In this document: positions 1 through 64,000 of the stretch, in pieces | How positions within the stretch are numbered: the stretch's first letter is position 1 | Layout: each line of letters opens with the position of its first letter | Program-made: the position numbers and the translations under genes | The notes under the pieces: generated by a model | Databases searched by the model: none | What the model saw: the letters and a program-made list of their open reading frames with translations, nothing else | Told to the model about the DNA's origin: nothing | Origin: a virus | Virus record (IMG/VR): IMGVR_UViG_3300028197_000003 | Location: 1-64,000 of that record | Reading direction: 5' to 3' (one strand) | Length of the DNA: 64,000 nt

Positions 1-1
1 T

Positions 2-118
2 ATCATCAACGAGTTCTGCAATGCATTCACTGATGGAGTATTTCAAAGCAATTCTAAATGGTATATAAGAGATAACAATAATGTCACCCCATTTGTATCA
101 GGTTATGTCTTCAACTAA
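2..118 (+). CDS. C-terminal end of a truncated unknown protein
   Basis: An open frame runs from the window edge to a TAA at 116-118 and gives the last 38 residues of a protein whose start lies outside the window. The tail is polar and aromatic, ending in ...SGYVFN. The frame is followed at 153 by another plus-strand gene. The fragment is too short to assign a family; it may equally be a chance open frame, but its composition resembles the neighbouring small genes. Confidence 0.45.
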   Translation: MINEFCNAFTDGVFQSNSKWYIRDNNNVTPFVSGYVFN

Positions 119-152
119 GTAACAACTACTCATACCATCACTATCTAACATC

Positions 153-407
153 ATGGCAACTCCCTATTTCATTCTCACACCAGACACACAAGACAAGTGG
201 GATGATATTATTTCAACCGTATTCTCCTACGTAAATGATAATCATAGTGATGCTAATGACACCTATGATTATGTCACTAACCATCTAGGATTGCCATTTG
301 TAGAGAATAAACAGTGCTTCGATATATTCTGGAAAGAATGGAATGAAGCATATCTATCTTTACTTGCTGGTGATGATGTACCTGATGAACTTACAGGGTG
401 GAACTAA
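153..407 (+). CDS. small hypothetical protein (84 aa)
   Basis: An acidic, aromatic-rich 84-residue protein. No signal peptide, membrane segment or catalytic motif is visible. The stop codon TAA at 405-407 overlaps the ATG of the next gene (TAATG), the usual arrangement of translationally coupled phage genes, which supports both frames being real. I do not recognise the family. It resembles the many small acidic accessory proteins of cyanomyoviruses, whose roles are mostly unknown. Confidence 0.7.
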   Translation: MATPYFILTPDTQDKWDDIISTVFSYVNDNHSDANDTYDYVTNHLGLPFVENKQCFDIFWKEWNEAYLSLLAGDDVPDELTGWN

Positions 408-622
408 TGATAAAACGATACATCGTAGAGACTATTCAATTCAATTGGAGAGATGGTGATTTTGATTGTCCAATGTCATTGAGACCAGGGATAATTGATG
501 CTACATTATCGACAGTTTGGTTCGGTGAATCAAAGGATGATGTTATCAATCAAATCAGACAATCTGCTGCTTTTGATGTAAGTTTTGTTGATCTAACTTA
601 TCTACCATATAAGGCAATATAA
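407..622 (+). CDS. small hypothetical protein (71 aa)
   Basis: The ATG at 407 is preferred over an in-frame GTG at 398, because it overlaps the preceding stop in a TAATG junction. The 71-residue product has no recognisable domain. Its pattern (MIKRYIVETIQFNWRDGDFD at the N-terminus, then a short helix with SKDDVINQIRQ) looks like a compact alpha/beta fold. It is probably co-translated with the gene at 153. It is the last gene before a roughly 700-bp repeat-rich stretch with no confident gene. Function unknown. Confidence 0.7.
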   Translation: MIKRYIVETIQFNWRDGDFDCPMSLRPGIIDATLSTVWFGESKDDVINQIRQSAAFDVSFVDLTYLPYKAI

Positions 623-730
623 TGTCATGCTAAGTAATAACGCGCACTCACTCACTAATTGTTACATAGTGTTAGTCAATCCATTGCAATTACTGTTACA
701 TAGCACTAAACTAAGTGTATTCCTCCCCCC

Positions 731-737
731 CTAAATA
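731..737 (+). promoter_or_regulatory. Late-promoter-like motif CTAAATA
   Basis: CTAAATA follows a C-run at 724-731. It matches the motif found upstream of the virion genes here, which resembles the T4 late promoter TATAAATA. The nearest plus-strand frame downstream is the doubtful 49-residue ORF at 806. The motif is short and could occur by chance. Confidence 0.35.
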
Positions 738-805
738 AGCACTCGTTTATGATCTTTTATTAGTGAATCTTATCTATTTTCGTTATTACTGAAAGGTTCA
801 AATAA

Positions 806-955
806 ATGTATCTACGTTTACTCTTTCGTTCACTTATGTGCGGAGTTGATGTTACCTTAGCGAGCACAACATCGTCACACAGTTTATCACAGACCGCCCC
901 CAATTGCAACCCCTTGGAGACACTTTGTAACATTGCAATCGTGCCCACTAAATGA
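806..955 (+). CDS. Possible tiny ORF (49 aa), doubtful
   Basis: The frame starts at ATG 806, has a GAAAGG ribosome-binding-like sequence 9 bases upstream and a late-promoter-like motif at 731, and ends at TGA 953-955, inside the first copy of the 31-bp repeat. The product is Ser/Thr/Cys-rich with no recognisable motif. A minus-strand frame (760-948) covers the same bases and has no better support. Only the upstream signals argue for this one; the region may be entirely non-coding. Confidence 0.22.
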   Translation: MYLRLLFRSLMCGVDVTLASTTSSHSLSQTAPNCNPLETLCNIAIVPTK

Positions 956-983
956 CACTTAGCACCCCACTAAGTAACACATA
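953..983. repeat. 31-bp direct repeat, copy 1
   Basis: This 31-base segment recurs exactly at 1112-1142. It contains ACTTAG-CACCCCA-CTAAGT, an inverted repeat with 6-bp arms and a 7-base loop, so each copy can form a small hairpin. Copy 1 begins at the stop codon of the doubtful 806 ORF. Confidence 0.85.
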
Positions 984-1111
984 AGGACTGCCTATCTAAC
1001 AGTTGCAGAAGATCGCTAAGTGACACATAGTGACACTGATTACACCGAGGAAAGTTCACCAGCATCCCAAACAGTAAGCATCACATAGCGACGACACTTA
1101 CAGGCACTCAG

Positions 1112-1142
1112 TGACACTTAGCACCCCACTAAGTAACACATA
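1112..1142. repeat. 31-bp direct repeat, copy 2
   Basis: Identical to 953-983, 159 bp further on, and followed by further degenerate copies (GCTAAATGACACTTAGGG). The exact identity of two 31-mers in a fast-evolving phage genome suggests recent duplication or functional constraint. Confidence 0.85.
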
Positions 1143-1315
1143 GCGACAGTGCTAAATGACACTTAGGGACAGTTATTTGTTATCGTTCGATGTTGGTAAG
1201 GGGGGGCGTTGCTAAAAAAGTACCTTCTTTCTAAGCTATAAACGTTTCCAGACGCTCGATAGATATCGATTTGATTTATTTTTTCAGATACCCTGAGAGG
1301 GATATAGAAAAATTT

Positions 1316-1486
1316 TTAGGGGTAAAAAATTTCTTGTAGGACGCCATTGGAGGAGAGGACGCGATATTTTTTGCCGGACTGGATAGAACGCCCCTTTGCG
1401 GTACGGCAAGCAGATGTCAAGGAGTGTTGTTCACCGTAGCGATGCCACTTGAAGAATTGGTCCTGGTATTCAATGATAAATTTCAT
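1316..1486 (-). CDS. Tiny conserved-looking basic protein (56 aa)
   Basis: Minus-strand frame with ATG at 1486 and TAA at 1316-1318. It overlaps the 3' end of the SGNH-like gene (1470-2234) by 17 bases, so translation is probably coupled; no separate ribosome-binding site is visible. The product begins MKFIIEYQD, has a central TACRTAK-like basic helix (SACRTAKGRS) and ends with ...GVLQEIFYP. This pattern of an N-terminal strand, aromatic Trp-His, Ala-Arg-Thr-Ala helix and hydrophobic end resembles small conserved proteins I associate with cyanomyovirus genomes. Function unknown. It is the last gene of the minus-strand operon. Confidence 0.6.
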   Translation of the reverse strand: MKFIIEYQDQFFKWHRYGEQHSLTSACRTAKGRSIQSGKKYRVLSSNGVLQEIFYP

Positions 1487-2234
1487 TGTAAAGGAGGTTA
1501 GCGAAGAAGTTATGAGATAGTCGAGTGGGATGAAAGGAGTGTGGATTTATGTGTTTATGTTGTTCTAAGAAGCGGATACGGCGTGAGTCTGTCTTTTGAT
1601 ACTGGGAGACGTGGTAAGTATCATTAGTGGGAGTGTAACCGTGATGGGTAGATAGGATGGAACAGAGGTCCCTGTGAGGGCGATCAGAGAATAGGAGACG
1701 GGGGATATGAGTGGGGTATATGTGATGATTGAAGAGATCTACCCAATAGTTACGAATACCGAGTGCATCAAAGTAAGTATTCCAATGAAGCATTTGATTG
1801 GAAAGTTCTTTGAGGACTACGGAGTGATTGTAATGTAAGCGGAGGTGAGTTTTGGAGTCAAAGTTATTTTTACGTAGTTGGTTATCTGCGGAATAACCGT
1901 GACCCCATACTCTACTTACGTAGGTATTACGGTTATTATACCATATTTCATCACGAGCGGTTGAAGTTATACCCCAGAGAACAATGGAGTCTTTCGAGGG
2001 GGGAGAAGTGTTGAAGAACTCAGTGGCCAAGCGGAATTGTTTTTGGTTACTTGAACCATTTTGTGAGAAATTTATGTTAGTTTTATTGAGTTTCTCTGAG
2101 AGTAGGTGACGGTATGAGTATTTTGTGAAGTCTTCAGAGTGTCTTTGGGCGTTGAATTGTTCTCTAGGTTGTCCTGGGGTGTAGCAGAGACCGTGACCCC
2201 ACATCCAGGAGCAACCGAAGGTGATGAGGTTCAT
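1470..2234 (-). CDS. SGNH/GDSL-hydrolase-like protein (paralogue 1)
   Basis: A 254-residue protein with a GCSW nucleophile elbow at residues 7-10 (ITFGCSWMWG), a second block NGSSN near 60, WGITSTARDE near 87 and a C-terminal HPTRLSH at about 235. These match blocks I, II and V of SGNH hydrolases: Ser nucleophile, Gly/Asn oxyanion residues and a C-terminal His. The usual GxND block III is replaced by WGxTxxxR in this subfamily. Such enzymes remove or transfer acyl groups, often acetyl esters on glycans. No signal peptide is visible, so it is expected to act in the host cytoplasm or on virions. It is closest to the gene at 5218-6003. It is transcribed with four other paralogues. The real substrate is unknown. 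Confidence 0.72.
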   Translation of the reverse strand: MNLITFGCSWMWGHGLCYTPGQPREQFNAQRHSEDFTKYSYRHLLSEKLNKTNINFSQNGSSNQKQFRLATEFFNTSPPSKDSIVLWGITSTARDEIWYNNRNTYVSRVWGHGYSADNQLRKNNFDSKTHLRLHYNHSVVLKELSNQMLHWNTYFDALGIRNYWVDLFNHHIYPTHIPRLLFSDRPHRDLCSILSTHHGYTPTNDTYHVSQYQKTDSRRIRFLEQHKHINPHSFHPTRLSHNFFANLLYNEIYH

Positions 2235-2264
2235 AGGCGGTCGGAACCCTCTCTCAAAGGAAGT

Positions 2265-3110
2265 TTATTTGTCACCTGTAGCATCACGATGTTCTTGGGA
2301 GTAGATGGACTGTCTCATATTATTTTTTGTGAGGTAATAGTATGGAGACTTGAATATATCATGCATTGAGTATTCCATTACCATAGCGATACGTTTATGT
2401 GCTTTAGGAGTAGGGTGAAGTTGATTTTTGAAGGTATGAAGTAGATTAGTTTGTACACAATATTTGACACGTTCTGAGGTTTCTTCATTCATCCAACGGA
2501 TACCATATCCTGGAGTTTCCAGATTGGAGTCAGGTGCATGACATTCATTCCATGTTAGTTCAGTTAGCATGGAATTGATTAGGAGGCGACCACCAGGGTG
2601 GATATGATTATCGATACCATCCCACCAATAGTTAGGAATACCTTCAAGTTTTAGAAGTTTATCAAAGACTGCGATTTGATATTTGAATCGTTCATAACAT
2701 ACCCAGAAGTTATGATGTTTTTTATAGTAATCATCAACATCAATTTTGTGCCAATATTCTTGGTTGAACTTTTGTTCATCAGTCATGCCAGGGAATAAAA
2801 CCATTGAGGCAGCTTCAAAATCATCTTTATTTGAAATATGCTGAATTTCAAAGATAATACCAGCGACTTTGATGCCTCTTTTTTTATACTCAGGTAACTT
2901 ACGAATAATTACTTTATTCAAGTGGTATTGGAGAGTATCGTTAGATGCCCGTTTGAAAGATATATTCTTTAGTCGCCAGTTATATTTGTCTGCTAAGATA
3001 TGTGCCCATGATTTTTTAGGGTCATCTTCTGCAAGAGTCCATGCACCACCAATGACGATTAGGACTGGGCGAAGATCATCAATAGGAGTGCCACCATCAA
3101 AGGTCTCCAA
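2265..3110 (-). CDS. SGNH-like protein lacking the nucleophile serine (paralogue 2)
   Basis: This 281-residue protein aligns by eye with the other SGNH paralogues: hydrophobic strand VLIVIGGAW, block II RASNDTLQYHL, and C-terminal LHPTPKAHKRIA. The nucleophile position is Ala (GGAW in place of GCSW), so it may be catalytically dead or have another role. The only usable start is a TTG at 3110. It has a GAGGG ribosome-binding sequence 8 bases upstream, and an in-frame TGA lies just before it. It overlaps the end of the zinc-ribbon gene by 14 bases. The N-terminus is about 16 residues longer than in its paralogues. The frame is intact, which argues against simple decay. Confidence 0.65.
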   Translation of the reverse strand: METFDGGTPIDDLRPVLIVIGGAWTLAEDDPKKSWAHILADKYNWRLKNISFKRASNDTLQYHLNKVIIRKLPEYKKRGIKVAGIIFEIQHISNKDDFEAASMVLFPGMTDEQKFNQEYWHKIDVDDYYKKHHNFWVCYERFKYQIAVFDKLLKLEGIPNYWWDGIDNHIHPGGRLLINSMLTELTWNECHAPDSNLETPGYGIRWMNEETSERVKYCVQTNLLHTFKNQLHPTPKAHKRIAMVMEYSMHDIFKSPYYYLTKNNMRQSIYSQEHRDATGDK

Positions 3111-3366
3111 AGTTATCCCTCATTTCTTCACGATGGTTCTTGAGGGATGTGAAGGCACCATCAATAAAACCACGACGATATTCCCAGGTATCACCCCCGG
3201 TTTTACCTCTAGAGGCATTGATGCACTTTGCAGCATCAGGATCATCTTCTCTAAGGTTATTGCATACTAAACCAGCAAGATCAAGATCTTTACCAGGTTT
3301 GCCGGTCCCTCCCCAATAGAGGACTCCCTCCATCCAAGTAGCACCACACTTTTCACATTTCTTCAT
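3097..3366 (-). CDS. Zinc-ribbon-type small protein (89 aa)
   Basis: It begins MKKCEKCGATW, a CxxC knuckle, and has two further cysteines (LVCNNL at about 34 and AKCINA at about 47) that could complete a four-Cys zinc site. The C-terminal half is charged. It has its own late-promoter motif (CTAAATA) at 3392-3398 on the minus strand, about 26 bases upstream of the ATG. Its 3' end overlaps the TTG start of the nucleophile-less SGNH gene, so the two are probably coupled. Its role, perhaps nucleic-acid or protein binding, is not determinable. Confidence 0.7.
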   Translation of the reverse strand: MKKCEKCGATWMEGVLYWGGTGKPGKDLDLAGLVCNNLREDDPDAAKCINASRGKTGGDTWEYRRGFIDGAFTSLKNHREEMRDNFGDL

Positions 3367-3391
3367 GGGAACCTCTGTGGATTATAAAAAA

Positions 3392-3398
3392 TATTTAG
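3392..3398 (-). promoter_or_regulatory. Late-promoter-like motif CTAAATA (minus strand)
   Basis: TATTTAG on the plus strand reads CTAAATA on the minus strand, placed 26 bases before the ATG of the zinc-ribbon gene and overlapping the stop codon of the gene at 3395. The spacing matches that seen at virion-gene promoters in the window. Confidence 0.55.
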
Positions 3399-4024
3399 AA
3401 GTTAGTATGTTCTATAATGTAGTCAGCAATGATTTTGTGTTGATCTGCATTTGGATGACCTTGACCAGGGGTCTGGATCATCTTCAGAATATCCTCGTAG
3501 ATATGATGCATTTTCGGGTCATCCATTAGGTTTCGCCAATACCCCATATCTTCTAGAGGATCACAATCATTGAATAGTACAATGTAGGGAACTTCATGTA
3601 CTTTAGCAAATTGTTCAAAAAGAAGTAAGTTTTTGTATAAATTCTCTGCCCCATGTGTCTTATTCCATACCCAACGGTAGTAGGAAGACATTGCTAGGGA
3701 ATGTGGTACTTTCTTCTTATTACCTGAACGGAAGTTGAAATTAGAATTATCTTGTCTAAACCTAAAAGGGCAGAAGAGGTGAGCACCATCTTCTGCATAG
3801 AACTCAATACGAGTGGGTACTGTAAGTTGTAAGACTACTGGTTGAACCCCATTAGTCTTTATATGATGTAGTACCCTATTTACGATATAGTCATTGGATG
3901 CCCCACATTGAGACAAATCAGTTGCTTCACACTTGTAGTGTTTTTCAACATGATGAATGAACCGTTCTGCTAGACGGTCCTTCAGTTCATCACCCCATGT
4001 ATACGAACAACCCGCAAATATCAT
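3395..4024 (-). CDS. SGNH/GDSL-hydrolase-like protein (paralogue 3, short form)
   Basis: At 209 residues this is the shortest paralogue. It starts MIFAGCSYTWGDEL, with the Ser nucleophile at residue 7, continues with CGASNDYIVNRV (block II), VVLQLTVPTR (block III position) and ends with GHPNADQHKIIADYI (block V His). Its ATG overlaps the stop of the upstream DUF3310-like gene as ATGA. The small size leaves little beyond the core flavodoxin-like fold. Predicted activity is acyl-ester hydrolysis or transfer; substrate unknown. Confidence 0.72.
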   Translation of the reverse strand: MIFAGCSYTWGDELKDRLAERFIHHVEKHYKCEATDLSQCGASNDYIVNRVLHHIKTNGVQPVVLQLTVPTRIEFYAEDGAHLFCPFRFRQDNSNFNFRSGNKKKVPHSLAMSSYYRWVWNKTHGAENLYKNLLLFEQFAKVHEVPYIVLFNDCDPLEDMGYWRNLMDDPKMHHIYEDILKMIQTPGQGHPNADQHKIIADYIIEHTNF

Positions 4025-4377
4025 GCCGAAAGATCAATCATTTTCTGTATGTAGGTCTTTGCTTTTTGTAGGTCATCTTGACGAGAGTTGCCAGATTTCC
4101 TACCTGCACGACTAACATACTTTACAACATTACCAGCAAAGAAGTCGAGTTCTTGATCTGCAATGAAATCCCAGACTTCAATTTGTCCAGTATTGTAATA
4201 ATCGGGATGGTAACCGAGTGCATCAGAAACCGAAAACGTAAGGTGATCTTGTCCTGGTCCCCCAATGCCTCCAACTTGGAATGTGAAAGGGACTTGCTGA
4301 GCTGCTTGTACAGCATCGTCAGGAACTTGGATATCTAATGCGTCACCGCCGTCGAATTGAATGGTGTCGTCTGCCAT
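4021..4377 (-). CDS. DUF3310-like protein
   Basis: The C-terminal 70 residues carry the pattern I associate with DUF3310 phage proteins: YYNTGQIEVWDFI, then LDFFAGNVVKYVSRAGRK, then DLQKAKTYIQKMI. The N-terminal 45 residues are acidic and glycine-rich. I chose the ATG at 4377 over the in-frame GTG at 4395; it leaves a 4-base gap to the preceding SGNH gene instead of a 14-base overlap. The 3' end overlaps the next gene as ATGA. DUF3310 proteins are widespread in tailed phages and their function is not settled to my knowledge. Its position inside an SGNH array is unexpected. Confidence 0.75.
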   Translation of the reverse strand: MADDTIQFDGGDALDIQVPDDAVQAAQQVPFTFQVGGIGGPGQDHLTFSVSDALGYHPDYYNTGQIEVWDFIADQELDFFAGNVVKYVSRAGRKSGNSRQDDLQKAKTYIQKMIDLSA

Positions 4378-4381
4378 AGAA

Positions 4382-5221
4382 CTAATGAGCGTCACGCCAA
4401 ATAGTATTGTAGGGTTTAGAATCTTTATTAGATTCCTTATATGAAGTATAGCACTTGGTTAGTATAGGGTCAAGGATCTCTGCAATTTGTTGATGTCCTT
4501 GTATAGTTGGGTGAAATGAATATGGATTGAGAACTCCTTTTTTCTTCAAGAAGTCAACACGATCACAATCTGCTTTCCAATCAGAGAAGTGATACTTATC
4601 ATCCATTGGATCCCATCCATTCTTGTATGCCAACTGACTTAGTAAGTCCTGATTGCAGTCATACGGCAATTCATCAAATGGTTTATATACACCACCAGTA
4701 TAATTATTGACATTCAGTGTGTCAAACCATATTTGAGGAACGTTGAGTAACTCAAAATACTTCTGCCAAAAATGGACTTCGTCTGCTAACGTCCGATTGG
4801 CAACACGTTCATAGAAGTGTTGGCGGAAATACTCCTTTGGTCCACACCAATCAGGTCCATGAATATGTTTACGTTTCTCTTGACCGGGTTGAAAGCATGA
4901 AAATGACTTTCCATGATTGAAAAATACTTCCATCCTGTAGATAGAAGTTACCCCCCAGATGACAATAGTGTCATTTAGATCATTCTGATGTAAATATTTT
5001 CTAAGTCTGCGAAACTGACATCCATTAGATGCTCCTCCAGAAGCAATATTGACGTTTTCTAATCCATGCTTTTTTGATAAGATAGTTCTAAACGCATTTT
5101 CCCAGTTGTCATCATCGTTATAACAGCGGTCTTGATACGTTTGTTTGTCCCAAGGATCTTCAGAATCATACCCGGAACCAACACCAGCAATCCAACTGCA
5201 TCCTAAAGTCAGTAATCTCAT
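4382..5221 (-). CDS. SGNH/GDSL-hydrolase-like protein (paralogue 4)
   Basis: A 279-residue protein beginning MRLLTLGCSWIAGVG with the nucleophile Ser at residue 9. Other blocks are GGASNGCQFRRL, IVIWGVTSIYR and SFHPTIQGHQQIAEIL near residue 240, as in the other paralogues. It follows the 5218 gene with an ATGA overlap, and the gene order suggests tandem duplication. A C-terminal extension (CYTSYKESNKDSKPYNTIW) is not seen in paralogue 5. Likely role: removal or transfer of an ester group on a glycan or related substrate. Specificity unknown. Confidence 0.72.
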   Translation of the reverse strand: MRLLTLGCSWIAGVGSGYDSEDPWDKQTYQDRCYNDDDNWENAFRTILSKKHGLENVNIASGGASNGCQFRRLRKYLHQNDLNDTIVIWGVTSIYRMEVFFNHGKSFSCFQPGQEKRKHIHGPDWCGPKEYFRQHFYERVANRTLADEVHFWQKYFELLNVPQIWFDTLNVNNYTGGVYKPFDELPYDCNQDLLSQLAYKNGWDPMDDKYHFSDWKADCDRVDFLKKKGVLNPYSFHPTIQGHQQIAEILDPILTKCYTSYKESNKDSKPYNTIWRDAH

Positions 5222-6003
5222 CTGAGTCGGGCAATCTCACCATCAATCTTATCTGCTAACCACTTATGGTACTCTCTAGTGGGATGTTGAGAGAAAGGAT
5301 TGACTTCTTTCTGCTGTTCTAGATATTGAATGCGAGTAGAATCTGAAGAAGAGAACTGCGAGACGTGATATCCATCTGCTTTTGGGGAGAATTGTAAGTC
5401 TGCACACTTCAAAGACATCAGATCCCGCCTAGGTTGATCGTCAAAGAGCATCCTATCGATTGGTTTGGGGTATTCATGATGGTTGAAAGTATCAAACCAA
5501 TAATTTTCAATACCTGCTGCTTCAAAAAAGCGGTTCCAGAAGCGGCATTTGTGTGCAAGTAGTTCTACTTTCTCCTTGTGATCATAGTGATGTGCTAAAT
5601 GTGCCTTGCTATCAAACTTAGCACGCGCCATTTGGGTGTCAGCACCCCATCCATTACCAAAAAGAACACTGATATATTTTCCTTTTTCCTTAGAAAACAC
5701 CTCAGTGCGGGTTGTAACAGTCAATCCCCAGAGCACAACTGTGTTTTTGTACTCACTTGGATCTAATTTACCAAAGTATCTCTCAGCAAACCGAAACTGA
5801 CGCTCATTGGAAGACCCCATTTGAGCGAAATTTTCGTTCGTGCACTCCCACTTATCTGCTAGATGCTTACGAAAGGCATATTTGTCTCCGAACTTTGCGT
5901 CATGATTGTCAGAACCTTGTTTATATTCAATCTTAGTCATCCCTGGAGTATAGTTGGTACCCACACCAAACATCCAAGAGCATCCAAAAGTAACAAGATT
6001 CAT
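5218..6003 (-). CDS. SGNH/GDSL-hydrolase-like protein (paralogue 5, first gene of minus operon)
   Basis: A 261-residue protein: MNLVTFGCSWMFGVG, MGSSNERQFRF, VVLWGLTVTTR and SQHPTREYHKWLADKI give the same block order as its relatives. It is clearly the nearest relative of the gene at 1470: both begin MNL(V/I)TFGCSWM and share a TYHVSQ- or YHVSQF-type segment near residue 200. It is the promoter-proximal gene of the minus-strand operon, with an ATAAATA motif at 6046-6052. No signal sequence is visible. Confidence 0.72.
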   Translation of the reverse strand: MNLVTFGCSWMFGVGTNYTPGMTKIEYKQGSDNHDAKFGDKYAFRKHLADKWECTNENFAQMGSSNERQFRFAERYFGKLDPSEYKNTVVLWGLTVTTRTEVFSKEKGKYISVLFGNGWGADTQMARAKFDSKAHLAHHYDHKEKVELLAHKCRFWNRFFEAAGIENYWFDTFNHHEYPKPIDRMLFDDQPRRDLMSLKCADLQFSPKADGYHVSQFSSSDSTRIQYLEQQKEVNPFSQHPTREYHKWLADKIDGEIARLR

Positions 6004-6045
6004 AATAGATCAAATCTCAGAGGTAGCATTGCGGGGATTCTGCCG

Positions 6046-6052
6046 TATTTAT
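6046..6052 (-). promoter_or_regulatory. Late-promoter-like motif ATAAATA (minus strand)
   Basis: TATTTAT on the plus strand reads ATAAATA on the minus strand (GATAAATACGG in context), about 43 bases upstream of the first SGNH gene. It suggests that the minus-strand operon is transcribed with late genes by the phage-modified host polymerase. Confidence 0.55.
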
Positions 6053-6106
6053 CATAACATAGTTTGGCCATCATACTCAAAGTCATGACAGTGACTTGAT
6101 AGCACT

Positions 6107-7078
6107 CTATTTTCCCCATGCTTCAGGTAAAGTTTTGAATACGTACTTCCAATCTTTATAAAATTTACCCATATACATTCCTGCAACGTTGATATCTTCT
6201 GGAGTAAGGTCTTCAACGTCGCTTATCCATTGATCTTTTAGGTATTCGTGGTGTGGTGCCTTACTTCCCATGTCTGGGACATAGACATTTTGATGAAGCT
6301 CTGTAATTGGGTACTCAAAAAACTCAGAAATAGCACCAAGTTGCTCTGTTTCTTGTTCAGGATCCCAAAAATCTTCCATCACCACTGGATAAACGTTATC
6401 TTTACCAAAAGCATCGCAATATTTTAGGTAACCAGCGATATAATCGCAATGATCTGGCACTCTATTCTGTTTTAGGTTGTGAAAAAACAATTTTCGGTGA
6501 TTTTGTCTCTTTGCAAAGGCTGCTGCGGTAAAATCTCCGCACCAAGAATCTACAACATTGACTTTTCGGGTCAATAAACTACCAACTTCCGAAAAATAGC
6601 GCCTAACAGGGTCACGAAACTCCATCAAGATCTTGACTTTGAAGTGCTCCTGCAATTTTGGAGCAATTTCAAACAAAAATGGTCGAGGAAGACTGAAATT
6701 TGTGTTGGAGAAGTCGCAAACTCCCTCATATTCGTCTTTGATGTTTTCCCAATGCCCTAAAAAGTATTCAATGTACGCATCGAGTGACTTTGGATTTGCC
6801 ATAAGCATTTCCAAAGACGTATTTTTGACAAATCGGTTACTTTTTGATAAATATTCGCCATACGGATGATCGTTTGGTCTTTTTTGATAACTAGCACCGT
6901 TCCACATTAGATCAAAGGCACGTTCATGCTCCTCATCTTTCTTACAAAGTGCTTTGAGGTACCAATTTTCTTTTTTATGCCCCATATGAACATATTGGTT
7001 GTCCATCGTCACTGTGTAGTGCATTGGACTTGTTGCTGACCAGCCAACGCCGGGATTTAGAAGCAGTGTTGGTTTCAT
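6107..7078 (-). CDS. Sulfotransferase-like protein (paralogue A)
   Basis: A 323-residue protein beginning MKPTLLLNPGVGWSATSPMHY. The GVGWSATSP segment is placed like the 5'-phosphosulfate-binding loop of PAPS-dependent sulfotransferases, and MEFRDPVRRYFSE near residue 160 resembles the 3'-phosphate-binding (R...S) motif. The C-terminus PEAWGK is shared with the divergent neighbour at 7266. The family would move sulfate from PAPS to a hydroxyl or amine acceptor. No PAPS synthesis gene is visible here, so PAPS would come from the host. The two genes diverge from a 32-bp gap. Acceptor unknown. Confidence 0.7.
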   Translation of the reverse strand: MKPTLLLNPGVGWSATSPMHYTVTMDNQYVHMGHKKENWYLKALCKKDEEHERAFDLMWNGASYQKRPNDHPYGEYLSKSNRFVKNTSLEMLMANPKSLDAYIEYFLGHWENIKDEYEGVCDFSNTNFSLPRPFLFEIAPKLQEHFKVKILMEFRDPVRRYFSEVGSLLTRKVNVVDSWCGDFTAAAFAKRQNHRKLFFHNLKQNRVPDHCDYIAGYLKYCDAFGKDNVYPVVMEDFWDPEQETEQLGAISEFFEYPITELHQNVYVPDMGSKAPHHEYLKDQWISDVEDLTPEDINVAGMYMGKFYKDWKYVFKTLPEAWGK

Positions 7079-7087
7079 GGTAAACTA

Positions 7088-7095
7088 TATAAATT
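7088..7095 (+). promoter_or_regulatory. Possible late promoter TATAAATT
   Basis: It matches 7 of 8 bases of the T4 late consensus TATAAATA and sits in the divergent gap, 16 bases before the ATG at 7111. The ribosome-binding site AGGAGG follows at 7097-7102, which leaves a very short leader. Confidence 0.4.
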
Positions 7096-7110
7096 CAGGA
7101 GGTGGGTCGT

Positions 7111-7269
7111 ATGCCGTATGATGTCTATCTAGACAAGAAAATCATCTTTGAATCTCTATCAAAAGAAAAAGCAGAAGGAATTCGAGATACCATGCAAAAT
7201 ATGATTATGGCAGGAATCAACACTACTTATAAAGTTGAAGATATCCGAATTGAACCTTGTAAAGGATGA
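7111..7269 (+). CDS. Tiny hypothetical protein (52 aa)
   Basis: ATG at 7111 follows a full AGGAGG ribosome-binding site at 7097-7102, one of the best in the window. The 52-residue product (begins MPYDVYLDKKIIF, ends EPCKG) has a beta-strand/helix/strand look and no known motif. Its TGA overlaps the next ATG as ATGA at 7266-7269. It is probably a leader gene of the plus-strand decoration operon, and its strong translation start could feed ribosomes into the downstream sulfotransferase-like gene. Confidence 0.75.
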   Translation: MPYDVYLDKKIIFESLSKEKAEGIRDTMQNMIMAGINTTYKVEDIRIEPCKG

Positions 7270-8156
7270 AACCTACATTATTTTTGAACGTAGGAACTGG
7301 ATGGTCAGGGACTACTCCATTATACTACACTTTGGGTTGGTATAACAACTATTGTCATGCTGGACACCGTAAAGAAAAAGGATATCTGTGGTTGCTTCAG
7401 TTACAGAAAGATAATAACACGTTTGAGCGAGTAAAGTTCTACAAAAAGTTTTTTGGACCATCCAGGCAGTCAATTACGACTCGGAAACCCAAAATCTTCA
7501 CTCATGAATCTAAGTACGTTGCTGGAAAATGGACTGAGGAAGAAATTGAGTATTTTTGGGGTCCCCCGTTTGAATTGAGAAAGTATGTTCAATATTATTT
7601 GAAGCATTGGGATAATATCAAAGATGATTATAAAGCAGTTGCTGATTTTAGCAACCCCAATGGATATTGCGATGCAGAGTACATAAAATATCTTGCATAT
7701 CATTTACAGAGTTATTTTGACGTAAAAATCCACATGATTTTCCGAGATCCCATTCGTAGACTGTGGTCTTGTCGTCAAGCTCAGAAAAGAGACAAACCTG
7801 TTGAGCATTTTCTAAAGTCTGGCATGGATTTTGACTATATCGATTTCTATAACAAATGGGCAGATGCATTTGGCAATGATAATACCCATGTAACAATCAT
7901 GGAAGACTTTTGGGCAGGAGACACTTCTTTGCTGTCAAGTTTTATTGGTATGGATATCAAGGAGACTCATGTCAATGCATATGTCCCAGATCTCGGTCCC
8001 TGTGCTCCACATATCCAATATTTGAACGATCAGTGGGAATCTGACGTAATGCATATGCCAGATCATGTCAAGGATAAAGCAAAGATTATGATGGAACCTT
8101 GCTATTCTCATTGGAAGCAATATTTTGGCAAATTGCCCGAATCTTGGGGAAAGTGA
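7266..8156 (+). CDS. Sulfotransferase-like protein (paralogue B)
   Basis: A 296-residue protein with the loop NVGTGWSGTTPLYY at residues 8-21 (PAPS 5'-phosphosulfate loop position), FRDPIRRLWS at about 159-168 (3'-phosphate motif) and a C-terminal KLPESWGK. It is most similar to the divergent gene at 6107: shared MKPTL start, GHRKE/GHKKE, NAYVPDLG/NVYVPDMG and DQWxSDV. It starts in an ATGA overlap with the tiny gene at 7111. Predicted to sulfate an unknown acceptor. Confidence 0.72.
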   Translation: MKPTLFLNVGTGWSGTTPLYYTLGWYNNYCHAGHRKEKGYLWLLQLQKDNNTFERVKFYKKFFGPSRQSITTRKPKIFTHESKYVAGKWTEEEIEYFWGPPFELRKYVQYYLKHWDNIKDDYKAVADFSNPNGYCDAEYIKYLAYHLQSYFDVKIHMIFRDPIRRLWSCRQAQKRDKPVEHFLKSGMDFDYIDFYNKWADAFGNDNTHVTIMEDFWAGDTSLLSSFIGMDIKETHVNAYVPDLGPCAPHIQYLNDQWESDVMHMPDHVKDKAKIMMEPCYSHWKQYFGKLPESWGK

Positions 8157-8186
8157 TATTATACATAGGAAGCATTTGAGGTTGTT

Positions 8187-8324
8187 ATGCGCCGACTCTG
8201 GTATTGGATTGTAGGTGAATGGAATCTTCGTAAAATCCGCAAAATGGATCCGTTTATCTACGAAGCAGATCAGATGGATGAGATGGATGATCCTTTTGCT
8301 GATGATGGGGACGATAAAGGATGA
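8187..8324 (+). CDS. Tiny acidic-tailed protein (45 aa)
   Basis: ATG at 8187 opens a 45-residue frame whose TGA (8322-8324) overlaps the ATG of the carbamoyltransferase at 8321. The N-terminus is basic and Trp-rich (MRRLWYWIVGEWNLRKIRK); the C-terminus is strongly acidic (ending DDGDDKG). The bipolar layout could be a short amphipathic membrane or partner-binding helix with an acidic tail. I know of similar tiny proteins in cyanophages but no function. The overlap with a clear gene supports it. Confidence 0.65.
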   Translation: MRRLWYWIVGEWNLRKIRKMDPFIYEADQMDEMDDPFADDGDDKG

Positions 8325-9700
8325 TTGGATTTTCTGAGGGGTTTCACGACGCCGGACTGGCGGTTGTTCGTAATAAAAAGATTATCTTTGCTGCACATAG
8401 CGAAAGATACTCTAAGAAAAAGCATGACAAACGATTATGTGATGAACTTGCCTTTTATGGCGAATCACTCAACACAGGTGATGACGTAATCGCTTTTTAT
8501 GAGAAACAGTTCCCAAAACGTGTCAGGCAATTTTTCGCTGGACAAAACCACTGGCGTAAACGAAGACATCTAGCGTTACGACCAAATATCGGTTTTCCTC
8601 ATCATCAATCACATGCTGCAGCAGCATTCCAGACTTCATGCTTTGAAGAAGCAGCATGTGTTGTTGTAGATAGTATTGGTGAATGGGATTGTAGTTCTGT
8701 ATGGACTGCAAAGATGGTTGATGGTAATGCTGTCTATAAAAAACGTTGGTCCCGTAGATATCCAAAGTCTATAGGTCTTTGGTACTCTGCTTTGACTGGA
8801 TGGGCAGGTCTTCGTCCTTTAGACGAGGAATATATCTTTATGGGTATGGCAGCGTTTGGTAAACCCCATTATGTTGAAGAGGTAAGAAAACTCTTGTCTC
8901 AAAACAACCATCGTGGTTGCCATTTAGATATTGAGAGTAAGGAAGACGTTGCTGCTAGTGCACAGGTCGTTCTAGAGGAAGAGTTAGATAAGATTTTTGA
9001 TATTGCTCTTAGATACAGCGATAATGTCTGTTATGGGGGTGGTGTTGCATTGAATTGTGTTGCTAATACCAAACTACGTAAAAGGTGCAACTTATGGATC
9101 ATGCCCAACCCAGGTGACGCTGGTGGGGCACTTGGTGCTGCTCTATTGGCATCAGGTAAGAAAGTAGAGTTCACTCCTTACACTGGGTATAAGATCGACC
9201 GTAAAGTTGATCCTGAAGCAGTTGTAGATGTTCTTTTGAAGGATGGCATCTGTGGTATAGCAAATGGTAAGGCAGAGTATGGTCCTCGTGCTTTAGGTAA
9301 CCGTTCTTTGATTGCGGACCCCCGATCATTTGCAAATAAGGATCGAGTCAACGAAATCAAGAAGAGACAGAAGTTTAGACCATTTGCACCCGCAATTCTG
9401 GAGGAGCATTGTCAAGATTACTTTGATATGCCAGAGCACTCTCGATACATGTCTTATGTCTATCAATGTAAGCGTCCAGACGAGATTCCTGCCTGCGTGC
9501 ACGTCGATAACAGTGCAAGAGTACAAACGGTGCCCGAGACTAGTGAAAGCGTCTTCAGAGCGATTCTAGAGGCATGGTACAAGCGTACAGGTTGCCCTGT
9601 ACTTCTAAATACATCATTGAACATTCGTGGCATGCCAATGGTCAATGAATGGTCTGATGCACTTGATTTCTCTAACAAGTATAACGTTACTGTATTATGA
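8321..9700 (+). CDS. Carbamoyltransferase, NodU/TobZ/CmcH type
   Basis: A 459-residue protein with recognisable carbamoyltransferase signatures: MIGFSEGFHDAGLAVV at the N-terminus, HHQSH (94-98, the metal-binding histidines of the Kae1-like domain), a GGVALNCVAN motif at about 240, EYGPRALGNRSL at about 320, RQKFRPFAPA, and NTSLNIRGMPMV in the C-terminal YrdC-like part. The family makes carbamoyl-adenylate from carbamoyl phosphate and ATP and carbamoylates hydroxyl groups of sugars or antibiotics. It is shorter than the usual 540-570 residues. It is coupled by ATGA overlaps to the tiny gene upstream and the SGNH gene downstream. Sugar or surface-glycan carbamoylation is inferred. Confidence 0.88.
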   Translation: MIGFSEGFHDAGLAVVRNKKIIFAAHSERYSKKKHDKRLCDELAFYGESLNTGDDVIAFYEKQFPKRVRQFFAGQNHWRKRRHLALRPNIGFPHHQSHAAAAFQTSCFEEAACVVVDSIGEWDCSSVWTAKMVDGNAVYKKRWSRRYPKSIGLWYSALTGWAGLRPLDEEYIFMGMAAFGKPHYVEEVRKLLSQNNHRGCHLDIESKEDVAASAQVVLEEELDKIFDIALRYSDNVCYGGGVALNCVANTKLRKRCNLWIMPNPGDAGGALGAALLASGKKVEFTPYTGYKIDRKVDPEAVVDVLLKDGICGIANGKAEYGPRALGNRSLIADPRSFANKDRVNEIKKRQKFRPFAPAILEEHCQDYFDMPEHSRYMSYVYQCKRPDEIPACVHVDNSARVQTVPETSESVFRAILEAWYKRTGCPVLLNTSLNIRGMPMVNEWSDALDFSNKYNVTVL

Positions 9701-10539
9701 AAATACTATTTTCCGGCGATTCCTTCTGCGAAGGCACTGAACTAGACGGTCGAGAACATAGTATGGAACAAAGGGATACATTACGATATTCAAACGTTGT
9801 AAAAGAATATTTGAACGATCTTTTTGGCATTCAAGTCACATTTGACAATATCGGATATTCTGGTTACTCCAATGATGAGATTACTCGCGATACAGTTGAG
9901 TATTGTGAGAAAACCGAAGTAGATGTTGCTGTAGTTCAGTTCTCACACCCTCAGAGGTGGGCATACTACAGTGAGGTGAAAGAACGCTGGTTTAGTATGG
10001 ATCAGTATGAACATTTTTATGGTTGCCACCCAGAACACAAAGTAATTGAAATTTGTGAGTGGTGGGACACTAATGTCAAGTCTAGAACTCAATATATTGA
10101 CAATTTTTTCAAAAACGTATTTTTACTTGAACAATACTTCAAAGCAAAAAACATTCCTTATGTTTTTCTTCAATTAGAGGAATGGACTAATAATGAAATT
10201 GCAAGTTGCGATACTAAGTGGAAAGAGTTGGTAGACACCAAGCGTGTCAAAGGTGTGACACCATCACAAGAAGAATTTGGTAATAGGGAGTATTTTGTCG
10301 GAGAAACAGATGCTATTTGTCCTACATGGTGGATGAAGGACGAAGAACTAATGAGGGAGTACAGAACTCTTGATCAGAGAGATGAAAAAACAGAATTTGC
10401 CGTTGGTAATGATGAAGACACTCATCGGTGGTTAGGTGGATGGCATCCAGGTAAAAATGGTCATATTGCCATTGCAAAGTGGATTATTCAGGAAATGACT
10501 GATAATGAAAAACTCCACCATCTGTTTCCTGGAATATGA
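9697..10539 (+). CDS. SGNH/GDSL-hydrolase-like protein (paralogue 6)
   Basis: A 280-residue protein with a more classical elbow, MKILFSGDSFCEG (Ser at residue 9), GYSGYSNDEI as block II, VVQFSHPQRW at the block III position and GWHPGKNGHIAIAKWI near the end. It is translationally coupled at both ends: ATGA with the carbamoyltransferase and with the radical SAM gene. Its GDSF rather than GCSW suggests a divergent branch of the minus-strand family or an independent acquisition. It may act on the same glycan as the carbamoyltransferase. Confidence 0.75.
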   Translation: MKILFSGDSFCEGTELDGREHSMEQRDTLRYSNVVKEYLNDLFGIQVTFDNIGYSGYSNDEITRDTVEYCEKTEVDVAVVQFSHPQRWAYYSEVKERWFSMDQYEHFYGCHPEHKVIEICEWWDTNVKSRTQYIDNFFKNVFLLEQYFKAKNIPYVFLQLEEWTNNEIASCDTKWKELVDTKRVKGVTPSQEEFGNREYFVGETDAICPTWWMKDEELMREYRTLDQRDEKTEFAVGNDEDTHRWLGGWHPGKNGHIAIAKWIIQEMTDNEKLHHLFPGI

Positions 10540-11789
10540 ATAGAAAGGAGGTAATTGATAATCAAAAAAACAATAGTCTTTGTGCATATCCATTTTTCTC
10601 TGTTAGAAATGGACAATCACATGGATATGCTCCATGTTGCTGGGCACACCGCCAACAACTAGTTGGTCCTGCTACTGACACTGTTTTTGAATATTTTGAT
10701 GGTCCAGAGGCAGTTGAGTTACGCCGTGGAATGTTGAATGGCGAAATAACCAATCAGTGTAAAGGAATTTGTCATTTGTGCCATGAGCGAGAAAAAACGA
10801 GTGGTACGTCTGCTCGTTTGATGATGAAAATCGATGAAAACATGCTTGCTCTTTATAATGATGATGGAACCTATAATCCTGATCACAATCCAGATATTCG
10901 TGAAGTTCTAAATCTAGAACTGAATTTTTATGGTAGTTACTGTAATCTGGAATGTTATGGGTGTCATCCTGCAGATTCAACAACTAGAACTGCTAGATTA
11001 GAAAAAATCTCAGACCTACGAGTTTCTGAGGGAAGAGACGACTGGTTTGCCAAAAATGTTGATGATGTCTACTGGTTACCTACAGATCTCAGAAAAGTTG
11101 ACCCAGATCAATTTCGTAGACTTGTAGAAGACATTATTGATAATGCTGACCGCATTGGTGCCATGGGATTCTGTGGTGGAGAACCAATGGCGATGAAGGC
11201 ACATTTTCAAGTTCTAGATGCTTTGATTCTTGCAGGAAAAGCATCACACATGAAATTGAACTATGTCTCAAATATGACTATGTGGGACATGAAAGTAATG
11301 GAAAAATACCTGAAAGAGTTTAGATACATCCATGTTCAATGGAGTTGTGATGGATTACGTGAAAGAAACCATTATTTGAGATATCCAACAGATTGGGATA
11401 AAACATGGGCAAATGTTCAAGCACTGCGAAAATATTGCAAAGAATCAGGAAAAGGTTCTATGCAGACAACATATACACCTTCTCTTCTAAGTGTGTACAA
11501 AATCAAAGAAGTATTTGAGTTTTTTGAAGAGCAGAATCTAAAATCACGTCCATTTGAAATCTATAACCGATTAGAGAACCCACATTTTCTAAGAGTCAAT
11601 AATCTGCCAGAACCACTCAAAGAGCAGATATTAGATGAAGTAAAAAGTGTTAGTGAGTCAGTTGCTTTAGATATGATGAGACCATGCGAACCTGGGTCTT
11701 GGGAGATTGCAAAAGAGTATTTTGATGATCTGGATAAAACCCGAGGAACCAATTGGAGACTGACTTTTCCCGAACTTGCGGGGTACTAA
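10536..11789 (+). CDS. Radical SAM protein with twitch-type extra Cys clusters
   Basis: A 417-residue protein. C136-NLE-C140-YG-C143 is the CX3CX2C cluster that binds the 4Fe-4S/SAM centre, and GFCGGEPMA (about 211-219) is the SAM-contacting GGEP motif. Additional cysteines are at 16, 34, 35, 75, 79 and 82 (YAPCCW; CKGICHLC), placed N-terminally as in twitch-like radical SAM proteins. These enzymes start chemistry with a 5'-deoxyadenosyl radical; the substrate (peptide, sugar or nucleotide) cannot be told. It overlaps the SGNH gene by ATGA and ends the coupled block. A late-promoter motif overlaps its stop codon. Confidence 0.85.
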   Translation: MNRKEVIDNQKNNSLCAYPFFSVRNGQSHGYAPCCWAHRQQLVGPATDTVFEYFDGPEAVELRRGMLNGEITNQCKGICHLCHEREKTSGTSARLMMKIDENMLALYNDDGTYNPDHNPDIREVLNLELNFYGSYCNLECYGCHPADSTTRTARLEKISDLRVSEGRDDWFAKNVDDVYWLPTDLRKVDPDQFRRLVEDIIDNADRIGAMGFCGGEPMAMKAHFQVLDALILAGKASHMKLNYVSNMTMWDMKVMEKYLKEFRYIHVQWSCDGLRERNHYLRYPTDWDKTWANVQALRKYCKESGKGSMQTTYTPSLLSVYKIKEVFEFFEEQNLKSRPFEIYNRLENPHFLRVNNLPEPLKEQILDEVKSVSESVALDMMRPCEPGSWEIAKEYFDDLDKTRGTNWRLTFPELAGY

Positions 11790-11792
11790 ATA
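11786..11792 (+). promoter_or_regulatory. Late-promoter-like motif CTAAATA
   Basis: The motif overlaps the stop codon of the radical SAM gene (TACTAAATAATATGG) and lies 54 bases before the glycosyltransferase ATG, with a hairpin in the leader between. Confidence 0.55.
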
Positions 11793-11796
11793 ATAT

Positions 11797-11822
11797 GGTA
11801 TCATGCATTTAGGCGTGATGCC
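11797..11822 (+). other. Leader stem-loop before the glycosyltransferase gene
   Basis: GGTATCATGC and GCGTGATGCC can pair over 10 bp, with two G-U pairs in RNA and a 6-base ATTTAG loop. No T-run follows, so it is not an intrinsic terminator. Its place just after a late promoter suggests an mRNA 5' stabilising hairpin or a weak operator. Confidence 0.5.
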
Positions 11823-11845
11823 TTATCAAAAATTGACCTACATGT

Positions 11846-12610
11846 ATGGCTAAAGGTTTCAAGGTGGTAACGACTCCGCCCGAAGGCGAACAAACTACAA
11901 AGTCGGACGAGTTCAGTGTTGAAGCCGCAAGAGAGATGGTAAAGGGTAAGACCTTTGTCTTCTGTCTCCCTGGTCGCGGCGTATCATATATTTTCCTGAA
12001 AAACTTTGTGCAACTCTGTTTTGAGATTGTGCAGCAGGGGGGTGCTATCCAGATCTCTCAAGACTACTCTTCAATGGTCAATTTTGCCCGTTGTAAGTGT
12101 CTAGGAGCAAATGTCCTCCGTGGTCCTGATCAAGAACCTTGGGATGGCAAACTCCAGTATGACTATCAACTGTGGATCGACAGCGACATCGTTTTTGGTC
12201 TTGAACAGTTCTATCGCATTCTCTGGATGGATAAAGAACTTGCTGGTGGTTGGTATGTGACTGAGGATGGTAACACCACTTCTGTTGCACACTGGTTAGA
12301 AGAGGACGACTTCAAGAATAATGGTGGTGTAATGAACCACGAGATGCTTGATGGTATTCAAAAGCGTCGCAAACCTTTTACTGTTGACTACACCGGTTTC
12401 GGTTGGTTACTAATCAAGAAGGGTGTGTTTGAACACAAGATGATGACATACCCTTGGTTTGCTCCTCAGATGCAAGTTTTTGAATCTGGAGAAGTCCAAG
12501 ACATGTGTGGTGAAGACGTATCTTTCTGCCTCGATGCTAAAAAAGCAGGGTTTGAAATTTGGTGTGATCCTAAGTGTCGTGTCGGTCATGAAAAAACTAG
12601 AATCATTTGA
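11846..12610 (+). CDS. GT-A fold glycosyltransferase-like protein
   Basis: A 254-residue protein with D112-S-D114 (LWIDSDIVFG), the DXD-type metal and nucleotide-sugar site. An acceptor-side segment DYTGFGWLLIKKGVFE follows at about 181-196, then GEDVSFC (222-228) and a closing DPKCRVGHEK. This order is typical of GT2-like GT-A glycosyltransferases. There is no membrane segment. The gene has its own late promoter and leader hairpin. Coming straight after carbamoyltransferase, SGNH and radical SAM genes, it completes a set consistent with building or editing a glycan. Donor and acceptor are unknown. Confidence 0.72.
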   Translation: MAKGFKVVTTPPEGEQTTKSDEFSVEAAREMVKGKTFVFCLPGRGVSYIFLKNFVQLCFEIVQQGGAIQISQDYSSMVNFARCKCLGANVLRGPDQEPWDGKLQYDYQLWIDSDIVFGLEQFYRILWMDKELAGGWYVTEDGNTTSVAHWLEEDDFKNNGGVMNHEMLDGIQKRRKPFTVDYTGFGWLLIKKGVFEHKMMTYPWFAPQMQVFESGEVQDMCGEDVSFCLDAKKAGFEIWCDPKCRVGHEKTRII

Positions 12611-12643
12611 TTTTATAGATATATCAAGTGATCTCACTCTGAT

Positions 12644-12808
12644 ATGGACAGATACGATATTTTCGTTGATGGAACTAAAATCCACGACGCTATAACCGAA
12701 GACGAAATGGAAGAATTTACACAGGATCTCGCTGATGAGTTTTATAAAACAGGTACCCCTCATCCAGGCAGTGTAGACGTAGTATACATTGGTACAGACC
12801 AAGAATAA
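12644..12808 (+). CDS. Tiny acidic hypothetical protein (54 aa)
   Basis: ATG 12644 to TAA 12806-12808 encodes a 54-residue acidic protein (begins MDRYDIFVDG, ends YIGTDQE) with a strand/helix/strand appearance. No ribosome-binding site stands out. An intrinsic terminator follows 4 bases after the stop, which supports a real transcript end and a real gene. Function unknown. Confidence 0.65.
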   Translation: MDRYDIFVDGTKIHDAITEDEMEEFTQDLADEFYKTGTPHPGSVDVVYIGTDQE

Positions 12809-12812
12809 ATGA

Positions 12813-12838
12813 AAGGGGTTGAGAGACCCCTTTTTTTT
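12813..12838 (+). terminator. Intrinsic terminator
   Basis: AAGGGGT-TGAGAG-ACCCCTT forms a 7-bp stem followed by eight T. It closes the plus-strand decoration operon immediately before the late promoter of gene 25. Confidence 0.9.
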
Positions 12839-12843
12839 GTACT

Positions 12844-12854
12844 CTAAATAAATA
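12844..12854 (+). promoter_or_regulatory. Late promoter of the baseplate operon
   Basis: CTAAATAAATA (two overlapping copies of the motif) lies between a terminator and gene 25, 26 bases before the GTG start. This is the clearest late promoter in the window. Confidence 0.75.
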
Positions 12855-12879
12855 CAATGACAAAACACTAGGTCGCGCA

Positions 12880-13284
12880 GTGCCTCTTCAGAGAACATCG
12901 CTACCTTTCAAAGACATTTCACTGTCTTTCAAAAGGCATCCGGTCACTCATGATATTATTCCTCTAAAAAATGAGGACGCTATCAAGCGAGCTGTTCAAA
13001 ATCTAGTACGTATTCAATTGGGTGAAGTATTCTTCAATACCCTATTGGGAACTAGGATTACCGGATCTTTATTTGAATTAGCTGATGGGGACTATGTCGA
13101 TCCTATCAAGAATGAGATTGAAACTACTATTACTAACTTTGAGCCTAGAGTCCGACTTACTGATGTAAAAGTAGAAAGTTTCCCAGATAGTAACTCCCTT
13201 GATATAGCAATCTATTACGACATTGTTGGACAAAATAGTCCATCACAAAGGGTATCATTTGTTCTTGAACCTACTAGGCTATAA
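12880..13284 (+). CDS. 25: Baseplate wedge subunit gp25
   Basis: A 134-residue protein of the GPW/gp25 lysozyme-like family. Visible landmarks are IKRAVQNLVRIQLGEVFFNTL, the family GTRI..LFEL segment, and the DPIKNEIETTITNFEPRV helix that precedes the final strands, as in T4 gp25 (132 residues). It starts at GTG, chosen because PLQRTS..FKDISLSF directly after it is the N-terminal pattern I expect of cyanophage gp25 and because the late promoter is 26 bases upstream. The TAA overlaps the gene 6 ATG. gp25 forms the sheath-initiating ring of the baseplate wedge. Confidence 0.92.
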   Translation: MPLQRTSLPFKDISLSFKRHPVTHDIIPLKNEDAIKRAVQNLVRIQLGEVFFNTLLGTRITGSLFELADGDYVDPIKNEIETTITNFEPRVRLTDVKVESFPDSNSLDIAIYYDIVGQNSPSQRVSFVLEPTRL

Positions 13285-15380
13285 TGGCACTAACACAATT
13301 TACAAATCTGAACTTTGAGGACATAAAGACCTCAATCAAAGACTATCTAAGGGAAAATAGTAATTTCACAGATATGGATTTTGAGGGGTCTAATCTCTCA
13401 ATGCTTATCAATGTTCTTGCATATAATTCGTATAGCACTGCCTATAACACCAACATGGCGGTGAATGAGACGTTTATCGACTCAGCAACGCTTAGAGAAA
13501 ATGTTGTATCTCTAGCCCGTAATATTGGTTATGTACCTCGTTCTGTTCGTGCTTCAAGAGCAGTAGTGGATATTGATATTACTGATCTTCCAACTACCAC
13601 AGAAACTGTATCAATTCAACCTGGGGTTATTGCTAACGGCAGCATATCTGATGTAAACTATATTTTCTCTATTGCGGAAAAGATTACTTTCCCTGCAAAG
13701 GATACTGCAGCAGGTGCTTCTATTGAAATCTATCAAGGACAATATCTAGAGAACAATTTCACAGTCAATAATTCTCTTCCTAACCAGAGATATATCCTTC
13801 CTAACAATGGGGTAGATACATCCACTCTTTCAGTAAAAGTAAAAAACAGTGCTTCTGATAATACTATTATTGAGTATAAATTAGCAAATTCTATTGTTGG
13901 TGTTACTTCAGCATCTAACATTTATCTTATTCAGGAAACAACTGACGAAAAATATGAGATTCTTTTTGGTGATGGAGTCTTTGGTAAGAAACTAGAGTCT
14001 GGCAACGTAGTTACTATTGGTTATATCAAGACCAATGGTAAGGCAGGAAACGGTGTACGTTTCTTCAACTTTGTTGGGACTATGAAAGATCAGGATGGAG
14101 TTACTGAAAGTGGGTTTGCTGCTAACCTTTTTTCTGTTACTCCTTCTGAAAATGGAGACTCTATTGAGTCCCTAGAGAGTGTCAAGTATTATGCACCCCG
14201 TCTGTATGCCGCTCAGAACCGTGCTGTGACGGCAAATGACTATGAGGCAATCTTACCTTCTCTTTACCCTAACATCGAGTCTGTGAGTGCCTATGGTGGC
14301 GAAGAACTGACTCCTCCACAGTATGGTCGGGTATTCATTGCTGCCAAACCCAAGAATGGATTCTTTCTGTCTGATCTGACTAAGAAGCAACTTCTTACAT
14401 CTCTCCGCAATTACACGATTGCAGGTATCCTACCATCTTTTGTAGATCTAAGTTTCTTGTATGTTGAGGTAGATACCTATGTCTACTTCAACACCAATTT
14501 TATTGGTGACGTTGACAATCTCAAAACCAATGTATTGAATTCTCTCACTCTTTATGGTGGGGGTCGTGAAATCAATCAATTTGGTGGTCGATTCAAATAT
14601 AGCGGCATTCAAGCAACTATTGATGGTGTGGATAATTCCATCACCTCTAACATCACGTTAGTAAGAATGCGTCGTGACCTGGTTGCCAAAATCAACCAGT
14701 TTGCACAGTATGAAATCTGTTTCCTAAATCCTTTCTATTGTTCTGGTAGTTCTTACAATATTCACTCTACTGGGTTCAATGTATCAGGTGTAGTGGGAAC
14801 TTGCTACTTCTCAGACAATAAACTCAACGATAAGACTGGTGATCTGTTCCTCTTCCAAATCTTAGAAGATGATCGGGTTCAAGTTATCAACTCCAAGTTT
14901 GGACGAATTGATTATGAGAAAGGTGAGGTTATTCTTGAAACAGTAAACATTACATCAACTCTGGCAGAAAACAATATCATCGAGATTGAGGCAGTTCCTT
15001 TATCTAATGATGTTCTTGCCCGAAATGAAATGTACTTATCGTTTGATGTTGCAAAAAGCAATGTCTACATGCGTGTAGATAGTGTTGCAACTGGTAACAA
15101 TAGTTCTGGTTCAAGGTTCCTTGCTCAGTCTAGTTACTTTACAGATAAGAACGTTCGTGGAACCATTATAACTACTACTGCCGGTTCTACTCTAATCGGT
15201 TATGTAAACGGCGAAAAATATTATGGCGATTACCACGTCATGTCTGACGGAACCAAGATGACTGGTTCTTCACATTTACCTGGAAGTAGGTTGATTACTT
15301 CTTCACCAATAGTCACTACTACTCTTGTTAGTGGGACTTCTTCCTCTTCATCTTCGTCACCATCATCTAGCGGATACTAA
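13284..15380 (+). CDS. 6: Baseplate wedge subunit gp6
   Basis: A 698-residue baseplate_J/gp6-type protein. The N-terminus FEDIKTSIKDYLRENS...FEGSNLSMLINVLAYNSYSTAYNTNMAVNE is diagnostic of T4-like gp6 (T4 about 660 residues). The central part has a FGDGVFGKKLESGNVVTIGY segment typical of baseplate J-like domains, and residues near 300 (RAVTANDYEAILPSLYPNIESV) are also conserved in the family. The last 30 residues form a Ser/Thr-rich tail ending in a serine run and SSSGY. It is coupled to gene 25 by TAATG. gp6 dimers form the inner ring that ties the wedges together. Confidence 0.93.
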   Translation: MALTQFTNLNFEDIKTSIKDYLRENSNFTDMDFEGSNLSMLINVLAYNSYSTAYNTNMAVNETFIDSATLRENVVSLARNIGYVPRSVRASRAVVDIDITDLPTTTETVSIQPGVIANGSISDVNYIFSIAEKITFPAKDTAAGASIEIYQGQYLENNFTVNNSLPNQRYILPNNGVDTSTLSVKVKNSASDNTIIEYKLANSIVGVTSASNIYLIQETTDEKYEILFGDGVFGKKLESGNVVTIGYIKTNGKAGNGVRFFNFVGTMKDQDGVTESGFAANLFSVTPSENGDSIESLESVKYYAPRLYAAQNRAVTANDYEAILPSLYPNIESVSAYGGEELTPPQYGRVFIAAKPKNGFFLSDLTKKQLLTSLRNYTIAGILPSFVDLSFLYVEVDTYVYFNTNFIGDVDNLKTNVLNSLTLYGGGREINQFGGRFKYSGIQATIDGVDNSITSNITLVRMRRDLVAKINQFAQYEICFLNPFYCSGSSYNIHSTGFNVSGVVGTCYFSDNKLNDKTGDLFLFQILEDDRVQVINSKFGRIDYEKGEVILETVNITSTLAENNIIEIEAVPLSNDVLARNEMYLSFDVAKSNVYMRVDSVATGNNSSGSRFLAQSSYFTDKNVRGTIITTTAGSTLIGYVNGEKYYGDYHVMSDGTKMTGSSHLPGSRLITSSPIVTTTLVSGTSSSSSSSPSSSGY

Positions 15381-15385
15381 TAAAC

Positions 15386-18300
15386 GTGATTGAGACCTCT
15401 CTTACACGAGTAAAAATTCATGAAGTAGTCCAAAGTCAGATTCCAGAATCTATTGATTCAGAGAGTCCGCTTTTTGGGGAGTTCATGAAGCAGTATTATC
15501 TCTCCCAAGAGTATCAAGGGGGAACAATTGATATTGCTGAGAACTTAGTTGAGTATAAAGGTCTTGATGTACTGAACAATAACAATCTGATTGGTTTTGC
15601 TTCAGTTAGTCAATATATCGGTGGTAGAGATAATATCATCTATGTGGATTCTACTAATGGATGGCCTGCATCCTGGGGTCTGCTAAAGATCAACGATGAA
15701 ATTATTACATATACCGGTATAGGCAGCACTTCTTTTACAGGATGTCAGCGTGCCTTTAGTGGTATTGAAAATAATCAAAAAACAAATTCTCCAGAGTTCC
15801 TTACTTTCACTAATAGTGGTTTAGGAACTCATGGCATCGGAGCAAAAGTTACTAACCTAAGTAACGTTTTTCTTCAGACTTTTCTCAAAAAACTCAAAAA
15901 GCAAGTTTTGCCTGGGTTTTCTGAGCGCCCTCTGAACGAGAAAGTCAATCAAAACAATTTCATTCGTCAAGCAAAAGACTTTTTCAGTACAAAAGGTACA
16001 GAAGAATCTTTCAAAATCCTCTTTGGTGCGCTTTATGGCGAAGAGGTTGAGATGCTTCAACCCGCTCGTTACATGATTCGTCCGTCTTCTGCGGACTACT
16101 TGACCAATGATGTTATCCTAGCAAAGGCAAAACGCGGGAATGCTCTGAAGATTGATGGACAAACCATCAGTCAGGGTAATGGTATTAGTGCAAGTGTATA
16201 TTCTGTTGAGTCTACAATCGTAGGCATTCACACTTTTTACGCAATTAGGTTGTCTCAAGATACAACCTTCGGCGCATTTCAACAAACTAATAAGAGTTTT
16301 GTAACCCGTGAAATCCCTTCTGGCGCAACGGTTCTTGACGTTGACTCTACAGTTGGATTTGGAACTGCTGGTTATTTTGGGATGGGTGGGAAAACCTATC
16401 AGTATACAGATAAAAACTATACTCAGTTTATTGGAATAACATCCACTACAGCAGTTACTGCAATTGGATCCACCGTAACATTTGGCGTGGATGCCATTTC
16501 TTATGAGGACGGGGATCTTACTAAACCAGTAAGTGTTGAAGTCGTAGGCATTCTGTCTAAATTTGTTGGCAATTCTGTAAACCAGCAAAGAGAAAGTATT
16601 ATCAATGTCAAGCAACTTGGTAATATTGAAACTGATAATAGATTTACCACCTGGATCCAAAACTCTACACCAAAACATACTCTTGTTGGTTGGAAAGTAA
16701 TCGCTCCTGGAAAGTATCAATTAGATCTAAGTAGACCTCACGATTTCTTAGTAGATGATACATTTGATGTTGTAGATCCTGACAACAATATCAATCCGGC
16801 AACAATTGTTAGTATCATTGATAGCACTAGTATTATTGTCACTACTGCTGCTCTAGATCCTACTATTGTCTACTTTATTCGTAGAAATCTAAAACTTCAG
16901 AATAATTATACAGCTAACGTTCAAGCAACTTATAGAGATCCTAATGATGCAGTGTTTGTAGCATCAAACAGTCTGCCTCATTGGCCAATAAATGCTTCTA
17001 AACGTTCTCGGACATTATATCCATTTTTGAAACCGTTTGGCACTGAACTTGAGATTATTGACCACCACTTTGCTGATGGTGATATTGTTACATATAATTC
17101 TGTTCAAGGTTCAAAGTTAGAAAACCTTATTGAGGGTGACTCATATTATGTAAAACGTATCAATGGCAATAAGTTCTCTCTTGCTTTTACTTCAGAGAAT
17201 GTTCGTAATGGAAACTATATTGTCGGTATTACAACCTCAGATTCTAATACAAATACTGAGCATAGTTTTACGCCTGTTCAATTTGTCGATAAGGAAAACT
17301 CTCCACAGAGTTTACTTCGCAAGTTTCCTGTCGCGACTTTTGATGAAATTTCTCCAATGTCTGCACCTGGTCCGATTGGACTATTTGCAAATGGTGTTGA
17401 AATTCATTCTTATAAATCAACTGAAAAAGTATTCTATGGTGCTCTGAATACGATTGATATTTTGAACTCTGGTTCAAATTACGATATTATAAACCCCCCT
17501 CGGTTATCCGTCTCACAGAGCGGTCACACTGGAATAGGTGCATCTTGCGTTGCTCAAGTCAAAGGCACCTTGAAGGAGATCCTGGTTGACACTGAGGGCG
17601 TAGATTATCAGGAGATGCCTCTGGTAACAATCAAAGGTGGTAATCATAAAGGATCTGCAGTCATCATTCCCCAGTTGAAGATTGTTGCTCAAGAAATAGA
17701 GTTTGATGCAACCTCTTCTGGTGGTGTTGTCAACACTGAGGAAGATAGGTTTCAGTTCAAGGCACCTCATGGGTTCAAACCTGGTGAAGCAGTTATCTAC
17801 ACCACTGGTGGCACCAGTGAGATTGGCATTGGCACTACACCGGGAAATTTGATTGATGGTAACCCATACTATGTGGTTGTCAAGGATGATTTTGAAATTA
17901 TGTTGTCCGAATCTCCTACAAAGGCAATTGCAGGAATCGGTACTATCCCTATTGATAGCAATGGTGCTGGTGTACACAAGTTGTCTACTATTGATCGTAG
18001 AAATAAACTAGACAAAATTTATGTTGATCAATCAGGAACTTTCTATAATAGAACTCTTAGAGTTACGTCAGGCACTGTTGGAATAAACACGTTTATTGAT
18101 GCTTTCTATTATCCTAATCATGGATTTGTCAATGGAGATCAAATTAGATATGAGGCACCAGACGCTATTGCTGTTGGTGGACTGAATAAAGGGTCAGATT
18201 ACTACTGCCGAAAGATTGACGAAGATAGTTTCCGTCTAGCAACAGTTGAAGATGGTGATTCCTATGTCTCACTCCTCAGTAATGGTAGTGGCAGTCATTT

Positions 18301-21300
18301 CCTGTCGGATCCTCCAATCTTTGTCAATATTGTTGGTCGTCAGGGAATAACTACATCAAATGCAACGGCAACTCCTGTTATACGGGGGGACATTATTGGT
18401 GCTGAGGTTACTGAGAACGGAACTAAGTTTGGTTCTACTGTTATCAATGATAACCATCGTCCAGAAATCAAGGTAATTGAAGGTAAGAATACTTTCTTAC
18501 AACCATTCATTGTAAATGGTCGTATAGATCAAATTATTATCAAAGCAGGTGGTCAAGACTTCTTCAATATCCCAGATATTATAATTTCTGGTGATGGTGT
18601 TGGTGCTAAAGCAAAAGCAATTGTATCAAATGGAGAAGTTGTTGATATTGTAATGATTGAAAAGGGTGCAAATTACACCCAGGTAATGACTACTGCAAAA
18701 GCAGTAACACCTGGTACTGGAGCATTATTTTCCGCTAACGTCAAAACTTGGACAATCAATAATGTTGATCGCTTTGCCAAATTAGGTGACGTTCAAACTG
18801 ATGATGGATTCTACGGTTCACCTCGGGAATCAAAGTTTGGTTTACCTTACATAAACTATTACGTCCCAAGACAACTTCGTAGTTATCTGGGTGATGAAGG
18901 TATTGGGCACTCACCTATTTTGGGATATGCTTATGATGGCAACCCAATTTATGGACCTTATGCTTTCAGTGGAACAAATGGAGGTTCTCTCAAGTACATG
19001 CAATCCAGTTATGTCAAGGTAACTGGTCAGCGTTTTGATGGACCCCAATTACTGAATTTCCCAGCAGGGTTCTTTGTTGAAGATTACAAATATGTTCCTG
19101 GATCAGGTGATCTGGATGAACATAATGGACGATTTGCAGTTACTCCGGAGTATCCTAATGGCATCTACGCTTATTACACAACAGTATCTACTAATCTGGT
19201 TTCAAACGCTGGAGATCCTTTCCACAATGCAAGATCTCCAATCTTCCCATACGTTATAGGAGATAGTTATAGATCCAAGATTGAATCTAAAAACTTTGAC
19301 TATGATTTTGACCAACGTCAAGATCCTAATCAATATGGGGTAGTCAAAAATACTAAGTCATTCAATATCACTGAATATGAGTTTATTTCAAACTCAAATC
19401 GCGGATCAAGTATTCAATCAAGAATTCTTTCGACTGAACAGGGTCCAATTGAAACTGTAAAAATTATTGAAAGTGGTGAAGGATACTATGTTGGAGACTC
19501 CTTGTCTTTCAACAACACTGACACCAATGGTTTTGGTGCTATTGCCAAAATTAGTAAAATTGTTGGACCCGAAGTATCTACGATCGATTCTAGTCGCCTT
19601 GAACTTGAAGATGTAGAGTTTATTTTCAAAGAAGGACAAGTAACAGGAATTACTACCCTTCCTCATAATCTAGGCAATAACTCTTTTATTCTAGTATCTG
19701 ACCTTAGTTCAACTAACCATATCCAGATGGAAGGTATCCATCAGATCGTGGTGAAGAGTGTAACTTCTGGTATCTCCACTCAATTATCTACTGTTGGCGC
19801 TACTGCTGGTATAACCACTAGTATTCGCGTATTTGATAACGTCAATATTTTTGAAGTAGATGACATTATCCAAGTGGATAATGAGCAGATGAAAGTGTTT
19901 GAAATTGACACTCTTCAAAATCAAATTGATTTGATTCGTGCAGTCAACGGAACTGTATCCGCAGCACATACATTTGGTGCTGCCATCAAACTTTTACCGA
20001 CTAAGTTTGAATATAGAATACCTTTTGTTCCTGCCACACCTAATAACTATACAGTCTATTTTGACGCTGGTAACCAAGTTGGTTTGGGCCTTTCTTATGG
20101 TGCAGCAAACAATCATACCGTTGACACTGTTGACTTTGGACAGCAAACGATTCCTACCCGGTCGTTATTCATTCCTCGCCATAGTTTTCAACCTGGTGAC
20201 AAAATCAAATACAACTCAGAGAATGGCACTCGACTGAATTATCAACCTACTACAGGTGCTGGTGGAACATCAAGTGGTTGGACTTCACCTCTTCCTGAGA
20301 CTAACTTGTTTGTTCAAGTTTTGAGTCAGAATACCATTGGTATCGTTACCACGTTTGCTGGCATTGGTTCTGCTGATGCACGGGTAATGTACTATCCAGA
20401 TCAAACTGGTATTGGTAATACTCACTTCTTCAAAACTGATAGAGGTTCTGTTACTGGTAAGGTTAGTACAACTAATGTTTTGGCAACCACAAAAGAGGCA
20501 CATAGTCTGCGTCCTCTAGACACGATTGAAATGACTGTGGTATCGGCGGCAACGTCCTCCGTGGCATTAGTTTACAATCCCGGCGATCGTTTTGTCAGTA
20601 TCGGCAACTCTGCTAACCCACGTATCGATGTCACTCGTGGGGATACACTTGAGTTTGATATTTCTGATGCCAGCATGCTGGATACTAAGATTCAATTCTT
20701 CCTTGATCCCAAATATCATAAAGAATTTGTTGGTTCTGGTAATACTACACCACAAGTAACTTACGACGGCATTCCTGGAAATGCAGATGCTAAGGCAACT
20801 GTATCAATGAATAGTGATGCTCCTGAGGTTTTATTCTATAAGATCAATTCTTTAGACATTGGCAAAAATATTGACGAAAACATTGACATTGATGATCATA
20901 ATAAGATTGTTGTAAACAATAGTATCTACACCGCATCTGGAACTATTAGCACTGTTGGTAGCAACCAATTTACATTCAATATTTTTAGAGAACCTGAGCG
21001 TGTTGGTTATACAACTCAAACCGCCAATATTGCTTATCTTACAAACACCACTAATGATGCTGGTCCAATTGGAGCAATTGAAATTACCTCAGGTGGTCTA
21101 AACTATCGCGATATTCCTCAAGTAAGTATTGCTTCTACCTCAGGAACATCCGCATTAGTTCGCCCTTCAGGTCCTATGATTGGAAAACTCAGAGAAGTCA
21201 ATATCTCTGGGTATGGATATGATTATCCTTCAGATAAAACCCTTCGTCCAGAAGCATCTGTTCCTCAGGTAATCTACATAAAAGACAACTTTACAATCAC

Positions 21301-23629
21301 TGATGTTGGTATTACTTCTGCCGGTAAGAAGTATCTGACACCTCCAGATCTGGTTATCTACAACTCCAAGACGGATCAAATTAGTGATACCACTAAATTC
21401 CGAGTAGATATACAGGGATCTGGTGTCAGTGCAGTCAAAATTATTAGTGGTGGTGGTAATTTACGTAGTGGTGACAATAAAATTGTTGCAATCAATAATA
21501 CCAATGGAGTTGGTATTGTTAGTGCCAGTTATGCATTCCCAAATGTTACTCTGACTCTCAAAACACCTCAATCTGGATTTACTAACTCTGTTCCCATTCC
21601 TTTTGCTGTGGGTGACAAGGTGTTTGTTGAAAACGTTGGTGTTACCACTGGTCATGGATATAACTCCGCTGACTTTGGTTATCAGTCGTTTGAGTTGACA
21701 GAAGTCAATGCAAACCTCAATGTCTTCAACGGTGCTTTCATCAAGTATCAGACAACACAAAACCCTGGTTCCTATGACAACGGTCAGTTTGGTTCTGTAG
21801 CAAATGCTGTTGATATTGCTCAGTTTGAAGCGGTTCTGAAAGAAAGTGAGTTTGACAGTGGAGAAACTATTCGCAATGAAAGTGACGCTTCTGCCAAGAT
21901 TGTTTTTGGTAAAGGAAAACGCCGTAATGTACTGCGTGTAGATACCGTTGAAGGTTTTGAAGTTGGCGACAAGATTACTGCTGAATTGTCAAACTCTGGC
22001 GGTACAATCGAACAGATCGATAAGGCAGATGGTCATTTTGAGACTGGCATCGTCTATAAAGGTCGTTTTGGATGGGAAACTGATACAGGCAAACTGTCTG
22101 ATATCACTCAGCGTATTCAAGATAGTGACTACTACCAACAATTCTCTTATTCTCTAAAGTCTAAGATTGGCATTTCTTCTTGGAGTGAACCAGTTGATTC
22201 GCTAGCACATATTGCTGGATTCAAAAAGCACTCTGACATGCTGATCAACTCCTCAGTTGTTGGATTAGGAACTACATCCATAATCACAATTGCTGGTGAC
22301 GGTGGTGATGCACAAGCAGTTGTATTGATTGAAAGTGAAGACAAACTCTCTTGTTTCAAGGCATTTGACACTGGGTTTGAAGAACCCGATCCCACTAACA
22401 CTACTAGTGACAAAATTGTATTCTCATCCACTAGATTTGGTGCCACAATTATTAGTAACACCAATCGGGTTTTAGAAATTGATGATATTAGTCCTCAATT
22501 CTATAATGATCCAGATGTTATTCGTGCTGTAATTATTGACACCTTCCCTGGTGCTGATAGTGGTATTGATCCCGTATCCGGTATCAAATATCATGCACAA
22601 GTGGTTTTAGATGAATCTCTTGGTCTAACTTTCAATACAACTCAGTTCTGCGAATTTATTGTCTTCTCTGACGGCACTAACAGTTTTATCAACCAATACT
22701 CGGATCTGTCAGATTCGTTTGATTTGGGAGAGTTTATTGCAGAAATGTCTGGTAGTGATGTTATCGTCAAGTTCCAACCTTTCAACAATACATTTACTTA
22801 CGACATCACATTCTATAAAGAAGAACTGCCTCGTACTGTGACTGCTGGTATTGGTAGCACTTCGTTTAGTCATGTAGAGAAAATTGGTCTTAGTTCTGCG
22901 TTCACTGCAAGTGGATCTCCTACTACGGTATCACTGCATGACATTGATGGAACTAAGTTCCGATCAGGTCTCATTGTTGTAGCACATGAGACTTCTACTG
23001 AGACTGAAATGGAAGAGTACAACTTCCTTATGGATGGAGCAAATAATGTTATCTACAGTGACTATGGCAACATGGACACTAATATTACTCTAGGTGATTT
23101 TGATATGGATAATGCTAGCAATGTTCTTAGTTTGACTTACACTCCTGCCGCCAATCAAGCGGTTGATGTTCACCTGATGGTGACTCAAGTTGGCGTTGCT
23201 CAAACAGCACAATCTAACGTTTCCGGCATCAGTACCTTATCAGTAGGAGATAGTGAACTAGAAGGTGCTTATATAGAAATTGGTGCTGCTGGAAGTCCTT
23301 CCAATACTCCAATATCAATCAAGGATACTGGAACCTTCACATCAGTCAAGTATTTTGTACAAATACATAATACTACGGATGATGAATACTCTGCGTTTAC
23401 TGTTGCTGGTAATTCTACAAACGGTAATCTCAACTATAACACCTACAACAACTTGTCCAACGCTTCTAATGAAAAGCGTGACATTCGTAATGTAGAAATG
23501 GACCTTGATGGCACCGACATGCGTCTAATGTTTATGCCCCTAGCAAACAAAGAATATGTTTGCCGCACTTACGAGATTCGACTTGATCGACCCGATAGTA
23601 TCGCCCAAGATACGACGATAAACCTCTAA
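15386..23629 (+). CDS. Giant virion structural protein (2747 aa), probable baseplate wedge component in the gp7 position
   Basis: It begins at GTG 15386 (MIETSLTRVKIHEVVQSQIP), five bases after gene 6. It is the longest protein in the window. The N-terminal 250 residues look like a specific wedge domain (LFGEFMKQYYLSQEYQGG; KGTEESFKILFGALYGEEVEML). The rest is a chain of beta-rich modules. Recurring types are GSNYDIINPPRLSVS / GVDYQEMPLVTIKGG / GKKYLTPPDLVIYN modules and VDGDxVxYxxxGGxxIGGL-like turns that often contain HxFxxGD. T4 gp7 (1032 residues) occupies this place between gp6 and gp8, but I cannot show that the two align. Its stop overlaps the next ATG (TAATG). Function is inferred from position. 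Confidence 0.75.
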   Translation: MIETSLTRVKIHEVVQSQIPESIDSESPLFGEFMKQYYLSQEYQGGTIDIAENLVEYKGLDVLNNNNLIGFASVSQYIGGRDNIIYVDSTNGWPASWGLLKINDEIITYTGIGSTSFTGCQRAFSGIENNQKTNSPEFLTFTNSGLGTHGIGAKVTNLSNVFLQTFLKKLKKQVLPGFSERPLNEKVNQNNFIRQAKDFFSTKGTEESFKILFGALYGEEVEMLQPARYMIRPSSADYLTNDVILAKAKRGNALKIDGQTISQGNGISASVYSVESTIVGIHTFYAIRLSQDTTFGAFQQTNKSFVTREIPSGATVLDVDSTVGFGTAGYFGMGGKTYQYTDKNYTQFIGITSTTAVTAIGSTVTFGVDAISYEDGDLTKPVSVEVVGILSKFVGNSVNQQRESIINVKQLGNIETDNRFTTWIQNSTPKHTLVGWKVIAPGKYQLDLSRPHDFLVDDTFDVVDPDNNINPATIVSIIDSTSIIVTTAALDPTIVYFIRRNLKLQNNYTANVQATYRDPNDAVFVASNSLPHWPINASKRSRTLYPFLKPFGTELEIIDHHFADGDIVTYNSVQGSKLENLIEGDSYYVKRINGNKFSLAFTSENVRNGNYIVGITTSDSNTNTEHSFTPVQFVDKENSPQSLLRKFPVATFDEISPMSAPGPIGLFANGVEIHSYKSTEKVFYGALNTIDILNSGSNYDIINPPRLSVSQSGHTGIGASCVAQVKGTLKEILVDTEGVDYQEMPLVTIKGGNHKGSAVIIPQLKIVAQEIEFDATSSGGVVNTEEDRFQFKAPHGFKPGEAVIYTTGGTSEIGIGTTPGNLIDGNPYYVVVKDDFEIMLSESPTKAIAGIGTIPIDSNGAGVHKLSTIDRRNKLDKIYVDQSGTFYNRTLRVTSGTVGINTFIDAFYYPNHGFVNGDQIRYEAPDAIAVGGLNKGSDYYCRKIDEDSFRLATVEDGDSYVSLLSNGSGSHFLSDPPIFVNIVGRQGITTSNATATPVIRGDIIGAEVTENGTKFGSTVINDNHRPEIKVIEGKNTFLQPFIVNGRIDQIIIKAGGQDFFNIPDIIISGDGVGAKAKAIVSNGEVVDIVMIEKGANYTQVMTTAKAVTPGTGALFSANVKTWTINNVDRFAKLGDVQTDDGFYGSPRESKFGLPYINYYVPRQLRSYLGDEGIGHSPILGYAYDGNPIYGPYAFSGTNGGSLKYMQSSYVKVTGQRFDGPQLLNFPAGFFVEDYKYVPGSGDLDEHNGRFAVTPEYPNGIYAYYTTVSTNLVSNAGDPFHNARSPIFPYVIGDSYRSKIESKNFDYDFDQRQDPNQYGVVKNTKSFNITEYEFISNSNRGSSIQSRILSTEQGPIETVKIIESGEGYYVGDSLSFNNTDTNGFGAIAKISKIVGPEVSTIDSSRLELEDVEFIFKEGQVTGITTLPHNLGNNSFILVSDLSSTNHIQMEGIHQIVVKSVTSGISTQLSTVGATAGITTSIRVFDNVNIFEVDDIIQVDNEQMKVFEIDTLQNQIDLIRAVNGTVSAAHTFGAAIKLLPTKFEYRIPFVPATPNNYTVYFDAGNQVGLGLSYGAANNHTVDTVDFGQQTIPTRSLFIPRHSFQPGDKIKYNSENGTRLNYQPTTGAGGTSSGWTSPLPETNLFVQVLSQNTIGIVTTFAGIGSADARVMYYPDQTGIGNTHFFKTDRGSVTGKVSTTNVLATTKEAHSLRPLDTIEMTVVSAATSSVALVYNPGDRFVSIGNSANPRIDVTRGDTLEFDISDASMLDTKIQFFLDPKYHKEFVGSGNTTPQVTYDGIPGNADAKATVSMNSDAPEVLFYKINSLDIGKNIDENIDIDDHNKIVVNNSIYTASGTISTVGSNQFTFNIFREPERVGYTTQTANIAYLTNTTNDAGPIGAIEITSGGLNYRDIPQVSIASTSGTSALVRPSGPMIGKLREVNISGYGYDYPSDKTLRPEASVPQVIYIKDNFTITDVGITSAGKKYLTPPDLVIYNSKTDQISDTTKFRVDIQGSGVSAVKIISGGGNLRSGDNKIVAINNTNGVGIVSASYAFPNVTLTLKTPQSGFTNSVPIPFAVGDKVFVENVGVTTGHGYNSADFGYQSFELTEVNANLNVFNGAFIKYQTTQNPGSYDNGQFGSVANAVDIAQFEAVLKESEFDSGETIRNESDASAKIVFGKGKRRNVLRVDTVEGFEVGDKITAELSNSGGTIEQIDKADGHFETGIVYKGRFGWETDTGKLSDITQRIQDSDYYQQFSYSLKSKIGISSWSEPVDSLAHIAGFKKHSDMLINSSVVGLGTTSIITIAGDGGDAQAVVLIESEDKLSCFKAFDTGFEEPDPTNTTSDKIVFSSTRFGATIISNTNRVLEIDDISPQFYNDPDVIRAVIIDTFPGADSGIDPVSGIKYHAQVVLDESLGLTFNTTQFCEFIVFSDGTNSFINQYSDLSDSFDLGEFIAEMSGSDVIVKFQPFNNTFTYDITFYKEELPRTVTAGIGSTSFSHVEKIGLSSAFTASGSPTTVSLHDIDGTKFRSGLIVVAHETSTETEMEEYNFLMDGANNVIYSDYGNMDTNITLGDFDMDNASNVLSLTYTPAANQAVDVHLMVTQVGVAQTAQSNVSGISTLSVGDSELEGAYIEIGAAGSPSNTPISIKDTGTFTSVKYFVQIHNTTDDEYSAFTVAGNSTNGNLNYNTYNNLSNASNEKRDIRNVEMDLDGTDMRLMFMPLANKEYVCRTYEIRLDRPDSIAQDTTINL

Positions 23630-26496
23630 TGACATTCAAACTCGGTTCTGTCAACAAACAATTCAACTCTGAAACGGAAAGTTTCAAACGCTCGTTCAAA
23701 TTGCGTCATAAACTTGATCCGATTTTTAGAAAGGAGTTTGATGGTGCCAGCACAAGTGCGGTCATTGTAGGTAGCAATACTATTGTTATCAATAATCACT
23801 TCTTTGTTACTGGGGAAAAGTTACACTACACGGCACAGGCAGGTAATGAACCTATTGGTATTGAACATGGTGTGAATGGTGTGGGTGCTGCTACCACATT
23901 ACCATCCGAGGTTTTTGCAATCAAAGTAAATGAGAATACTTTCAAATTAGCAGCAACAAAAGCACTTGCACTTACAGCAGATTCTATTGGAATCTCTACT
24001 GTAGGTATTGGTTCAACACATACATTCCAGGCACTAAAGCAAAATACTAAATGTATTATCTCTGTAGATAATATTATACAGTCACCCCTATATCAAAAAC
24101 ATGGTGTGACTACTACGTTAGATTCTATCGCTAACAAAAATGTTATCTTGACAGATGGATCTATCTTTGAAAGATTTGATCTATTCAAAATCAACGATGA
24201 GGTGATGAGAATTCGCCTGACTAACGTAGATGGTAATTCCAATAAGTTTACGGTAGATCGTGCTTGGATGGGAACGACAAAACAGTCCCATTCTAATGGC
24301 GATACTGTTCAGTTTTTGTTAGGCGATTATAATATTATTGATAATGACATTACATTTGTAGATGTTCCGTTTGGTGGTACTAGAAGAACAACCGGAATAT
24401 CATCAAATAGTTTCAATATTACTGCAAATTATTTTACTAGTCTAACTGATGATCTGGATACTGGTACAAAAATCAAGTTGAGATCTCTCAACCCACCAGT
24501 ACCTTTAGAATCAAATAGAGATTATTTTATTATCAAAAATGCTGCAAATAATTTTTCATTTGCAGATACAAAAGATGACGCTATAGTCGGCAATAAATTA
24601 GCACTAACTAGTGCTGGTATTGGTACTCACAATCTAGTCAATGCTGATGTTTTGGTGGGTAGCAGTTTCCAAGGTCGTGTGTTCCAACGTAGCAACTATG
24701 ATGGCAACATAATTTTTGATGACATTGCTGATCAGTTTACTGGTATTGGTAAAACATTTACGCTGAAAAAAGATAATACTGATGTCACTGGTATTACATC
24801 TGACTTCGGTGCAATTCTAATCAATAATATTTTCCAGAAACCTGATGTTGATTATGAGTTCATCAGTTCACCTAGTCCTGGTATCACTTCAGTATCGTTC
24901 AAGGGCAATGATCAACCAGGATTTATTGCTAATACCAATCCCAATGACGTAAACGCTAATCGTTTACCTAGAAAAGGTATTGTTGTTTCTTTCGCCAATA
25001 CTCAAGGTATTGGTTATGTTCCAGGTGCATATGACGATATTGCACTAGTCAGTGGTAATACTGGGATTGGTGTAAGTGTAAAGGTAACTGTTGGTACTGG
25101 TAAAAGTGTTGGTCAAATTGATATTGTAAATCCTGGTTATGGATATACTGTTGGTGAACTTCTCCAGGTGGTTGGTATTCCGACTATCTCTACCTATGGA
25201 CTTGATTTTACTCCCGCAGCAGTCACGGTCCTAGACACCTTTGATGATGAGTTTGCTGGATGGGTATTTGGTAAATTACAGATTCTTGATAATTTTTCTA
25301 GTCAGTTTGATGGAAAGCGTAGTGTATTTCAAATAACTAAAAACAATGTTCCCCTGAGTATTGAGAAACGTGGTGGGTCCGTAGTTGAGTTAGATCAAGT
25401 TTTATTGATCTTTATCAATGATGTTCTTCAAAAACCTGGCAAAGCATATATTTTTGAGGGTGGAACCAGAATCCGATTTACTGAACCACCTAGGGCAGGT
25501 TCAAGTCTTCAGTTCCTATTCTACAGAGGAACTGACGCTGACATTACTACAGCAGAAGATTTCCCTGATGTAAAAGAAGGAGATAACCTGACCCTAGGTA
25601 GACAAGACAGTCGTGTTATGCGTGGTGTATTGAGTAGAGATACTGTGCAGACCACGAACTACAAAGGTCCTCATATTACTGATGCTTCTATTCCTACGCG
25701 GGTTATTGATCTATGTAAGCAGACTGAAGATAGATTTGTTGAAGGCGTCAAAGTTCCTAAGTCTCGTCCTTCACTGGGAGCAAGAATTTTCCCCGCAGCA
25801 CGAGTTATTCGCAACATTGCTGCCCTTGACACTAATGTCTACTTGAATAGTGGTTCTTTGATCTTCAGTCTTACTGAAGGAAATACTTACAACCCACAAG
25901 AAGATTGGCCTATGCTTCTAGTAGATAATGAAGTAAACCCTGTAGGATATGGAACAACGGGTTTCAAAGTTGAAAAAGTTGAAAAAAATGTAGCTAACAT
26001 TGTAGGGGATAGTGGATATGTATGTGGTGTTGGTTCAACGGACCAAGGCATGCAAATTCACTTCCATATTTCATTGAATGATGCTCAACGCCAAAACCAA
26101 TATGGTGGTAAAATAAAAACTGGTATCGGTACAGGTGATTACTTTGTAATCTCTAAATCAAACGTTGGAAATGGTTTGACTGCTCTATCTCAAGATAGAA
26201 ATGAAATTGTCGGCACTGCTGTCACATGTATTGACGGCATTTACGAGTGTTCTCATATCGAAGATCTTGCATCTGATGTAGTCAAAGTGCACGTCAATAT
26301 TGTTAGTGGTCATGGACTTGATTTTACTGGCCTACACAGCGATGTTGGCACTCACTATGCAGAGTTTAGTTGGGCAAAAGTGACTGCAAATTCCGCCATT
26401 GGAACTAGCTTTACTATCAACACAACTGGTCTTACTGGTATAACAACTGCGCCTACTTTGATTCGCGAGCAAAAACTTCTCGTGGATTATCCATAA
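23629..26496 (+). CDS. Virion structural protein (955 aa), baseplate-associated
   Basis: It starts MTFKLGSVNKQFNSETESFKRSFKLRHKLDP in a TAATG overlap with the giant gene. It repeats the module vocabulary of the upstream gene: VTGEKLHYT..G, VFAIKVNENTFKLA, VNPGYGYTVGELLQV. Two segments of the type VLLIFINDVLQKPGKAYIFEGGTRIRFTEPP near residue 590 and AILINNIFQKPDVDYEF near 400 resemble fibre modules of the form NG..L..G.DY. This suggests a peripheral baseplate or adhesin-holding part. I do not recognise a T4 counterpart. Confidence 0.7.
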   Translation: MTFKLGSVNKQFNSETESFKRSFKLRHKLDPIFRKEFDGASTSAVIVGSNTIVINNHFFVTGEKLHYTAQAGNEPIGIEHGVNGVGAATTLPSEVFAIKVNENTFKLAATKALALTADSIGISTVGIGSTHTFQALKQNTKCIISVDNIIQSPLYQKHGVTTTLDSIANKNVILTDGSIFERFDLFKINDEVMRIRLTNVDGNSNKFTVDRAWMGTTKQSHSNGDTVQFLLGDYNIIDNDITFVDVPFGGTRRTTGISSNSFNITANYFTSLTDDLDTGTKIKLRSLNPPVPLESNRDYFIIKNAANNFSFADTKDDAIVGNKLALTSAGIGTHNLVNADVLVGSSFQGRVFQRSNYDGNIIFDDIADQFTGIGKTFTLKKDNTDVTGITSDFGAILINNIFQKPDVDYEFISSPSPGITSVSFKGNDQPGFIANTNPNDVNANRLPRKGIVVSFANTQGIGYVPGAYDDIALVSGNTGIGVSVKVTVGTGKSVGQIDIVNPGYGYTVGELLQVVGIPTISTYGLDFTPAAVTVLDTFDDEFAGWVFGKLQILDNFSSQFDGKRSVFQITKNNVPLSIEKRGGSVVELDQVLLIFINDVLQKPGKAYIFEGGTRIRFTEPPRAGSSLQFLFYRGTDADITTAEDFPDVKEGDNLTLGRQDSRVMRGVLSRDTVQTTNYKGPHITDASIPTRVIDLCKQTEDRFVEGVKVPKSRPSLGARIFPAARVIRNIAALDTNVYLNSGSLIFSLTEGNTYNPQEDWPMLLVDNEVNPVGYGTTGFKVEKVEKNVANIVGDSGYVCGVGSTDQGMQIHFHISLNDAQRQNQYGGKIKTGIGTGDYFVISKSNVGNGLTALSQDRNEIVGTAVTCIDGIYECSHIEDLASDVVKVHVNIVSGHGLDFTGLHSDVGTHYAEFSWAKVTANSAIGTSFTINTTGLTGITTAPTLIREQKLLVDYP

Positions 26497-26499
26497 ATA
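26493..26499 (+). promoter_or_regulatory. Late-promoter-like motif ATAAATA
   Basis: CCATAAATAAG overlaps the stop codon of the preceding gene and lies 28 bases before the gene 8 ATG. Confidence 0.6.
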
Positions 26500-26526
26500 A
26501 GTTGAATCGAGAAGTCATTTAGCATA

Positions 26527-28056
26527 ATGCCAGCCATTATCACTGATCAAATTAGGGTATTGAATGCTTCTAACTTTGTCAGTGGAATTACTACCACTGA
26601 TAATAGTTATTATGTTTTCATGGGCTTGCCTAATGCTACCGATGTTGCATCGGATTGGAATACGGATACGCCGTCTCCAATAGACAATTTCAATGAACAT
26701 GATAATATTTACGACACGCTAATTAGTGCAAAAAAAATCACTAGTAGTGATATTTTGCGAGTAGTTAGAAAAATATCTTGGCTAAGTGGTACAACGTATG
26801 AGATGTATCGCCATGATTACAGTGTAAATCGTCTTACTCCTAACACCAGTGCAACTGGACTGTATAAGGCAAACTACTACGTGATGAACTCGGACTTTAG
26901 AGTTTATGAGTGCCTTTACAATGGCGCTGATCCTGCCAATGGTGGCAAAGGTGTAATTTCATTGCAAGAACCAGTTCACACTGATTTACAACCTCGCACA
27001 GAGAGTGATGGATATATTTGGAAGTATCTTTACACAATCAAACCTAGCAATATTGTCAAGTTTGATAGTGCAGAGTTCATTCCACTGCCCTCTGGATGGT
27101 CTCTAAGTACAGATACTGCAGATGTACGGAACACTGCTATTGAAGGTCGTGTAGAGGTAATTGTGATTGAGGACGTAACTAATGCGTCTTATCAATTCAC
27201 TGGAACAAAAAATAGTGTTCCTATAAAAGGTGATGGTGCCGGTGGTATGGCATCAGTCACGTTTGTGAATGGTAAACCTACTGCTGTCCAAGTCACTAGT
27301 GGCGGTACAGGATACAGTTTTGCGACTCTAGACCTTGACTCTGTTGTCACTGGTTCAGGTGCAGTGTTTACCGTCATCATTCCCCCTCCTGGAGGACATG
27401 GTGCTGACATCTATCGTGAACTTGGATCTAATAAAGTTCTCATTTACTCTCGCTTTGAGAACAGTGATGTAACAAACCCCGATTTCCCAACAGGAAATCA
27501 ATTTGCTCGACTTGGTATTATCAAAAACCCTGAAATGCAGGGTAGTTCCAATATTCTTACCGACCCCACGGTGTCCGCGATGTATGGCGTGCGACTAGCA
27601 GGCGCAGCATCTTCGACCATGGTGGTTGCCAACGATGGAGTTGTAAAACAAACAGTTGGTGTGGGATCTACTGCTATTGGAAAAATTATTTCGTATGATA
27701 ACACTACAAAGGTTCTGAATTATTGGCAAGATCGCTCTATGGCAGATGGATCTGCCAGTGCCCTTCACCAATACTCTCTAAATAGATTTACCAAAACCCC
27801 TGGTACGGGTGGATCTTTGAACATTGTTGTCAAAACAATTGGCGGAGAAGAAACCCTCACCGTCGATACAGCGTTTACTGGAGTCTCTACGACTATCAAT
27901 AATCGCACTTATTATTTGGGTCAAACGTACAATTCTGGTATTGCCTCCCCAGAGATCAAGAAGTATTCTGGCGACATTATCTACGTAGATAATCGTCCTG
28001 AAGTAACTAGAGCGTCTAACCAGCGAGAGGATATCAAGATCATCTTAGAATTCTGA
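26527..28056 (+). CDS. 8: Baseplate wedge subunit gp8
   Basis: A 509-residue gp8 homologue. Family landmarks are YYVFMGLPNATDVASDWN near the N-terminus, YVMNSDFRVYECLYNGADPANGG, ESDGYIWKYLYTIKPS, and the C-terminal SGDIIYVDNRPEVTRASNQREDIKIILEF-type ending (compare GEMIYMENRP and EEINILF in T4 gp8). It is longer than T4 gp8 (334 residues) because of an inserted Gly-rich beta module near residues 240-295 (VTSGGTGYSFATLDLD). gp8 dimers join wedges in the baseplate. It has its own late promoter. Confidence 0.9.
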   Translation: MPAIITDQIRVLNASNFVSGITTTDNSYYVFMGLPNATDVASDWNTDTPSPIDNFNEHDNIYDTLISAKKITSSDILRVVRKISWLSGTTYEMYRHDYSVNRLTPNTSATGLYKANYYVMNSDFRVYECLYNGADPANGGKGVISLQEPVHTDLQPRTESDGYIWKYLYTIKPSNIVKFDSAEFIPLPSGWSLSTDTADVRNTAIEGRVEVIVIEDVTNASYQFTGTKNSVPIKGDGAGGMASVTFVNGKPTAVQVTSGGTGYSFATLDLDSVVTGSGAVFTVIIPPPGGHGADIYRELGSNKVLIYSRFENSDVTNPDFPTGNQFARLGIIKNPEMQGSSNILTDPTVSAMYGVRLAGAASSTMVVANDGVVKQTVGVGSTAIGKIISYDNTTKVLNYWQDRSMADGSASALHQYSLNRFTKTPGTGGSLNIVVKTIGGEETLTVDTAFTGVSTTINNRTYYLGQTYNSGIASPEIKKYSGDIIYVDNRPEVTRASNQREDIKIILEF

Positions 28057-28060
28057 TACG

Positions 28061-31000
28061 ATGCCACAGAACACCAATCTCAACGTTAGTCCATACTTTG
28101 ATGACTTTGATTCTGCAAAGAATTATACCAAAGTTCTGTTCAAACCAGGATCTCCTGTCCAAGCAAGAGAACTAACAACTTTCCAGTCTATCCTACAAGG
28201 ACAGATTGAAAAGTTTGGTAAACATATATTCAAGGAGGGATCTGTAGTTATCCCCGGTAAATTCAACTACGATCCTGACTATACGTATGTCAAAGTAGAA
28301 CCTACATTTTTTGGTGTTCCTGTAGAGTCCTACTACGATAAACTTATTGGTGCTCGCATCAAAGGTAAGATATCTGGGGTGACCGCTAAGGTGGTCAATA
28401 TTCTGTCAGGATCAACTTCTATTACTGGAAATACGACTCTCTACATGAAGTATGAGGGAAGTTCTACCGACCTGAAAAGTGATTCTTTTCTTGATGGAGA
28501 AAACCTTGTTACTCTAAAGGATTTTACTTACGGCGTCACTACTGTAACTGAAGGATCTGACTTTGCTACGGCAATTGCTGCTTCCGCAACTGGTACTGGT
28601 TGCTCCTTCAAACTAATTCGTGGAGTTTTCTTTGCCCGTGGTGCCTTTATTGAGGTTCCTACTGATACAATCATACTTGATCAATATACAAACCAACCAT
28701 CTTATCGAATTGGTTTCCAAGTTTCCGAAGAAATTGTCACTGCTATTGATGACAATAGTTTGTTCGATAATGCTGCAGGATTCTCCAACTTTACTGCTCC
28801 TGGCGCAGACCGACTAAAGATTAGTCTGTCTCTGACTAAAAAACCTTTGACAGATTTCAATGATGAAAGTTTCATTGAACTGTATCGTACAGACGAGGGT
28901 AAAGTCAAACAACTGGTTGACCGGACTGTTTATAATGAGATTGCTAAGGAATTTGCTCGCCGTACTTACGACGAAAGTGGTGACTACTATGTCCGTAAGT
29001 TCCCTATTGAAACTAAAGAATGCCTGAACGATAGGTATAGTGTCTTTGGGCAATTCTTATCTAATCGTCTGACTGAGGATGGCAATATCCCATCTAAAGA
29101 CTTGCTGTGTATTGGTGTGGGTCCTGGTAAGGCATATGTAAAAGGGTTTGAAAGTTATCTACAGGGTTATCGTAATATTGATGTTCCCAAACCTCGTACT
29201 ACTAAACTAATCAAGGATCGTGGCATTCCCTTCGTTGCGGGTAACCGCATGCGGGTCAACAATGTCTATGGTAATGCTCAAATCAAATTGAACGCAGGTT
29301 CAGCAGATTTTGTTGATCTACGTAGTAAAAGACTGCTTGCTAATAAAACTACTGCGGTTGGCGACAGCATCGGTCGTGCACGTGTATATGACTTCAAATT
29401 ACAAAATGCTGGGTATATAAACGATACGTCAGTTTTTGAGTTGATGGTTTTTGACATTCAACTTGATACTGTCATTACACTAAATGAAGCACTAACTTTA
29501 GAAGCACCTGCTCGTGTACAAGGTTCACAGTCTGGTGCTAAGGGAATGCTTAGGACTGCTATGAGTAACACCGTTTCTATGGTGTTGACTGATGTTGCAG
29601 GTACCTTCCAAGAAGATGAATCTTTGATTATCAATGGAGAACAGCAGGGTCGTGTAATCAACAGTGTTCGTGACTATGACATGCAAGATGTCAAGTCTGT
29701 TAGATCTACTGGCGGTTCTCGTACATTTGCTGCTGACCTCGTTCTAGAGGAAAAAACTGCATTCTCCAGCACGTTCCAACTGACAAGTGGTGGTGCTCTA
29801 ACTTCTTCTACCACTGGATGGGCAAAGAATCTTCGTATTGGTGATATTGTTTCTTACACTGATGTTTCCCAGACGGATCCTGTATATCTTGAAGTTAGTG
29901 TTGTTGCCGGAACTAATCAGAGTGCAACTCTAATCAACAGTTCTGATGGTGCTGTCAGTGGTGTCGCTCACAATGCTCTGCATGGTTCTGGCAACGTCAC
30001 TATCACTGATCTAACAGTAATCTCTGGAAAAATCAAAGATGCTGATCAAGGTTATCTGTATGCAGATATGCCTCACAAATATATTGAAAGTGTTGACCTG
30101 ACTGACGCTATTTTGTTTATCCGTAAAGAATACGGAAGTCAAAATACTAGTAGTGATGGACAGTTGACCCTACCATCATTAGTTGGTACAGATTTTATCT
30201 ATTCAGGATTTGATGAGGAGCGTTACTGTGTCAGTTATAGTGACGGTTCCGTTGAACCTCTTACTTCTGACCAGCTTGTTCTAACTGGTGGTTCTAAATC
30301 TGGAACTATTTCTGGACTGACCGCTAGTCAAAGCAATTTGGTTATTCAGACTGCCCAACAAAAATCATCAGTGTCTTCTAAGGTAAAGGCACTTGTCAAG
30401 CAGGCAAGTTTAGTTGTTATTGGTTCTGCCAACGTAAATTCTGGTATCTCTACTGGTATTGGTGATGGTCTTACTCCAAGTGGAGTATATGGCAAGCGTG
30501 TCCAAGACGATGAAGTCTCTCTGGATGTATGCGACGTAGTCACTGTGCACGCAGTGTTTGAATCTACAGGTGCTAGTTCTCCCACCATTCCTAACTTACA
30601 ACTCTCTTCCTTTACTGGAAGTGCAGGTGACAATAGTGATTTGATTGTTGGAGAAATTGGTGTTGGTAAGAGTTCAGGTGCTGCCGCTATGGTGTTGGCA
30701 CGTGAGGGTAGTAATACAGTTGAAGTCTGCATCAAGAACTCTAACAACTTTATTGTAACTGAAGAAATTGAATTTTCTGAAAGTGGAATCAAAGCAAATA
30801 TTTCTAGCGTAAATCCTGGAGATCCTAATATTCGCTCAAACTTCCTTCTAGATAATGGTCAACGTGAAGAATTTTATGACTTTGCCCGTCTTGTTCGTAA
30901 ACCTAATGCCACTAAACCTCAAGGGCAATTGAAGGTTTACTTCGACCACTACACTATCAACTCTCAAGATGGTGGTGATATTCTTACAGCATCTAGTTAT

Positions 31001-34000
31001 GAAAAACCAGAATACGACAGAGTGCCTGCGTTTGGAAACATCCGTAACACTGATATTATTGATTTGCGTCCTCGCGTAGCACCTTTTAGTGGATCTACTA
31101 GGTCACCATTTGAATTTGATTCTCGCAGTTTTGCAGGTGGAGGTCAGTCGGGTTCTAATGTTTTAGTTTCAGATGAAACTATTCAATTTGATTATAGGCA
31201 TTACTTAGCACGTAAAGATCGCTTGTATATCAATCAAACTAACACATTTACAGTCATACAGGGCACACCCGCTGAGCGTCCGGTGCTTCCTGATCCTATG
31301 ACCGACTCATTTGAGTTGGCACAAATTGATTATACACCCTATGTTTACGATGCTCGCTTTGATACTAAAGTAACTTTCAAAGCAAACCGTCGATATACTA
31401 TGAAGGATATTGGCAAACTTGAGAACAGGATTGACGATCTTGAAGAGATCACCTCTTTGTCCTTGCTTGAGGCAAAGACTGATAGTCTGACTATCAAAGA
31501 TCCTGACACTGGACTTGATCGTTTCAAAAATGGTTTTGTTGTTGACCCTTTCAATAACTTTGATATTGCAGATAAGACTCAGACTGAGATCAAATATGAA
31601 TTAGATAAGGGTGTTCTTATTGCTAAACAGCACCGGGATAGTATCGATCTGTTGATTGGTTCCAATACTATTGTTGGTCTAAATGGAGCTCCTGATCCTA
31701 CAGTAGATCCCCGTTATACCAATGATCTAGGTTCTCCTAACATTGTCAAGACTGGTGATGTGGTGACTCTGGCATACGAAGAAATTATTTCCGAAAGTCA
31801 GAATTTTGCCACACGCCTCGAAAGTGTGAACCCATATATGTACCGCGATTGGGGCGGTATCATGAATCTGACTCCTGATTCTGACGTTTTCATTGATCGC
31901 AATCAGGTTACGATTACTGAAGGTGAAGGATTTGCTAATGATTTCTTTGCACAAACTGAACCTCTTCCATTCCTACGTGAGCAGAACATTCAGTTTGATT
32001 GCACTGTGCTAAAACCAAATACACAGCACTTTGCATATTGGAATGGTACTGATATGACAGATGATAACTCATATGTTGTACCTAAACTGATTGAGGTTAC
32101 TCCTGGAAGTGGTTCTTTCCAGATCGGTGAAGCAATCCGTGGATATGCTTTTAGCAATCAAGTAAACAGTCAAGGATTTGACATTCGTTTCCGTCTTGCT
32201 TCACCAAACCATAAGGATGGTCCATTCAATTCTCCGACCATCATTTATAACCAAAACCCATACAACACTAATGTGGGTCTGTCTTCTGCATACTCTGAGA
32301 CTACTACCGTACTGAACGTTGACACTCAGGCATTGAACCAAAAGTCTGATGCTAATTTCTTTGGCACTCTGCAGACTGGTATGGTTTTGGTAGGAGAGTC
32401 CAGTGGTGCTCAAGCAACTGTTGCAGATGTTCGTCTGATTACTGACGAAACTGGATGTGTCCAAGGTTGTTATTACATCCCAGGAGACCTGTTCAGGGAC
32501 GGGGATCACACTGCATCAATGCGTCAAGTTCGTCCTGAGAATTTGATTCCTGGTAAGAACGTTAGTATTACTAGTTCTGAGTTCTTCAGTGAAGGTTTTG
32601 AGATCACTGAGACAACTGTGATCAGAACAGAACCTGCTCTGCCTGAACCAGTGATCAACAACATTACTAATATTACTAACAATACTACAAATAACATCAC
32701 CAATGTTACAAATAACGTTCGTAACGTCCAGAACGTCCAGAATGTTACAAACGTTACAAACGTTCAGGAGAACAACAACGACGATCCTTTGGCACAGTCC
32801 TTTGTAGTTACTGATAGTCCTGGTATTTTCATGACTGGTGTGGATATGTTCTTCCAGAGCAGATCTGAAACCATTCCACTCAAGGTTCGTATTGTTCCTT
32901 TGGAAAATGGTTATCCTTCTGTGAAGGTGATGAAGCATAGTGAAGTTGAATTGAACCCAGATCAAGTCAATATTTCTAACAACGGTTCTGTTCCTACTCG
33001 CTTTACTTTCCCTGCACCTGTCTACCTGCCTGCAGGTGACTATGCTTTCTATCTTGGTTCTGCATCTGGTGATTATGACGCCTGGATTTCTCAGGTGGGT
33101 GAATCAGACATCAACACTCTGAACATCAACCAGTTCCAAAAAGTTGTAGTTGCTAAGCAACCTGCTCAAGGGTCTTTGTTCAAAGCACAGAGCAACAACA
33201 CCTGGACTGCTTCACAGTTAGAAGACTTGAAGTATGTGTCTTATAAAGCAAAGTTCACTGCAAATACAGCAAGCATTCGACTTTATAATCCACAACTAAA
33301 TCTCTACGGCACAAGAAACAAACTTCCAACTAACCCAGTTGAAACATTTGCTAAGCGGGTGTTTGTTGGTCTATCCTCCGGTATGGAGAACAACCCTCAT
33401 ATCGTTGAGGGAACCATCGTGTCTCAAGCAAATAACACTACCGCTCGCGGTGTGGTTGCTGAGAAATTATCTCACCTGGGAGTTGCTGCAAACACAATCA
33501 AAATCACTAATTCGGGTTCTGATTATGAAGATGGCACTTACAGCAACGTTTCTTTACTGACCGTCACTGGTCGTGGTCTGTCTGGAGTTGGCATTGTAAC
33601 CGTCAGTAGTGGTGCTATCACCCAAGCAACCGTCAAGGGATTCCAAACTGGAGAAGGTTATAAAGTTGGTGATACTCTGACTGCCAACCTTGGTACTAAG
33701 GGTCTAGGAAACAACCTTCTTCTAACTGTTGGTGTTACCACTGCTGTTAGTGGTTTGGTCTTGACCAATGTGTCAGGTTCTGATTTCAATACTAGTGATG
33801 CAGTCTCTTATATTCCTACTGCTGGTGCTGGTGTTGGTATTGCTTCAGTGCAGGGGGCAATTGTTCCTGACACTGTAACTATCAATACTGATGAGTACGA
33901 TGGTCGCCATTTCAAGGTCAACCATCCCAATCATGGTAACCACTCTGGCACATCGTTTGTGACTCTAGAAGGCATTACTGGTGACAGTGTTCCTACTCGC

Positions 34001-35200
34001 CTCAGTGTTGGTTATGCCGCAAGTGTCACCTCTGTTGTGAGTGTGGCAAGCAGTATTGGATTCAACATGTTTGAAGGTGCTCAAGTCACTCCTAGCAATC
34101 CCGGTTTTGCCGTGATTGGTGATGAGATCATCAGTTACACATCTGTTGGTACCAACCAACTGACAGGAACAATTACTCGTAACATTGATAACTCTATTGT
34201 TATGAACCATGAAATTGATGCTCCTGTTCAGAAGTATGAACTTGCTGGCGTCTCCCTCCGTAAGATCAATAAGCAGCATAATTTCACTGATGTCGCTAAT
34301 TCTATTGATGGCAAAATCGGTTTTGATTATTATTATCTGAAGCATGGTGGTAGTAACTTCTTTGCTAAAGATAAAATTGGTGGTGGTGATCGTGGACGTG
34401 GTTCTGCAAACATTGCATTTGATACCGTCAACCCTAACATTGCTCATAGTGCTCCTACCGGCACACAAGTGACAGGCAAAATACGTACCACTTCTGGTAC
34501 TAGTGTGGACGGTTCTGAGGCATCATTCTTGGATCAAGGATTTGAGGACATTTCTTTACTTGGCAAAACTGAGTTCAAAACTACTCGAATCATCGCTTCC
34601 CGCGATAATGAGCAACAGAAGAATACCTTGCTGACTTTGCCTGGTGCTAAGTCCTTCACTTTTGAAGCAACTATGAGTAGTGATAATGAGAATGTGTCTC
34701 CTGTAATTGACGTATTCAAGTCATCTATCCTTACAGAATCTAATCGGATCAACAATCCCGTTTCTAACTATAAGACTGACCGTCGTACTAATGGAACTGA
34801 AGATCCTCACAATATGATCTATCAGACAAAGGAAGTTCTCCTTGAGAACCCTTCCACTTCTCTGAAAGTTCTCTTCGCTACCAACCGCCCTGCTGCAAGT
34901 GACATTCGTGTCTTGTATCGTTTGAAGCGTGAAGACGCTGCTGACTTTGATAAGGTGTTTGAACTGATGCCTGGTTTCAGCAACCTGGATTCGGATGGTG
35001 ACATCCTCAACGCGAAGAACAACGATGGTAAGACCGACAAGAAGACTTCTGCAAGTCTTGAGGGTCACTTCAATGAGTACGAGTACACCGCAAACAACGT
35101 TCCTGCTTTTACAGCATTCCAAGTGAAGATTGTATTCAATAGCACGAACTCTGCAGAGGCACCCAAACTTCTAGATTTCCGCACCATTGCAGTTGCATAA
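28061..35200 (+). CDS. DUF4815-type giant tail/baseplate protein (2379 aa)
   Basis: The N-terminus (NVSPYFDDFDSAKNYTKVLFKPGSPVQARELTTFQS) matches the DUF4815 phage domain that I associate with cyanophage tail proteins. The middle is beta-rich. An Asn/Thr/Val repeat tract lies at residues 1533-1570, followed by DPLAQSFVVTDSPGIFMTGVDMFF, another conserved tail-protein module. A later region (about 1810-1880) carries the same GSDYEDGTYSNVSL / GEGYKVGDTL modules as the other structural proteins. It probably does the job of the peripheral baseplate proteins (gp9-gp12 zone), which are absent as separate genes. The start is four bases after gene 8. Confidence 0.75.
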   Translation: MPQNTNLNVSPYFDDFDSAKNYTKVLFKPGSPVQARELTTFQSILQGQIEKFGKHIFKEGSVVIPGKFNYDPDYTYVKVEPTFFGVPVESYYDKLIGARIKGKISGVTAKVVNILSGSTSITGNTTLYMKYEGSSTDLKSDSFLDGENLVTLKDFTYGVTTVTEGSDFATAIAASATGTGCSFKLIRGVFFARGAFIEVPTDTIILDQYTNQPSYRIGFQVSEEIVTAIDDNSLFDNAAGFSNFTAPGADRLKISLSLTKKPLTDFNDESFIELYRTDEGKVKQLVDRTVYNEIAKEFARRTYDESGDYYVRKFPIETKECLNDRYSVFGQFLSNRLTEDGNIPSKDLLCIGVGPGKAYVKGFESYLQGYRNIDVPKPRTTKLIKDRGIPFVAGNRMRVNNVYGNAQIKLNAGSADFVDLRSKRLLANKTTAVGDSIGRARVYDFKLQNAGYINDTSVFELMVFDIQLDTVITLNEALTLEAPARVQGSQSGAKGMLRTAMSNTVSMVLTDVAGTFQEDESLIINGEQQGRVINSVRDYDMQDVKSVRSTGGSRTFAADLVLEEKTAFSSTFQLTSGGALTSSTTGWAKNLRIGDIVSYTDVSQTDPVYLEVSVVAGTNQSATLINSSDGAVSGVAHNALHGSGNVTITDLTVISGKIKDADQGYLYADMPHKYIESVDLTDAILFIRKEYGSQNTSSDGQLTLPSLVGTDFIYSGFDEERYCVSYSDGSVEPLTSDQLVLTGGSKSGTISGLTASQSNLVIQTAQQKSSVSSKVKALVKQASLVVIGSANVNSGISTGIGDGLTPSGVYGKRVQDDEVSLDVCDVVTVHAVFESTGASSPTIPNLQLSSFTGSAGDNSDLIVGEIGVGKSSGAAAMVLAREGSNTVEVCIKNSNNFIVTEEIEFSESGIKANISSVNPGDPNIRSNFLLDNGQREEFYDFARLVRKPNATKPQGQLKVYFDHYTINSQDGGDILTASSYEKPEYDRVPAFGNIRNTDIIDLRPRVAPFSGSTRSPFEFDSRSFAGGGQSGSNVLVSDETIQFDYRHYLARKDRLYINQTNTFTVIQGTPAERPVLPDPMTDSFELAQIDYTPYVYDARFDTKVTFKANRRYTMKDIGKLENRIDDLEEITSLSLLEAKTDSLTIKDPDTGLDRFKNGFVVDPFNNFDIADKTQTEIKYELDKGVLIAKQHRDSIDLLIGSNTIVGLNGAPDPTVDPRYTNDLGSPNIVKTGDVVTLAYEEIISESQNFATRLESVNPYMYRDWGGIMNLTPDSDVFIDRNQVTITEGEGFANDFFAQTEPLPFLREQNIQFDCTVLKPNTQHFAYWNGTDMTDDNSYVVPKLIEVTPGSGSFQIGEAIRGYAFSNQVNSQGFDIRFRLASPNHKDGPFNSPTIIYNQNPYNTNVGLSSAYSETTTVLNVDTQALNQKSDANFFGTLQTGMVLVGESSGAQATVADVRLITDETGCVQGCYYIPGDLFRDGDHTASMRQVRPENLIPGKNVSITSSEFFSEGFEITETTVIRTEPALPEPVINNITNITNNTTNNITNVTNNVRNVQNVQNVTNVTNVQENNNDDPLAQSFVVTDSPGIFMTGVDMFFQSRSETIPLKVRIVPLENGYPSVKVMKHSEVELNPDQVNISNNGSVPTRFTFPAPVYLPAGDYAFYLGSASGDYDAWISQVGESDINTLNINQFQKVVVAKQPAQGSLFKAQSNNTWTASQLEDLKYVSYKAKFTANTASIRLYNPQLNLYGTRNKLPTNPVETFAKRVFVGLSSGMENNPHIVEGTIVSQANNTTARGVVAEKLSHLGVAANTIKITNSGSDYEDGTYSNVSLLTVTGRGLSGVGIVTVSSGAITQATVKGFQTGEGYKVGDTLTANLGTKGLGNNLLLTVGVTTAVSGLVLTNVSGSDFNTSDAVSYIPTAGAGVGIASVQGAIVPDTVTINTDEYDGRHFKVNHPNHGNHSGTSFVTLEGITGDSVPTRLSVGYAASVTSVVSVASSIGFNMFEGAQVTPSNPGFAVIGDEIISYTSVGTNQLTGTITRNIDNSIVMNHEIDAPVQKYELAGVSLRKINKQHNFTDVANSIDGKIGFDYYYLKHGGSNFFAKDKIGGGDRGRGSANIAFDTVNPNIAHSAPTGTQVTGKIRTTSGTSVDGSEASFLDQGFEDISLLGKTEFKTTRIIASRDNEQQKNTLLTLPGAKSFTFEATMSSDNENVSPVIDVFKSSILTESNRINNPVSNYKTDRRTNGTEDPHNMIYQTKEVLLENPSTSLKVLFATNRPAASDIRVLYRLKREDAADFDKVFELMPGFSNLDSDGDILNAKNNDGKTDKKTSASLEGHFNEYEYTANNVPAFTAFQVKIVFNSTNSAEAPKLLDFRTIAVA
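32657..32778 (+). repeat. Asn/Thr/Val-rich short-period repeat inside the DUF4815-type gene
   Basis: The DNA repeats units such as AATNTTACAAA and CGTCCAGAA; the protein reads as NITN, NVTN and NVQN units with a 3-4 residue period over about 38 residues. It looks like a flexible or beta-helical hinge between two structural halves of the protein. Confidence 0.7.
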
Positions 35201-35332
35201 ATGAAAGATCAAAGCGATCGTAAGGTCGCTAAGAGAATCATCAAACTTGCAAAGAAAAATCCGGAGTATTACACTCCGGAAGAAATACTTTATGCTAAAA
35301 TGATCAAACGTGTAAATAAAAAGAAAAAATGA
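35201..35332 (+). CDS. Tiny basic protein (43 aa)
   Basis: The ATG directly follows the TAA of the giant tail gene. The 43-residue product is Lys/Arg-rich: KDQSDRKVAKRIIKLAKKNP, then YYTPEEILYAKMIK and a lysine tail. The YxTPEEIxYAK segment looks like a short helix-turn-helix type helix pair. I recall similar tiny basic proteins at the same place in other cyanomyoviruses; no function is known. It may bind nucleic acid or be part of the virion. Confidence 0.75.
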   Translation: MKDQSDRKVAKRIIKLAKKNPEYYTPEEILYAKMIKRVNKKKK

Positions 35333-35359
35333 GTTGGGGTTTTCTCTGGGAGTTTCTCT

Positions 35360-35554
35360 ATGAACAAGAAGATCAAGGTGAAGGATCATCCGAATCTAGT
35401 GAGGGATCCGAATAATAACGCTATTGTATCCACAGACAAAAGAGGATACCAAAAATATATTGCTGAACGTGAAGAAAAAATTAGCAAAAATAATAAAATT
35501 GCAGAGTTGGAAAAACGACTAGCATATCTAGAGAAAGTATTACTTGAAAGGTGA
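35360..35554 (+). CDS. Small protein with C-terminal coiled coil (64 aa)
   Basis: The N-terminal half is MNKKIKVKDHPNLVRDPNNNAIV..DKRGYQKYIAERE, which reads like a small fold seen in cyanophage baseplate-region proteins. The C-terminal half, IAELEKRLAYLEKVLLER, shows clear leucine heptads for a coiled coil, so it probably oligomerises. It lies between the giant tail protein and two small structural proteins. The ATG follows a GGGAGTTTCTCT leader with a weak ribosome-binding site. Confidence 0.75.
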   Translation: MNKKIKVKDHPNLVRDPNNNAIVSTDKRGYQKYIAEREEKISKNNKIAELEKRLAYLEKVLLER

Positions 35555-35557
35555 ACT

Positions 35558-35564
35558 ATAAATA
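35558..35564 (+). promoter_or_regulatory. Late-promoter-like motif ATAAATA
   Basis: ACTATAAATAATAG lies 23 bases before the ATG at 35587. This is an exact core match with typical spacing. Confidence 0.65.
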
Positions 35565-35586
35565 ATAGTACCAAAGAACTCGGAAA

Positions 35587-35922
35587 ATGGCAGTCCCCGT
35601 CGTCAATATTCAAATTGAACAGGGGACTCATTTTTCCGCGACATATAATATTACTGGAGCTGATGGGAATCCTTTAGACCTTTCTAATCATAGCATTTCA
35701 GCTAAGATGGGTAAGTATGAAGGTTCTCAAGGTATTGGATTTGGTGTAACTTTCGGTGGCACTCCTTCCCAAGGTAAAATTACTATATCACTTACTGATG
35801 TAGTAAGTGGTATTGTCACTTCTGGTAGATATAATTATGATGTTTTGGCTAAGAATGATATTACCGGAAAGTCCACAAAAGTAATTAGTGGGCAGGCTCA
35901 AGTAAATGCGACGATTACCTGA
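35587..35922 (+). CDS. Small virion-type beta protein (111 aa)
   Basis: The sequence alternates hydrophobic and polar residues as in a beta-sandwich: IEQGTHFSATYNITGADGNPLDLSNHSISAKM, then VSGIVTSGRYNYDVLAKND. This layout (a request for an input unit, 'D.NG.P.DLT', then a YxYDV strand) resembles baseplate upper-protein domains seen in several phage groups, so a tail or baseplate accessory role is likely. A late promoter precedes it. Its TGA overlaps the next ATG (TGATGG). Confidence 0.65.
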   Translation: MAVPVVNIQIEQGTHFSATYNITGADGNPLDLSNHSISAKMGKYEGSQGIGFGVTFGGTPSQGKITISLTDVVSGIVTSGRYNYDVLAKNDITGKSTKVISGQAQVNATIT

Positions 35923-36302
35923 TGGAAAACCAGTATTTCGTATCACTTTCAAGCGATGGTGGTTTTGCAGTTTCTTTATCTGATGATGGTCTTGCTGCAT
36001 TAGAAGCAGGATCTTTTTCAGTTTCTTTGCAATCTTTAGGAGATACATCTAGTGGAGGAGGAGGTGTGAGTCGGTTATTCAATCTTGATGATGTCAACAC
36101 AACTAATTTGACTGGAGCAACTGACAAGTTTGTTCTAATTTATGATGGTCCATCAAACTCTTTCAAGTTTGTAAACCCAGATGAGGTTGTTGACAATGCA
36201 ATTGCTGACTCACCGGGTCCCGCAGGACTTACTGATACTGCTATTGACTATCTTGACACTGCCCTTGATGACAAGATAGATCTAGATGGTGGAACTTTCT
36301 GA
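35922..36302 (+). CDS. Small structural protein ending in DGGTF (126 aa)
   Basis: A 126-residue acidic protein with a Ser/Gly hinge (DTSSGGGGVSRLFNLDDVN) in the middle. Its ending, DDKIDLDGGTF, closely resembles that of the 1430-residue fibre protein that follows (ITIDGGSF). The middle LFNLDDVNTTNLTGATDKFVLIYDG pattern is common in cyanophage fibre-linked proteins. It probably attaches to or caps the fibre. It is coupled to the gene at 35587. Confidence 0.65.
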   Translation: MENQYFVSLSSDGGFAVSLSDDGLAALEAGSFSVSLQSLGDTSSGGGGVSRLFNLDDVNTTNLTGATDKFVLIYDGPSNSFKFVNPDEVVDNAIADSPGPAGLTDTAIDYLDTALDDKIDLDGGTF

Positions 36303-36314
36303 GTAGTTCTACTT

Positions 36315-36321
36315 CTAAATA
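36315..36321 (+). promoter_or_regulatory. Late-promoter-like motif CTAAATA in a small palindrome
   Basis: TTCTAAATATAGAA lies 59 bases before the fibre ATG. The motif is embedded in an inverted repeat, TTCTA/TAGAA. Confidence 0.55.
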
Positions 36322-36379
36322 TAGAAGATGAATGCATTCGTGATTCTTCAGTGAATATTCAAAATCACAAATAAAGTAA

Positions 36380-39300
36380 ATGGCTGCACCTGTTTTACAG
36401 TTCAAGCGCGGTAGTCTTGCCGCCCTCCCCGGTCTGCAGGCTGGCGAACCCGGTTGGGTGACCGACAGTTATGACCTTTTTGTGGGTATTGACTCCAATA
36501 CAAGTAACAATAAAGTTGTTGGATCTGCTCGTTACTGGACCCGCGAAGGCACTACATCTGGTAGTGCAGTCCGGATGGTTGAGGGTACGAACAACGGACA
36601 ACACTACGTCTCTTTAGGTGCTCCTGCCGCACTAACTTCTAGTGAGGAGTATATCCTTCCTGCCGCTGCTGTAGCAGGCGGGTACATGAAGGTAGACGGA
36701 TCAGGCAATATGTCCTGGTCTACAGAAATTGATATTGATACCCCTCTCTCGGTGTTGGACATCGACGGTGGTACTGATATTGGTGCTGACCTGGCTGATG
36801 GCGACCTCCTGATTGTTGATGACGGCGGCGGAGGGACGAACCGAAAGACGGCACTGTCTCGCGTCAAGACTTATGTTCTTGGTGGTGGTGCTGGTGCTAG
36901 TTTTGCTGCTATCAATGTTTCTGGCATTGGTTCTATTGCTTTTGTCAAGAGCAGCACTGGTACCTTTACTGGTGTCGTTACTGCCTCTTCCTTTGACGGC
37001 GACCTTGCTACTAGCAACCTGACTGGTACGGTTGCTAATAATCAACTTACTAATAGTACAGTTTCTTTTGGTGGCATTTCACTGGCACTGGGTGCCGCTG
37101 ATGCTACTCCTGCTTTCAACCTGCAAGATGCAACCGGTTATCTGACTTCCAACTTGGTTGGAACGATCACCAATGCTCAGTTGGCTGGTTCGATTGTTGA
37201 TGGCAAACTAAATCAGATCACATCTGCTAATAAGGTTGATGTTTCTGCTATTGACATTGATGGTGCTACCGACATCGGTGCTGACCTAGTTGATGCTGAT
37301 CTTCTGGTTGTAGATGACGGTGCTGGTGGCACCAACCGTAAGACGGCAATGTCCCGCGTCAAGGATTATGTCCTTGGTGGTGGTGCTGGTGCAAAATTCG
37401 TAAACCTCCAGGCAACTGGCATTACGACCACCGTCCAGTTACAAACAGTTGACATCAATGTGTCTGCTGGTGCAACTGTTACCGGTGCTCTTGATGTTGA
37501 TGGTGGTGCAAACATTGCTTCTGGTCTGACCGTAACTGGTGGACTGACTGCAAACTCCGCAATTGTTTCTGACCTGACTGACGGTCGTGTCGTTCTTGCT
37601 GGTACTTCTGGAGAACTGGAAGACAGTGGCAACCTGACCTTCAACGGTTCAACTCTTGCTGTAACGGGTGCTGCAACTGTATCCACAAATCTAGGAGTTT
37701 CTGGAGAGGCAACTCTTGCTTCTGCCACCATTAGTGACCTGACCGATAACCGGGTTCTGATTGCTGGTACTGCTGGTGCAGTTGAAGACAGCGGCAACCT
37801 GACCTTCGACGGTTCTGATCTGGGCGTGACCGGTGATGTCACCGCTTCAGGCACTGTCCAAGCTGCAAACGTCACTGCTACTACCGCAGCAACTCTTGCT
37901 TCTGCTGCTGTCCAAGACCTGACTAATGGTCGGGTGGTTCTGGCAGGTGCTGGTGGTGAACTGGGTGATGACTCTGGTCTTACCTACGGTGACAACGATC
38001 TCCGTGTTACTGGTGGCATCAACGCTACTGGTATTGCCTCTGCTACCTCGTTTGCAACGGGTGCTGAAGGTTCTGCAATCATTGTTACCAGTGACACGAT
38101 CACTGGTCCTTCTTCGATCACCCTTGACCCTGCTGCTCTCAACGACAACAGCGGTACGGTGTTCATTCTAGGTGACCTGCAAGTCAAGGGCACCACGACT
38201 CAAGTTGACTCCACCACGGTTTCTGTTGCCGACTTGGCAATCGAAGTTGCTAAGGGTGCTGCCAACGATGCTGCTGCCAACGGTGGTGGTTTCACGGTTG
38301 ATTCAGGTGATGGTGACAAGACCTTCCACTTTGAAGCACTGGGTGACAACTTCGGTTCTTCTGAAAACCTGAACCTCGCTTCTGGCAAAGTCCTCAAGGT
38401 CGCCAACACTGAGATTCTGAGTGCTGCTGCACTTGCTTCTAGCGTTAGCGTTGACGTTGCTTCCATCAACTTGGATGGTGCAACTGCAATCGGTGCTGAC
38501 CTGGTTGACGCTGATCTCTTCCTGGTTGACGACGGTGCAGGCGGAACGAACCGCAAAATCACTGCTACTGAGATCAAGGATTACATGCTCGGCGGTGGTG
38601 CCGGTGCAAACTTCGCTGCAATCAACGTCTCCGGTATTTCTACCGTTGGGTTCGCTGAAGCTACAACCCTGAAGGTTGGTGCTGGTGCGACTGTCACGGG
38701 TGCTCTTGACGTAGACGGCGGTGCTAACATCGCTAGTGGTTTGGTTGCAAACTCCGCTAAAGTTTCTGACCTAACTTCTGGTCGCGTCGTTCTTGCTGGT
38801 ACTGACGGTGAGATCCAAGACAGCGGCAACCTGACCTTCGATGGTTCTACTGTCGGCGTCACTGGCGGCATCACCGTCTCTGGTGCTGTTGATGCAAACG
38901 GCGGCATGGATGTCGCTGGTGGTTTCGTCGCCAACTCTGCTAAGGTCTCTGACCTGACCTCTGGTCGCATTGTCCTTGCTGGCACTGCTGGCGAACTGGA
39001 AGACAACAGTGCACTTACCTTCAACGGATCAACCTTTGCTGTCACGGGTGCTGCAACTGTCAGCACTAACCTAACGGTTACTCAAGAACTGAGTGCTCGC
39101 GACGCTTCACTACGTAACGTAGTTTCCAGTGGTGTAATTACAGCAACCAACCTTCGCAACGCTGCTGCTGGTCTGCTTCCTCTGGTTGGTGTATCCAGTG
39201 CTTCTGGTCACACCGGCATCGTTACCGGATTCAAGTTCAACGGTACTGGCGTTGAAGCATACAAGGTTGAAGATGGCACTGCAACTGTCACCCTGTCGGG

Positions 39301-40672
39301 TGTTGCTGCTACTACCTTCACTTCAAGCAACACTATTGTTGCTACTCAAGGTCAAACTTCTTTCACCGTTGCCTCTGGTTTCCAAGAAGGTTTCTGTGAT
39401 GTCTATCACAACGGTGTTCGCCTGATCACCGGAACTGACTACACCCAAGGCGTTGATGGTCAGACCATTACTATCAACTCTGGTGCTACCGTTGGTGACG
39501 AACTTGAGTTTGTTGCCTGGAAGTCACTGGGTGACATTGTAAACATTGCATCACTCAAGACTGCCGGTAACCTAACGGTATCTGGTGTTGCAACTGCTAC
39601 TGGCGGTTTCGTTGGTAACCTTACTGGTGATGTCACCGGTACGGTTAGTAGTGGTAGTGGTTTAGGTGCAGGCACTGTTCCTCTAACTTCTCTGGATATC
39701 GACGGTGGTGCTGATATCGGTGCTGACCTGGTTGACGCTGATCTGCTGATCGTTGACGACGGTGCTGGCGGCACTAACAAAAAGACAGCACTGTCTCGCG
39801 TCAAGTCCTACGTGCTTGGCGGTGGATCTGGTGCAACATTTGCCGCGATCAACGTCACGGGTATTGCCACTAACACCTTCCTGCAATCTACCACCGCAAA
39901 CGTGGGTGCTGGACTGACAGTTGGCGGTGCAATTGACGGAAACGGCGGTGCAAACATCTCTGGTGGTGAGACCGTCCTTTCTTCCGCAACAGTCTCCGAT
40001 CTGACCGATGGTCGCATCGTAGTCGCGGGTGGATCTGGTGCTCTGGGAGATGACAGCAACCTCACCTGGGACGGATCAACCCTAGGAGTTGGTGGTGCTA
40101 TCAGCGGTTCCGGTGGTGCAAGCATCTCCGGCGGTGAAACCGTCATGTCCTCCGCTACAGTCTCTGACCTGACTTCTGGTCGTGTCGTGCTCGCGGGTGG
40201 ATCTGGTGCTCTCCAAGACAACGGTGGTCTGACTTACGACGGTTCTACCCTCGCAGTCACTGGTGCAGTAACCGTTAGCACCAACATGACCGTTAGCGGT
40301 GACCTGGTTGTTGAAGGTTCTACTACCCAGATCAACACAACCAACACCACAATCGAAGACGTTCTGCTTGAACTGCAGAAAGTAGACGGTGGTAACCTCA
40401 GTGCTGATACCAACAAAGACGTTGGTATCGTAATGAACTACTACAGCGGATCCGCTAAGAAGGCAGCAGTCTTCTGGGATGATTCTGCTGGACGTTTCGC
40501 TCTCGCAAGCGAGGCAACTGAGTCCGCAGGCGTCTTGGGTAGCATTACCTACGCTGGTCTGGAAGTTGGTTCCCTGTACCTGAATGACTGTGCTGGTCAG
40601 TCTCAAGTGATCTCCTGCTCCGGCACGACTCGCTCTCTTGAGAACATCACCATCGACGGGGGATCGTTCTGA
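36380..40672 (+). CDS. Modular fibre-like/adhesin protein (1430 aa)
   Basis: The N-terminus (LQFKRGSLAALPGLQAGEPGWVTDSYDLFVG) is the phage fibre attachment pattern. The body is built from two repeat units. Unit A (GADLVDADLLIVDDGAGGTNRKT..SRVK.YVLGGG) appears four times, near residues 130, 295, 700 and 1110. Unit B (SDLT.GRVVLAG..GEL.D...LT) appears seven times. One NGVRL...DY..GVDGQTITI adhesin-type module sits near residue 1000. The end, TRSLENITIDGGSF, follows a domain that begins with INTTNTTIEDVLLELQ. Probably a trimeric tail fibre or whisker that touches the host. Repeats offer a ready route for length and specificity change. Composition is richer in GC than the flanking genes. Confidence 0.8.
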   Translation: MAAPVLQFKRGSLAALPGLQAGEPGWVTDSYDLFVGIDSNTSNNKVVGSARYWTREGTTSGSAVRMVEGTNNGQHYVSLGAPAALTSSEEYILPAAAVAGGYMKVDGSGNMSWSTEIDIDTPLSVLDIDGGTDIGADLADGDLLIVDDGGGGTNRKTALSRVKTYVLGGGAGASFAAINVSGIGSIAFVKSSTGTFTGVVTASSFDGDLATSNLTGTVANNQLTNSTVSFGGISLALGAADATPAFNLQDATGYLTSNLVGTITNAQLAGSIVDGKLNQITSANKVDVSAIDIDGATDIGADLVDADLLVVDDGAGGTNRKTAMSRVKDYVLGGGAGAKFVNLQATGITTTVQLQTVDINVSAGATVTGALDVDGGANIASGLTVTGGLTANSAIVSDLTDGRVVLAGTSGELEDSGNLTFNGSTLAVTGAATVSTNLGVSGEATLASATISDLTDNRVLIAGTAGAVEDSGNLTFDGSDLGVTGDVTASGTVQAANVTATTAATLASAAVQDLTNGRVVLAGAGGELGDDSGLTYGDNDLRVTGGINATGIASATSFATGAEGSAIIVTSDTITGPSSITLDPAALNDNSGTVFILGDLQVKGTTTQVDSTTVSVADLAIEVAKGAANDAAANGGGFTVDSGDGDKTFHFEALGDNFGSSENLNLASGKVLKVANTEILSAAALASSVSVDVASINLDGATAIGADLVDADLFLVDDGAGGTNRKITATEIKDYMLGGGAGANFAAINVSGISTVGFAEATTLKVGAGATVTGALDVDGGANIASGLVANSAKVSDLTSGRVVLAGTDGEIQDSGNLTFDGSTVGVTGGITVSGAVDANGGMDVAGGFVANSAKVSDLTSGRIVLAGTAGELEDNSALTFNGSTFAVTGAATVSTNLTVTQELSARDASLRNVVSSGVITATNLRNAAAGLLPLVGVSSASGHTGIVTGFKFNGTGVEAYKVEDGTATVTLSGVAATTFTSSNTIVATQGQTSFTVASGFQEGFCDVYHNGVRLITGTDYTQGVDGQTITINSGATVGDELEFVAWKSLGDIVNIASLKTAGNLTVSGVATATGGFVGNLTGDVTGTVSSGSGLGAGTVPLTSLDIDGGADIGADLVDADLLIVDDGAGGTNKKTALSRVKSYVLGGGSGATFAAINVTGIATNTFLQSTTANVGAGLTVGGAIDGNGGANISGGETVLSSATVSDLTDGRIVVAGGSGALGDDSNLTWDGSTLGVGGAISGSGGASISGGETVMSSATVSDLTSGRVVLAGGSGALQDNGGLTYDGSTLAVTGAVTVSTNMTVSGDLVVEGSTTQINTTNTTIEDVLLELQKVDGGNLSADTNKDVGIVMNYYSGSAKKAAVFWDDSAGRFALASEATESAGVLGSITYAGLEVGSLYLNDCAGQSQVISCSGTTRSLENITIDGGSF
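36750..40270 (+). repeat. Tandem and interspersed repeat modules of the fibre gene
   Basis: Four A units start near 36755, 37250, 38460 and 39690. Seven B units start near 37560, 37725, 37895, 38755, 38935, 39975 and 40145. Protein identity among units is high. DNA identity is lower because codons differ, which suggests that they are old or kept by selection at the protein level. Confidence 0.8.
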
Positions 40673-40697
40673 TAGGTAAATAAAAACCTGATATATA

Positions 40698-40722
40698 GGG
40701 GGAGTTGACTCCCCCTTTTTTT
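40698..40722 (+). terminator. Intrinsic terminator after the fibre gene
   Basis: GGGGGAG-TTGA-CTCCCCC is followed by seven T. The last T directly precedes the ATG of the next gene at 40723, so terminator and start codon abut. Confidence 0.88.
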
Positions 40723-40941
40723 ATGGAAAAAGAACAAGAACTGCAAAATCTTTTGCAAATCTATGTGAAAAGACTTTCAGATGAAACTGCTAGATCAGTT
40801 GCATATGAAGCACGCATTGGTGTGATGGGTCAACAGTTACAAATGATGGCAGAAGAAATTCAAAGACTTCGTCCAGCACCTGGAGATGCAGGACAGTTCC
40901 CTGAACCTAAAACTGGAGTTGGTAAAACAACTAAAAAATAA
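40723..40941 (+). CDS. Small hypothetical protein (72 aa)
   Basis: ATG 40723 is chosen over the in-frame TTG at 40705, which lies inside the terminator hairpin. The product is mostly helical (MEKEQELQNLLQIYVKRLS, then GQQLQMMAEEIQRL) with a Pro/Gly/Lys tail, so a coiled coil or oligomer is likely. There is no usable ribosome-binding site other than the G-run within the hairpin. Its TAA overlaps the next ATG. Expression must depend on read-through, a different start, or a folded leader. Confidence 0.6.
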   Translation: MEKEQELQNLLQIYVKRLSDETARSVAYEARIGVMGQQLQMMAEEIQRLRPAPGDAGQFPEPKTGVGKTTKK

Positions 40942-41474
40942 TGGAGTCATATTTTGGCGGCATTTGGAAGGATGACTATGTTGGTCAACTGAAGCACTCA
41001 GGAGACGCTGTAGTCGATTACATCAATAAGTTATCTCCATCTAGTGTATTGGATGTAGGATGCGGTTACAACCGCCTCAAGGACCGTGTACCGGGGTTAG
41101 TTGGTATTGATCCATATAACAAAGAGGCACACTTACATATGTCTCTGGAGGAATACTATGAGTATGAATTTCCACCTGCTGATGTTGTTCTCTGTCTAGG
41201 ATCAATCAACTTCGGAACTGAAGAAGATATTGATAAACAGATTAGTATGTTAGATAAATTGTTTCTAAAAGATATTATTTTTAGGGTCAATCCAGGTATT
41301 GCTCATGATTGGGCAAATACTAATATTGATCAGATACAATGGTATGATTGGAACATTGAAAAGATAAATAAAATTACTGAAGAATACCAATACAATTTGA
41401 TATCACTGAAAGAAGAAACTACTTCTCAAGGACATCTAAGGTATTTTTTTCATTATGCTAAATACTCACGTTGA
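40941..41474 (+). CDS. Class I SAM-dependent methyltransferase-like protein
   Basis: Residues 36-46 (VLDVGCGYNRL) form the glycine-rich SAM-binding loop, followed by GLVGIDPYN (acidic post-motif) and PPADVVLCLGSINFG near residue 80-93 (motif IV). At 177 residues it is near the minimum for a Rossmann-type methyltransferase. The target (DNA, protein, small molecule or glycan) cannot be told; no DPPY or NPPY motif typical of adenine methylases is present. It is coupled by TAATG to the preceding gene and by proximity to the diiron gene. It lies at the left edge of the accessory island. Confidence 0.75.
   Translation: MESYFGGIWKDDYVGQLKHSGDAVVDYINKLSPSSVLDVGCGYNRLKDRVPGLVGIDPYNKEAHLHMSLEEYYEYEFPPADVVLCLGSINFGTEEDIDKQISMLDKLFLKDIIFRVNPGIAHDWANTNIDQIQWYDWNIEKINKITEEYQYNLISLKEETTSQGHLRYFFHYAKYSR
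41458..41464 (+). promoter_or_regulatory. Late-promoter-like motif CTAAATA
   Basis: GCTAAATACTC overlaps the 3' end of the methyltransferase gene, 24 bases before the ATG at 41488. GAAAGG (41473-41478) is the ribosome-binding site of the diiron gene. Confidence 0.65.
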
Positions 41475-41487
41475 AAGGAAATCCAAA

Positions 41488-42162
41488 ATGCTTTCTGGAA
41501 CCGATTTCGTAAAGAAAATCAAGGAAGGTAATAGGGAGCTGTTTGAGGCTTCCCGTAGTAACGTCCGTCGTTTCTTCGCTTCTGCCCCTAGCGAGGAGTA
41601 CCTCGTCGAGCACTTCCGTGGCCGCATGGTCAACGAAGCACAAAACATGTATGCGATTGCTGGTCAAGTAGCATCTGCCGACCCTAGCACCGACGTTCGC
41701 GACCTGGAGCTTCTTAGCAAGCAGGCATTGGACGAAGCAAAGCACTTCCGCATGGTCAAGGAAGTCATCGAGCACATCACTGGCGAAGAACTAGACGTTG
41801 CTGCTGCTTTCGCTGCTGAAGCAGGTAAGCCTCAAGCAAAGGGTGCTTCCCTGCTTGAGAAGTACGAAGCTGCTCAAGATCCTGCTGCCCTCGCTGCCTA
41901 TCAGCTCGTTGCTGAAGGTCGTGCACAAGCAGTCTGGTCTGAAATGGCCGAGTGTGTTGAAGATTCGTTTATCTCCACCCGCTACGCCTCCATTGCTAAG
42001 GATGAAGGTTTCCACAGCAACCTCGGCGGACGCTCACTGAGCCGTCTGGTTGAAGGTAGTGTGGAACTTCAAGATCGCGTTCTTGCTCTTGTCGAGCGTA
42101 TGCGTTCTGATCTTCTGGAGATCTCCCGCCAGAACACGGCTACACCTCTTGCCGTTGTTTGA
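41488..42162 (+). CDS. Diiron carboxylate protein of the ferritin/RNR-like type
   Basis: A 224-residue all-helical protein with two complete metal-ligand sets. Set one is E50 followed 32 residues later by D82-E83-x-x-H86. Set two is E143 followed 29 residues later by D172-E173-x-x-H176. This is the E-X(28-37)-DEXXH pattern of RNR-like diiron oxygenases and ferritins. Such proteins activate O2 or store or detoxify iron. ATG 41488 is preferred over 41455 because a ribosome-binding site and a late promoter precede it. Alanine-rich sequence and a more GC-rich codon choice than neighbours suggest strong late expression. It overlaps the convergent P-loop gene by 23 bases. Substrate unknown. Confidence 0.75.
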   Translation: MLSGTDFVKKIKEGNRELFEASRSNVRRFFASAPSEEYLVEHFRGRMVNEAQNMYAIAGQVASADPSTDVRDLELLSKQALDEAKHFRMVKEVIEHITGEELDVAAAFAAEAGKPQAKGASLLEKYEAAQDPAALAAYQLVAEGRAQAVWSEMAECVEDSFISTRYASIAKDEGFHSNLGGRSLSRLVEGSVELQDRVLALVERMRSDLLEISRQNTATPLAVV

Positions 42163-42775
42163 AGGTCTGACGACCTTCTCTAATAGTCTCGTCTAACCAA
42201 TGGTCTTTGACGGGACTTACATATTTTCCGTTGGCATCGCCGGTTATAAACTGGTCGATGCCATTGGTCGTTACAGGGAACTTTAGAATCTCCCCACAGT
42301 ATTTGATATAGTCTTCCTTCCACAAGAAAAAAGATTCGTGAGATAGGAAATGTGTTTCAATATATGGATCCTCTAAGAGGGATTTATAGTAACCTTTGGC
42401 AATCGGTAGGGTTACTTCTCCACCAACTCTTTCTTGTTGAAGTGCATTTATATTTTGATCTCTTGTAATAATTGCCACTACAGGTGTGTAACCAAGATGC
42501 ATTGCTTGATGACAAACTGCTGAAATCTTAGGTACCTGTCTGACACCATCATAGAAGAAAGGAACACTTACATTTGCTAGAAAAAAATCTCCCTCAGGAA
42601 ACTCTAACAACTCAGGATATACCCAATACTTGGCAAATGGTTCCTCATCAGATGGAACCCAGTAATTATCTTTGAGAGAATCCCACCCTACAACTTCTGG
42701 GTGCAAACTAAATATTCTTGCAAATAGGTGATTGCCTGATCCTTGTGGTCCGGTTGTGATAAGGAGTCTTTTCAT
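42140..42775 (-). CDS. P-loop protein, sulfotransferase-like (paralogue D1)
   Basis: A 211-residue protein beginning MKRLLITTGPQGSGNHLFARIFSLHPEVVGW, a P-loop (GPQGSGNH) that is more kinase- or sulfotransferase-like than ATPase-like. Near-identical architecture is found at 47190-47870 (GPQGSGNHLW, FSLHDDVYGWKSLLNNYW), so the two are paralogues. VAIITRDQNINALQQERV near residue 108 resembles the second motif of its twin (KIVVIGRDQNILRNQQQR). Its ATG overlaps the ATG of the divergent gene at 42774 within TCATGA. Its stop lies within the end of the diiron gene. It could be a sulfotransferase or a nucleotide-dependent transferase. Confidence 0.62.
   Translation of the reverse strand: MKRLLITTGPQGSGNHLFARIFSLHPEVVGWDSLKDNYWVPSDEEPFAKYWVYPELLEFPEGDFFLANVSVPFFYDGVRQVPKISAVCHQAMHLGYTPVVAIITRDQNINALQQERVGGEVTLPIAKGYYKSLLEDPYIETHFLSHESFFLWKEDYIKYCGEILKFPVTTNGIDQFITGDANGKYVSPVKDHWLDETIREGRQTFKQRQEV
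42161..42178. other. Small stem-loop at the convergent gene junction
   Basis: GAAGGTC-TGAC-GACCTTC is a perfect 7-bp stem that begins within the stop codon of the diiron gene. No T-run flanks it on either strand, so it may stabilise mRNA 3' ends rather than terminate. Confidence 0.4.
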
Positions 42776-43913
42776 GAGTAAACCGAAGTTTATATTTTTC
42801 TTAGGAGCATCATTTTCAGCAACAACTCCGCTGTATAAAATGCTTCGTAATCACATTACGAGTGGATTTGCTAAAGAACATCATTTGGCAGAAGTAGCAG
42901 AGATAGCGCAACAAATAAGATCTGGAATTTATACACCGACCGATAGAGATAATTTTCCCTTTTTATCAAGTTCAAAAAAATCTTCTACCTCATCATGGGT
43001 CGGTGGGGAAGAGTATAATGAAAAGTTATTGAGATGTAAAAAGAAGATTGATTGCGCCCAAAATTTTGGTACTAGTTCTGGTGAGATTATAACAGATTAT
43101 CCGGATTTTAGTAATTGGTCAATACAAAAATATGTTGATTACTACAAAAAATTGTGGGACAATAGAGGGGATGGTAGAGATGTATTAGTTGATTGGTCTA
43201 ATAGTAATGGTCGTTTAGATTATAATTTTATAAAAAATTTACTGGAAGCATTGAAGCAAGAGTTTGATGTCAGTGCTCTGATTATATGTAGAGACCCTGT
43301 GAGAAGGGCATGGTCTTGGTTGAACTATGCATGGAATGATTATTCAAAAGTTTATATGAAAGATCGTTACACTAATATTGACTCTGCCGCCAAAGCAGAA
43401 TTTGCAAAAATAAAACCATATCATCCACTCATTGAAAGTGTAGAAAAATCGTGTCCTGTGCACGTTTTGGTTATGGAAAAAGTATGGGAGGGTAATTCTT
43501 TTCTATCTAAAGAAGAGTCTCAAATAATTACTCAGTTGATTGGGAAACCTGACTTTGCCCCAAACCTATACTGTCCCGATAGAGGAAACAAAGCAATCCG
43601 TTATAAACATCAAAAAGACCAGTGGTGTTCTGATCATTTCAATATGTCAGATAAACAATACTATGAGTACAAAAATATTATGATTGATCATTATGATGGA
43701 TGGAAAGGAGATCTTCCTGAGGGGTGGGGATCTCCAATGGATTATGAAACAAACTGTTCCTTACCCATAGATGGCATAGAAGAACAGTACATCAAACCTG
43801 GAACTTATCGTAAGAGTGATGGAAAATTATATGTAGACTTTGATGGTTATGATGAATTATATAACGTTGAATATGTTGACCCATATTTTAGTGATAAATT
43901 TTCCAACCCATAA
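42774..43913 (+). CDS. Sulfotransferase-like protein (paralogue C1)
   Basis: ATG 42774 (MSKPKFIFFLGASFSATTPLYK) has AAGGAG at 42761-42766; the earlier in-frame start has none. Residues 10-20 (GASFSATTPLY) match the sulfotransferase 5' loop; CRDPVRRAWSW near 180 is the 3'-phosphate motif. The C-terminal extension WGSPMDYETNCSLPI plus about 60 residues is shared with the genes at 44992 and 46059 and is absent from paralogues A and B. It is therefore a separate sub-branch. Predicted PAPS-dependent; acceptor unknown. Confidence 0.72.
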   Translation: MSKPKFIFFLGASFSATTPLYKMLRNHITSGFAKEHHLAEVAEIAQQIRSGIYTPTDRDNFPFLSSSKKSSTSSWVGGEEYNEKLLRCKKKIDCAQNFGTSSGEIITDYPDFSNWSIQKYVDYYKKLWDNRGDGRDVLVDWSNSNGRLDYNFIKNLLEALKQEFDVSALIICRDPVRRAWSWLNYAWNDYSKVYMKDRYTNIDSAAKAEFAKIKPYHPLIESVEKSCPVHVLVMEKVWEGNSFLSKEESQIITQLIGKPDFAPNLYCPDRGNKAIRYKHQKDQWCSDHFNMSDKQYYEYKNIMIDHYDGWKGDLPEGWGSPMDYETNCSLPIDGIEEQYIKPGTYRKSDGKLYVDFDGYDELYNVEYVDPYFSDKFSNP

Positions 43914-43938
43914 AAAAAGGCAGGCGTTATGCCTGCCT
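43912..43938 (-). terminator. Intrinsic terminator of the TRAP-binding-protein gene
   Basis: Read on the minus strand: GGCAGGC-ATAAC-GCCTGCC followed by seven T. It sits between the convergent genes at 42774 and 43958, and only the minus-strand orientation has the T-run. Confidence 0.88.
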
Positions 43939-43957
43939 ATAAAATCAAAACAGAAGT

Positions 43958-44914
43958 TTACTCTTCTGCATCGGTACCGTAGGCACGAATACGATCAGCA
44001 ACTCCCGCAGGAAGAGAAATCGTATCATACAATCCAGCAGTAGCTTGCTTGAATGCAGTACGCTCATCAGTAGTCATTTTGTTGACGGTAATTCCTTCAT
44101 TCGTGCACTTGACCTCAAGGTCAAACATCTCATCAACAGACCATTCTTGTTCCGCATCTGCGGTAACAATTGCTGCGTTTGCAATTTTGCCACGAAGTCC
44201 AGAATCTTTATCCAAAGACTTCCAAAAATCTTTCCGACAAACAATAGCTGCAACATTCATAGAATGTCGTGTATCATTGAGAGTCTTCATGACATCATCG
44301 CCTTCATTGGCGAAGAACTGAGTGTAGTTAGCATCTGCACCAGCAACGGTGCCATCTGTGACGGCTTGTTTGATCTGCTCTACTTCAAGAACAACAGGAG
44401 TAGCACCAATTGCTTCAAAAGTTTTTTTAGCAATTTCGTTGTCGTCGCATCGAATGGAAACCCCTAACAGATCATCGGTTGTATCGATTTCTTTAGTAGC
44501 AGGAATCATATTGTATCCACCAGCAAAAGTATATCCCAGACCCCTAACTACAGTATCTTCACGTCCCCATAGTCCTTTCAAAAGCTCAATTCCAACTTGA
44601 CCCGCTAAGGCGTTACTTGCCTCAACATAACTACTAAACAAATAAGGCATATCAAGAACTCTCAAATCTGAGTTGAGTTCAGCCAACTTGGACGTATATA
44701 TCTGACACATATCCAACTTACCCTCTCTAATGAGAGTAATAAAATCATTCCTGGTAACTGCTACACCTTCATTGTACTTCGTAGCAAACTCTGATAGTGT
44801 AAGAATTTCAACTTCAAATTCCCCAGGAGCAAGGATCTCAATTTCAGTAGCAAACTTCTCAGCAGTACGACGGAAAAGTTCAATAGGTTCATGTACCCAA
44901 CGTACTTTTTTCAT
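43958..44914 (-). CDS. TRAP transporter solute-binding protein, DctP-like, without signal peptide
   Basis: A 318-residue protein with DctP/TAXI-type patterns: KKVRWVHEPIELFRRTAEKFATEIE (the mature start of TRAP binding proteins), LDMPYLFSSYVEASNAL, GLGYTFAGGYNMIPAT, the arginine-containing GVSIRCDDNEIAKKTFEAIGATPVVL and VTDGTVAGADANY. These proteins bind carboxylates or similar solutes and feed a TRAP permease, usually in the periplasm. Here no signal peptide is present, and no DctQ or DctM permease genes are in the window. An active late-type promoter on the minus strand and a terminator frame it. It may bind a metabolite in the cytoplasm. Confidence 0.85.
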   Translation of the reverse strand: MKKVRWVHEPIELFRRTAEKFATEIEILAPGEFEVEILTLSEFATKYNEGVAVTRNDFITLIREGKLDMCQIYTSKLAELNSDLRVLDMPYLFSSYVEASNALAGQVGIELLKGLWGREDTVVRGLGYTFAGGYNMIPATKEIDTTDDLLGVSIRCDDNEIAKKTFEAIGATPVVLEVEQIKQAVTDGTVAGADANYTQFFANEGDDVMKTLNDTRHSMNVAAIVCRKDFWKSLDKDSGLRGKIANAAIVTADAEQEWSVDEMFDLEVKCTNEGITVNKMTTDERTAFKQATAGLYDTISLPAGVADRIRAYGTDAEE

Positions 44915-44941
44915 GCCTTATTGAGTTATGGTTCTATACTA

Positions 44942-44948
44942 TATTTAT
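44942..44948 (-). promoter_or_regulatory. Late-promoter-like motif ATAAATA (minus strand)
   Basis: CAATAAATATAGT on the minus strand lies 28 bases upstream of the ATG at 44914, which is the same spacing as for gene 8 and the zinc-ribbon gene. Confidence 0.6.
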
Positions 44949-44991
44949 TGTAATGTAACTGTTCCTAAATTATTATGATGCTTGTGAAAGG

Positions 44992-46038
44992 ATGAAACCT
45001 AAATTTATTTTGTTTCTTGGAGTAGGTTGGTCAGCAACAACTCCACTGTTTGCATCTATCAAAGAACATTTACTCTACGGCATTGAGAAGGAATGGTTTT
45101 ATCCCCAGATGTTGTTTGAAAGGAATTTTTACAAGTTCACAAATGATCATTTATGGAGAAAATCTTTAGATGAACTCAAGGTAAGAATAAGAAAATTTAG
45201 AGAGGGTGAGATACAGTTTCATCATGTGTCGAAGCACGATGTGTCAGAAAAAGCATTGAGTATCATAGAGCATCATGATCCTACTATCGAGAGATATATT
45301 GATTTTTACAAATGTCTCTGGGAAGAAGGGGTAAGTTACGATAAGAAGGCACTTGCAGATTTTTCAAATACAAATAGTGAATGTTTCTTTGTTGATAAAG
45401 GAATTCGATGGTATAGAAACTTTGTATCAGAATTGGATAAACATTTTGATGTTATTCAAGTTGCAATTTTTAGAGATCCAGTTAGGAGGTTTTTCTCAAA
45501 CGAGGTTTGGTTATATGACAACGCCGAGCATCTAGACATTGACACGGGTGGTCAAACTTTAGATCAGTGGTTTGAACATCGTATAGAACATCAGATTCCT
45601 TATGCCAAACTTATCAAGACTGCCATGTCTTGTGGTAAGACTGAATTTTTTGTTATGGAAGACGTATGGGAATCTGATACTGAAACCCAAATTGCTCGAC
45701 TACAAAAACTTTTTGCTGTCGATAGAGTAGAATTATATGACAATGCTTACTGTCCTGATAGAGGATCTAAAGCAATTAGATATAGTAACCTAATAGATCA
45801 ATGGACTAGTGATTCATTTGATATGCCAGATGATTTATATTATAAACTCAAAAAAATGATGAGTTTTCAGTACGAAGATTGGATAAAAATGTATGGCAAA
45901 TTGCCTGAAACTTGGGGCAGTCCTGCAGACTATAAGAAGAATCAGAGTTTACCGATAGGGAGACTACAGCACAAAGAGAACTTTGTTTATCCAGAGTTTT
46001 ATGAAGAGATTGATGGTCAAAATTATTGTCATAACTAG
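44992..46038 (+). CDS. Sulfotransferase-like protein (paralogue C2)
   Basis: A 348-residue protein: MKPKFILFLGVGWSATTPLFAS carries the 5' loop and IFRDPVRRFFSN near residue 160 the 3'-phosphate motif. It shares MEDVWESDT, NAYCPDRGSKAIRY, DQW(T)SDSFDMPDDLYYKLKKM and the SLPIGR extension with the adjacent gene at 46059. The start context GTGAAAGGATGAAACCT matches the 7266 gene. Tandem with 46059; the two are recent duplicates by eye. Acceptor unknown. Confidence 0.72.
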   Translation: MKPKFILFLGVGWSATTPLFASIKEHLLYGIEKEWFYPQMLFERNFYKFTNDHLWRKSLDELKVRIRKFREGEIQFHHVSKHDVSEKALSIIEHHDPTIERYIDFYKCLWEEGVSYDKKALADFSNTNSECFFVDKGIRWYRNFVSELDKHFDVIQVAIFRDPVRRFFSNEVWLYDNAEHLDIDTGGQTLDQWFEHRIEHQIPYAKLIKTAMSCGKTEFFVMEDVWESDTETQIARLQKLFAVDRVELYDNAYCPDRGSKAIRYSNLIDQWTSDSFDMPDDLYYKLKKMMSFQYEDWIKMYGKLPETWGSPADYKKNQSLPIGRLQHKENFVYPEFYEEIDGQNYCHN

Positions 46039-46058
46039 TAAAGTGATTGTATAAAAAA

Positions 46059-47189
46059 ATGAAACCTAAATTTATACTATTTGTTGGTTATGGATGGGCA
46101 GCAACAACTCCATTATTCAATTCCCTAAAAGAACATCTACTTTTTGGTACTCAAAAAGAGATGCATTATTTTGAATTGATCTATAAAAAACAATATTACA
46201 AAGATCCTAAAAACTGGGGGGAAGGAGCCAAAGACCGTAGGGGATGGGAGAAAACTTTTGAATTACATTTAGCACGTGTCAAACAGACCAGGTATGGTGA
46301 AGATAATTATGATCAAAATATTTTTGTGCCAGATAAAGCATTTGATATTCTTGAAGATCCTAATACTTGTATAGAAAACTATATCAATTTTTATAAATCC
46401 ATTTGGGAAAAACATGCAGATGAGGGCAAGATACTTGCAGATTGGTCAAACTCAAATATTCTTCCGATAAACGATAAAACAGTAGGACTGCCTTTGTACA
46501 AAGAGTTTATACAAAGACTACAAGAACATTTTGATGTTACTCAAGTAGGAATTTTTAGAGATCCAGTTAGACGACTATTTTCAGAACATGTTTGGCATTG
46601 GGACAATGCAGATCTCCTTAGAATTGATAAAGGTTTACATCATACCGTAGAAACTTACTTAGAATTATATGCAAAAAAAGTTTTACCTTACAGTGATATT
46701 ATAGATGTCACTAGAAAATATGGTAAAACTGAATTTTTTGTTATGGAAGATATATGGGAGAACGATACTAAAAATCAACTTAGTCGATTAGAAAATCTTA
46801 TTGGTAAAGATATAAATTTATATGATAATGCTTACTCTCCTGATAGAGGATCTAAAGCAATTAGATATACTCTTTTGATTGATCAATGGAATAGTGATTC
46901 ATTTGATATGCCAGATGATTTATATTATAAACTAAAAAAAATACTTCAGTATCAATATGATTATTGGCCTAAAGTATTTGGTTGTCTTCCTGAGCAGTGG
47001 GGAACCCCTATAGACTACAAGAAAAATCAAAGTTTACCTATAGGAAGAATTGAACACGAAGGTAATTTTGTTCCTGAAGAAAATCGTGAACTAATTGATG
47101 GTGAATATTATTGGAAAGATTTCGATAATACATTTCTGCTTGATGGAATGGATGATTTTTTTACTAAATTTGAGGTTGTAAGTAAGTGA
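46059..47189 (+). CDS. Sulfotransferase-like protein (paralogue C3)
   Basis: ATG 46059 is chosen over the in-frame TTG 46047 because all paralogues begin MKP. The 376-residue product has GYGWAATTPLF (5' loop), IFRDPVRRLFSE (3' motif), MEDIWENDT, YSPDRGSKAIRY and WGTPIDYKKNQSLPIGR, like C2. Its stop codon abuts the stop of the convergent P-loop gene (TGATCA at 47187-47192), so no terminator separates them. It is AT-richer than the fibre gene. Predicted PAPS-dependent sulfotransferase. Confidence 0.72.
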   Translation: MKPKFILFVGYGWAATTPLFNSLKEHLLFGTQKEMHYFELIYKKQYYKDPKNWGEGAKDRRGWEKTFELHLARVKQTRYGEDNYDQNIFVPDKAFDILEDPNTCIENYINFYKSIWEKHADEGKILADWSNSNILPINDKTVGLPLYKEFIQRLQEHFDVTQVGIFRDPVRRLFSEHVWHWDNADLLRIDKGLHHTVETYLELYAKKVLPYSDIIDVTRKYGKTEFFVMEDIWENDTKNQLSRLENLIGKDINLYDNAYSPDRGSKAIRYTLLIDQWNSDSFDMPDDLYYKLKKILQYQYDYWPKVFGCLPEQWGTPIDYKKNQSLPIGRIEHEGNFVPEENRELIDGEYYWKDFDNTFLLDGMDDFFTKFEVVSK

Positions 47190-47870
47190 TCAACAACACT
47201 TAGATGGTTTTTCTGGTTGTGGTCCTGTAGGTCCTTCAGTAAAAGGATCTAATGGAGCAGGAATTCCAGTTTTATTGCAGTCATCCAAAGGATTGTTTGC
47301 AACATATTGAATATACTTGTCGTTAGCATCTCGTTTCAAAATTTCATCTACACGTTTGTCATACCATGCAACTGGGATACCAATGTCTAGGTGTTTTAGA
47401 TACTCTTCTTTATAGAGATATAAAAGTTCGTAACTAAGAAAGGTTGGGTTGGGGAATTTTGACATCTGATCCAAGAAATACTTGGTGGTTAGTTCGCCCC
47501 TCAACCGCTGTTGTTGATTACGAAGTATGTTTTGATCACGACCAATTACAACTATTTTAGTTTTGATCCCCATATTTTCGGCAGACTTGCAAAACTGCAA
47601 TACGTTTGGACACCAATGGGTCCCTTTTTCTTTGATGCCGAGGGGGACACTAATAGAGGTAAAGTAATATTCCGACTGAGACCAATCGAAAGATTGCAGT
47701 TTATTGGGGTCTCTCCAATATTCTGCAAAAGGTTCTGCAAATCTATGTGCTTCCCAATAATTGTTCAGCAAAGATTTCCACCCATAGACATCATCGTGCA
47801 ATGAAAAGATTTTTGACCATAGATGGTTTCCCGATCCTTGAGGCCCAGTTAGTACAACGAGTGTCTTCAT
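47190..47870 (-). CDS. P-loop protein, sulfotransferase-like (paralogue D2)
   Basis: A 226-residue protein, MKTLVVLTGPQGSGNHLWSKIFSLHDDVYGWKSLLNNYW. The first 45 residues match paralogue D1 at 42140-42775 closely. It includes KIVVIGRDQNILRNQQQR near residue 108, then ELTTKYFLD. The C-terminus ends in a Pro-rich tail with two Cys (PQPEKPSKCC). Together with D1 it flanks the island's sulfotransferase block, on the minus strand at each end. Divergent promoters would lie in the 100-base gap to 47973. Confidence 0.6.
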   Translation of the reverse strand: MKTLVVLTGPQGSGNHLWSKIFSLHDDVYGWKSLLNNYWEAHRFAEPFAEYWRDPNKLQSFDWSQSEYYFTSISVPLGIKEKGTHWCPNVLQFCKSAENMGIKTKIVVIGRDQNILRNQQQRLRGELTTKYFLDQMSKFPNPTFLSYELLYLYKEEYLKHLDIGIPVAWYDKRVDEILKRDANDKYIQYVANNPLDDCNKTGIPAPLDPFTEGPTGPQPEKPSKCC

Positions 47871-47901
47871 AATATAGTAACCTTCATACTAATTATAACA
47901 C

Positions 47902-47908
47902 CTAAATA
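47902..47908 (+). promoter_or_regulatory. Late-promoter-like motif CTAAATA
   Basis: CACCTAAATACTCC lies 65 bases before the ATG at 47973. Two palindromes lie in the leader that follows. Confidence 0.6.
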
Positions 47909-47917
47909 CTCCTATGC

Positions 47918-47964
47918 GAGAGTATATACTCTCAGTATCTAACTAGATGATCGCTACATAGCGA
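47918..47964. other. Two palindromes in the leader of the 47973 gene
   Basis: GAGAGTATATACTCTC (47918-47933) is a perfect 16-base palindrome; TCGCTACATAGCGA (47951-47964) is a 6-bp-arm inverted repeat. Neither has a T-run. They could be dimer-binding operators or 5' mRNA stabilising hairpins. Confidence 0.6.
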
Positions 47965-47972
47965 CTACGTGA

Positions 47973-49133
47973 ATGTCATCTCCAAATATTAGGGTCAAAC
48001 GCTCAGCGATTGCTGGCAAGGTCCCACACTATCCAAACAGCCTAGAACTTGGCGAATTTGCGATCAACACAGCGGACGGCAAAGTCTTTATTGCCGCTGG
48101 TGTTGGAGCAGGTGTTACTGTACGCGAAGTTGGTATAAGCACCGGCAAGATTCTTAGTGGTATCGCTACGATTACCACGCTTGAAGCAACAAATTTTAGT
48201 GTAAGTAATACTATCGTTGGTATTTCCAGCGGTGCGAACAAGGTAGATACTGCAACTGACGGTGGTAACCAATGGCACCACGTTGGATTTTTAGATAATA
48301 GAACTGGATATCAAAAAATAAAGACTAACGGTCTTACTTACAACCCTAACACTGGCAAACTCTATGCTGGTATTGGTAGTTTTGGTAAGGTTAGTGGAGA
48401 AGCAACGGTTTCTCAACTAGTAGTCACTGGAGTAACCACTGTATCCACGATCAATGCTGATGCATTTGTTGGTGATGGATCTGCTCTTACTAACATTGGT
48501 GCTGCTACATCTATTTCATCTCAAGTTACAACCGCTACTCAAGGTCAGACCGCATTTACATCACCTGGTGCTCACAATGATGGAACTAAACAACTTACTG
48601 TAGAAGCATATATCAACGGTGTTCGCCAACGTAAAGATACTGACTTCAGTGTCTCATCTACAAGCACAGTAACCCTTAGTAGTGGTGCCAAGGTAGGTGA
48701 TGAGGTTCAAATTCAAGTTCATTATGGACATACTCTCGATCAAGAATCTTTTACTGCAACACAAGGTCAAACAGTATTTACAATCTCAGGTGATTTTGCT
48801 GCACAAAAAAACTTCAAAGTATTTTTGAATGGTATAAAATTACGTAAAACTACAGACTATACTACCGGTGCATCTATTGTCCTTGTGACCGGATGTAAAG
48901 TGGGAGACGAAGTTGATATATGTGGAGATCTTTCAGAAGATCAATATACTGCAACTGAAGGACAAACAACATTTATTCCAAGCGATACAAATATTTCTAC
49001 TAAAAACGCTCAAGTATATCTAAATGGGGTTTTACTACGAGCAGTAGATTGGTCATTTGGAGATACATCTATATCAATTACTAATGGCACAACTGTAGGT
49101 GACGAGATAGATGTCGTTGTAAGACGTAACTAA
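47973..49133 (+). CDS. Adhesin/fibre-like structural protein with three NG-module repeats (386 aa)
   Basis: The N-terminus (NIRVKRSAIAGKVPHYPNSLELGEFAINTADGKVFIA) is a fibre-attachment pattern like that of the 1430-residue fibre. The C-terminal half has three units of the type TATQGQT.FT..., YINGVRQRKDTDFSV, FLNGIKLRKTTDYTT and YLNGVLLRAVDWSF, each closed by GAKVGDEVQI, GCKVGDEVDI or GTTVGDEIDV. One such unit also occurs in the large fibre. Probably a second fibre or whisker. It starts the right-hand virion operon. Confidence 0.75.
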   Translation: MSSPNIRVKRSAIAGKVPHYPNSLELGEFAINTADGKVFIAAGVGAGVTVREVGISTGKILSGIATITTLEATNFSVSNTIVGISSGANKVDTATDGGNQWHHVGFLDNRTGYQKIKTNGLTYNPNTGKLYAGIGSFGKVSGEATVSQLVVTGVTTVSTINADAFVGDGSALTNIGAATSISSQVTTATQGQTAFTSPGAHNDGTKQLTVEAYINGVRQRKDTDFSVSSTSTVTLSSGAKVGDEVQIQVHYGHTLDQESFTATQGQTVFTISGDFAAQKNFKVFLNGIKLRKTTDYTTGASIVLVTGCKVGDEVDICGDLSEDQYTATEGQTTFIPSDTNISTKNAQVYLNGVLLRAVDWSFGDTSISITNGTTVGDEIDVVVRRN

Positions 49134-49136
49134 ATA
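49130..49136 (+). promoter_or_regulatory. Late-promoter-like motif CTAAATA
   Basis: AACTAAATAGAAA overlaps the stop codon of the adhesin-like gene, 21 bases before the gene 13 ATG. Confidence 0.6.
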
Positions 49137-49156
49137 GAAAAAAAGTCTTGGAATAA

Positions 49157-50002
49157 ATGGCGAACCCATCTACAAGACAGGAGTTAGTCGGTTACGCTAG
49201 GCGTCAACTAGGTGCTCCAGTCCTTGAAATAAACGTTGCTGATGAGCAAATTGAAGATCTGATGGATGATGCCATTCAGGTTTATCAAAATCGCCATATG
49301 GATGGCGTTGAATTGATGTACTTGAAGCATAAGATCACGCAGGACTTCCTTGATGCTACTCGCGCTAGGGCAGAAGATAAGTCAACTGGTATCACTACCA
49401 GTACAGGCACAGCAAATATTACTGGAATTGGCGTTACCACCTTTAGTTTTGAGGAGAACCAGAATTTCATCCAGGTTCCTGACGCGGTTATTGGGGTCGA
49501 AAGAATTTTCAAATTGGACAATCGTCTAATTTCGACGAACATGTTCAACATCAATTATCAGTTGATGCTGAATGATGTGTATTTTTTCAGTTCAATGGAA
49601 CTGATGGGATATACAATGACTAAAAGATATTTGGAAGACCTAGATCATATTTTACATCCTGAGAAAGCAATTCGTTTCAATCGTCGGCAGAACAGACTTT
49701 ATCTGGACGTTGATGGCAACAGTATGCAGGAAAATGATTACATCATTATCCGTTGCTATCGGGTTTTAGATCCCAACGATTTCCCAAAAGTATATAACGA
49801 TATCTTCCTGAAACGTTACTTTACTTCTCTCCTCAAAAAACAGTGGGGACAAAACCTAATCAAGTTCCAAGGTGTAAAATTGCCAGGTGGTGTTGAACTG
49901 AATGGTAGACAGATTTATGAAGATGCGGTTGGAGAAATTCAAGTATTAGAAGATAAGATGGCAAATGAGTATGAACTTCCTCCGCTTGATCTGATTGGAT
50001 AA
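49157..50002 (+). CDS. 13: Neck protein gp13
   Basis: A 281-residue homologue of T4 gp13 (309 residues). The N-terminus TRQELVGYARRQLGAPVLEINVADEQIEDLMDDAIQVYQNRHMDG is characteristic; SRxxLIxYCLRxLGxPVIEINVxxxQxxDxIDDAL is the T4-like pattern. The C-terminal half has DFPKVYNDIFLKRYFTSLLKKQWGQNLIKFQGV, also typical. With gp14 it forms the neck ring that closes the filled head and receives the tail. Coupled to gene 14 by TAATG. It opens the neck-terminase-tail-head order shared by T4-like phages. Confidence 0.93.
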   Translation: MANPSTRQELVGYARRQLGAPVLEINVADEQIEDLMDDAIQVYQNRHMDGVELMYLKHKITQDFLDATRARAEDKSTGITTSTGTANITGIGVTTFSFEENQNFIQVPDAVIGVERIFKLDNRLISTNMFNINYQLMLNDVYFFSSMELMGYTMTKRYLEDLDHILHPEKAIRFNRRQNRLYLDVDGNSMQENDYIIIRCYRVLDPNDFPKVYNDIFLKRYFTSLLKKQWGQNLIKFQGVKLPGGVELNGRQIYEDAVGEIQVLEDKMANEYELPPLDLIG

Positions 50003-51396
50003 TGGCACTAAATCCCTTCTTTCAACAAGGCACCCCTGGTGAACAGGACCTCGTACAAGATCTGATAAATGAACAGATCCAAATGTATGGAGTGGAATTT
50101 ATTTACCTGCCTCGTATTTTTGTCAATACTAAGACTATTATGAGGGAGGTAACTTCTTCTAAGTTTACCAAATCATTTCCTATTGAAGGGTATATTGAGT
50201 CTTATGAAGGTTTTGATGCTGGATATAATCTACTAACAAAATTTGGAGTTCGTACTAACGCAGAGATGAAAATTGTCATCTCTCAAACTCGTTATCTAAA
50301 CTATATCACACCTTTGATGGTTGGTGCTCGTGGATTGACAAATGCACCCGTACGTCCTTATGAAGGAGATCTTATGTATTTCCCATACAGGGATCTACTG
50401 ATGGAGATCAAGTATGTTGATGACGTTAGTAACTTCTATCAACTACGTAAGAACTATACGTACACTCTGACGGTTGAACCGTTTGAGTATGAGGATGAAG
50501 TCATCCAGACTGGAGTCAATGTGATTGATGATGACTTCAAGACTGCTGGTTACAATGCTACTTTTGTTTTACTAGATGTTGGAAGCACTGCATCAGCAAC
50601 TGTAGGACTTGCCACTGGTATTCGTTATATCGATCTATTGAATGGTGGTAACGGTTGGAGTGCTGCCCCTAGAGTCAAAATTTCTCCTCCTGTAGGAGGG
50701 GGCACTACAGCAACTGCAGTTGCCATCACTAGCACTACAGGCACAAGTGCTTTCCGATCAACTTATATTAGTGACATCTTTATTACTAATCCTGGTGTAG
50801 GTTACACTGCAGTTCCTACTATTCAATTCATCTCTGAGGATGGTCTAGGATCTGGTGCAATTGCAAAAGTTGCTATCTCCACCAGTGGAGGCATTAGTAA
50901 TGTTATTGTTAGTAATGTTGGATCAGATTATGTACAGGCGGATCCTCCAGATATTACTTTCAATGCACCTCCTTCTGGGGGGCATATTGCCAAGGCACTT
51001 GCAGTCGTAGATACATTGGGTCGTTTGAATGCGATTCGTATCACTGATGCTGGTTCTGGATACACTTCCAACCCTACAATTACAGTAGGAGCAGCAGGCA
51101 CAGTTGGTGTTGGTACTTTCAATTATGGAGAAGTTATAAAAGGTCAATCCAGTCTCAGCACTGCGTTTGTTACTACTTGGAATGCTCCAACTCTTACTCT
51201 CAAAGCACGCAATCTGAGTGGTAACTTTAGTGTTGGCGAACTTATCGTGGACAATGAAGGAAGTGCGTATCGTCTAAATACCATCGATTATAATGATGAC
51301 GACTTCGCTCCCAGTTACAACTCGGGAGATACTATTCAGAACGAAGCAGATAGCATCTTAGATTTTACAGCGAAAAACCCCTTTGGTGAAGTGTAA
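50002..51396 (+). CDS. 14: Neck protein gp14, enlarged
   Basis: The N-terminal 180 residues match gp14 (LNPFFQQGTPGEQDLVQDLINEQIQMYGVEFIYLPR...). At 464 residues it is far longer than T4 gp14 (256). The extra length is a run of three beta modules at residues 200-370: GGNGWSAAPRVKISPP, GVGYTAVPTIQFIS, GSDYVQADPPDITF, and GSGYTSNPTITV. The core resumes with EAPTLT..GNFSVGEL and DYNDDDFAPSYNSGD. The modules may project as collar decorations. Coupled to genes 13 and 15. Confidence 0.9.
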   Translation: MALNPFFQQGTPGEQDLVQDLINEQIQMYGVEFIYLPRIFVNTKTIMREVTSSKFTKSFPIEGYIESYEGFDAGYNLLTKFGVRTNAEMKIVISQTRYLNYITPLMVGARGLTNAPVRPYEGDLMYFPYRDLLMEIKYVDDVSNFYQLRKNYTYTLTVEPFEYEDEVIQTGVNVIDDDFKTAGYNATFVLLDVGSTASATVGLATGIRYIDLLNGGNGWSAAPRVKISPPVGGGTTATAVAITSTTGTSAFRSTYISDIFITNPGVGYTAVPTIQFISEDGLGSGAIAKVAISTSGGISNVIVSNVGSDYVQADPPDITFNAPPSGGHIAKALAVVDTLGRLNAIRITDAGSGYTSNPTITVGAAGTVGVGTFNYGEVIKGQSSLSTAFVTTWNAPTLTLKARNLSGNFSVGELIVDNEGSAYRLNTIDYNDDDFAPSYNSGDTIQNEADSILDFTAKNPFGEV

Positions 51397-52442
51397 TGGT
51401 TGGCAATTACTTTTACAATGAAACAATTCGGAAAACCGTAATTGCTTTCGGTACACTATTCAATAACATCAGCGTCAAAAAATTTGGCACTGATGGTAAG
51501 AGTATTAGTCAAATCAAAGTTCCTATTGCATACGGACCTATTCAACGGTTCCTTGCACGGATTGAACAGCAACCAAACTTTGATGACAATATTGCTATCA
51601 GTCTACCTAGATTGTCGTTTCAGTTGACATCATACGTCTACGACGCAAGTAGAAAAGCATCTCCTATTCAGAAGTTTACAATGCTGTCACCGACAGCAAA
51701 ATCTAAAGTAAAGAAGATGTATATGCCTGTCCCATATGACGTGGGATTTAGGTTGAGTTTTGCAGCAAAACTGCAAGACGATGCACTACAAATCATTGAA
51801 CAAATTTTACCATTCTTCCAACCTTCCTATAGCGTGACTATCAACATGCTTGAGGGAGTAAGTGAGAAACGTGATATTCCTTTTACTCTAACAAACGTTG
51901 GGTTTGTTGATGAATACGAAGGAGATTTTTCAACACGCAGATTTATACAATATGATCTTGATTTCGTAGCAAAGACGTATTTCTATCAAGAAGTGCCTAC
52001 GGACGAAAATGGAATTATCAAAAAAGTTCAAGTGGATTATTCTTCCGCTCTCCGTGCTCCAAGGGAACAGAGATACACCGTTGTTCCCCAAGCATCTAAA
52101 GATTATAATGAAGACGAATCGGGAAAAATTACTGCCGCCGTCGATAAAATAAAAACTCTTATCAAGGTAGCAAATGGATCACAGTACACAGTTGGTGCAT
52201 TCATTGAAATAAACAATGAAGTTATGAGAATCAAAGAAATTGATTCTAATAACCTGATTGTTCAAAGGGGTGTGTATAACACCAATATTGTTGAACATGC
52301 AGCAGATGACAGAATCAATCTAGTAAATAGTGTTGATAATGAACTAATTGAATTTGGGGACACATTCGGTTTTAGTGAATCTAGATCATTCTTTGGTGCA
52401 GATGGAAAATCGTTTAGTCCTAAAACTGGTACTGATTTATGA
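51396..52442 (+). CDS. 15: Tail completion and sheath stabiliser gp15
   Basis: A 348-residue homologue of T4 gp15 (272). The N-terminus MVGNYFYNETIRKTVIAFGTLFNNISVKK and IKVPIAYGPIQRFLARIEQQPN are diagnostic; SYVYDASRKASPIQKFTM and VGFRLSFAAKLQDDALQIIEQILPFFQPSYSV follow in the usual order. A roughly 75-residue C-terminal addition (IKTLIKVANGSQYTVGAFIEINNEVMRIKEI) is a small beta module. gp15 caps the finished sheath. Overlaps gene 16 by ATGA. Confidence 0.93.
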   Translation: MVGNYFYNETIRKTVIAFGTLFNNISVKKFGTDGKSISQIKVPIAYGPIQRFLARIEQQPNFDDNIAISLPRLSFQLTSYVYDASRKASPIQKFTMLSPTAKSKVKKMYMPVPYDVGFRLSFAAKLQDDALQIIEQILPFFQPSYSVTINMLEGVSEKRDIPFTLTNVGFVDEYEGDFSTRRFIQYDLDFVAKTYFYQEVPTDENGIIKKVQVDYSSALRAPREQRYTVVPQASKDYNEDESGKITAAVDKIKTLIKVANGSQYTVGAFIEINNEVMRIKEIDSNNLIVQRGVYNTNIVEHAADDRINLVNSVDNELIEFGDTFGFSESRSFFGADGKSFSPKTGTDL

Positions 52443-52846
52443 CTCAACATTTTGATGCTATCGATAAAGCACTAGAGACTAAATCTGAAATTGTAAAAGA
52501 AACAAGAGCAATTTCAAAAAAATTGAGACCTGAAGACCCCGATAAAGATTATGAGTATTCTCGTGCTCAACTTTATAACTTAGTTGAGAAAGGACAAGAA
52601 GCAGTAAATGGTATTCTTGACGTTTGTATGGATACTCAGCACCCCAGAGCATATGAAGTTGCTGGTCAGTTGATCAAACACGTCGGTGATGTCACTGACA
52701 AAATTGTTGATTTGCAGAAAAAAATGAAAGATCTGAGTGCAGAAGATGGTCCCAAAAATGTTACTAATAATGCGTTGTTTGTAGGTAGCACAAGCGAACT
52801 ACAAAAAATGATCAAGAAGGGTCTTCTAAATAATACTGATAAGTAG
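52439..52846 (+). CDS. 16: Small terminase subunit gp16
   Basis: A 135-residue helical protein in the expected place between gp15 and gp17. SRAQLYNLVEKGQEAVNGILDVCMDTQHPRAYEVAGQLIKHVGDVTDKIVDLQKKM is the long coiled-coil hairpin of T4 gp16 (164 residues). The C-terminus ends with NNALFVGSTSELQKMIKKGL, the linker to gp17. gp16 recognises concatemeric DNA and regulates the packaging ATPase. Confidence 0.88.
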   Translation: MTQHFDAIDKALETKSEIVKETRAISKKLRPEDPDKDYEYSRAQLYNLVEKGQEAVNGILDVCMDTQHPRAYEVAGQLIKHVGDVTDKIVDLQKKMKDLSAEDGPKNVTNNALFVGSTSELQKMIKKGLLNNTDK

Positions 52847-52854
52847 TTTCTCCA

Positions 52855-53649
52855 ATGTTATACACATATAAATTACCTATCTTTGAAGCACCTGGTGATG
52901 GTTTCGCTCGCATGAGTGATGATCAGTTCATAGATTACCAGAAGAAAAATCCTGGTGCGGCAGAAAAAGCGGCACAGGTAAGAAAGCAAGCACAAGCACG
53001 TGCCAATAAATCCAACAACACATCCAACAACACATCCAACAACACATCTACAGCAAAACCTTCAGGAAAGAAGGAGGTAGGAACCAGTGCCCTTGCCAAG
53101 CGTGGCGGTATTGTCAAAAGTAATTCACAAGGCAATCAGTCTAATAAGGTTGGTGGCTCTAGTGATAGCAAGCGTGTTGGTGCTGCTGGGGGCAAGGCAG
53201 TAGACATGGGTGTGAAGAAGGTGAATGTCCGTGATGTAACTCCTGGACAAAAGAAAGTTTCTGGTTCTTCTTCTTCATCGGATTCCGTTTCAGGAGGACA
53301 AAAGAAACTTTCTAGTGGAAGTGGATCGAATCAAAACCGTCCCCCTTCTGGGGCAGGTACTGATAGAGTTGCTCAAGGTGGTGCACTTGCGAAGAGAGCA
53401 CCTGAGAAAAAGACTGGCGGACCTACCAACTACACCGCAAAGAAAAATTATGTCAAGGCGAAGAGAGTTGCTGGCAAAGTTGGTGCTGCAGCACGAGTTG
53501 CAGGAAAAGCCGCAGTTGTTGCAGGAAAAGTTGGTAAGTACGCAATTGGAAACACTGCGGCTGCTTTTGGCAAGTCTAGTTGGAAGACCGAATCTAAACA
53601 ACTAAAGACATTTGGTCAGTTCATGATTGAAAGTGAAAACGGAAAGTAA
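52855..53649 (+). CDS. Basic low-complexity protein between the terminase genes (264 aa)
   Basis: The N-terminal 60 residues (YKLPIFEAPGDGFARMSDDQFIDYQKKNPGAAEKAAQVRKQAQAR) and C-terminal 20 (LKTFGQFMIESENGK) look folded. The middle is Ser/Asn/Lys/Gly-rich low complexity with three SNNT repeats encoded by a 12-bp microsatellite, then basic stretches (KKNYVKAKRVAGKVGAAARVAGKAAVVAGKVGKYAIG). Strong positive charge suggests DNA association, possibly an internal or packaged protein. The place between genes 16 and 17 is unusual, since these usually adjoin. I recognise no family. Confidence 0.7.
   Translation: MLYTYKLPIFEAPGDGFARMSDDQFIDYQKKNPGAAEKAAQVRKQAQARANKSNNTSNNTSNNTSTAKPSGKKEVGTSALAKRGGIVKSNSQGNQSNKVGGSSDSKRVGAAGGKAVDMGVKKVNVRDVTPGQKKVSGSSSSSDSVSGGQKKLSSGSGSNQNRPPSGAGTDRVAQGGALAKRAPEKKTGGPTNYTAKKNYVKAKRVAGKVGAAARVAGKAAVVAGKVGKYAIGNTAAAFGKSSWKTESKQLKTFGQFMIESENGK
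53011..53046 (+). repeat. 12-bp microsatellite, three copies
   Basis: TCCAACAACACA is repeated exactly three times in frame, giving (SNNT)3 in the protein at 52855. Copy number could vary by slippage without breaking the frame. Confidence 0.9.
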
Positions 53650-53652
53650 TTT

Positions 53653-55311
53653 ATGACTAGGAGTGACGTATACCTTGGTAATCCTAATCTAAAAAAAGTA
53701 AATACCAAACAGGAATTTACCGAAGAAAACATCATCGAATATGTTCGATGTAAGAATGATCCCGTTTATTTTACAGAAAAATATATAAAAATTGTGAACG
53801 TGGACGAAGGTCTTGTCCCGTTCAACATGTATAAGTTTCAAAAAAAACTTATCAAAAATTTTCATCAAAACAGATTCAATATCTGTAAAATGCCTAGGCA
53901 GACTGGAAAGTCTACCACTGTTGTATCGTTTCTTCTTCACTACGCAATCTTCAATGATAACGTCAACATCGGAATCCTTGCAAACAAAGCAGCAACAGCT
54001 AGAGATCTCCTCGGCAGATTACAACTGGCGTACGAAAACCTGCCGCGCTGGATGCAGCAAGGCATTATAGCTTGGAACAAAGGATCTATGGAACTGGAGA
54101 ACGGTTCTAAGATCATTGCTGCATCTACCTCAGCATCTGCTGTCCGAGGTATGTCTTTCAACATTATCTTCCTGGACGAGTTTGCGTTTGTGGCAAACCA
54201 CTTGGCGGATGATTTCTTTGCGTCAGTATATCCTACAATCTCATCTGGTAAATCTTCTAAAGTAATTATCGTATCTACGCCTCACGGCATGAACCACTTC
54301 TACAGAATGTGGCATGATGCTGAGCGTGGTAAGAACGAGTATGTTCCTACTGAGGTACACTGGTCTGAAGTGCCAGGTAGAGATGCTAAGTGGAAAAAGC
54401 AAACTATTGCTAACACGTCAGAACAACAGTTCAAGATTGAGTTTGAGTGTGAATTCCTAGGATCTGTTGATACTTTGATAGCAGCATCAAAACTAAAAGC
54501 ACTGGTCTTTGAAGACCCAGTGAAAAGGAATGGCAAGTTATCTTTATATGAAACTCCACGTGAAAAACATGAGTACGTCATTACAGTTGACGTTGCACGT
54601 GGTGTAGGCAAAGACTATAGCACGTTCTGTGTTTTTGATATCACAGAGTATCCATATAAAATTGTAGGAGTTTATAGGGACAATGAAATCAAACCCATGA
54701 TCTTCCCATCAATTATTGAGGAAGTGGGTAGGGCATACAACAACGCACATGTTCTGGCAGAAGTCAATGACATCGGTGATCAGGTGGCATCTATTTTGTT
54801 CTATGACTTGGAGTATGAAAACCTGTTGATGGTTGCCATGCGTGGGCGTGCAGGTCAGCAAGTTGGTTCTGGGTTCTCTGGTGTCAAGACTCAGTTGGGT
54901 GTGAAGATGAGTCAGGTCACCAAGAAGGTGGGTTGCTCTAACCTCAAAACTCTGGTTGAGGATGACAAACTAATCTTCTGCGACTACAACATCATTGCAG
55001 AACTGACAACGTTCATCCAGAAGAAACAGTCGTTTGAGGCAGAGGAAGGTTGTAATGATGACCTTGCTATGTGCCTGGTTATCTTTGCATGGTTAGTTGC
55101 ACAGGATTATTTCAAGGAGATGACGGACCAAGATGTTCGTAAAAAAATATATGATGAACAGAAGAATGCTATTGAACAAGACATGGCACCTTTCGGTTTT
55201 GTATGCGACGGTTTTGATGAGATGGGTGGGGAAAGTATAGAGTCAGACGGTACGATTTGGAAAACTGATGAGTATGGAGATCGCTCTTACATGTGGGAGT
55301 ACCATTCCTAA
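53653..55311 (+). CDS. 17: Large terminase subunit gp17
   Basis: A 552-residue packaging motor (T4 gp17 610). Walker A is RQTGKST at 82-88, Walker B is IIFLDEF with the catalytic glutamate at 176, and coupling motif IIVSTPHG lies at 205-212. The C-terminal nuclease has the acidic TVDVARGVGKDYSTF motif with D313 as the first carboxylate and NDDLAMCLV near residue 475. The ATPase drives DNA into the prohead through gp20, and the nuclease cuts the concatemer. Full-length by eye. Confidence 0.95.
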   Translation: MTRSDVYLGNPNLKKVNTKQEFTEENIIEYVRCKNDPVYFTEKYIKIVNVDEGLVPFNMYKFQKKLIKNFHQNRFNICKMPRQTGKSTTVVSFLLHYAIFNDNVNIGILANKAATARDLLGRLQLAYENLPRWMQQGIIAWNKGSMELENGSKIIAASTSASAVRGMSFNIIFLDEFAFVANHLADDFFASVYPTISSGKSSKVIIVSTPHGMNHFYRMWHDAERGKNEYVPTEVHWSEVPGRDAKWKKQTIANTSEQQFKIEFECEFLGSVDTLIAASKLKALVFEDPVKRNGKLSLYETPREKHEYVITVDVARGVGKDYSTFCVFDITEYPYKIVGVYRDNEIKPMIFPSIIEEVGRAYNNAHVLAEVNDIGDQVASILFYDLEYENLLMVAMRGRAGQQVGSGFSGVKTQLGVKMSQVTKKVGCSNLKTLVEDDKLIFCDYNIIAELTTFIQKKQSFEAEEGCNDDLAMCLVIFAWLVAQDYFKEMTDQDVRKKIYDEQKNAIEQDMAPFGFVCDGFDEMGGESIESDGTIWKTDEYGDRSYMWEYHS

Positions 55312-55318
55312 AGTCCCA

Positions 55319-55341
55319 CTAAATAACCTTTTCCCTAAATA
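55319..55341 (+). promoter_or_regulatory. Tandem late-promoter-like motifs before gene 18
   Basis: CTAAATA occurs at 55319-55325 and again at 55335-55341, 35 bases before the sheath gene ATG. Two copies suit the high demand for sheath protein. Confidence 0.7.
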
Positions 55342-55375
55342 TCTCTAGTCATCGTAGGGACAACAGGGAGTTAGA

Positions 55376-57556
55376 ATGGCACTTCGATTAGCATCTCCGG
55401 GTATTTCTATACGGGAAGTTGACCTAACTCGTGGTGGCGTTGATTTTACAACCAACGTCGTAGCAGGTTTTGTCGGTCCCTTTCGGAAAGGACCCGTAAA
55501 CGAGATTACTCGTATCAATAACGAGAAAGAACTCGTTGATGTTTTCGGGCAACCGGGAATTGGCAAGTCTGATTATCATTATGAGGTTTTTCTTTCCGCA
55601 TCACACTTCCTCTCATATGGAGGAAAATTAGATGTGGTACGTTGCAAGGGTGGAGACCTTGTAAACGCAAACGCAGCGGCTGGTTACGCACATACCACCA
55701 ACCTTTTGGTTGAAAATGAGGACGATTATTACAACAATCAAGCAGACGATCTTCACTGGTACTTTGCTGCTAAGAACCCTGGTGCTTGGTCAAACCAAGT
55801 AAAAGTCGCAGTTATCGATAACTTCGCTGACCAGACTGTTACCCCTACACTACAAACTGGCACCATTGCATCCAACGTGGCCGTTGGTATGGGTGTCACT
55901 CAGCATCTGACAGGACAAACTGTTGGTCTGGGAACGGTGACTGCCGCAACAGGTGTCCTAAAAGGTATCGTTACTGCCAAGACTGCTACAACAGTAGATA
56001 TTCGAGTTGTTAGCACAGTTATTGCAGGAACTGAAACTATTGTTGATTATCAGCAAAACTCCCAACGCGAATTCAAGACGGGTTCTCCCCTGAACTTCGT
56101 GAACAGTTCTGGAAACACTACTGCCATGGGGCAGACAGCTACTACTGCTGACTGGTACAACTCCCAAAACATTCTAACCAGTATTGCTGATGGTGGTACT
56201 GACTTAGTTACCTTACCTTGGCGCTCTGTTCTGAACCGTCCTCAGACCAGCAACTATACTTCAAATCGTGATGGCAACAATGATTCCCTTCACATTGTAG
56301 TTGTTGATGCTGGTGGTCAGGTAACTGGTGATGTAGGTTCTGTTCTAGAGAAGTTCGGCAACTTGTCTAAGTCCAGCGACGCTGAAGTTGCTGGTGGTCG
56401 TGATATTTACTACAAAGATTACATTGCTGAGAACTCTGCTTATCTCTGGGCAGGTGTTTCTCTGGTAAATGGAACTGACACTTTCAACAACACTGCACCT
56501 ATTGCTTCTGGATTTAGTGCTGGGTTTACGCCTCTCACCTCTGGTGCTGGTGCATGGGGTCAAGAATCTAAGGACCTCAAGTTCAACCTCGTAGGTAATG
56601 TCAAGTACACCCTTCTGGGTGGTCTGGACTACACCGGTATCGGAGTGTTCGATGCACCTCTAGGAGACCTCCTAACGTCTTATAACAAGTTTGCCGATCC
56701 TGTGGACAGCGACATTCGCTTCCTCCTTCAGGGTGGTGCATTCAAATCTAAAGAAGAAGAGCAGGCAAAAGCAAACAAGATGATCCAAATCTGCGAACTG
56801 CGGAAGGATTGTATTGCGTTTATTTCACCCTGCCGGAGTTCTCAAGTCAATGTGACTGAGTCTTCTGACAAACTGAAGAACACTCTTGAGTTCTTCTCAC
56901 CCATCACCTCCAGTTCATACGCCGTCTTTGACTCTGGTTACCAGTACGTATACGACCGCTTCAACAGGCAGTTCGTTTACATGCCGATTTCTGCTGACAT
57001 TGCTGGACTTTGTGCACGGACTGACCGGGATAATTTCCCTTGGTTCTCTCCTGCAGGTCAGGTGCGTGGTGGTTTGAACTTTGCTATCAAACTGGCGTTC
57101 AATCCTGGTCAGGATTCCCGAGATCAGCTTTATTCAAACCGGATCAACCCTGTCATCTCTCAACCTGGTGGCGGTATTATCCTGTTCGGAGACAAGACGG
57201 GTCTTTCCTTCGAGAGTGCGTTTGATCGCATCAACGTTCGTCGCCTCTTCATCACCCTGGAGAAAGCGATTGAGAACGCTGCTAAGTCTCAACTCTTTGA
57301 ACTCAATGATGCTGGAACTCGTTCCAACTTCATCAACATTGTCGAACCTTTCCTCCGCGACGTGCAAGCGAAGCGTGGTCTAACCGACTTCCTGCTCGTC
57401 TGTGATGAGACGAACAACACCCCCGATGCAATTGACCGCAATGAGTTTATTGCTGACATCTACCTCAAACCCGCCCGCTCGATCAACTTCATTGGTCTGA
57501 CGTTTGTTGCTACCCGCACTGGCGTTAGCTTTAGCGAAGTCGTCGGCACCGTCTGA
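55376..57556 (+). CDS. 18: Tail sheath protein gp18
   Basis: A 726-residue contractile sheath subunit (T4 gp18 659). The N-terminus LRLASPGISIREVDLTRG and VVAGFVGPFRKGPVNEITRINNEKELVDVFGQP are family hallmarks, as is FVYMPISADIAGLCARTDRDNFPWFSPAGQVRGG in the C-terminal domain, followed by RRLFITLEKAIENAAKSQLFE. An inserted variable domain occupies roughly residues 130-290. Two late promoters precede it. Codon use becomes GC-richer toward the 3' end, as in other highly made phage proteins. Confidence 0.95.
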   Translation: MALRLASPGISIREVDLTRGGVDFTTNVVAGFVGPFRKGPVNEITRINNEKELVDVFGQPGIGKSDYHYEVFLSASHFLSYGGKLDVVRCKGGDLVNANAAAGYAHTTNLLVENEDDYYNNQADDLHWYFAAKNPGAWSNQVKVAVIDNFADQTVTPTLQTGTIASNVAVGMGVTQHLTGQTVGLGTVTAATGVLKGIVTAKTATTVDIRVVSTVIAGTETIVDYQQNSQREFKTGSPLNFVNSSGNTTAMGQTATTADWYNSQNILTSIADGGTDLVTLPWRSVLNRPQTSNYTSNRDGNNDSLHIVVVDAGGQVTGDVGSVLEKFGNLSKSSDAEVAGGRDIYYKDYIAENSAYLWAGVSLVNGTDTFNNTAPIASGFSAGFTPLTSGAGAWGQESKDLKFNLVGNVKYTLLGGLDYTGIGVFDAPLGDLLTSYNKFADPVDSDIRFLLQGGAFKSKEEEQAKANKMIQICELRKDCIAFISPCRSSQVNVTESSDKLKNTLEFFSPITSSSYAVFDSGYQYVYDRFNRQFVYMPISADIAGLCARTDRDNFPWFSPAGQVRGGLNFAIKLAFNPGQDSRDQLYSNRINPVISQPGGGIILFGDKTGLSFESAFDRINVRRLFITLEKAIENAAKSQLFELNDAGTRSNFINIVEPFLRDVQAKRGLTDFLLVCDETNNTPDAIDRNEFIADIYLKPARSINFIGLTFVATRTGVSFSEVVGTV

Positions 57557-57575
57557 TCAATAGGAGAATCAACTA

Positions 57576-58211
57576 ATGGCTTTAGATAGGAACATTTTTT
57601 CCATACCAAACAACGAACGATCTATTGATTCGTTCAAGTCTCGTCTGACGGGCGGCGGTGCTCGCGCTAATCTGTTTGAGGTTGAACTAAACTTCCCTCG
57701 GGGAGTTGGCATCTTTGATGAAGAAATCGAAGACACCACATACCGGATGATGATCAAGGGAGCACAACTCCCTGCTTCAAATATCCAGGAAGTGCTTGTC
57801 CCCTTCCGGGGTCGTCAACTCAAAGTTGCTGGGGATCGTCGTTTCGATCCTTGGACCATCAGTGTAATCAACGATGGTGACTTCAAACTCCGCGAAGCAT
57901 TTGAGCGGTGGTCAAACTTTATCACCAAAGTGTCTGATGGTTCTGGAACTGTCAACCCCAGTGAGTATTATGCTGACTGGACTGTGAACCAATTGGGTCG
58001 TGCAAGCACGAACCTCAATGTTCAGGGTAAGGACAACCCCGCACAACTTCCTGTGCTGCGTCGTTACTCAATGAAGGGTTGCTGGCCTAGTTCTGTTGGT
58101 GCTGTTGAGTTGTCTTACGACTCGGCAGATACCATCGAAGAATTCCAGGTTACCCTGCAAGTTCAGTGGTGGGCTGCTTACGACAGCAATAACGGTGATT
58201 CTGTGGTCTGA
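57576..58211 (+). CDS. 19: Tail tube protein gp19
   Basis: A 211-residue tail-tube homologue (T4 gp19 163). Landmarks are GGARANLFEVELNFP, MIKGAQLPASNIQEVLVPFRGRQLKVAGDRRFDPWTISVINDGDF, and the C-terminal EFQVTLQVQWW. AGGAG at 57563-57567 is a good ribosome-binding site. The subunits stack as hexamers inside the sheath. It is about 50 residues longer than in T4, mainly through loops. Confidence 0.95.
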   Translation: MALDRNIFSIPNNERSIDSFKSRLTGGGARANLFEVELNFPRGVGIFDEEIEDTTYRMMIKGAQLPASNIQEVLVPFRGRQLKVAGDRRFDPWTISVINDGDFKLREAFERWSNFITKVSDGSGTVNPSEYYADWTVNQLGRASTNLNVQGKDNPAQLPVLRRYSMKGCWPSSVGAVELSYDSADTIEEFQVTLQVQWWAAYDSNNGDSVV

Positions 58212-58217
58212 TAAATA
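58211..58217 (+). promoter_or_regulatory. Late-promoter-like motif ATAAATA
   Basis: TGATAAATATATTG overlaps the stop codon of gene 19 and lies 29 bases before the gene 20 ATG. Confidence 0.65.
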
Positions 58218-58245
58218 TATTGATTAGACTAACACCCCTATTATT

Positions 58246-59904
58246 ATGACCAAACTTTTTGGTTTTTCAATTGATGATGAATCAAAAAAATCGAAAGGTA
58301 TAATCAGCCCTGTCGCTCCTAACAAGGAAGACGGATCTGATTACTACCTTTCTTCGGGTTTTTATGGACAGTATGTTGATATCGAAGGTGTCTTCAGGAC
58401 CGAGTTCGATATCATCAAACGCTACAGGGATATGTCCCTGCATCCAGAATGTGACACTGCTGTAGAGCACGTAGTCAATGAGGCAATTGTCTCAGATCTA
58501 AATGATTCCCCAGTGGAAATTGACCTTGACAACCTTCAAGTCGGGCAATCTCTCAAGAATGTTATTCGTGATGAATTCAAGAGTGTAAAAGATCTTCTTG
58601 AATTTGATAAGAAGTCGCATGAAATTTTCCGCAACTGGTATGTGGATGGGCGACTGTATTACCACAAGGTAATTGACGTACAGAAACCTGACGAAGGTAT
58701 CAAAGAAATTAGATATATCGACGCCCTCAAGATCAAGTTGATGAGGATCAAACCCAATGAAAGGGGTAAGGGTGTTCCTGATATGCCCATGCCGGATAAC
58801 GCTGCAATTAGTGTTACCAAAGATACTAAGATTCAAGAATTTTACACGTACTACCCTGCAGGTGTAGCGCAGAAGTATGGTTCTGTTGCAGGTAAGGGCG
58901 TACGAATCGCTAAGGATTCTATCTGTCATGTCACCTCTGGTCTGATTGATCGTAATAAGAAACTTACCCTATCTTACCTCCACAAAGCAATCAAAGGTTT
59001 GAACCAACTGCGGATGATTGAGGACTCCCTTGTCATCTACCGTATGTCACGGGCACCTGAACGTCGCATTTTCTACATTGATGTTGGTAACTTACCAAAG
59101 GTCAAGGCAGAGCAGTATTTACGGGACGTAATGAGTCGTTACCGTAACAAGTTGGTGTATGACGCTAACACTGGTGAAGTCAAAGACGACAAGAAGTTCA
59201 TGTCAATGTTGGAAGACTTCTGGCTTCCTCGCCGTGAAGGTGGTCGTGGTACAGAAATTACTACACTGCCTGGTGGACAGAATCTTGGCGAACTTGCTGA
59301 TATTGAATACTTCCAGAAGAAACTGTATCGTTCATTGAACGTTCCTGAGTCCCGCATCGCAGGTGACAGTGGATTCAACATGGGTCGCTCTAGTGAAATC
59401 CTTCGCGACGAACTGATGTTCAGTAAGTTCGTGGGTCGTCTCCGTAAACGTTTCTCTGCATTGTTCCTTGATCTACTAAAAACTCAGTTGATCCTCAAGA
59501 ACATCGTTACTCCCGAAGATTGGGAGAAGATGGCAGAGCATATTCAGTTTGATTATTTGTATGACAATCACTTTGCAGAACTCAAAGAAACTGAGTTGAT
59601 GAATGAAAGATTGAATGTCATGGTTCAAATTGAACCTTACATCGGTACCTACTACTCACGTGATTATGTGAAACGTAAGGTCTTACGTCAGACCGACGAA
59701 GAGATTATTGAGATGACACAGGAGATGGAAGAGGAAAATGCAACAGGGGAAGGAGTGCCGTTAGAAACTCAAAATGCAATCATGCAAGGTCAGATTGAGA
59801 ACGGTCAAATTGGTAATAATCAGAACGGTGCATCGGGTAAAGTCCCCACTGATCCTAATGATGGTGATGCGCCCCTTCTAGATATCAAGAAAGCCAAGAT
59901 ATAA
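58246..59904 (+). CDS. 20: Portal vertex protein gp20
   Basis: A 552-residue portal (T4 gp20 524). Highly conserved landmarks are YRDMSLHPECDTAVEHVVNEAIV, VDGRLYYHKVID, SGLIDRNKKLTLSYLHKAIKGLNQLRMIEDSLVIYRMSRAPERRIFYIDVGNLPK, and FWLPRREGGRGTEITTLPGGQNLGELADIEYFQKKLYRSLNVPESRI. These are the regions commonly used as cyanomyovirus diversity markers. The portal dodecamer sits at one head vertex and docks gp17 and then the neck. Confidence 0.96.
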   Translation: MTKLFGFSIDDESKKSKGIISPVAPNKEDGSDYYLSSGFYGQYVDIEGVFRTEFDIIKRYRDMSLHPECDTAVEHVVNEAIVSDLNDSPVEIDLDNLQVGQSLKNVIRDEFKSVKDLLEFDKKSHEIFRNWYVDGRLYYHKVIDVQKPDEGIKEIRYIDALKIKLMRIKPNERGKGVPDMPMPDNAAISVTKDTKIQEFYTYYPAGVAQKYGSVAGKGVRIAKDSICHVTSGLIDRNKKLTLSYLHKAIKGLNQLRMIEDSLVIYRMSRAPERRIFYIDVGNLPKVKAEQYLRDVMSRYRNKLVYDANTGEVKDDKKFMSMLEDFWLPRREGGRGTEITTLPGGQNLGELADIEYFQKKLYRSLNVPESRIAGDSGFNMGRSSEILRDELMFSKFVGRLRKRFSALFLDLLKTQLILKNIVTPEDWEKMAEHIQFDYLYDNHFAELKETELMNERLNVMVQIEPYIGTYYSRDYVKRKVLRQTDEEIIEMTQEMEEENATGEGVPLETQNAIMQGQIENGQIGNNQNGASGKVPTDPNDGDAPLLDIKKAKI

Positions 59905-59907
59905 ATA
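59901..59907 (+). promoter_or_regulatory. Late-promoter-like motif ATAAATA
   Basis: ATATAAATAACC overlaps the stop codon of gene 20 and lies 26 bases before the ATG at 59934. Confidence 0.65.
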
Positions 59908-59933
59908 ACCTTTAGCGTTTCTACTACTTCGTA

Positions 59934-60152
59934 ATGGATACTGATCAACTTCTCGATATGATGGGTTCTAAAGAATCCACTCCCAGTGAAATTCATGATG
60001 CCATCAAAGCTTTGTTGACTCAAAAAGCTGCCGACACAGTAGGAGAAGTTACTCCTGCTGTTGCGGCAGGTATTTTTGGAGATACTTCAGGTGAAGATGC
60101 TCCAACAGATGAAGTAGAAACTGAAACTGAAACCGAAGAGGAGTCCGAGTGA
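59934..60152 (+). CDS. 67: Prohead core protein gp67-like
   Basis: A 72-residue protein with an acidic tail of alternating Glu and Thr (DEVETETETEEESE) after a helical N-terminus (MDTDQLLDMMGSKESTPSEIHDAIKALLTQKAAD). T4 gp67 is an 80-residue acidic core protein encoded between genes 20 and 21, so position, size and charge agree. gp67 is cleaved to internal peptides by gp21 during maturation. Its stop overlaps the next ATG (TGATG). Confidence 0.75.
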   Translation: MDTDQLLDMMGSKESTPSEIHDAIKALLTQKAADTVGEVTPAVAAGIFGDTSGEDAPTDEVETETETEEESE

Positions 60153-60709
60153 TGCAAGCACTGAAACTTGTAGCCGACCATGGTGAACTGTCAAGTAATG
60201 ATGCAACCACGGTTGCGTCCAGTGCTATCACTATTCAAAGTGGTCTGTTATATCTGGCATGTAGTTCTGAGAAAAAAAGTGGACACATCTCTGTGTGTAA
60301 CACTGTCGCAGAAGCTGGCATCGGATCGTTTCATATCGAGAAAGGACAAGGGTTCCTCTATCGTTATGGTCACCCGGCACATGCCAAGATCACTGGTGTC
60401 ACTAAAGGTGCAACCACGGTCATGGCGATCGATTTTGTAGACACCAAAATCAGTGTAGGAGATTTCGTAACTATGACCGGCGCTGCTGTCGGAGCATATA
60501 ACAGCACTTTAGCACACGTTGAAGTGACTGCGATTTCTGATCCTCAATCATATAATGCTTACTCTAAGACCATTACGGTCGATGCTGACACAGCATCATT
60601 AGGAGATTTTACTGGAACTGCAGAGATTTCTAAGTCCGTCATTGTGCGGCTTGCCCCTGAAACTTCTGATGGTTGCACTATGCATGTACACGAGGTCAAT
60701 CTAGCATGA
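60152..60709 (+). CDS. Virion-type beta protein between prohead core and protease genes (185 aa)
   Basis: ATG 60152 overlaps the stop of the gp67-like gene; the GTG one codon upstream is less likely. The 185-residue product is a beta-rich protein with DGHGQLSS..TVASSAITI, VCNTVAEAGIGSFHIEKGQGFLYRYG, and VEVTAIS turns. It ends with TSDGCTMHVHEVNLA. I do not recognise the family. It lies where T4 has gene 68, a core protein, but the composition is unlike an acidic or helical scaffold. It may be a capsid-surface protein. Coupled to gene 21. Confidence 0.65.
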   Translation: MQALKLVADHGELSSNDATTVASSAITIQSGLLYLACSSEKKSGHISVCNTVAEAGIGSFHIEKGQGFLYRYGHPAHAKITGVTKGATTVMAIDFVDTKISVGDFVTMTGAAVGAYNSTLAHVEVTAISDPQSYNAYSKTITVDADTASLGDFTGTAEISKSVIVRLAPETSDGCTMHVHEVNLA

Positions 60710-61353
60710 AACTTATCTCAGAAGAAATTGAAGCAGTAGATATTCTTACCGAAGAGAAAGACGGTAAGAAAACTCTGTATATTCAAGGACCTTTTCTCCA
60801 AGCAGAAGTTGTAAACCGGAACAAACGGTGCTATGGCCTCGGCACTATGGTCAAAGAGGTTGCTCGTTACAACGATTCTTATACCAATAAGGGTCGTGCC
60901 CTTGGTGAACTGGGTCACCCAGATGGTCCCCAGATCAATCTGGATCGAGTGTCCCACAAGATTGTGTCGTTGACTCAAGAAGGTAATAACTTTGTAGGTA
61001 AGGCACAAATTTTGTCTACCCCCATGGGCAAAATTGCTGAGTCTCTCATTAGTGAGGGTGTAAAACTTGGCGTTTCCTCTAGGGGAATGGGATCCATTAC
61101 TCAGCGTGATGGTATCAGTTATGTTGGCGAAGATTTTATGCTCGCCACCGCTGCTGATATTGTTGCCGATCCTTCTGCTCCCGACGCTTTTGTGGACGGA
61201 ATTATGGAAGGAAAGGAATGGGTCTGGGAAGGTAGTGTACTTCGCGAAAAGTCTTGTAAGGCAATTGAAGAGAGTATAAATACCGCTGTAGACGAAGGAG
61301 TGCTTGAGGCACACAAGTTGCGCCTTTTTGCACAATTCCTTTCAGATCTATAA
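60706..61353 (+). CDS. 21: Prohead core scaffold and protease gp21
   Basis: ATG 60706 (MKLISEEIEAVDILTEE) overlaps the preceding stop (ATGA) and is preferred over the upstream frame start. The 215-residue product matches T4 gp21 (212). H71 in ALGELGHPDG and S124 or S125 in LGVSSRGMGSI are the His and Ser of this herpes-fold protease. YGLGTMVKEVARYNDSY is also conserved. It cleaves core proteins and the capsid N-terminus after assembly. Confidence 0.94.
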   Translation: MKLISEEIEAVDILTEEKDGKKTLYIQGPFLQAEVVNRNKRCYGLGTMVKEVARYNDSYTNKGRALGELGHPDGPQINLDRVSHKIVSLTQEGNNFVGKAQILSTPMGKIAESLISEGVKLGVSSRGMGSITQRDGISYVGEDFMLATAADIVADPSAPDAFVDGIMEGKEWVWEGSVLREKSCKAIEESINTAVDEGVLEAHKLRLFAQFLSDL

Positions 61354-61357
61354 AACT

Positions 61358-61364
61358 CTAAATA
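61358..61364 (+). promoter_or_regulatory. Late-promoter-like motif CTAAATA
   Basis: ACTCTAAATAATAAC lies 36 bases before the gene 22 ATG, in the 47-base gap after gene 21. Confidence 0.65.
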
Positions 61365-61400
61365 ATAACAGCAATAACTAGGACTTACGGAAACTAACCG

Positions 61401-62492
61401 ATGGCTGAAGCGAAACAAACACTAGATGAAATGGAGAACCAGGTTACTAAAGGTGCGTCTAAAGCGGATCCTATGCCCAAGGCTCCCAACTACGTGCCTG
61501 ATAACGCCGCGATCGAAGATCTCGGTGGACCCACTCCTACTAATTCCAGACCAGATGACGACAGCAATAAGCTGAAGACACCTGGCGCATCCTTTGCCCA
61601 ATCAGGCGACGTTCAATTTAGGAACGCCGCTGGCAAAGTTCAACTTCCAGGACCTGCTGCTCTGAAGAGCACTGGTTATGGAAAAGGTGCCAACGAAGAA
61701 ACCGAATCCGAGGAAGAGGTGGTTGCAGAAACCCCCAAAACCAAAGATCCTGTTGTTGCTGAAGAAGAGCAAGTCGAAGCCATCGATATCGATGTGTCTG
61801 AAGACGTTGCTGCTTTACTCGAAGGAGAAGAACTCTCTGCCGAGTTCCAAGAAAAGACCGCTACAATCTTTGAAGCTGCTGTACGTAGCAAGATTGATCA
61901 AGTGGCAAGCACTCTGGAAGCTCAGTTCAGCGAAGCATTTGACCAAGAGGTCTCTAGCTTCAAGACTGAGATGACCGAGCGTGTTGATTCATACCTAGAG
62001 TTCGTTGCGAACGAGTGGATCAACGAGAATGCGCTGCAGGTCGAATCAGGAATCCGAAGTGAACTTTCGGAATCCTTTATGACGGGTCTCAAAGCCCTCT
62101 TTGAAGAACATTATGTTGAAATCCCTGAAGATAAATATGATGTCTTAGAAGCAATGACTTCTAAGTTAGATGAAATGGAGACAAAACTCAACGAACAGAT
62201 CGACAGCAACGTCGCATTGACTCAGCGACTGTCGGCGTCTGTTTCTGACAACATCCTCGATGAAGTAAGTGAAGGTTTGGCGCTGTCCCAAAAGGACAAG
62301 CTTTCGGAACTCTCTAAAGGTGTTGAGTTTGAAAGTGAAGAACAGTACCGGGAAAAGCTCGCTACTCTCAAGGAATCGTATTTTACGAAACCTGTAGTTG
62401 AGTCCCAAGAAGTTAGCAGCGAAGAGAGCCTCGTCGAAGATTACTCTCCGTCAATGAACGCATATCTCAATGCTCTAACTAAGTTCCAATAG
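61401..62492 (+). CDS. 22: Prohead scaffold protein gp22
   Basis: A 363-residue acidic protein. The central and C-terminal parts are long amphipathic helices (AELQEKTATIFEAAVRSKIDQVASTLEAQFSEAFDQEVSSFKTEMTERVDSYLEFVANEWINENALQVES; here summarised by the VANEWINEN motif near 200). VANEWIxxN and GLKxLFEEHYVEIPEDKYDVLE are hallmarks of T4-like gp22 (T4 269). The N-terminal 130 residues are Pro/Asn/Glu-rich and probably disordered. It forms the internal core and is removed by gp21. Confidence 0.92.
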   Translation: MAEAKQTLDEMENQVTKGASKADPMPKAPNYVPDNAAIEDLGGPTPTNSRPDDDSNKLKTPGASFAQSGDVQFRNAAGKVQLPGPAALKSTGYGKGANEETESEEEVVAETPKTKDPVVAEEEQVEAIDIDVSEDVAALLEGEELSAEFQEKTATIFEAAVRSKIDQVASTLEAQFSEAFDQEVSSFKTEMTERVDSYLEFVANEWINENALQVESGIRSELSESFMTGLKALFEEHYVEIPEDKYDVLEAMTSKLDEMETKLNEQIDSNVALTQRLSASVSDNILDEVSEGLALSQKDKLSELSKGVEFESEEQYREKLATLKESYFTKPVVESQEVSSEESLVEDYSPSMNAYLNALTKFQ

Positions 62493-62534
62493 TATTAGAA
62501 CAACACCCCCCCAACACCCTAATAGGTATACCCA

Positions 62535-63941
62535 ATGTTCAATTCTGGATCTCTCCAGAAGAAGTGGGCACCTCTGCTAGAGGCCGAAGGTCTTGATTCA
62601 ATCAAGGATTCCCACCGCAGAGCTGTAACAGCCCAACTTCTCGAAAACCAAGAACGTTTTCTCCGTGAGGAGCGTGCCTTCCTGAGCGAAGGACCCCCTA
62701 CGGTCAACACAGATCCCGGCGGCGCAGGCGTTGCTGGTTTTAGTGGCGGCGCTGGTGCCGCTGGTCCTGTCGCAGGTTTCGACCCTGTGCTGATCAGCTT
62801 GATCCGTCGCTCCATGCCCAACCTGGTCGCTTATGACCTCGCTGGTGTTCAGCCGATGAACGGTCCTACTGGACTGATCTTCGCAATGCGTTCACGCTAC
62901 GACGGTCAGTCTGGCACAGAAGCATTCTTCAACGAGCCCGATTCGGCATTCTCCGCACAGAACTCTAACGCCAGCTTGGCACAGGGTGACTACACCGGAG
63001 CAACTGATGGTGGTACTGCTGTTGGTTTTGGTACGACCGCCCAAGGTGGTAGCAACCCATCCATCCTCAACGGTGGTGCAGACAACGCTTACAGCACTGG
63101 ACAAGGTTTCAACACCCAAGCTTCTGAAGCACTGGGCGATGGTTCCTCGAACGACTTCCGTGAGATGGCGTTCAGCATCGAGAAAGTCTCGGTGACCGCC
63201 AAATCACGTGCCCTGAAGGCCGAGTACAGCCTTGAGCTTGCTCAAGACTTGAAGGCAATTCATGGTTTGGATGCCGAAGCGGAACTCGCCAACATCCTCA
63301 GCACAGAAATCCTTGCTGAGATCAACCGCGAGATCATCCGTACGATCTACAAGTCCGCCGAAGCTGGTGCTCAAACAAACACTGCCACAACTGGCGTGTT
63401 CGACCTTGACACCGACAGCAACGGTCGTTGGATGGTTGAGAAGTTCAAAGGAATGATCTTCCAACTGGAGCGTGATGCTAACGCCATCGCTCAAAGAACT
63501 CGTCGCGGGAAGGGTAATATCCTCCTTTGCTCCGCTGATGTTGCTTCTGCTCTGACCGCCGCTGGTCAACTGGACTACACCCCTGCCCTGTCAGCCAACA
63601 TGACTGTTGATGACACCGGCAACACCTTCGCTGGTGTGCTCAACGGTCGCTATCGCGTCTATATTGACCCGTTTGCTGCTAACTTGAGTCCTGATCAGTA
63701 TTACGTGATGGGCTACAAGGGTTCTAACCCTTATGACGCCGGTCTGTTCTACTGTCCTTACGTGCCCCTGCAAATGGTTCGCGCCGTTGGTCAGGACACC
63801 TTCCAGCCCAAAATTGGCTTCAAGACCCGCTACGGCATGGTCGCCAACCCTTACGCCGAAGGCACCACACAGGGTCTCGGACGTATTACCGCTGGTTCTA
63901 ACCGCTACTACCGTCGCGTCAAGGTCCAAAACCTTATGTGA
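62535..63941 (+). CDS. 23: Major capsid protein gp23
   Basis: A 468-residue capsid subunit (T4 gp23 521). MPNLVAYDLAGVQPMNGPTGLIFAMRSRY and the following region are the commonly sampled g23 segment; VEKVSVTAKSRALKAEYSLELAQDLKAIHGLDAEAELANILSTEILAEINREI and GRYRVYIDPFAANLSPDQYYVMGYKG are also diagnostic. The N-terminal 60 residues hold the prohead-protease cleavable piece. Codon use is the most GC-rich of the virion genes, in line with very high expression. A strong terminator follows. Confidence 0.96.
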   Translation: MFNSGSLQKKWAPLLEAEGLDSIKDSHRRAVTAQLLENQERFLREERAFLSEGPPTVNTDPGGAGVAGFSGGAGAAGPVAGFDPVLISLIRRSMPNLVAYDLAGVQPMNGPTGLIFAMRSRYDGQSGTEAFFNEPDSAFSAQNSNASLAQGDYTGATDGGTAVGFGTTAQGGSNPSILNGGADNAYSTGQGFNTQASEALGDGSSNDFREMAFSIEKVSVTAKSRALKAEYSLELAQDLKAIHGLDAEAELANILSTEILAEINREIIRTIYKSAEAGAQTNTATTGVFDLDTDSNGRWMVEKFKGMIFQLERDANAIAQRTRRGKGNILLCSADVASALTAAGQLDYTPALSANMTVDDTGNTFAGVLNGRYRVYIDPFAANLSPDQYYVMGYKGSNPYDAGLFYCPYVPLQMVRAVGQDTFQPKIGFKTRYGMVANPYAEGTTQGLGRITAGSNRYYRRVKVQNLM

Positions 63942-63959
63942 TCACGGATCACAGTCACC

Positions 63960-63987
63960 AAGACTCCCTTCGGGGGGTCTTTTTTTA
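63960..63987 (+). terminator. Intrinsic terminator after gene 23
   Basis: AAGACTCCC-TTCG-GGGGGTCTT followed by a T-run, with a UUCG tetraloop and one G-U pair in the stem. It closes the capsid transcript. Confidence 0.93.
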
Positions 63988-64000
63988 TGAGTATCTAATT

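Follow-up and report, generated by a model that had tools for sequence, protein, structure and literature searches.

The window, by which we mean the whole 64-kb stretch analysed (positions 1 to 64,000 of the IMG/VR virus record IMGVR_UViG_3300028197_000003), carries at 1316-12808 two operons in which genes assigned to SGNH-type proteins, sulfotransferases (ST), a carbamoyltransferase (CT), a radical SAM protein (rSAM) and a glycosyltransferase (GT) lie side by side ahead of gp25. The genes claimed for this region in a preliminary description are real, as an ORF check of the window found the ORFs in place. The two operons, taken there to be facing, are however divergent, with start codons 32 bp apart at 7079-7110, and the earlier gene list had missed two conserved micro-ORFs (7111-7269 and 8187-8324) that are coupled through ATGA to an ST gene and the CT gene, respectively. 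The features of the region and of a second ST block further along the window are as follows.

1470..2234, minus strand: SGNH-type protein, subgroup a, with GCSW, GSSN and HPT motifs; paralogue of 5218-6003 (6e-77) by alignment
2265..3110, minus strand: SGNH-type pseudoenzyme, subgroup a, with GGAW (nucleophile Ser replaced by Ala)
3097..3366, minus strand: phrog_484 protein (PHROG match 6.7e-30), probably a passenger
3395..4024, minus strand: SGNH-type protein, subgroup b, from the subgroup b profile
4021..4395, minus strand: DUF3310 domain protein (PF11753, 2.7e-13), probably a passenger
4382..5221, minus strand: SGNH-type protein, subgroup a, from a weak PF00657 match (0.0016) and alignment
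5218..6003, minus strand: SGNH-type protein, subgroup a, modelled (AlphaFold2 pLDDT 89.2; Foldseek)
6046..6052, minus strand: ATAAATA motif of T4-late type, 43 bp before 5218-6003, somewhat beyond the 28-35 bp spacing at structural genes
6107..7078, minus strand: ST-like protein with the 3'-phosphate-binding motif FRDPVRRYFS, from motif and family profile
7111..7269, plus strand: micro-ORF 1, 52 aa, ATGA overlap with the ST gene 7266-8156
7266..8156, plus strand: ST-like protein with IFRDPIRRLWS, from motif and family profile
8187..8324, plus strand: micro-ORF 2, 45 aa, R..DP[YF].YE motif, ATGA overlap with the CT gene
8321..9700, plus strand: NodU/TobZ-type O-carbamoyltransferase, 459 aa (PF16861 1e-52, PF02543 1e-36)
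9697..10539, plus strand: SGNH-type protein, subgroup b, from the subgroup b profile
10536..11789, plus strand: Twitch-type rSAM protein, CX3CX2C at residues 136-143 (NF033640)
11846..12610, plus strand: GT-A type glycosyltransferase, phrog_1574 / T4-GC 102, from model, Foldseek and PHROG
12811..12834, plus strand: terminator-like hairpin with a T run, the end of the module, parting the GT gene from gp25
12848..12854, plus strand: ATAAATA motif, 32 bp before gp25
42140..47870, strand not given: second ST block, between fibre-like genes and gp13, with STs of the same family at 42732-43913, 44992-46038 and 46047-47189 and a second P-loop family at 42140-42775 and 47190-47870

The consecutive 4-bp overlaps reported for the plus-strand genes were found again, as ATGA at 7266, 8321, 9697 and 10536, and the minus strand has 4-bp overlaps of its own at 5218/5221 and 4021/4024. 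The five enzyme classes ascribed to the operons were likewise confirmed, but the minus operon is not a purely hydroxyl-modifying set, because the DUF3310 (4021-4395) and phrog_484 (3097-3366) genes lie inside it. Since Pfam, PHROG and NCBIfam alone missed the STs and most of the SGNH proteins, family profiles were built.

The product of 8321-9700 scored 127 bits with PF02543 (cut-off 24) and 178 bits with PF16861 (cut-off 27), in agreement with the earlier call of a NodU/TobZ-type CT. NodU/TobZ carbamoyltransferases have a metal-site HxxxH and a GPRALGNRS stretch. Both are present in the window CT, the former as HHQSH, and the pattern is retained by all but one of the remaining module CTs. Membership of the NodU/TobZ O-carbamoyltransferase class is therefore well supported, and carbamoylation of a hydroxyl group is predicted.

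Neither ST (6107-7078 and 7266-8156) matched any Pfam family above cut-off, and an Ntox5 candidate for 6107-7078 was rejected at 17.5 bits (cut-off 25). The ST family profile matched the PDB sulfotransferase 3rnl (2.1e-9) and heparan-sulfate 3-O-sulfotransferases (0.001-0.004). The family carries a 5'-phosphosulfate loop, G-x-GWSATTPL, and a 3'-phosphate motif, RDPVRRxxS, of the form RxPxxRxxS, in which R160 and R165 are invariant and S168 is nearly so; a motif of this form is kept in 252 of 303 family members. On the match to 3rnl and both motifs, the assignment of the two sulfotransferase-like proteins as PAPS-type sulfotransferases is well supported. A limited pattern search of bacterial and archaeal genomes found no relatives, and the queried family is absent from isolates. 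The arrangement of the second ST block is the same on L121, L123 and L124.

For the six SGNH-type proteins, a Foldseek search with the model of 5218-6003 returned SGNH esterases including EstL5 and TesA (best E-value 3.7e-4), the structural matches of subgroup a having identities of 10-12% and TM values of about 0.4-0.57, and the subgroup b profile matched the GDSL protein 6hfz (3e-4). Glyco_hydro_57, a candidate for 3395-4024, fell below its cut-off (12.9 against 21.2 bits) and was rejected. The nucleophile Ser of block I is present in five of the six window proteins, the exception being 2265-3110, relatives of which have Ala or Arg at this position. The Asn of block III (GxND) was not found in either subgroup, the corresponding stretches reading WGITS..R in subgroup a and Q.T...R in subgroup b; in block V (DxxH) the His is retained and the Asp three residues earlier is absent, in subgroup a as well as in 3395-4024 and 9697-10539. 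The six are classed as SGNH-fold proteins, one of them lacking the nucleophile, and their predicted hydrolase activity is uncertain because the canonical catalytic Asp and oxyanion Asn are not conserved.

The rSAM protein (10536-11789) scored 239.8 bits with NF033640, above the curated cut-off of 170, and its CX3CX2C cysteines are C136, C140 and C143, so this call also stood. A viperin-like role in defence (PADLOC pVip, 3e-4; NCBIfam viperin, 18 bits, cut-off 180) was rejected: NF033640 spans the whole protein and gives a much better match. The model of the GT (11846-12610), of moderate confidence at pLDDT 72, matched GT-A enzymes in Foldseek, namely Mnn9 (4.4e-8), LH3, COLGALT1, ppGalNAcT and mimivirus R699, of which LH3, COLGALT1, ppGalNAcT and R699 make the matches largely protein O-glycosyltransferases. 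The DXD proposed earlier is DSD at residues 112-114, with both Asp residues invariant, and prediction of a GT-A type enzyme is well supported. The GT (phrog_1574 / T4-GC 102) is core-like in cyanophages; in P-SSM2 the same gene lies just before gp25, flanked by two 2OG-Fe(II) oxygenase genes, an order that may represent a hydroxylate-then-glycosylate arrangement.

Both micro-ORFs show the substitution pattern of coding sequence, with a median dN/dS of 0.21 (166 pairs) for micro-ORF 1 and 0.19 (283 pairs) for micro-ORF 2, the D, P and Y residues of the latter being retained in 55 of 55 sequences. No match to micro-ORF 2 was found in isolates, where BLAST masking may hide it. Acidic residues follow its R..DP[YF].YE motif, and the CT gene is coupled to it and an ST gene adjoins it. 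Tyrosine sulfotransferases favour an acidic setting.

The order [ST/SGNH]n-CT-(SGNH/rSAM)-GT-gp25-gp6 was found on dozens of IMG/VR contigs, and a single-virus-particle genome has the same module genes. When a survey was seeded with the GT only, module genes lay upstream in 16 of 17 close relatives versus 1 of 34 more distant ones. Among 48 distinct module CTs with flanks, on contigs partly picked via ST, CT or rSAM seeds, GT1574 and an SGNH gene were nearby in every case and an ST in 46. The rSAM gene occurred in 13 of the 48, and is thus absent from most relatives; an amidinotransferase gene adjoins the module in two, lying beside the island in one lineage (L017, L027, L030). Five enzyme families and the two micro-ORF families are kept together, with ATGA coupling, on many divergent contigs. 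The isolated cyanophages examined have GT-gp25 and lack the module, none of the cultured phages searched combines these enzymes, and a DNA near-search with the whole region matched a single phage, over no more than 65 bp. The gene order of these contigs shows an island of variable content, at a fixed site beside baseplate genes, in one clade of uncultured marine cyanobacterial T4-like phages. The two findings that the preliminary description had named as refuting it, absence of the SGNH, sulfotransferase or carbamoyltransferase folds and genes that never co-occur in other genomes, did not arise: the fold and profile searches agree with it, and the genes do co-occur; its remark that no system with this exact set was known accords with the open-access literature searched. 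Separately, a glycan-synthesis-like cluster, judged by start sequences only, lies at 107-128 kb of the genome.

The claim of several T4-late promoters was too strong. Exact TATAAATA occurred three times in the 64-kb window against 2.9 expected, which is chance, and not at all in 1-13 kb. ATAAATA lies 28-35 bp ahead of several structural genes; inside the module a single gene start has it, on the minus strand at 6046, and this one exact late-type motif hints that the module could be made late, with the virion, as had been suggested.

The enzyme classes and the conserved synteny support the original idea of glycan or hydroxyl decoration. We tentatively propose, as a reading somewhat short of an even chance, that this fast-changing, late-gene-associated island modifies a glycan by O-carbamoylation, O-sulfation and acyl editing, the glycan being most likely on tail, baseplate or fibre proteins and less likely on the host surface. 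The substrates, order of steps, target and timing are what we infer. Encoded by the island, which is inserted directly ahead of the baseplate wedge operon, the GT-A enzyme would place a sugar onto a phage protein or extend a phage-made glycan. The CT would turn carbamoyl phosphate into a carbamoyl-adenylate and pass the carbamoyl group to a sugar hydroxyl, and the STs would use PAPS to sulfate other hydroxyls. Acyl groups might be added or trimmed by the SGNH proteins, the inactive one of which could serve as a partner or a scaffold, and in lineages that have it the rSAM protein could alter either a side chain or the ring of the sugar. Virions would then bear variable, negatively charged and acylated glycans.

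We lean towards the virion rather than the host surface as target because the module adjoins the baseplate operon, a second ST block (42-48 kb) surrounds the fibre genes and the GT resembles protein O-glycosyltransferases. A late-type motif lies ahead of the minus operon and another ahead of gp25, which supports the proposed reading, as do the oxygenase-flanked GT gene of P-SSM2 and the glycan-synthesis-like cluster at 107-128 kb. Against it, there is no signal of any product on the virion; the module has only one exact late motif, and its GT-CT unit ends at a terminator before gp25; the canonical SGNH residues are not conserved, and the rSAM gene is limited to 13 of 48 cases.

The usual interpretation of large cyanophage glycan clusters is modification of the host surface (PMC3037559, PMC7824862), and the same enzyme classes could here act on the LPS or exopolysaccharide of the infected cyanobacterium through carbamoylation, sulfation and acyl editing, so that receptors are masked from competing phages (superinfection exclusion) or released virions do not stick to debris. 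This has been proposed for the cyanophage LPS clusters and for the CT-bearing cluster of S-SSM6a (PMC7824862), and the fast exchange of genes at one unchanging site would also suit an arms race over surface antigens. We nevertheless find it rather unlikely: the island sits with structural and not early genes, fibre genes surround the second ST block, no enzyme has an evident membrane anchor on reading of its sequence, and late coating of the host brings a lytic phage little benefit. A small-molecule pathway, in which CT, ST, rSAM and the amidinotransferase of some relatives would build a secondary metabolite, recalls cyanobacterial and actinobacterial pathways that combine CT, amidinotransferase and ST, and a metabolite was also proposed for the S-SSM6a cluster (PMC7824862). 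It seems improbable, given that Pfam revealed no PKS, NRPS or halogenase among the module proteins, that the amidinotransferase gene of one lineage (L017, L027, L030) is beside the module in just 2 of 48 cases, and that the many ST and SGNH paralogues per genome are better explained by a polymer or by numerous acceptor sites.

The DUF3310 and phrog_484 genes within the minus operon and the widely varying gene content would also be expected if unrelated cargo had assorted at a permissive insertion site; retention of the five enzyme and two micro-ORF families together, ATGA-coupled, across divergent contigs and the strong association in the GT-only survey (16/17 versus 1/34) make this a poor explanation. 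Modification of a peptide or protein, with the module encoding its own mini-substrate, is more doubtful still: the conserved tyrosine of the micro-ORF 2 product would be sulfated or otherwise modified, and the product joined to the baseplate or guiding enzymes there. DNA hypermodification, with the CT carbamoylating a hydroxymethyl pyrimidine, has a precedent: phage-type enzymes that share the Pfam families of the CT carbamoylate 5hmC (eLife 70021, PMC8670742). It is highly improbable here, as the published DNA-modifying CT was found with a PF00303-family enzyme (thymidylate synthase / dCMP hydroxymethylase) and the 192-kb record has no PF00303 match, as the window CT has GPRALGNRS like antibiotic carbamoyltransferases rather than the GPRALCNTT of the 5hmC enzyme, and as it is surrounded by ST, SGNH and GT genes and not by genes of nucleotide metabolism.

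Compared with TobZ, NovN, GdmN and NodU, the window CT has both Pfam domains and the core motifs in common, but it is shorter (459 aa against the 576 aa of the TobZ chain) and encoded in a phage operon. In the virion glycosylation of mycobacteriophages, phage glycosyltransferases are taken to modify structural proteins of the phage itself. Phage group and genes differ from those of the island, and no CT/ST/SGNH set is known in that system. Capsid glycosylation has been suggested for Maravista (PMC11256854). The 5hmC carbamoyltransferase (PMC8670742) shares the Pfam families of the window CT and comes from an environmental phage, but has another active-site stretch, and the window CT lacks a dCMP hydroxymethylase partner.

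The CT cluster of S-SSM6a and S-SSM7 (Iyer et al., PMC7824862) is a cyanophage system that likewise groups NodU-type CTs with sugar- or amino-acid-modifying enzymes and was proposed to decorate a polysaccharide or make a metabolite (PMC7824862). It has in addition a halogenase, 2OG oxygenases and phosphatases (PMC7824862), and Pfam found no such halogenase among the module proteins. In S-SSM7 the CT, only about 28% identical to the window CT, lies at 104-107 kb, whereas GT-gp25 lies at 54-56 kb without the module upstream. The LPS/glycan clusters of P-SSM2, S-SM2 and S-SSM7 (PMC3037559) also combine phage sugar and glycosyltransferase genes with an uncertain target; they are sets for sugar synthesis and transfer near hli/phoH (PMC3037559), whereas the enzymes of the island, at the gp25 site, add substituents. 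Marine phages commonly carry glycan gene clusters; this island is pinned to one baseplate-side spot in one clade and is rich in enzymes for adding sulfate, carbamoyl and acyl groups. It offers a testable case of whether marine phages chemically decorate their own tails, with specific enzymes as candidates and two small proteins that are new.

The window spans the opening 64 kb of an IMG/VR record of 192,351 bp that carries T4-like structural genes and, in its remainder, psbA/psbD-like genes (judged by reading the sequences); by this gene content, the source virus is a cyanobacterial T4-like phage. Gene calling by longest ORF recovered every ORF named in the preliminary description. The two gene sets, described there as facing, were found to be divergent, with 32 bp between start codons at 7079-7110. 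Two previously missed micro-ORFs, found repeatedly among relatives, complete the plus-strand operon around its carbamoyltransferase gene:

7111-7269, plus strand: micro-ORF 1, 52 aa, ATGA overlap with the next gene
8187-8324, plus strand: micro-ORF 2, 45 aa, ATGA overlap with the next gene
8321-9700, plus strand: O-carbamoyltransferase, both carbamoyltransferase domains present

As both micro-ORFs end in ATGA overlaps, the plus strand reads micro1-sulfotransferase-micro2-carbamoyltransferase-SGNH-radical SAM with ATGA junctions at 7266, 8321, 9697 and 10536. The glycosyltransferase gene lies 56 bp further on and is followed by a terminator-like hairpin, with a late-type ATAAATA ahead of gp25. 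Of the several T4-late promoters proposed for the module, a single candidate was located: one ATAAATA near a gene start, ahead of the minus operon from 5218-6003 on. No exact late motif was conserved in the intergenic region between the two sulfotransferase starts. Purifying selection acts on both micro-ORFs, whose median dN/dS is about 0.2, and micro2, which is present twice on some relatives (L156, L158), has the fixed core R..DP[YF].YE.

The enzyme assignments made from sequence alone were largely upheld by profile and structure searches. The carbamoyltransferase matched the structures of NovN, GdmN and TobZ and retained the HHxxH and GPRALGNRS stretches, while the radical SAM protein belonged to NF033640 over its full length. 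Six sulfotransferase family members were identified in this genome (6107, 7266, 42732, 44992, 46047 and 74271), with a conserved 5' loop (GxGWSATTPL) and 3' motif (RDPVRRxxS); their profile matched a solved sulfotransferase at 2e-9 and also heparan-sulfate 3-O-sulfotransferases. The DXD glycosyltransferase-like protein corresponds to phrog_1574 and has an invariant DSD motif. The GT-A enzymes matched by its model (pLDDT 72), at probability 1.00, include many protein O-glycosyltransferases. The SGNH-type proteins, six of them in the window, fall into subgroup a (1470, 2265, 4382 and 5218; model pLDDT 89, nearest structures SGNH esterases) and subgroup b (3395 and 9697, plus two beyond the window; profile match to a GDSL protein). 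Fold and profile thus agreed with the proposed class, and the block I Ser and C-terminal His-Pro were kept in both subgroups, but the usual oxyanion Asn and DxxH Asp were not conserved in either alignment and 2265-3110 lacks the nucleophile altogether, so these are SGNH-fold proteins whose activity is uncertain. Subgroup a also occurs on marine contigs without other module genes (L257-L297), often behind runs of unknown genes, and is therefore a family wider than the island.

A second sulfotransferase block lies at 42-48 kb, around fibre genes. It encloses a TRAP-type solute-binding protein gene (43958-44914; DctP, PF03480, 2.5e-32), also seen in L135, and is flanked on both sides by a second P-loop family (TGPQGSGNH; 42140-42775 and 47190-47870) without a Pfam match, possibly another type of sulfotransferase or kinase. 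Elsewhere in the record (whole-record numbering) are a second carbamoyltransferase locus split across three ORFs (140703-143078) with a further radical SAM gene after it (143023-143856), a block also present in AG-345-D19 and L119, and two tandem arginine:glycine/inosamine-phosphate amidinotransferase family genes (132563-135370); one lineage (L017, L027, L030) has an amidinotransferase gene inside the island. A large apparent sugar/glycan cluster (107745-128153), which could supply the glycan, has genes resembling those of epimerases and glycosyltransferases, and a 2OG oxygenase at 122326.

IMG/VR, whose contigs are fragments, was scanned with carbamoyltransferase, radical SAM, sulfotransferase and SGNH queries (at most 80 loci per scan). 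The order [sulfotransferase/SGNH]n-carbamoyltransferase-(SGNHb)-(radical SAM)-phrog_1574-gp25-gp6-gp7 recurred, with varying numbers of sulfotransferase and SGNH genes. Among the matches listed, distinct module carbamoyltransferases with enough flank had the glycosyltransferase nearby in 48/48 cases, SGNH in 48/48, sulfotransferase in 46/48 and radical SAM in 13/48, counts that overstate co-occurrence because the contigs were partly selected by those same seeds. A survey seeded with the glycosyltransferase only, which takes away this bias, counted loci with at least 1.5 kb upstream. Among its listed matches, module genes lay upstream at 16 of 17 loci whose glycosyltransferase was at least 80% identical to that of the window and at 1 of 34 with a less similar one (Fisher p 4e-11, for contigs that are kin by descent and hence not independent); the module genes do co-occur in other genomes. 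The cultured phages S-SSM7, S-T4, P-SSM2 and Sf-CH5 carry the glycosyltransferase and gp25 without the module, having small unknown genes or 2OG oxygenases there. In L148 the glycosyltransferase gene has the opposite orientation to gp25 and to the carbamoyltransferase, which lies with the radical SAM gene on the opposite side; the site has therefore undergone rearrangement.

In 50,697 phage records, the sulfotransferase at 44992-46038, the SGNH protein at 5218-6003 and both micro-ORFs matched only AG-345-D19 contigs. AG-345 is an extracellular-particle sort gate (PMC6122165), and this genome is therefore that of a single virus particle. One of its contigs carries a sulfotransferase, an amidinotransferase, two SGNHb, the carbamoyltransferase and the radical SAM gene, another carries gp7-gp6-gp25-glycosyltransferase, and further parts of this genome are collinear with the window's record.

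Because carbamoyltransferase, sulfotransferase and SGNH chemistry targets hydroxyls and a glycosyltransferase adjoins, a substituted glycan would be the simplest common product. A small-molecule metabolite would call for a core enzyme, and Pfam found none among the module proteins; DNA modification is disfavoured. The baseplate-adjacent site, the 42-48 kb sulfotransferase block, the protein-glycosyltransferase-like GT-A enzyme and the arrangement in P-SSM2 suggest the phage tail as the likeliest target of the decoration. In P-SSM2, 2OG-Fe(II) oxygenase genes flank the glycosyltransferase gene just before gp25 (2OG oxygenase-glycosyltransferase-2OG oxygenase-gp25; L138 8312-11138), which suggests that in cultured cyanophages, too, a virion protein is both hydroxylated and glycosylated. 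Host-surface modification would employ the same enzymes and is a credible, if less likely, alternative to decoration of the tail.

The open-access literature searched describes no island that is tied to one site, restricted to one clade and made up of sulfotransferases, SGNH proteins, a carbamoyltransferase, a radical SAM protein and two micro-proteins, in line with the earlier remark that no described system of this exact set is known. Cyanophage carbamoyltransferases and glycan clusters are already known (PMC3037559, PMC7824862).

Follow-up and report, generated by a model that had tools for sequence, protein, structure and literature searches.

The first 64,000 nt of the 192-kb cyanophage record IMGVR_UViG_3300028197_000003 (the window, meaning the whole stretch of DNA analysed here) carry an array of five homologous SGNH-like genes, A to E, and a sixth paralogue, F, beside genes of sugar-modifying type (Table 1). 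This arrangement suggests that viruses have a little-studied set of tools for sugar decoration. In the reading that we favor, and to which we give about an even chance, the products of A, B, C and E stay in the cytosol, have the SGNH fold and act as sugar O-acyl transferases or esterases, as part of a phage cassette for glycan decoration in which degenerate copies have been kept under purifying selection.

Table 1. Genes of the SGNH array and its surroundings, in window positions.
Feature	Positions	Strand	Length (aa)	Motifs or supporting match
E	1470-2234	-	254	GCSW / GSSN / WGITSTAR / HPTRLSH
D, degenerate paralogue	2265-3110	-	281	TTG start as listed; GGAW; HPTPKAH kept
phrog_484 gene, unrelated, function not assigned	3097-3366	-	89	phrog_484 6.7e-30
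C, small clade	3395-4024	-	209	GCSY / GASN / QLTVPTR / HPNADQH
DUF3310-type gene, unrelated	4021-4395	-	124	GTG start as listed; PF11753 2.7e-13; phrog_236 4.1e-22
B	4382-5221	-	279	GCSW / GASN / WGVTSIYR / HPTIQGH; 4-base overlap with A
A, predicted SGNH-fold protein	5218-6003	-	261	GCSW / GSSN / WGLTVTTR / HPTREYH
Sulfotransferase-like gene upstream of A	6107-7078	-		Profile A5 (4 rows) against PDB 3rnl, E 1.7e-4
Second sulfotransferase-like gene	7266-8156	+		42% identical to the 6107-7078 gene
NodU/NolO-type carbamoyltransferase	8321-9700	+		PF16861 1.3e-52; PF02543 1.2e-36
F, sixth SGNH-like paralogue, small clade	9697-10539	+	280	GDSF / GYSN / QFSHPQR / HPGKNGH
Radical SAM protein, overlaps F	10536-11789	+		PF04055 1.2e-8

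Organization and homology of the array

The first-pass annotation had described positions 1470-6003 as a tandem minus-strand array of five related genes. The five homologous genes are present but are not strictly tandem, as the phrog_484 gene and the DUF3310-type gene, whose type is that of phage "nucleotide kinase" families, are interposed. Only A, B and E carry the complete motif set ascribed to all five; C shows LQLTVPTR and HPN, and D has GGAW without the Ser and no T...R, although HPT...H is kept. BLAST linkage divides the genes into two clades, A/B/D/E (the A clade) and C/F (the small clade). E is 46% identical to A, and L028 has a copy 92% identical to E. F shares a 4-base overlap with each of its neighbors. 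Three further SGNH copies lie elsewhere in the record, two at approximately 101.99-103.38 kb and one (gene I) at 147.8-148.8 kb. These two other islands and the glycan-type neighborhood fall outside the ground that the first-pass annotation had covered.

Profiles were made from viral relatives, with the near relatives of the window taken out, and scored against the 181 window open reading frames of at least 60 aa. The A-clade profile recovered A (E 3e-90), E (1e-87), B (1e-80), D (2e-17), C (1e-7) and F (0.004), with the next open reading frame at 2. The small-clade profile recovered C (3e-38), F (2e-34), B (3e-18), E (2e-13), A (3e-12) and D (1e-5), with the next at 0.9. Because these leave-out profiles recover all six genes, chance resemblance is ruled out.

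The family is overlooked by annotation libraries: none of the six window proteins reaches the cut-off of any Pfam family or matches PHROGs at E 0.01, and an ordinary GDSL lipase annotation was therefore rejected. B has a weak match to Pfam Lipase_GDSL (E 0.0016, 19.1 bits; cut-off 23.6). When alignment A3 (A, B, D, E and 47 relatives, without C and F) was compared with NCBIfam, A was unmatched and one of the 51 rows matched, to xylose isomerase (E 0.0048); among solved structures, a sequence search with profile A3 returned only bacterioferritin (E 0.83). A motif-pattern scan of 84,980 prokaryote genomes, which detects only close motifs, gave 75 pattern matches, none of them a relative, and distant cellular relatives may lie beyond its reach. 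In a tblastn search of 50,697 phage records, A, D, F and L060 were unmatched, and C and H matched one record each, the same single-cell virus record. We found no account of such arrays in the open-licence literature on SGNH/GDSL and carbamoyltransferase genes in cyanophages.

Predicted fold and active-site blocks

Structure prediction, which had been suggested as a check on the SGNH core, supports it for A and C. The AlphaFold (AF2) model of A (pLDDT 91.8, pTM 0.90) matches SGNH esterases at Z about 14, and that of C (pLDDT 81.8, pTM 0.82) matches TesA-type chains at Z about 14-15 (VIA against the PDB); TesA-type, carbohydrate-esterase and GDSL chains head both fold lists at Z 12-15. By homology, B, D, E and F probably belong to the same SGNH-fold superfamily. 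When the C-clade profile is aligned with E. coli TesA (hhalign), GCS falls on GDS and HP on HP (E 2.7e-4, probability 42), and the Gly of GASN aligns with the block II Gly. The A-clade profile aligns with TesA near block II alone, over 42 columns and with a probability of 6.9.

The block I Ser is found in the GCS of A, B, C and E and the GDS of F and is absent in D, which apparently lacks its catalytic residue. The block II Gly is present in 100 of 119 A-clade and 34 of 39 small-clade unique proteins; D has R before ASN. The place of the block III GxND is occupied by T-x-x-x-R, and this replacement, taken earlier as the mark of a distinct subfamily, proves to be family-wide, with the Arg in 110/119 A-clade and 39/39 small-clade unique relatives. 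The Asn of xSN is similarly conserved (119/119 and 36/39). In block V the His is kept, and the Asp of DxxH, three residues before it, is absent in A–E, in all 119 A-clade rows (five of which have gaps there) and in all but 7 of the 39 small-clade rows. The array, corrected as above, is real. The hydrolase label of the first-pass annotation goes beyond the evidence, since A–E have neither the block III Asn nor the block V Asp and D is without the Ser as well.

These absences are compatible with a family that is non-catalytic throughout, the SGNH fold being a sugar- or ligand-binding scaffold even in the copies that bear Ser and His, as are the seven clusters at 60% identity that have lost Ser or His and whose measured lineages remain under constraint. 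We nevertheless regard this as unlikely, while giving it real weight, since Ser and His are retained together: all 97 A-clade proteins in which the GCSW scan pattern is exact keep the His, which is part of no scan pattern. Among the other 22 A-clade proteins, Ser is present in 18 and His in 8. Overall, His is kept in 105/119 A-clade and 35/39 small-clade proteins and Ser in 115/119 and 35/39, the A-clade Ser figure being raised by the Ser-containing scan pattern; small-clade copies were found mostly as neighbors. In addition, OafA/OafB, which are O-antigen O-acetyltransferases, have SGNH domains that also work without an evident GxND (PMC7448272).

Copy-number variation and degenerate copies

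A search for array-size variation among environmental contigs had been suggested, and size does vary, with SGNH runs of 1 to 6 copies in 79 viral loci; A-type copies group together in the tree across related phages, and B-type copies do likewise. Duplication and loss would drive this change in copy number.

Copies related to D also lack the Ser, with GGAW in L003 (partial), GGCW in L015 and GGRW in L017/L018, and three of the seven degenerate clusters belong to the D lineage. Degenerate copies are under purifying selection: dN/dS is 0.16-0.42 for degenerate and 0.04-0.33 for intact copies, and constraint is kept in the lineages measured, namely D, two His-less lineages and GCA...Y. Between D of L015 and D of L017, synonymous sites are saturated and dN/dS was not obtained. 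The degenerate rows form long branches in the tree, and their placement is unsure.

Degenerate 60% clusters number 7 of 42 in arrays and 0 of 22 among singles (Fisher p 0.085). For unique proteins the counts are 18/94 and 1/32 eligible singles (p 0.04, with rows that are not independent); a further 32 rows, none degenerate, were left out of this comparison because of contig ends. The comparison is biased because most singles were found through a Ser-containing pattern, so that singles without Ser are mostly unfindable: 23 of the 26 A-clade singles carry GCSW, the pattern that found them. The link between degenerate copies and arrays is thereby weakened and proves little.

It is possible that copies without Ser or His, such as D, serve as binding or partner subunits paired with live ones. 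The first-pass annotation had suggested selection for several specificities or for hetero-oligomers, both of which are conjectural. A stronger form of this idea, that the arrays encode hetero-oligomeric SGNH assemblies mixing catalytic and dead subunits, with glycan acylation specificity tuned by the gain, loss and killing of members, seems to us rather improbable, and slightly more so in view of the search bias described above. If it were true, these assemblies would constitute a viral combinatorial sugar-decoration system found almost only in uncultured phages.

Gene neighborhood and proposed function

A carbamoyltransferase, GT25, GT1, epimerase or DegT cluster gene occurs in 48 of the 79 loci, a raw count with no random-position baseline. 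This rises to 54/79 once sulfotransferase-like and amidinotransferase-like genes are added, near-identical phages not being collapsed, and 16/79 loci have none of the twelve neighbor clusters counted (one of which, c7, has no assigned kind). Directly upstream of 133 A-clade genes are found another A-clade copy (46), a sulfotransferase-like gene (26), a candidate TOD1-like glycosyltransferase (23) or a GT1 gene (6). Some of these names are weak: TOD1-like and GT7C-like lie under the Pfam cut-offs, and the sulfotransferase assignment is made at E 1.7e-4, the 6107-7078 product having no Pfam match at 0.001. The virus contig MH319727 brings together two SGNH genes and genes for a carbamoyltransferase, a radical SAM protein and sulfotransferase-like and amidinotransferase-like proteins, and a second island in G001 has a sulfotransferase-like gene amid SGNH copies (L162).

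We propose that a phage-borne subfamily of small SGNH-fold proteins, represented here by A, B, C and E, works in the cytosol and would most likely put acyl groups (acetyl or similar) on sugars or take them off. Both the acyl chemistry and the sugar substrate are inferred. The block I Ser and the C-terminal His would carry out catalysis, and the oxyanion site may have been rebuilt from the invariant xSN Asn and the T-x-x-x-R Arg in place of GxND. No signal peptide is apparent, because the genes begin at the first predicted strand (judged from the sequences and the model of A). The putative cassette of the window would comprise the carbamoyltransferase, sulfotransferase-like and radical SAM proteins, and those of relatives glycosyltransferases, an epimerase, an aminotransferase and an amidinotransferase. 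The cyanophage could use such enzymes during infection to alter its own glycans or the surface polysaccharide of the host.

The arrays at the gp32 site lie amid replication and baseplate genes, which speaks against the cassette reading. The array ends some 7 kb away from gp25 and gp6, and gene I is less than 3 kb from gp53. These distances could suggest virion-associated glycan esterases, baseplate or fibre proteins that deacetylate host polysaccharide at adsorption. Such a role would have precedent in phage tail-fibre SGNH deacetylases and in a tail-fibre reading frame whose GDSL domains differ between cryoconite phage populations (PMC7468147), and phrog_5240 ("tail fiber protein") is matched by 3/18 small-clade and 1/51 A-clade relatives. 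We consider it distinctly unlikely, since the window copies, at 209-281 aa, have no room for fibre domains and are not set inside a larger structural protein, and since the genes adjoin enzymes of cytosolic type, with psbA directly after an SGNH gene in 9/79 loci.

The T4-like genome has three sites at which the number of SGNH copies varies. The genes are small, and translational coupling is frequent, an overlap of exactly 4 bases being present in 29 of 62 same-strand pairs. Arrays of this kind, small and quick to vary at fixed positions, could also be expected of counter-defence proteins that remove an acyl or nucleotide signal of host immunity. We assign this little probability, as glycan-type enzymes recur in the neighborhoods instead; PADLOC-DB matches none of the six SGNH proteins, a weak argument given that PADLOC covers defence and not counter-defence. 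The radical SAM gene has a viperin-type PADLOC match of the sort that radical SAM proteins can give, weak at E 2.8e-4 and 18.4 bits. Least probable is DNA hypermodification, in which carbamoyltransferase, radical SAM, 2OG oxygenase and SGNH-like proteins would modify nucleobases: although 5-hydroxymethylcytosine is the substrate of one known phage-type carbamoyltransferase (PMC8670742), that system co-occurs with a thymidylate-synthase-type enzyme (no PF00303 member was found in the 192-kb record), the carbamoyltransferases of unmodified contigs are reported in the same paper to adjoin glycosyltransferases, and the relatives seen here adjoin a sugar-type epimerase and aminotransferase.

The analysis places the SGNH family in glycan-type cassettes of marine cyanophages. 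Its small soluble proteins make the use of sugar-modifying genes by lytic cyanophages testable, and the degenerate copies that have been retained could serve to test how pseudoenzymes function.

Comparison with known systems

The predicted folds of A and C resemble TesA, carbohydrate esterase family 2 and other SGNH/GDSL esterases (Z 12-15), with which the array family has in common the block I G-x-S, the block II Gly and a C-terminal His followed by Pro. It differs from these esterases in having T-x-x-x-R for GxND, in the missing His-3 Asp of A–E and in the missing Ser of D.

DUF6071 (PF19547), a family without an assigned function for which an open-licence literature search found no paper, is matched at E up to 0.01 by 5/51 A-clade and 4/18 small-clade rows and by none of the six window proteins. 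No protein in the record exceeds its Pfam threshold of 27 bits; gene I has a weak stretch at 14.6 bits.

The array proteins can also be likened to OafA/OafB and PatB, in which a small SGNH domain acts on glycans; PatB structures appear in the fold lists. These act outside the cytoplasm with a membrane AT3 or MBOAT partner (PMC7448272). An AT3-SGNH O-acetyltransferase system was rejected for the array, as no AT3 acyl-donor partner (PF01757) was found in the 192-kb record; the record may be incomplete, and such a partner may be encoded by the host.

Phage tail-fibre SGNH/GDSL deacetylases likewise apply an SGNH fold to host polysaccharide (PMC7468147). They do so as a domain of a larger structural protein, whereas the array members are separate small proteins encoded in an operon of biosynthetic type.

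Homology and Gene Organization

Profiles built from viral relatives, leaving out near relatives of the window genes (92 rows retained out of 119 in one, 30 out of 39 in the other), single out exactly the SGNH-like genes A to F among 181 window ORFs. With the two profiles, the weakest of the six scores E 0.004 and 1e-5, against 2 and 0.9 for the next-ranked ORF; by this sequence comparison the likeness of the six is not a matter of chance. The A-clade (A, B, D, E and relatives) is linked to the small clade (C, F and relatives) by hhalign (probability 99.3, E 4e-20). The first-pass annotation described A to E as a tandem array in one minus-strand operon; all five are homologues on the minus strand, but two unrelated genes break the array. 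Given the overlaps among the array genes, it is plausible that A to E and both inserted genes form one transcription unit.

SGNH-like genes of the record and associated genes (positions in bases unless marked kb)
Feature	Position	Strand	Remarks
E	1470-2234	-	homologous SGNH-like gene
D	2265-3110	-	homologous SGNH-like gene, degenerate (lacks Ser)
phrog_484 gene	3097-3366	-	unrelated, inside array; overlaps D by 14
C	3395-4024	-	homologous SGNH-like gene
DUF3310 gene	4021-4395	-	unrelated, inside array; overlaps B by 14, C by 4
B	4382-5221	-	homologous SGNH-like gene; 4-base overlap with A
A	5218-6003	-	homologous SGNH-like gene
Sulfotransferase-like gene	6107-7078	-	same strand as A, upstream of A
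F	9697-10539	+	sixth copy; 4-base overlaps with flanking NodU-type carbamoyltransferase and radical SAM genes
Radical SAM gene	10536-11789		
254-aa gene	11846-12610		precedes gp25
Sulfotransferase-like trio	42732-47189		
Two overlapping SGNH copies (L012)	G000:C1 101.99-103.38 kb		between ribonucleotide reductase small-chain region and endonuclease-like gene
One SGNH copy near gp32	147.8-148.8 kb		third island, L013 (G000:C1 143-151 kb)

The window makes up the first third of the record, whose 192,351 bases encode two photosystem reaction-centre proteins, a transaldolase-family protein, PhoH, gp32, gp53, the ribonucleotide reductase small chain, gp25 and gp6, genes that mark the record as of T4-like cyanophage type. 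At least nine family members are found in it, six in the window and three elsewhere. The endonuclease-like neighbor in the second island is labeled from its sequence and has no Pfam match. The third island (L013; L163, L164) lies near gp53 as well as gp32, and radical SAM genes are close to the gp32-site island in this record and in virus record G007. The sulfotransferase-like family is, by its profile matches, multi-copy as well: of six matches in the record, three stand side by side at 42.8-47.0 kb and a fourth, at about 74.5 kb, carries one in-frame TAG.

Predicted Fold and Active Site

AlphaFold2 modeling covered A, from 51 aligned relatives (pLDDT 91.8, pTM 0.90), and C, from 18 (pLDDT 81.8, pTM 0.82). 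Structure prediction, a check proposed in the first-pass annotation, upheld the SGNH assignment of these two, as the top PDB matches of both models are SGNH/GDSL esterases. Z-scores are 14.1 (4rw0), 14.0 (2waa) and 13.7 (TesA 1ivn) for A, with rmsd 3.0-3.1 over 158-171 residues, and 15.4 (4rsh) and 14.7 (TesA 1ivn) for C; Foldseek E-values against the PDB are modest (best 6e-4). In a viral structure library 39 models match at E 0.001 or better, the named ones nearly all from uncultured Caudovirales, and some carry the name SGNH hydrolase. A weak match to the A model (Foldseek E 1.3e-3) is BFVD A0A6J5LTW5, a viral protein of 602 aa named radical SAM. It could be a fusion of SGNH and radical SAM parts, reminiscent of the way F overlaps the radical SAM gene here.

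In an alignment of the small-clade profile with E. coli TesA, GCS pairs with GDS and the Gly of GASN with that of block II, HP matches HP, and the T-x-x-x-R segment lies opposite GGND (E 2.7e-4, probability only 42), whereas the A-clade profile aligns over just 42 columns around block II (probability 6.9). Among 119 A-clade and 39 small-clade unique full-length relatives, counted with no identity filter, the Ser is kept in 115 (partly built in, because 97 carry the GCSW pattern used to find relatives) and 35, respectively, the Asn of SN in 119 and 36, the Arg of T-x-x-x-R in 110 and 39, the His in 105 and 35, and a second His in 94 and 34. Asp at the expected His-3 position occurs in 0 of 119 and 7 of 39. 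The His, which lies outside the scan pattern, is kept in 97 of 97 GCSW-bearing A-clade proteins; the 22 lacking exact GCSW retain Ser in 18, Arg in 13 and His in 8. Thus, Ser and His tend to stay or go with the rest of the site.

Degenerate Copies

At the Ser site, D carries GGAW in the window, as does the partial copy of viral locus L003; the motif is GGCW in L015 and GGRW in L017 and L018. The Arg of T-x-x-x-R is gone from D. Two His-less lineages (GSSW...L and GDSW...L) are found in L029-type arrays, and both Ser and His are gone from copies of L043, L044 and L046 and from one L080 copy. The dN/dS of D is 0.42 (window versus L003) and 0.28 (versus L015), that of the His-less lineages 0.16-0.22 and 0.32, that of GCA...Y 0.20 and that of intact copies 0.04-0.33, the L015 comparisons and intact L043/L044 pairs being rough at high synonymous divergence and those pairs possibly non-orthologous. 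The measured degenerate copies stay under purifying selection. D is the fastest-evolving of the six genes in the comparison with L015; in that with L003, B outpaces D. A non-catalytic SGNH scaffold acting purely by binding is an unlikely reading of the family as a whole.

Degenerate copies number 18 among 94 unique array proteins and 1 among the 32 singles that were eligible (p 0.04), or 7 of 42 and 0 of 22 as 60% clusters (p 0.085). Since the GCSW scan pattern is present in 23 of 26 A-clade singles, this contrast is biased, and the higher share in arrays is only suggestive.

Distribution and Array Variation

Viral scans with related queries returned 153 and 165 relatives (79 and 80 loci kept). 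A pattern scan of 84,980 prokaryote genomes, which sees close motifs only, gave 75 pattern matches and 0 relatives; distant cellular relatives are possible. Against 50,697 phage records, tblastn of A, D, F and L060 found nothing, and C and H (another family protein) found one record each, both MH319727, a viral contig that was amplified from one marine cell.

The variation in array size that the first-pass annotation proposed to look for is evident. The largest run per locus (gaps <1600 bases; 79 loci from one scan, near-identical phages counted separately) is 1 in 46, 2 in 15, 3 in 4, 4 in 8, 5 in 5 and 6 in 1, all lower bounds because many contigs are short. In relatives, copies at the site of the window array number 6 in L015, 5 in L017, 4 in L029, 3 in L032 and 2 in L020. 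The ribonucleotide reductase site holds 2 copies in this record; in G001 (L162) it has 4, a sulfotransferase-like gene lying among them. The gp32 site holds 1 here, 5 in G008 and 3 in G007. Same-strand neighboring pairs overlap by exactly 4 bases in 29 of 62 cases. In a tree of 80 A-clade proteins, with E represented by its 92% identical L028 copy, A-type copies of related phages cluster together, as do B-type copies, and the A/B duplications are therefore older than those phages. Later duplications include two B-type copies common to L015 and L016 and the L036 pair; D and the His-less L028/L029 copies form long branches of unsure placement.

Gene Neighborhood and Putative Function

Neighbor genes in the 79 loci were clustered and each cluster named from a single representative. 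By raw tally, sulfotransferase-like genes and 2OG-Fe(II) oxygenases occur in 26 loci each, carbamoyltransferases in 23, TOD1-like glycosyltransferase candidates in 23 and GT7C-like genes in 14 (both under the Pfam cut-off), GT25 in 17, amidinotransferase-like, epimerase and radical SAM genes in 8 each, GT1 in 7 and DegT aminotransferases in 5. A carbamoyltransferase, GT25, epimerase, GT1 or DegT gene is present in 48 loci, or 54 with sulfotransferase-like and amidinotransferase-like genes included; 16 loci have none of the twelve counted clusters. The complete order GT7C-like, GT25, 2OG oxygenase, two TOD1-like, SGNH recurs in 13, and psbA, identified from one representative, comes directly after an SGNH gene in 9. 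Apart from the sulfotransferase-like genes, the families counted here are confined, in the window, to its first 12.6 kb.

The tandem large proteins of L061 (2565-5995) and relatives, of about 510 and 635 aa, have weak TOD1/MUCI70 glycosyltransferase similarity and precede the SGNH gene in 23 of 79 loci; for one of them the only phage record matched is a virus contig from a single cell. The 254-aa gene has relatives in 15 of 79 loci and no match in Pfam or by sequence in the PDB.

The sugar-modifying neighbors, the Ser-His pair and the small, soluble form, in which no signal peptide is apparent, favor proteins that would transfer or remove acyl groups on sugars inside the infected cell; the target could be surface polysaccharide of the host or a sugar carried by the virion. 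Sullivan et al. (PMC3037559) note that cyanophages carry carbamoyltransferases and also LPS-type gene clusters whose role is unknown. A virion-associated glycan esterase aiding adsorption is improbable. A role in counter-defense is more doubtful still; the six SGNH proteins have no match in PADLOC-DB, which covers defense models, not counter-defense. The radical SAM protein beside F matches prokaryotic viperin models weakly (PADLOC-DB, E 2.8e-4, 18.4 bits), possibly through superfamily similarity alone. A DNA hypermodification cassette is very improbable, since the 192-kb record has no thymidylate-synthase family and PMC8670742 reports that the domains of carbamoyltransferase and thymidylate synthase are found together in modified contigs only.

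By sequence and predicted structure, the family is a real, widespread phage-borne SGNH-fold variant in variable arrays and a glycan-type setting, its function putative, and was missed by the family libraries tried. The sugar acyl chemistry favored here has a known parallel in OafA and OafB, whose SGNH O-acetyltransferase domains are described, in passages of PMC7448272, as having an atypical oxyanion hole and no evident GxND, a published counterpart to the GxND missing from this family.

Follow-up and report, generated by a model that had tools for sequence, protein, structure and literature searches.

What kind of protein is encoded at positions 41488-42162 of this viral DNA, and would it use a pair of metal ions to activate oxygen? 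The 64,000 nucleotides of the window open a virus record of 192,351 bases (G000). Further along, this record carries genes for two photosynthetic reaction-centre proteins (D1 and D2 by eye), for plastocyanin, for a 2Fe-2S ferredoxin and for transaldolase. Its T4-like capsid protein is closest, among the matches listed, to that of Marine virus AG-345-D19 (86.5%); the other 14 of the best 15 of 2,501 capsid matches, at 72.7-75.7%, belong to phages of Synechococcus and Prochlorococcus and, in one case, to another marine virus. The photosystem gene set and the T4-like capsid matches together indicate that G000 is a cyanomyovirus. It also encodes its own ribonucleotide reductase, with both subunits (R2, PF00268, 2.9e-54), and ARAGORN found no tRNA genes in the 192-kb record. 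The features discussed below are collected in Table 1.

Table 1. Position of the putative diiron gene, its upstream signals and its neighbours in the window.
Feature	Position	Strand	Motifs or basis
Methyltransferase-like protein (cluster 3), 177 aa	40941..41474	+	DVGCGxN and IDP motifs
CTAAATA late-promoter-like motif	41458..41464	+	read by eye; enrichment in the phage
SD-like AAAGGAA before the ATG	41474..41480	+	read by eye
Putative ferritin-like diiron protein, 224 aa	41488..42162	+	E50, DE82-83xxH86, E143, DE172-173xxH176
Predicted sulfotransferase-fold protein a (cluster 0), 211 aa	42140..42775	-	model; 3' ends of this gene and the diiron gene overlap
Predicted sulfotransferase-fold protein b (cluster 0 paralogue), 226 aa	47190..47870	-	35% identical to a; fold taken from a

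The gene starts with an ATG at 41488 and comprises 225 codons including the stop. An initial annotation had described two EX(28-37)DEXXH motifs in its product, at E50/82-86 and E143/172-176, and the residues are as described, with spacings of E-x31-DEXXH and E-x28-DEXXH. A scan of IMG/VR with the window protein yielded 139 relatives, and 80 loci were retained; when viral contigs were scanned again, now by alignment, 200 relatives emerged with the same 80 loci, the most distant 120 lying outside the sample. For the motif tally, the query and 78 sequences starting within the first 15 residues (from the kept loci and the window's own copy, L081) were reduced to 66 distinct sequences, with three relatives that start later left out. 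E50, D82, E83, H86, E143, E173 and H176 are invariant in all 66 (query included), the six proposed metal ligands among them, while the D172 position is D in 65 and E in one. At position 147 the window protein has Q where 98% of the family have E, while E143 is E throughout. In a 28-row alignment (A1) of the window protein and 27 hand-chosen relatives, 123 of the 224 columns are invariant and mean column identity is 87%. Since the family is highly conserved overall, motif invariance alone is weak evidence, and a shuffle test was therefore added. Two E-x(28,37)-DEXXH motifs were found in 5 of 200,000 shuffles of the protein; among real ORFs the two-motif pattern occurs in one of 212 from the phage (the diiron gene) and in none of the 885 other ORFs of the loci. 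Judged from its sequence, the product very likely binds metal.

The structure was predicted by AlphaFold2 with A1 as input, yielding a confident helical bundle (pLDDT 90.5, pTM 0.86); family diversity is low (Neff 1.3), so that the model rests on little covariation. Long predicted helices span residues 4-31, 36-63, 70-98, 132-156, 160-188 and 192-216. The proposed ligands are distributed over the inner four, with E50 on 36-63, E83 and H86 on 70-98, E143 on 132-156, and E173 and H176 on 160-188. E50, E83, E143 and E173 are each located 13 residues from the hairpin end of their own helix. The model thus places the two ligand sets in matching register on four long helices, as required of a ferritin-like diiron-carboxylate protein. 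This register agrees with a convergence of all six ligands on one two-metal site, which we infer from the model.

Comparison of the model with the PDB using Foldseek gave no match at E<=0.001, the best rows above that value being mostly heme-oxygenase-like and TenA proteins, with UndA, ADO and CADD also present. A fold search of BFVD similarly returned nothing at E<=0.001, with a phage protein resembling rubrerythrin in second place (E 0.045). VIA-align gave Z scores of 17.5 for TenA, 17.4 for CADD, 17.1 for PqqC, 16.9 for the N-oxygenase HrmI and 16.8 for MiaE, followed by 16.5 for a protein with ADO activity, 14.9 for Prochlorococcus ADO and 14.7 for the PaaAC subcomplex. Unmatched helical models typically reach Z 14, and the predicted bundle is therefore above background at 17.5, yet the top rows tie and pick no family. 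TenA and PqqC are not known as diiron enzymes. The heme-oxygenase-like diiron oxidases CADD, HrmI, UndA and BesC are all among the fold rows, and presumably have a ligand order different from that of the phage protein. The similarity to CADD, a self-sacrificing pABA synthase, raises the question of whether the phage protein is a single-turnover or radical-type diiron protein, resembling either CADD or an R2-like radical carrier. Such a role would explain a large amount of protein being made, in line with the high predicted abundance described below, and CADD is among the best structural matches (Z 17.4 and 17.3 over 201 and 202 residues). We nevertheless consider it quite improbable, as the phage has its own R2, no residue is tied to a radical, and the CADD ligand order, as we understand it, differs from two ExxH pairs.

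A search for the closest homologues, proposed in the initial annotation, gave weak matches to PaaA_PaaC, AurF, RNR-R2, Ferritin_2 and MiaE, with no curated family cut-off reached. For the window protein, PF05138 (PaaA/PaaC) scored 17.4 bits against a cut-off of 28.5, and PF06175 (MiaE, cut-off 27 bits) is not listed at E<=10. The AurF/CmlI/AzoC N-oxygenases (PF11583) have two EX28-37DEXXH motifs in common with the phage protein, which nevertheless remains below their cut-off (13.4 versus 29.6 bits). Two DEXXH-type motifs are the pattern given for AurF-type N-oxygenases in passages of PMC6783550. When 28 family members were compared with Pfam, all matches were weak: Ferritin_2 was found for 17 of the 28, RNR-R2 for 12 (best E 0.0082) and MiaE for one (E 0.02).

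That Ferritin_2 matched more members than any other family is in accordance with a ferritin-like ferroxidase or peroxidase, an abundant protein for late Fe(II) uptake or peroxide removal as photosystems and Fe-S proteins break down, or one packaged in the virion, with the neighbouring genes forming a separate island. A plain ferritin carries ExxH without the Asp, and its subunit differs from a bundle with extra long first and last helices; the phage protein, in contrast, has two DEXXH motifs with Asp, and its first and last predicted helices are of this long, additional kind. Precedents do exist, with phages carrying Dps and Mn-catalase of the ferritin-like superfamily reported in passages of PMC8008677, and freshwater phages with ferritin in passages of PMC6802176. 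Overall, we regard this explanation, the strongest competitor of the reading we prefer, as somewhat unlikely.

Local and global profile comparisons were made with four known diiron families, using profiles that are thin following a strict frame filter (2 of 4 sequences for AurF, 2 of 4 for PaaA/C, 10 of 19 for ADO and 16-17 of 25 for MiaE). The local comparison with MiaE aligned both ExxH pairs over 100 columns (P 0.002). In this alignment it is position 147, and not E143, that meets a Glu, making the identity of the fourth ligand uncertain. The MiaE tRNA hydroxylase (PF06175) is similar in fold (2itb_A, Z 16.8, 3.4 A, 187 aligned residues), but only 10% identical and without a Glu opposite E143. 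AurF (P 0.24, motif 1 only, with a 2-sequence profile) and PaaA/C (P 0.8) gave no significant alignment, and the global mode gave no sensible alignment with any of the four families (P 0.41-0.68). Eight control comparisons with two neighbour families gave P 0.079-0.95, and the known diiron families compared with each other gave P 0.00025-0.79. By this test, the phage family is approximately as distant from each known family as these are from one another. The invariant and rare motif, the predicted bundle and the MiaE profile alignment together lend good support to the diiron-carboxylate reading, at the level of sequence and model.

An ADO-like deformylating oxygenase acting on host fatty aldehydes is suggested by the local comparison with ADO, in which motif 2 aligns (KDEGFHSN with KDEYSHLN). 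The bundle fold is also similar: 8fhc_B, level with the top rows, reaches Z 16.5 (16% identity over 189 residues, 2.9 A), another protein with ADO activity reaches 15.9, and Prochlorococcus ADO aligns at 2.7 A over 170 residues. ADO is moreover found in 19 of 59 cyanobacterial genomes, including Synechococcus WH7803. However, the profile match covers just 36 columns (P 0.035), and PF11266 (Ald_deCOase) has no match to the window protein at E<=10 or to family members at E<=1, leaving this assignment very improbable.

The protein is neither PTOX nor the phage's own RNR R2. PTOX is a diiron protein and RNR R2 a DEXXH-type diiron bundle, but both are separate genes: G011 carries an AOX match and the diiron gene at different places, and the R2 of G000 is likewise encoded elsewhere. 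PF01786 (PTOX/AOX) has no match anywhere in G000 and is not listed for the window protein at E<=10 or for family members at E<=1. PTOX is already known as a cyanophage gene from passages of PMC3037559. We therefore place the protein in no named enzyme family but in a family of its own, new within the ferritin-like diiron superfamily; with it, the cyanophage repertoire would include a diiron protein beyond PTOX and RNR.

The gene was originally described as preceded by a late promoter and a good ribosome-binding site. The first of these is borne out by CTAAATA, which precedes 21 of 172 ORFs at a distance of 60 nt or less, the diiron gene included, where approximately 1.0 would be expected. Among relatives, all 75 loci examined (49 and 26 of the two locus types, from 80 fetched) have TAAATA no more than 70 nt upstream, although these loci are related by descent; its base rate in G000 is 30 of 172 ORFs within 60 nt upstream. 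Passages of PMC3037559 name TATAAAT as the T4 late promoter that was searched for there. As for the ribosome-binding site, the window contains an SD-like sequence, but a simple pattern finds one in only 30 of 75 relatives.

Codon use was assessed against the sheath, tube, portal and capsid genes. With a CAI of 0.792 the diiron gene ranks second of 172 ORFs (at least 300 nt), above the capsid gene itself (0.748), confirming the capsid-like codon use noted initially; the phage petF (ferredoxin) ranks third. The promoter-like motif and codon use support the suggestion that the protein is expressed late and is likely to be abundant. Codon use of the neighbours is ordinary (ranks of 113 for the methyltransferase-like gene, 137 for sulfotransferase-fold b and 158 for a, all of 172), so that they are hardly produced in amounts equal to the diiron protein. 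This difference suggests a demand for the diiron protein that exceeds the demand for its neighbours, as expected of a slow enzyme, of a protein that turns over only once or of a structural component.

Sequence conservation of the diiron protein is close to that of the capsid protein, with identities of the window protein to its relatives of 89% versus 90% for the capsid in G009, 88% versus 90% in G011 and 73% versus 77% in G005; in G008 the values are 91% and 85%, the latter for a capsid fragment of 217 aa. Compared locus by locus, the diiron protein exceeds the head-tail adaptor in conservation in 31 of 35 cases and the head closure protein in 27 of 27; the same holds against the methyltransferase-like protein in 61 of 63 loci and against the sulfotransferase-fold proteins in 71 of 77, with the window's L081 included in these last two counts. 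Median dN/dS is 0.077 (60 of 74 pairs with dS<3), a rough value given a high median dS of 1.72. Virion-like codon use together with near-capsid conservation suggests an abundant, perhaps structural protein, a point in favour of the ferroxidase or peroxidase.

Which genes accompany the diiron gene was tallied over the 80 loci, counting presence anywhere in the locus (L007 was missed by the ORF caller and L081 is in neither subset). Where at least 3.5 kb of downstream sequence is available, one sulfotransferase-fold gene is present in 65 of 65 loci and two in 62 of 65; where at least 2.5 kb is available upstream, the methyltransferase-like gene is present in 47 of 49. Two gene orders were observed. 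In the window type, a cluster-1 gene, a small gene, the methyltransferase-like gene and the diiron gene are followed by two opposite-strand sulfotransferase-fold genes and then by another cluster-1 gene and the neck genes. The second type has these strands exchanged, with the sulfotransferase-fold genes oriented like the diiron gene and the methyltransferase-like gene against it. Cluster 1 is repeat-rich and fibre-like by eye; the long copy is without a PHROG, and the short copy at 47973 matches the virion structural family phrog_25416 (1.6e-5). Fourteen loci also contain radical-SAM/SPASM genes (cluster 9). The linkage with sulfotransferase-fold genes persists in both gene orders, which speaks for a shared pathway, and it stays unexplained if the diiron protein is a ferroxidase or peroxidase.

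The fold of protein a was predicted with a pLDDT of 86.0. Foldseek returned 29 matches at E<=0.001, 28 of which are sulfotransferase-fold entries, with TM-scores of about 0.4-0.5. The top twelve VIA-align rows are sulfotransferases (Z 11.6-10.2), with P-loop kinases from 10.1 down, the best sulfotransferase exceeding the kinases by just 1.5-2. Teg12, Teg14 and PAP-bound retinol dehydratase are taken as sulfotransferases in the Foldseek count, as are the Teg12 rows in the VIA-align count. The model thus points to a PAPS-sulfotransferase fold for protein a. No Pfam sulfotransferase model is among the seven families listed for 22 cluster-0 members. For the methyltransferase-like family, several methyltransferase models were matched weakly, in 7 of 18 members (best E 0.0024).

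Further P-loop proteins, which start with a GxGWSATTPL-type sequence and look like sulfotransferases by eye, are encoded at 6107-8156, 42732-43913 and 44992-47189; scans gave no Pfam match for three of this type and no PHROG match for two. Cluster 18 (e.g. L050:6685-6939) occurs in 8 loci, directly behind the diiron gene in those read. A small membrane-like protein near the photosystem genes (L085:8323-8541, G000 132323-132544) is without a PHROG and resembles cluster 18 by eye.

Our best reading is that the protein is an O2-activating diiron oxygenase, abundant and late, within a sulfation/methylation module, a tentative assignment to which we give a little less than an even chance. Built on the conserved motif, the predicted bundle, the late-promoter-like motif, the virion-like codon use and the linkage, the scheme we infer runs as follows. 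The product of 41488-42162 would be made in quantity from its own late promoter, with E50/E83/H86 and E143/E173/H176 holding two irons inside the helical bundle. A viral or host ferredoxin would reduce the diiron centre, and a peroxo or high-valent species would then hydroxylate or N-oxygenate a substrate. The two sulfotransferase-fold proteins would add sulfate to the oxidised product, and the neighbouring methyltransferase-like protein might methylate it, the decorated target being virion adhesins, the host envelope or a small molecule. Ferredoxin is a plausible electron donor, given the third rank of the phage petF in codon adaptation, but a ferredoxin gene was found in only 4 of 9 phage records and not in the 248-kb G005; in G006 and G007 it is located approximately 6 and 10 kb from the diiron gene. 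A more specific version is a virus-only pathway at whose core a late oxygenase, produced at near-capsid level, hydroxylates adhesins, glycans or envelope lipids, with the sulfotransferases and methyltransferase finishing a sulfated decoration for adsorption or the exclusion of rivals; in this detailed form we consider it unlikely. Of the roles first proposed (O2 activation, fatty-acid or amine oxidation, iron storage), the weak family matches single out none, while the underlying diiron site is supported. The steady sulfotransferase-fold linkage opens a possible viral oxidation-sulfation chemistry to direct testing.

The diiron family was found here only in environmental virus contigs. Photosystem genes are also present in three of the eight other records with the diiron gene (G005, G006 and G009), so that at least those three are cyanophages; the records may be fragments. 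In a collection of 50,697 phage records, which may omit records near the window, the diiron protein had no match at E<=0.01, a 73%-identity relative used as query had none at E<=10, and neither sulfotransferase-fold protein a nor the methyltransferase-like protein was matched. This absence of the module might mark a host range not yet in culture. The diiron protein matched no PHROGs and no NCBIfam family. A search of GTDB contigs with two conserved octapeptides, which detects close relatives only, gave 64 pattern hits and no relatives. Among 386 cyanobacterial genomes there were seven matches at E<=0.1 and no credible relative; two, an ATPase with a coiled coil and a methyltransferase, were judged by eye to be unrelated, and the other five are, like the methyltransferase match, confined to positions 176-217 or 176-214. 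Phycocyanin matches (E 0.13-0.75) were too weak and were dropped. Among the matches listed from the phage and cyanophage literature on diiron, ferritin-like, ADO, sulfotransferase and PTOX genes, we found no published report of this protein, and it is not reported in the relevant passages of PMC6802176, PMC9611531, PMC12038007, PMC8008677, PMC6783550 and PMC3037559.

Several other genes in the record were observed in passing. At 1470-6003 on the minus strand, several proteins start with F-G-C-S-W or similar and are SGNH-hydrolase-like by eye; the one scanned had no Pfam match. The region 8321-11789 encodes a carbamoyltransferase (PF16861, PF02543), with a radical-SAM protein (PF04055) one gene further. 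Two TRAP-transporter solute-binding (DctP) proteins are encoded, at 43958-44914 on the minus strand and at G000 90429-91538 (L083:6429-7535), matching PF03480 at 2.5e-32 and 4.2e-16. Inspection by eye gives no clear sign of a signal peptide in the copy at 43958-44914, which matches phrog_31178, a PHROG with no assigned function.
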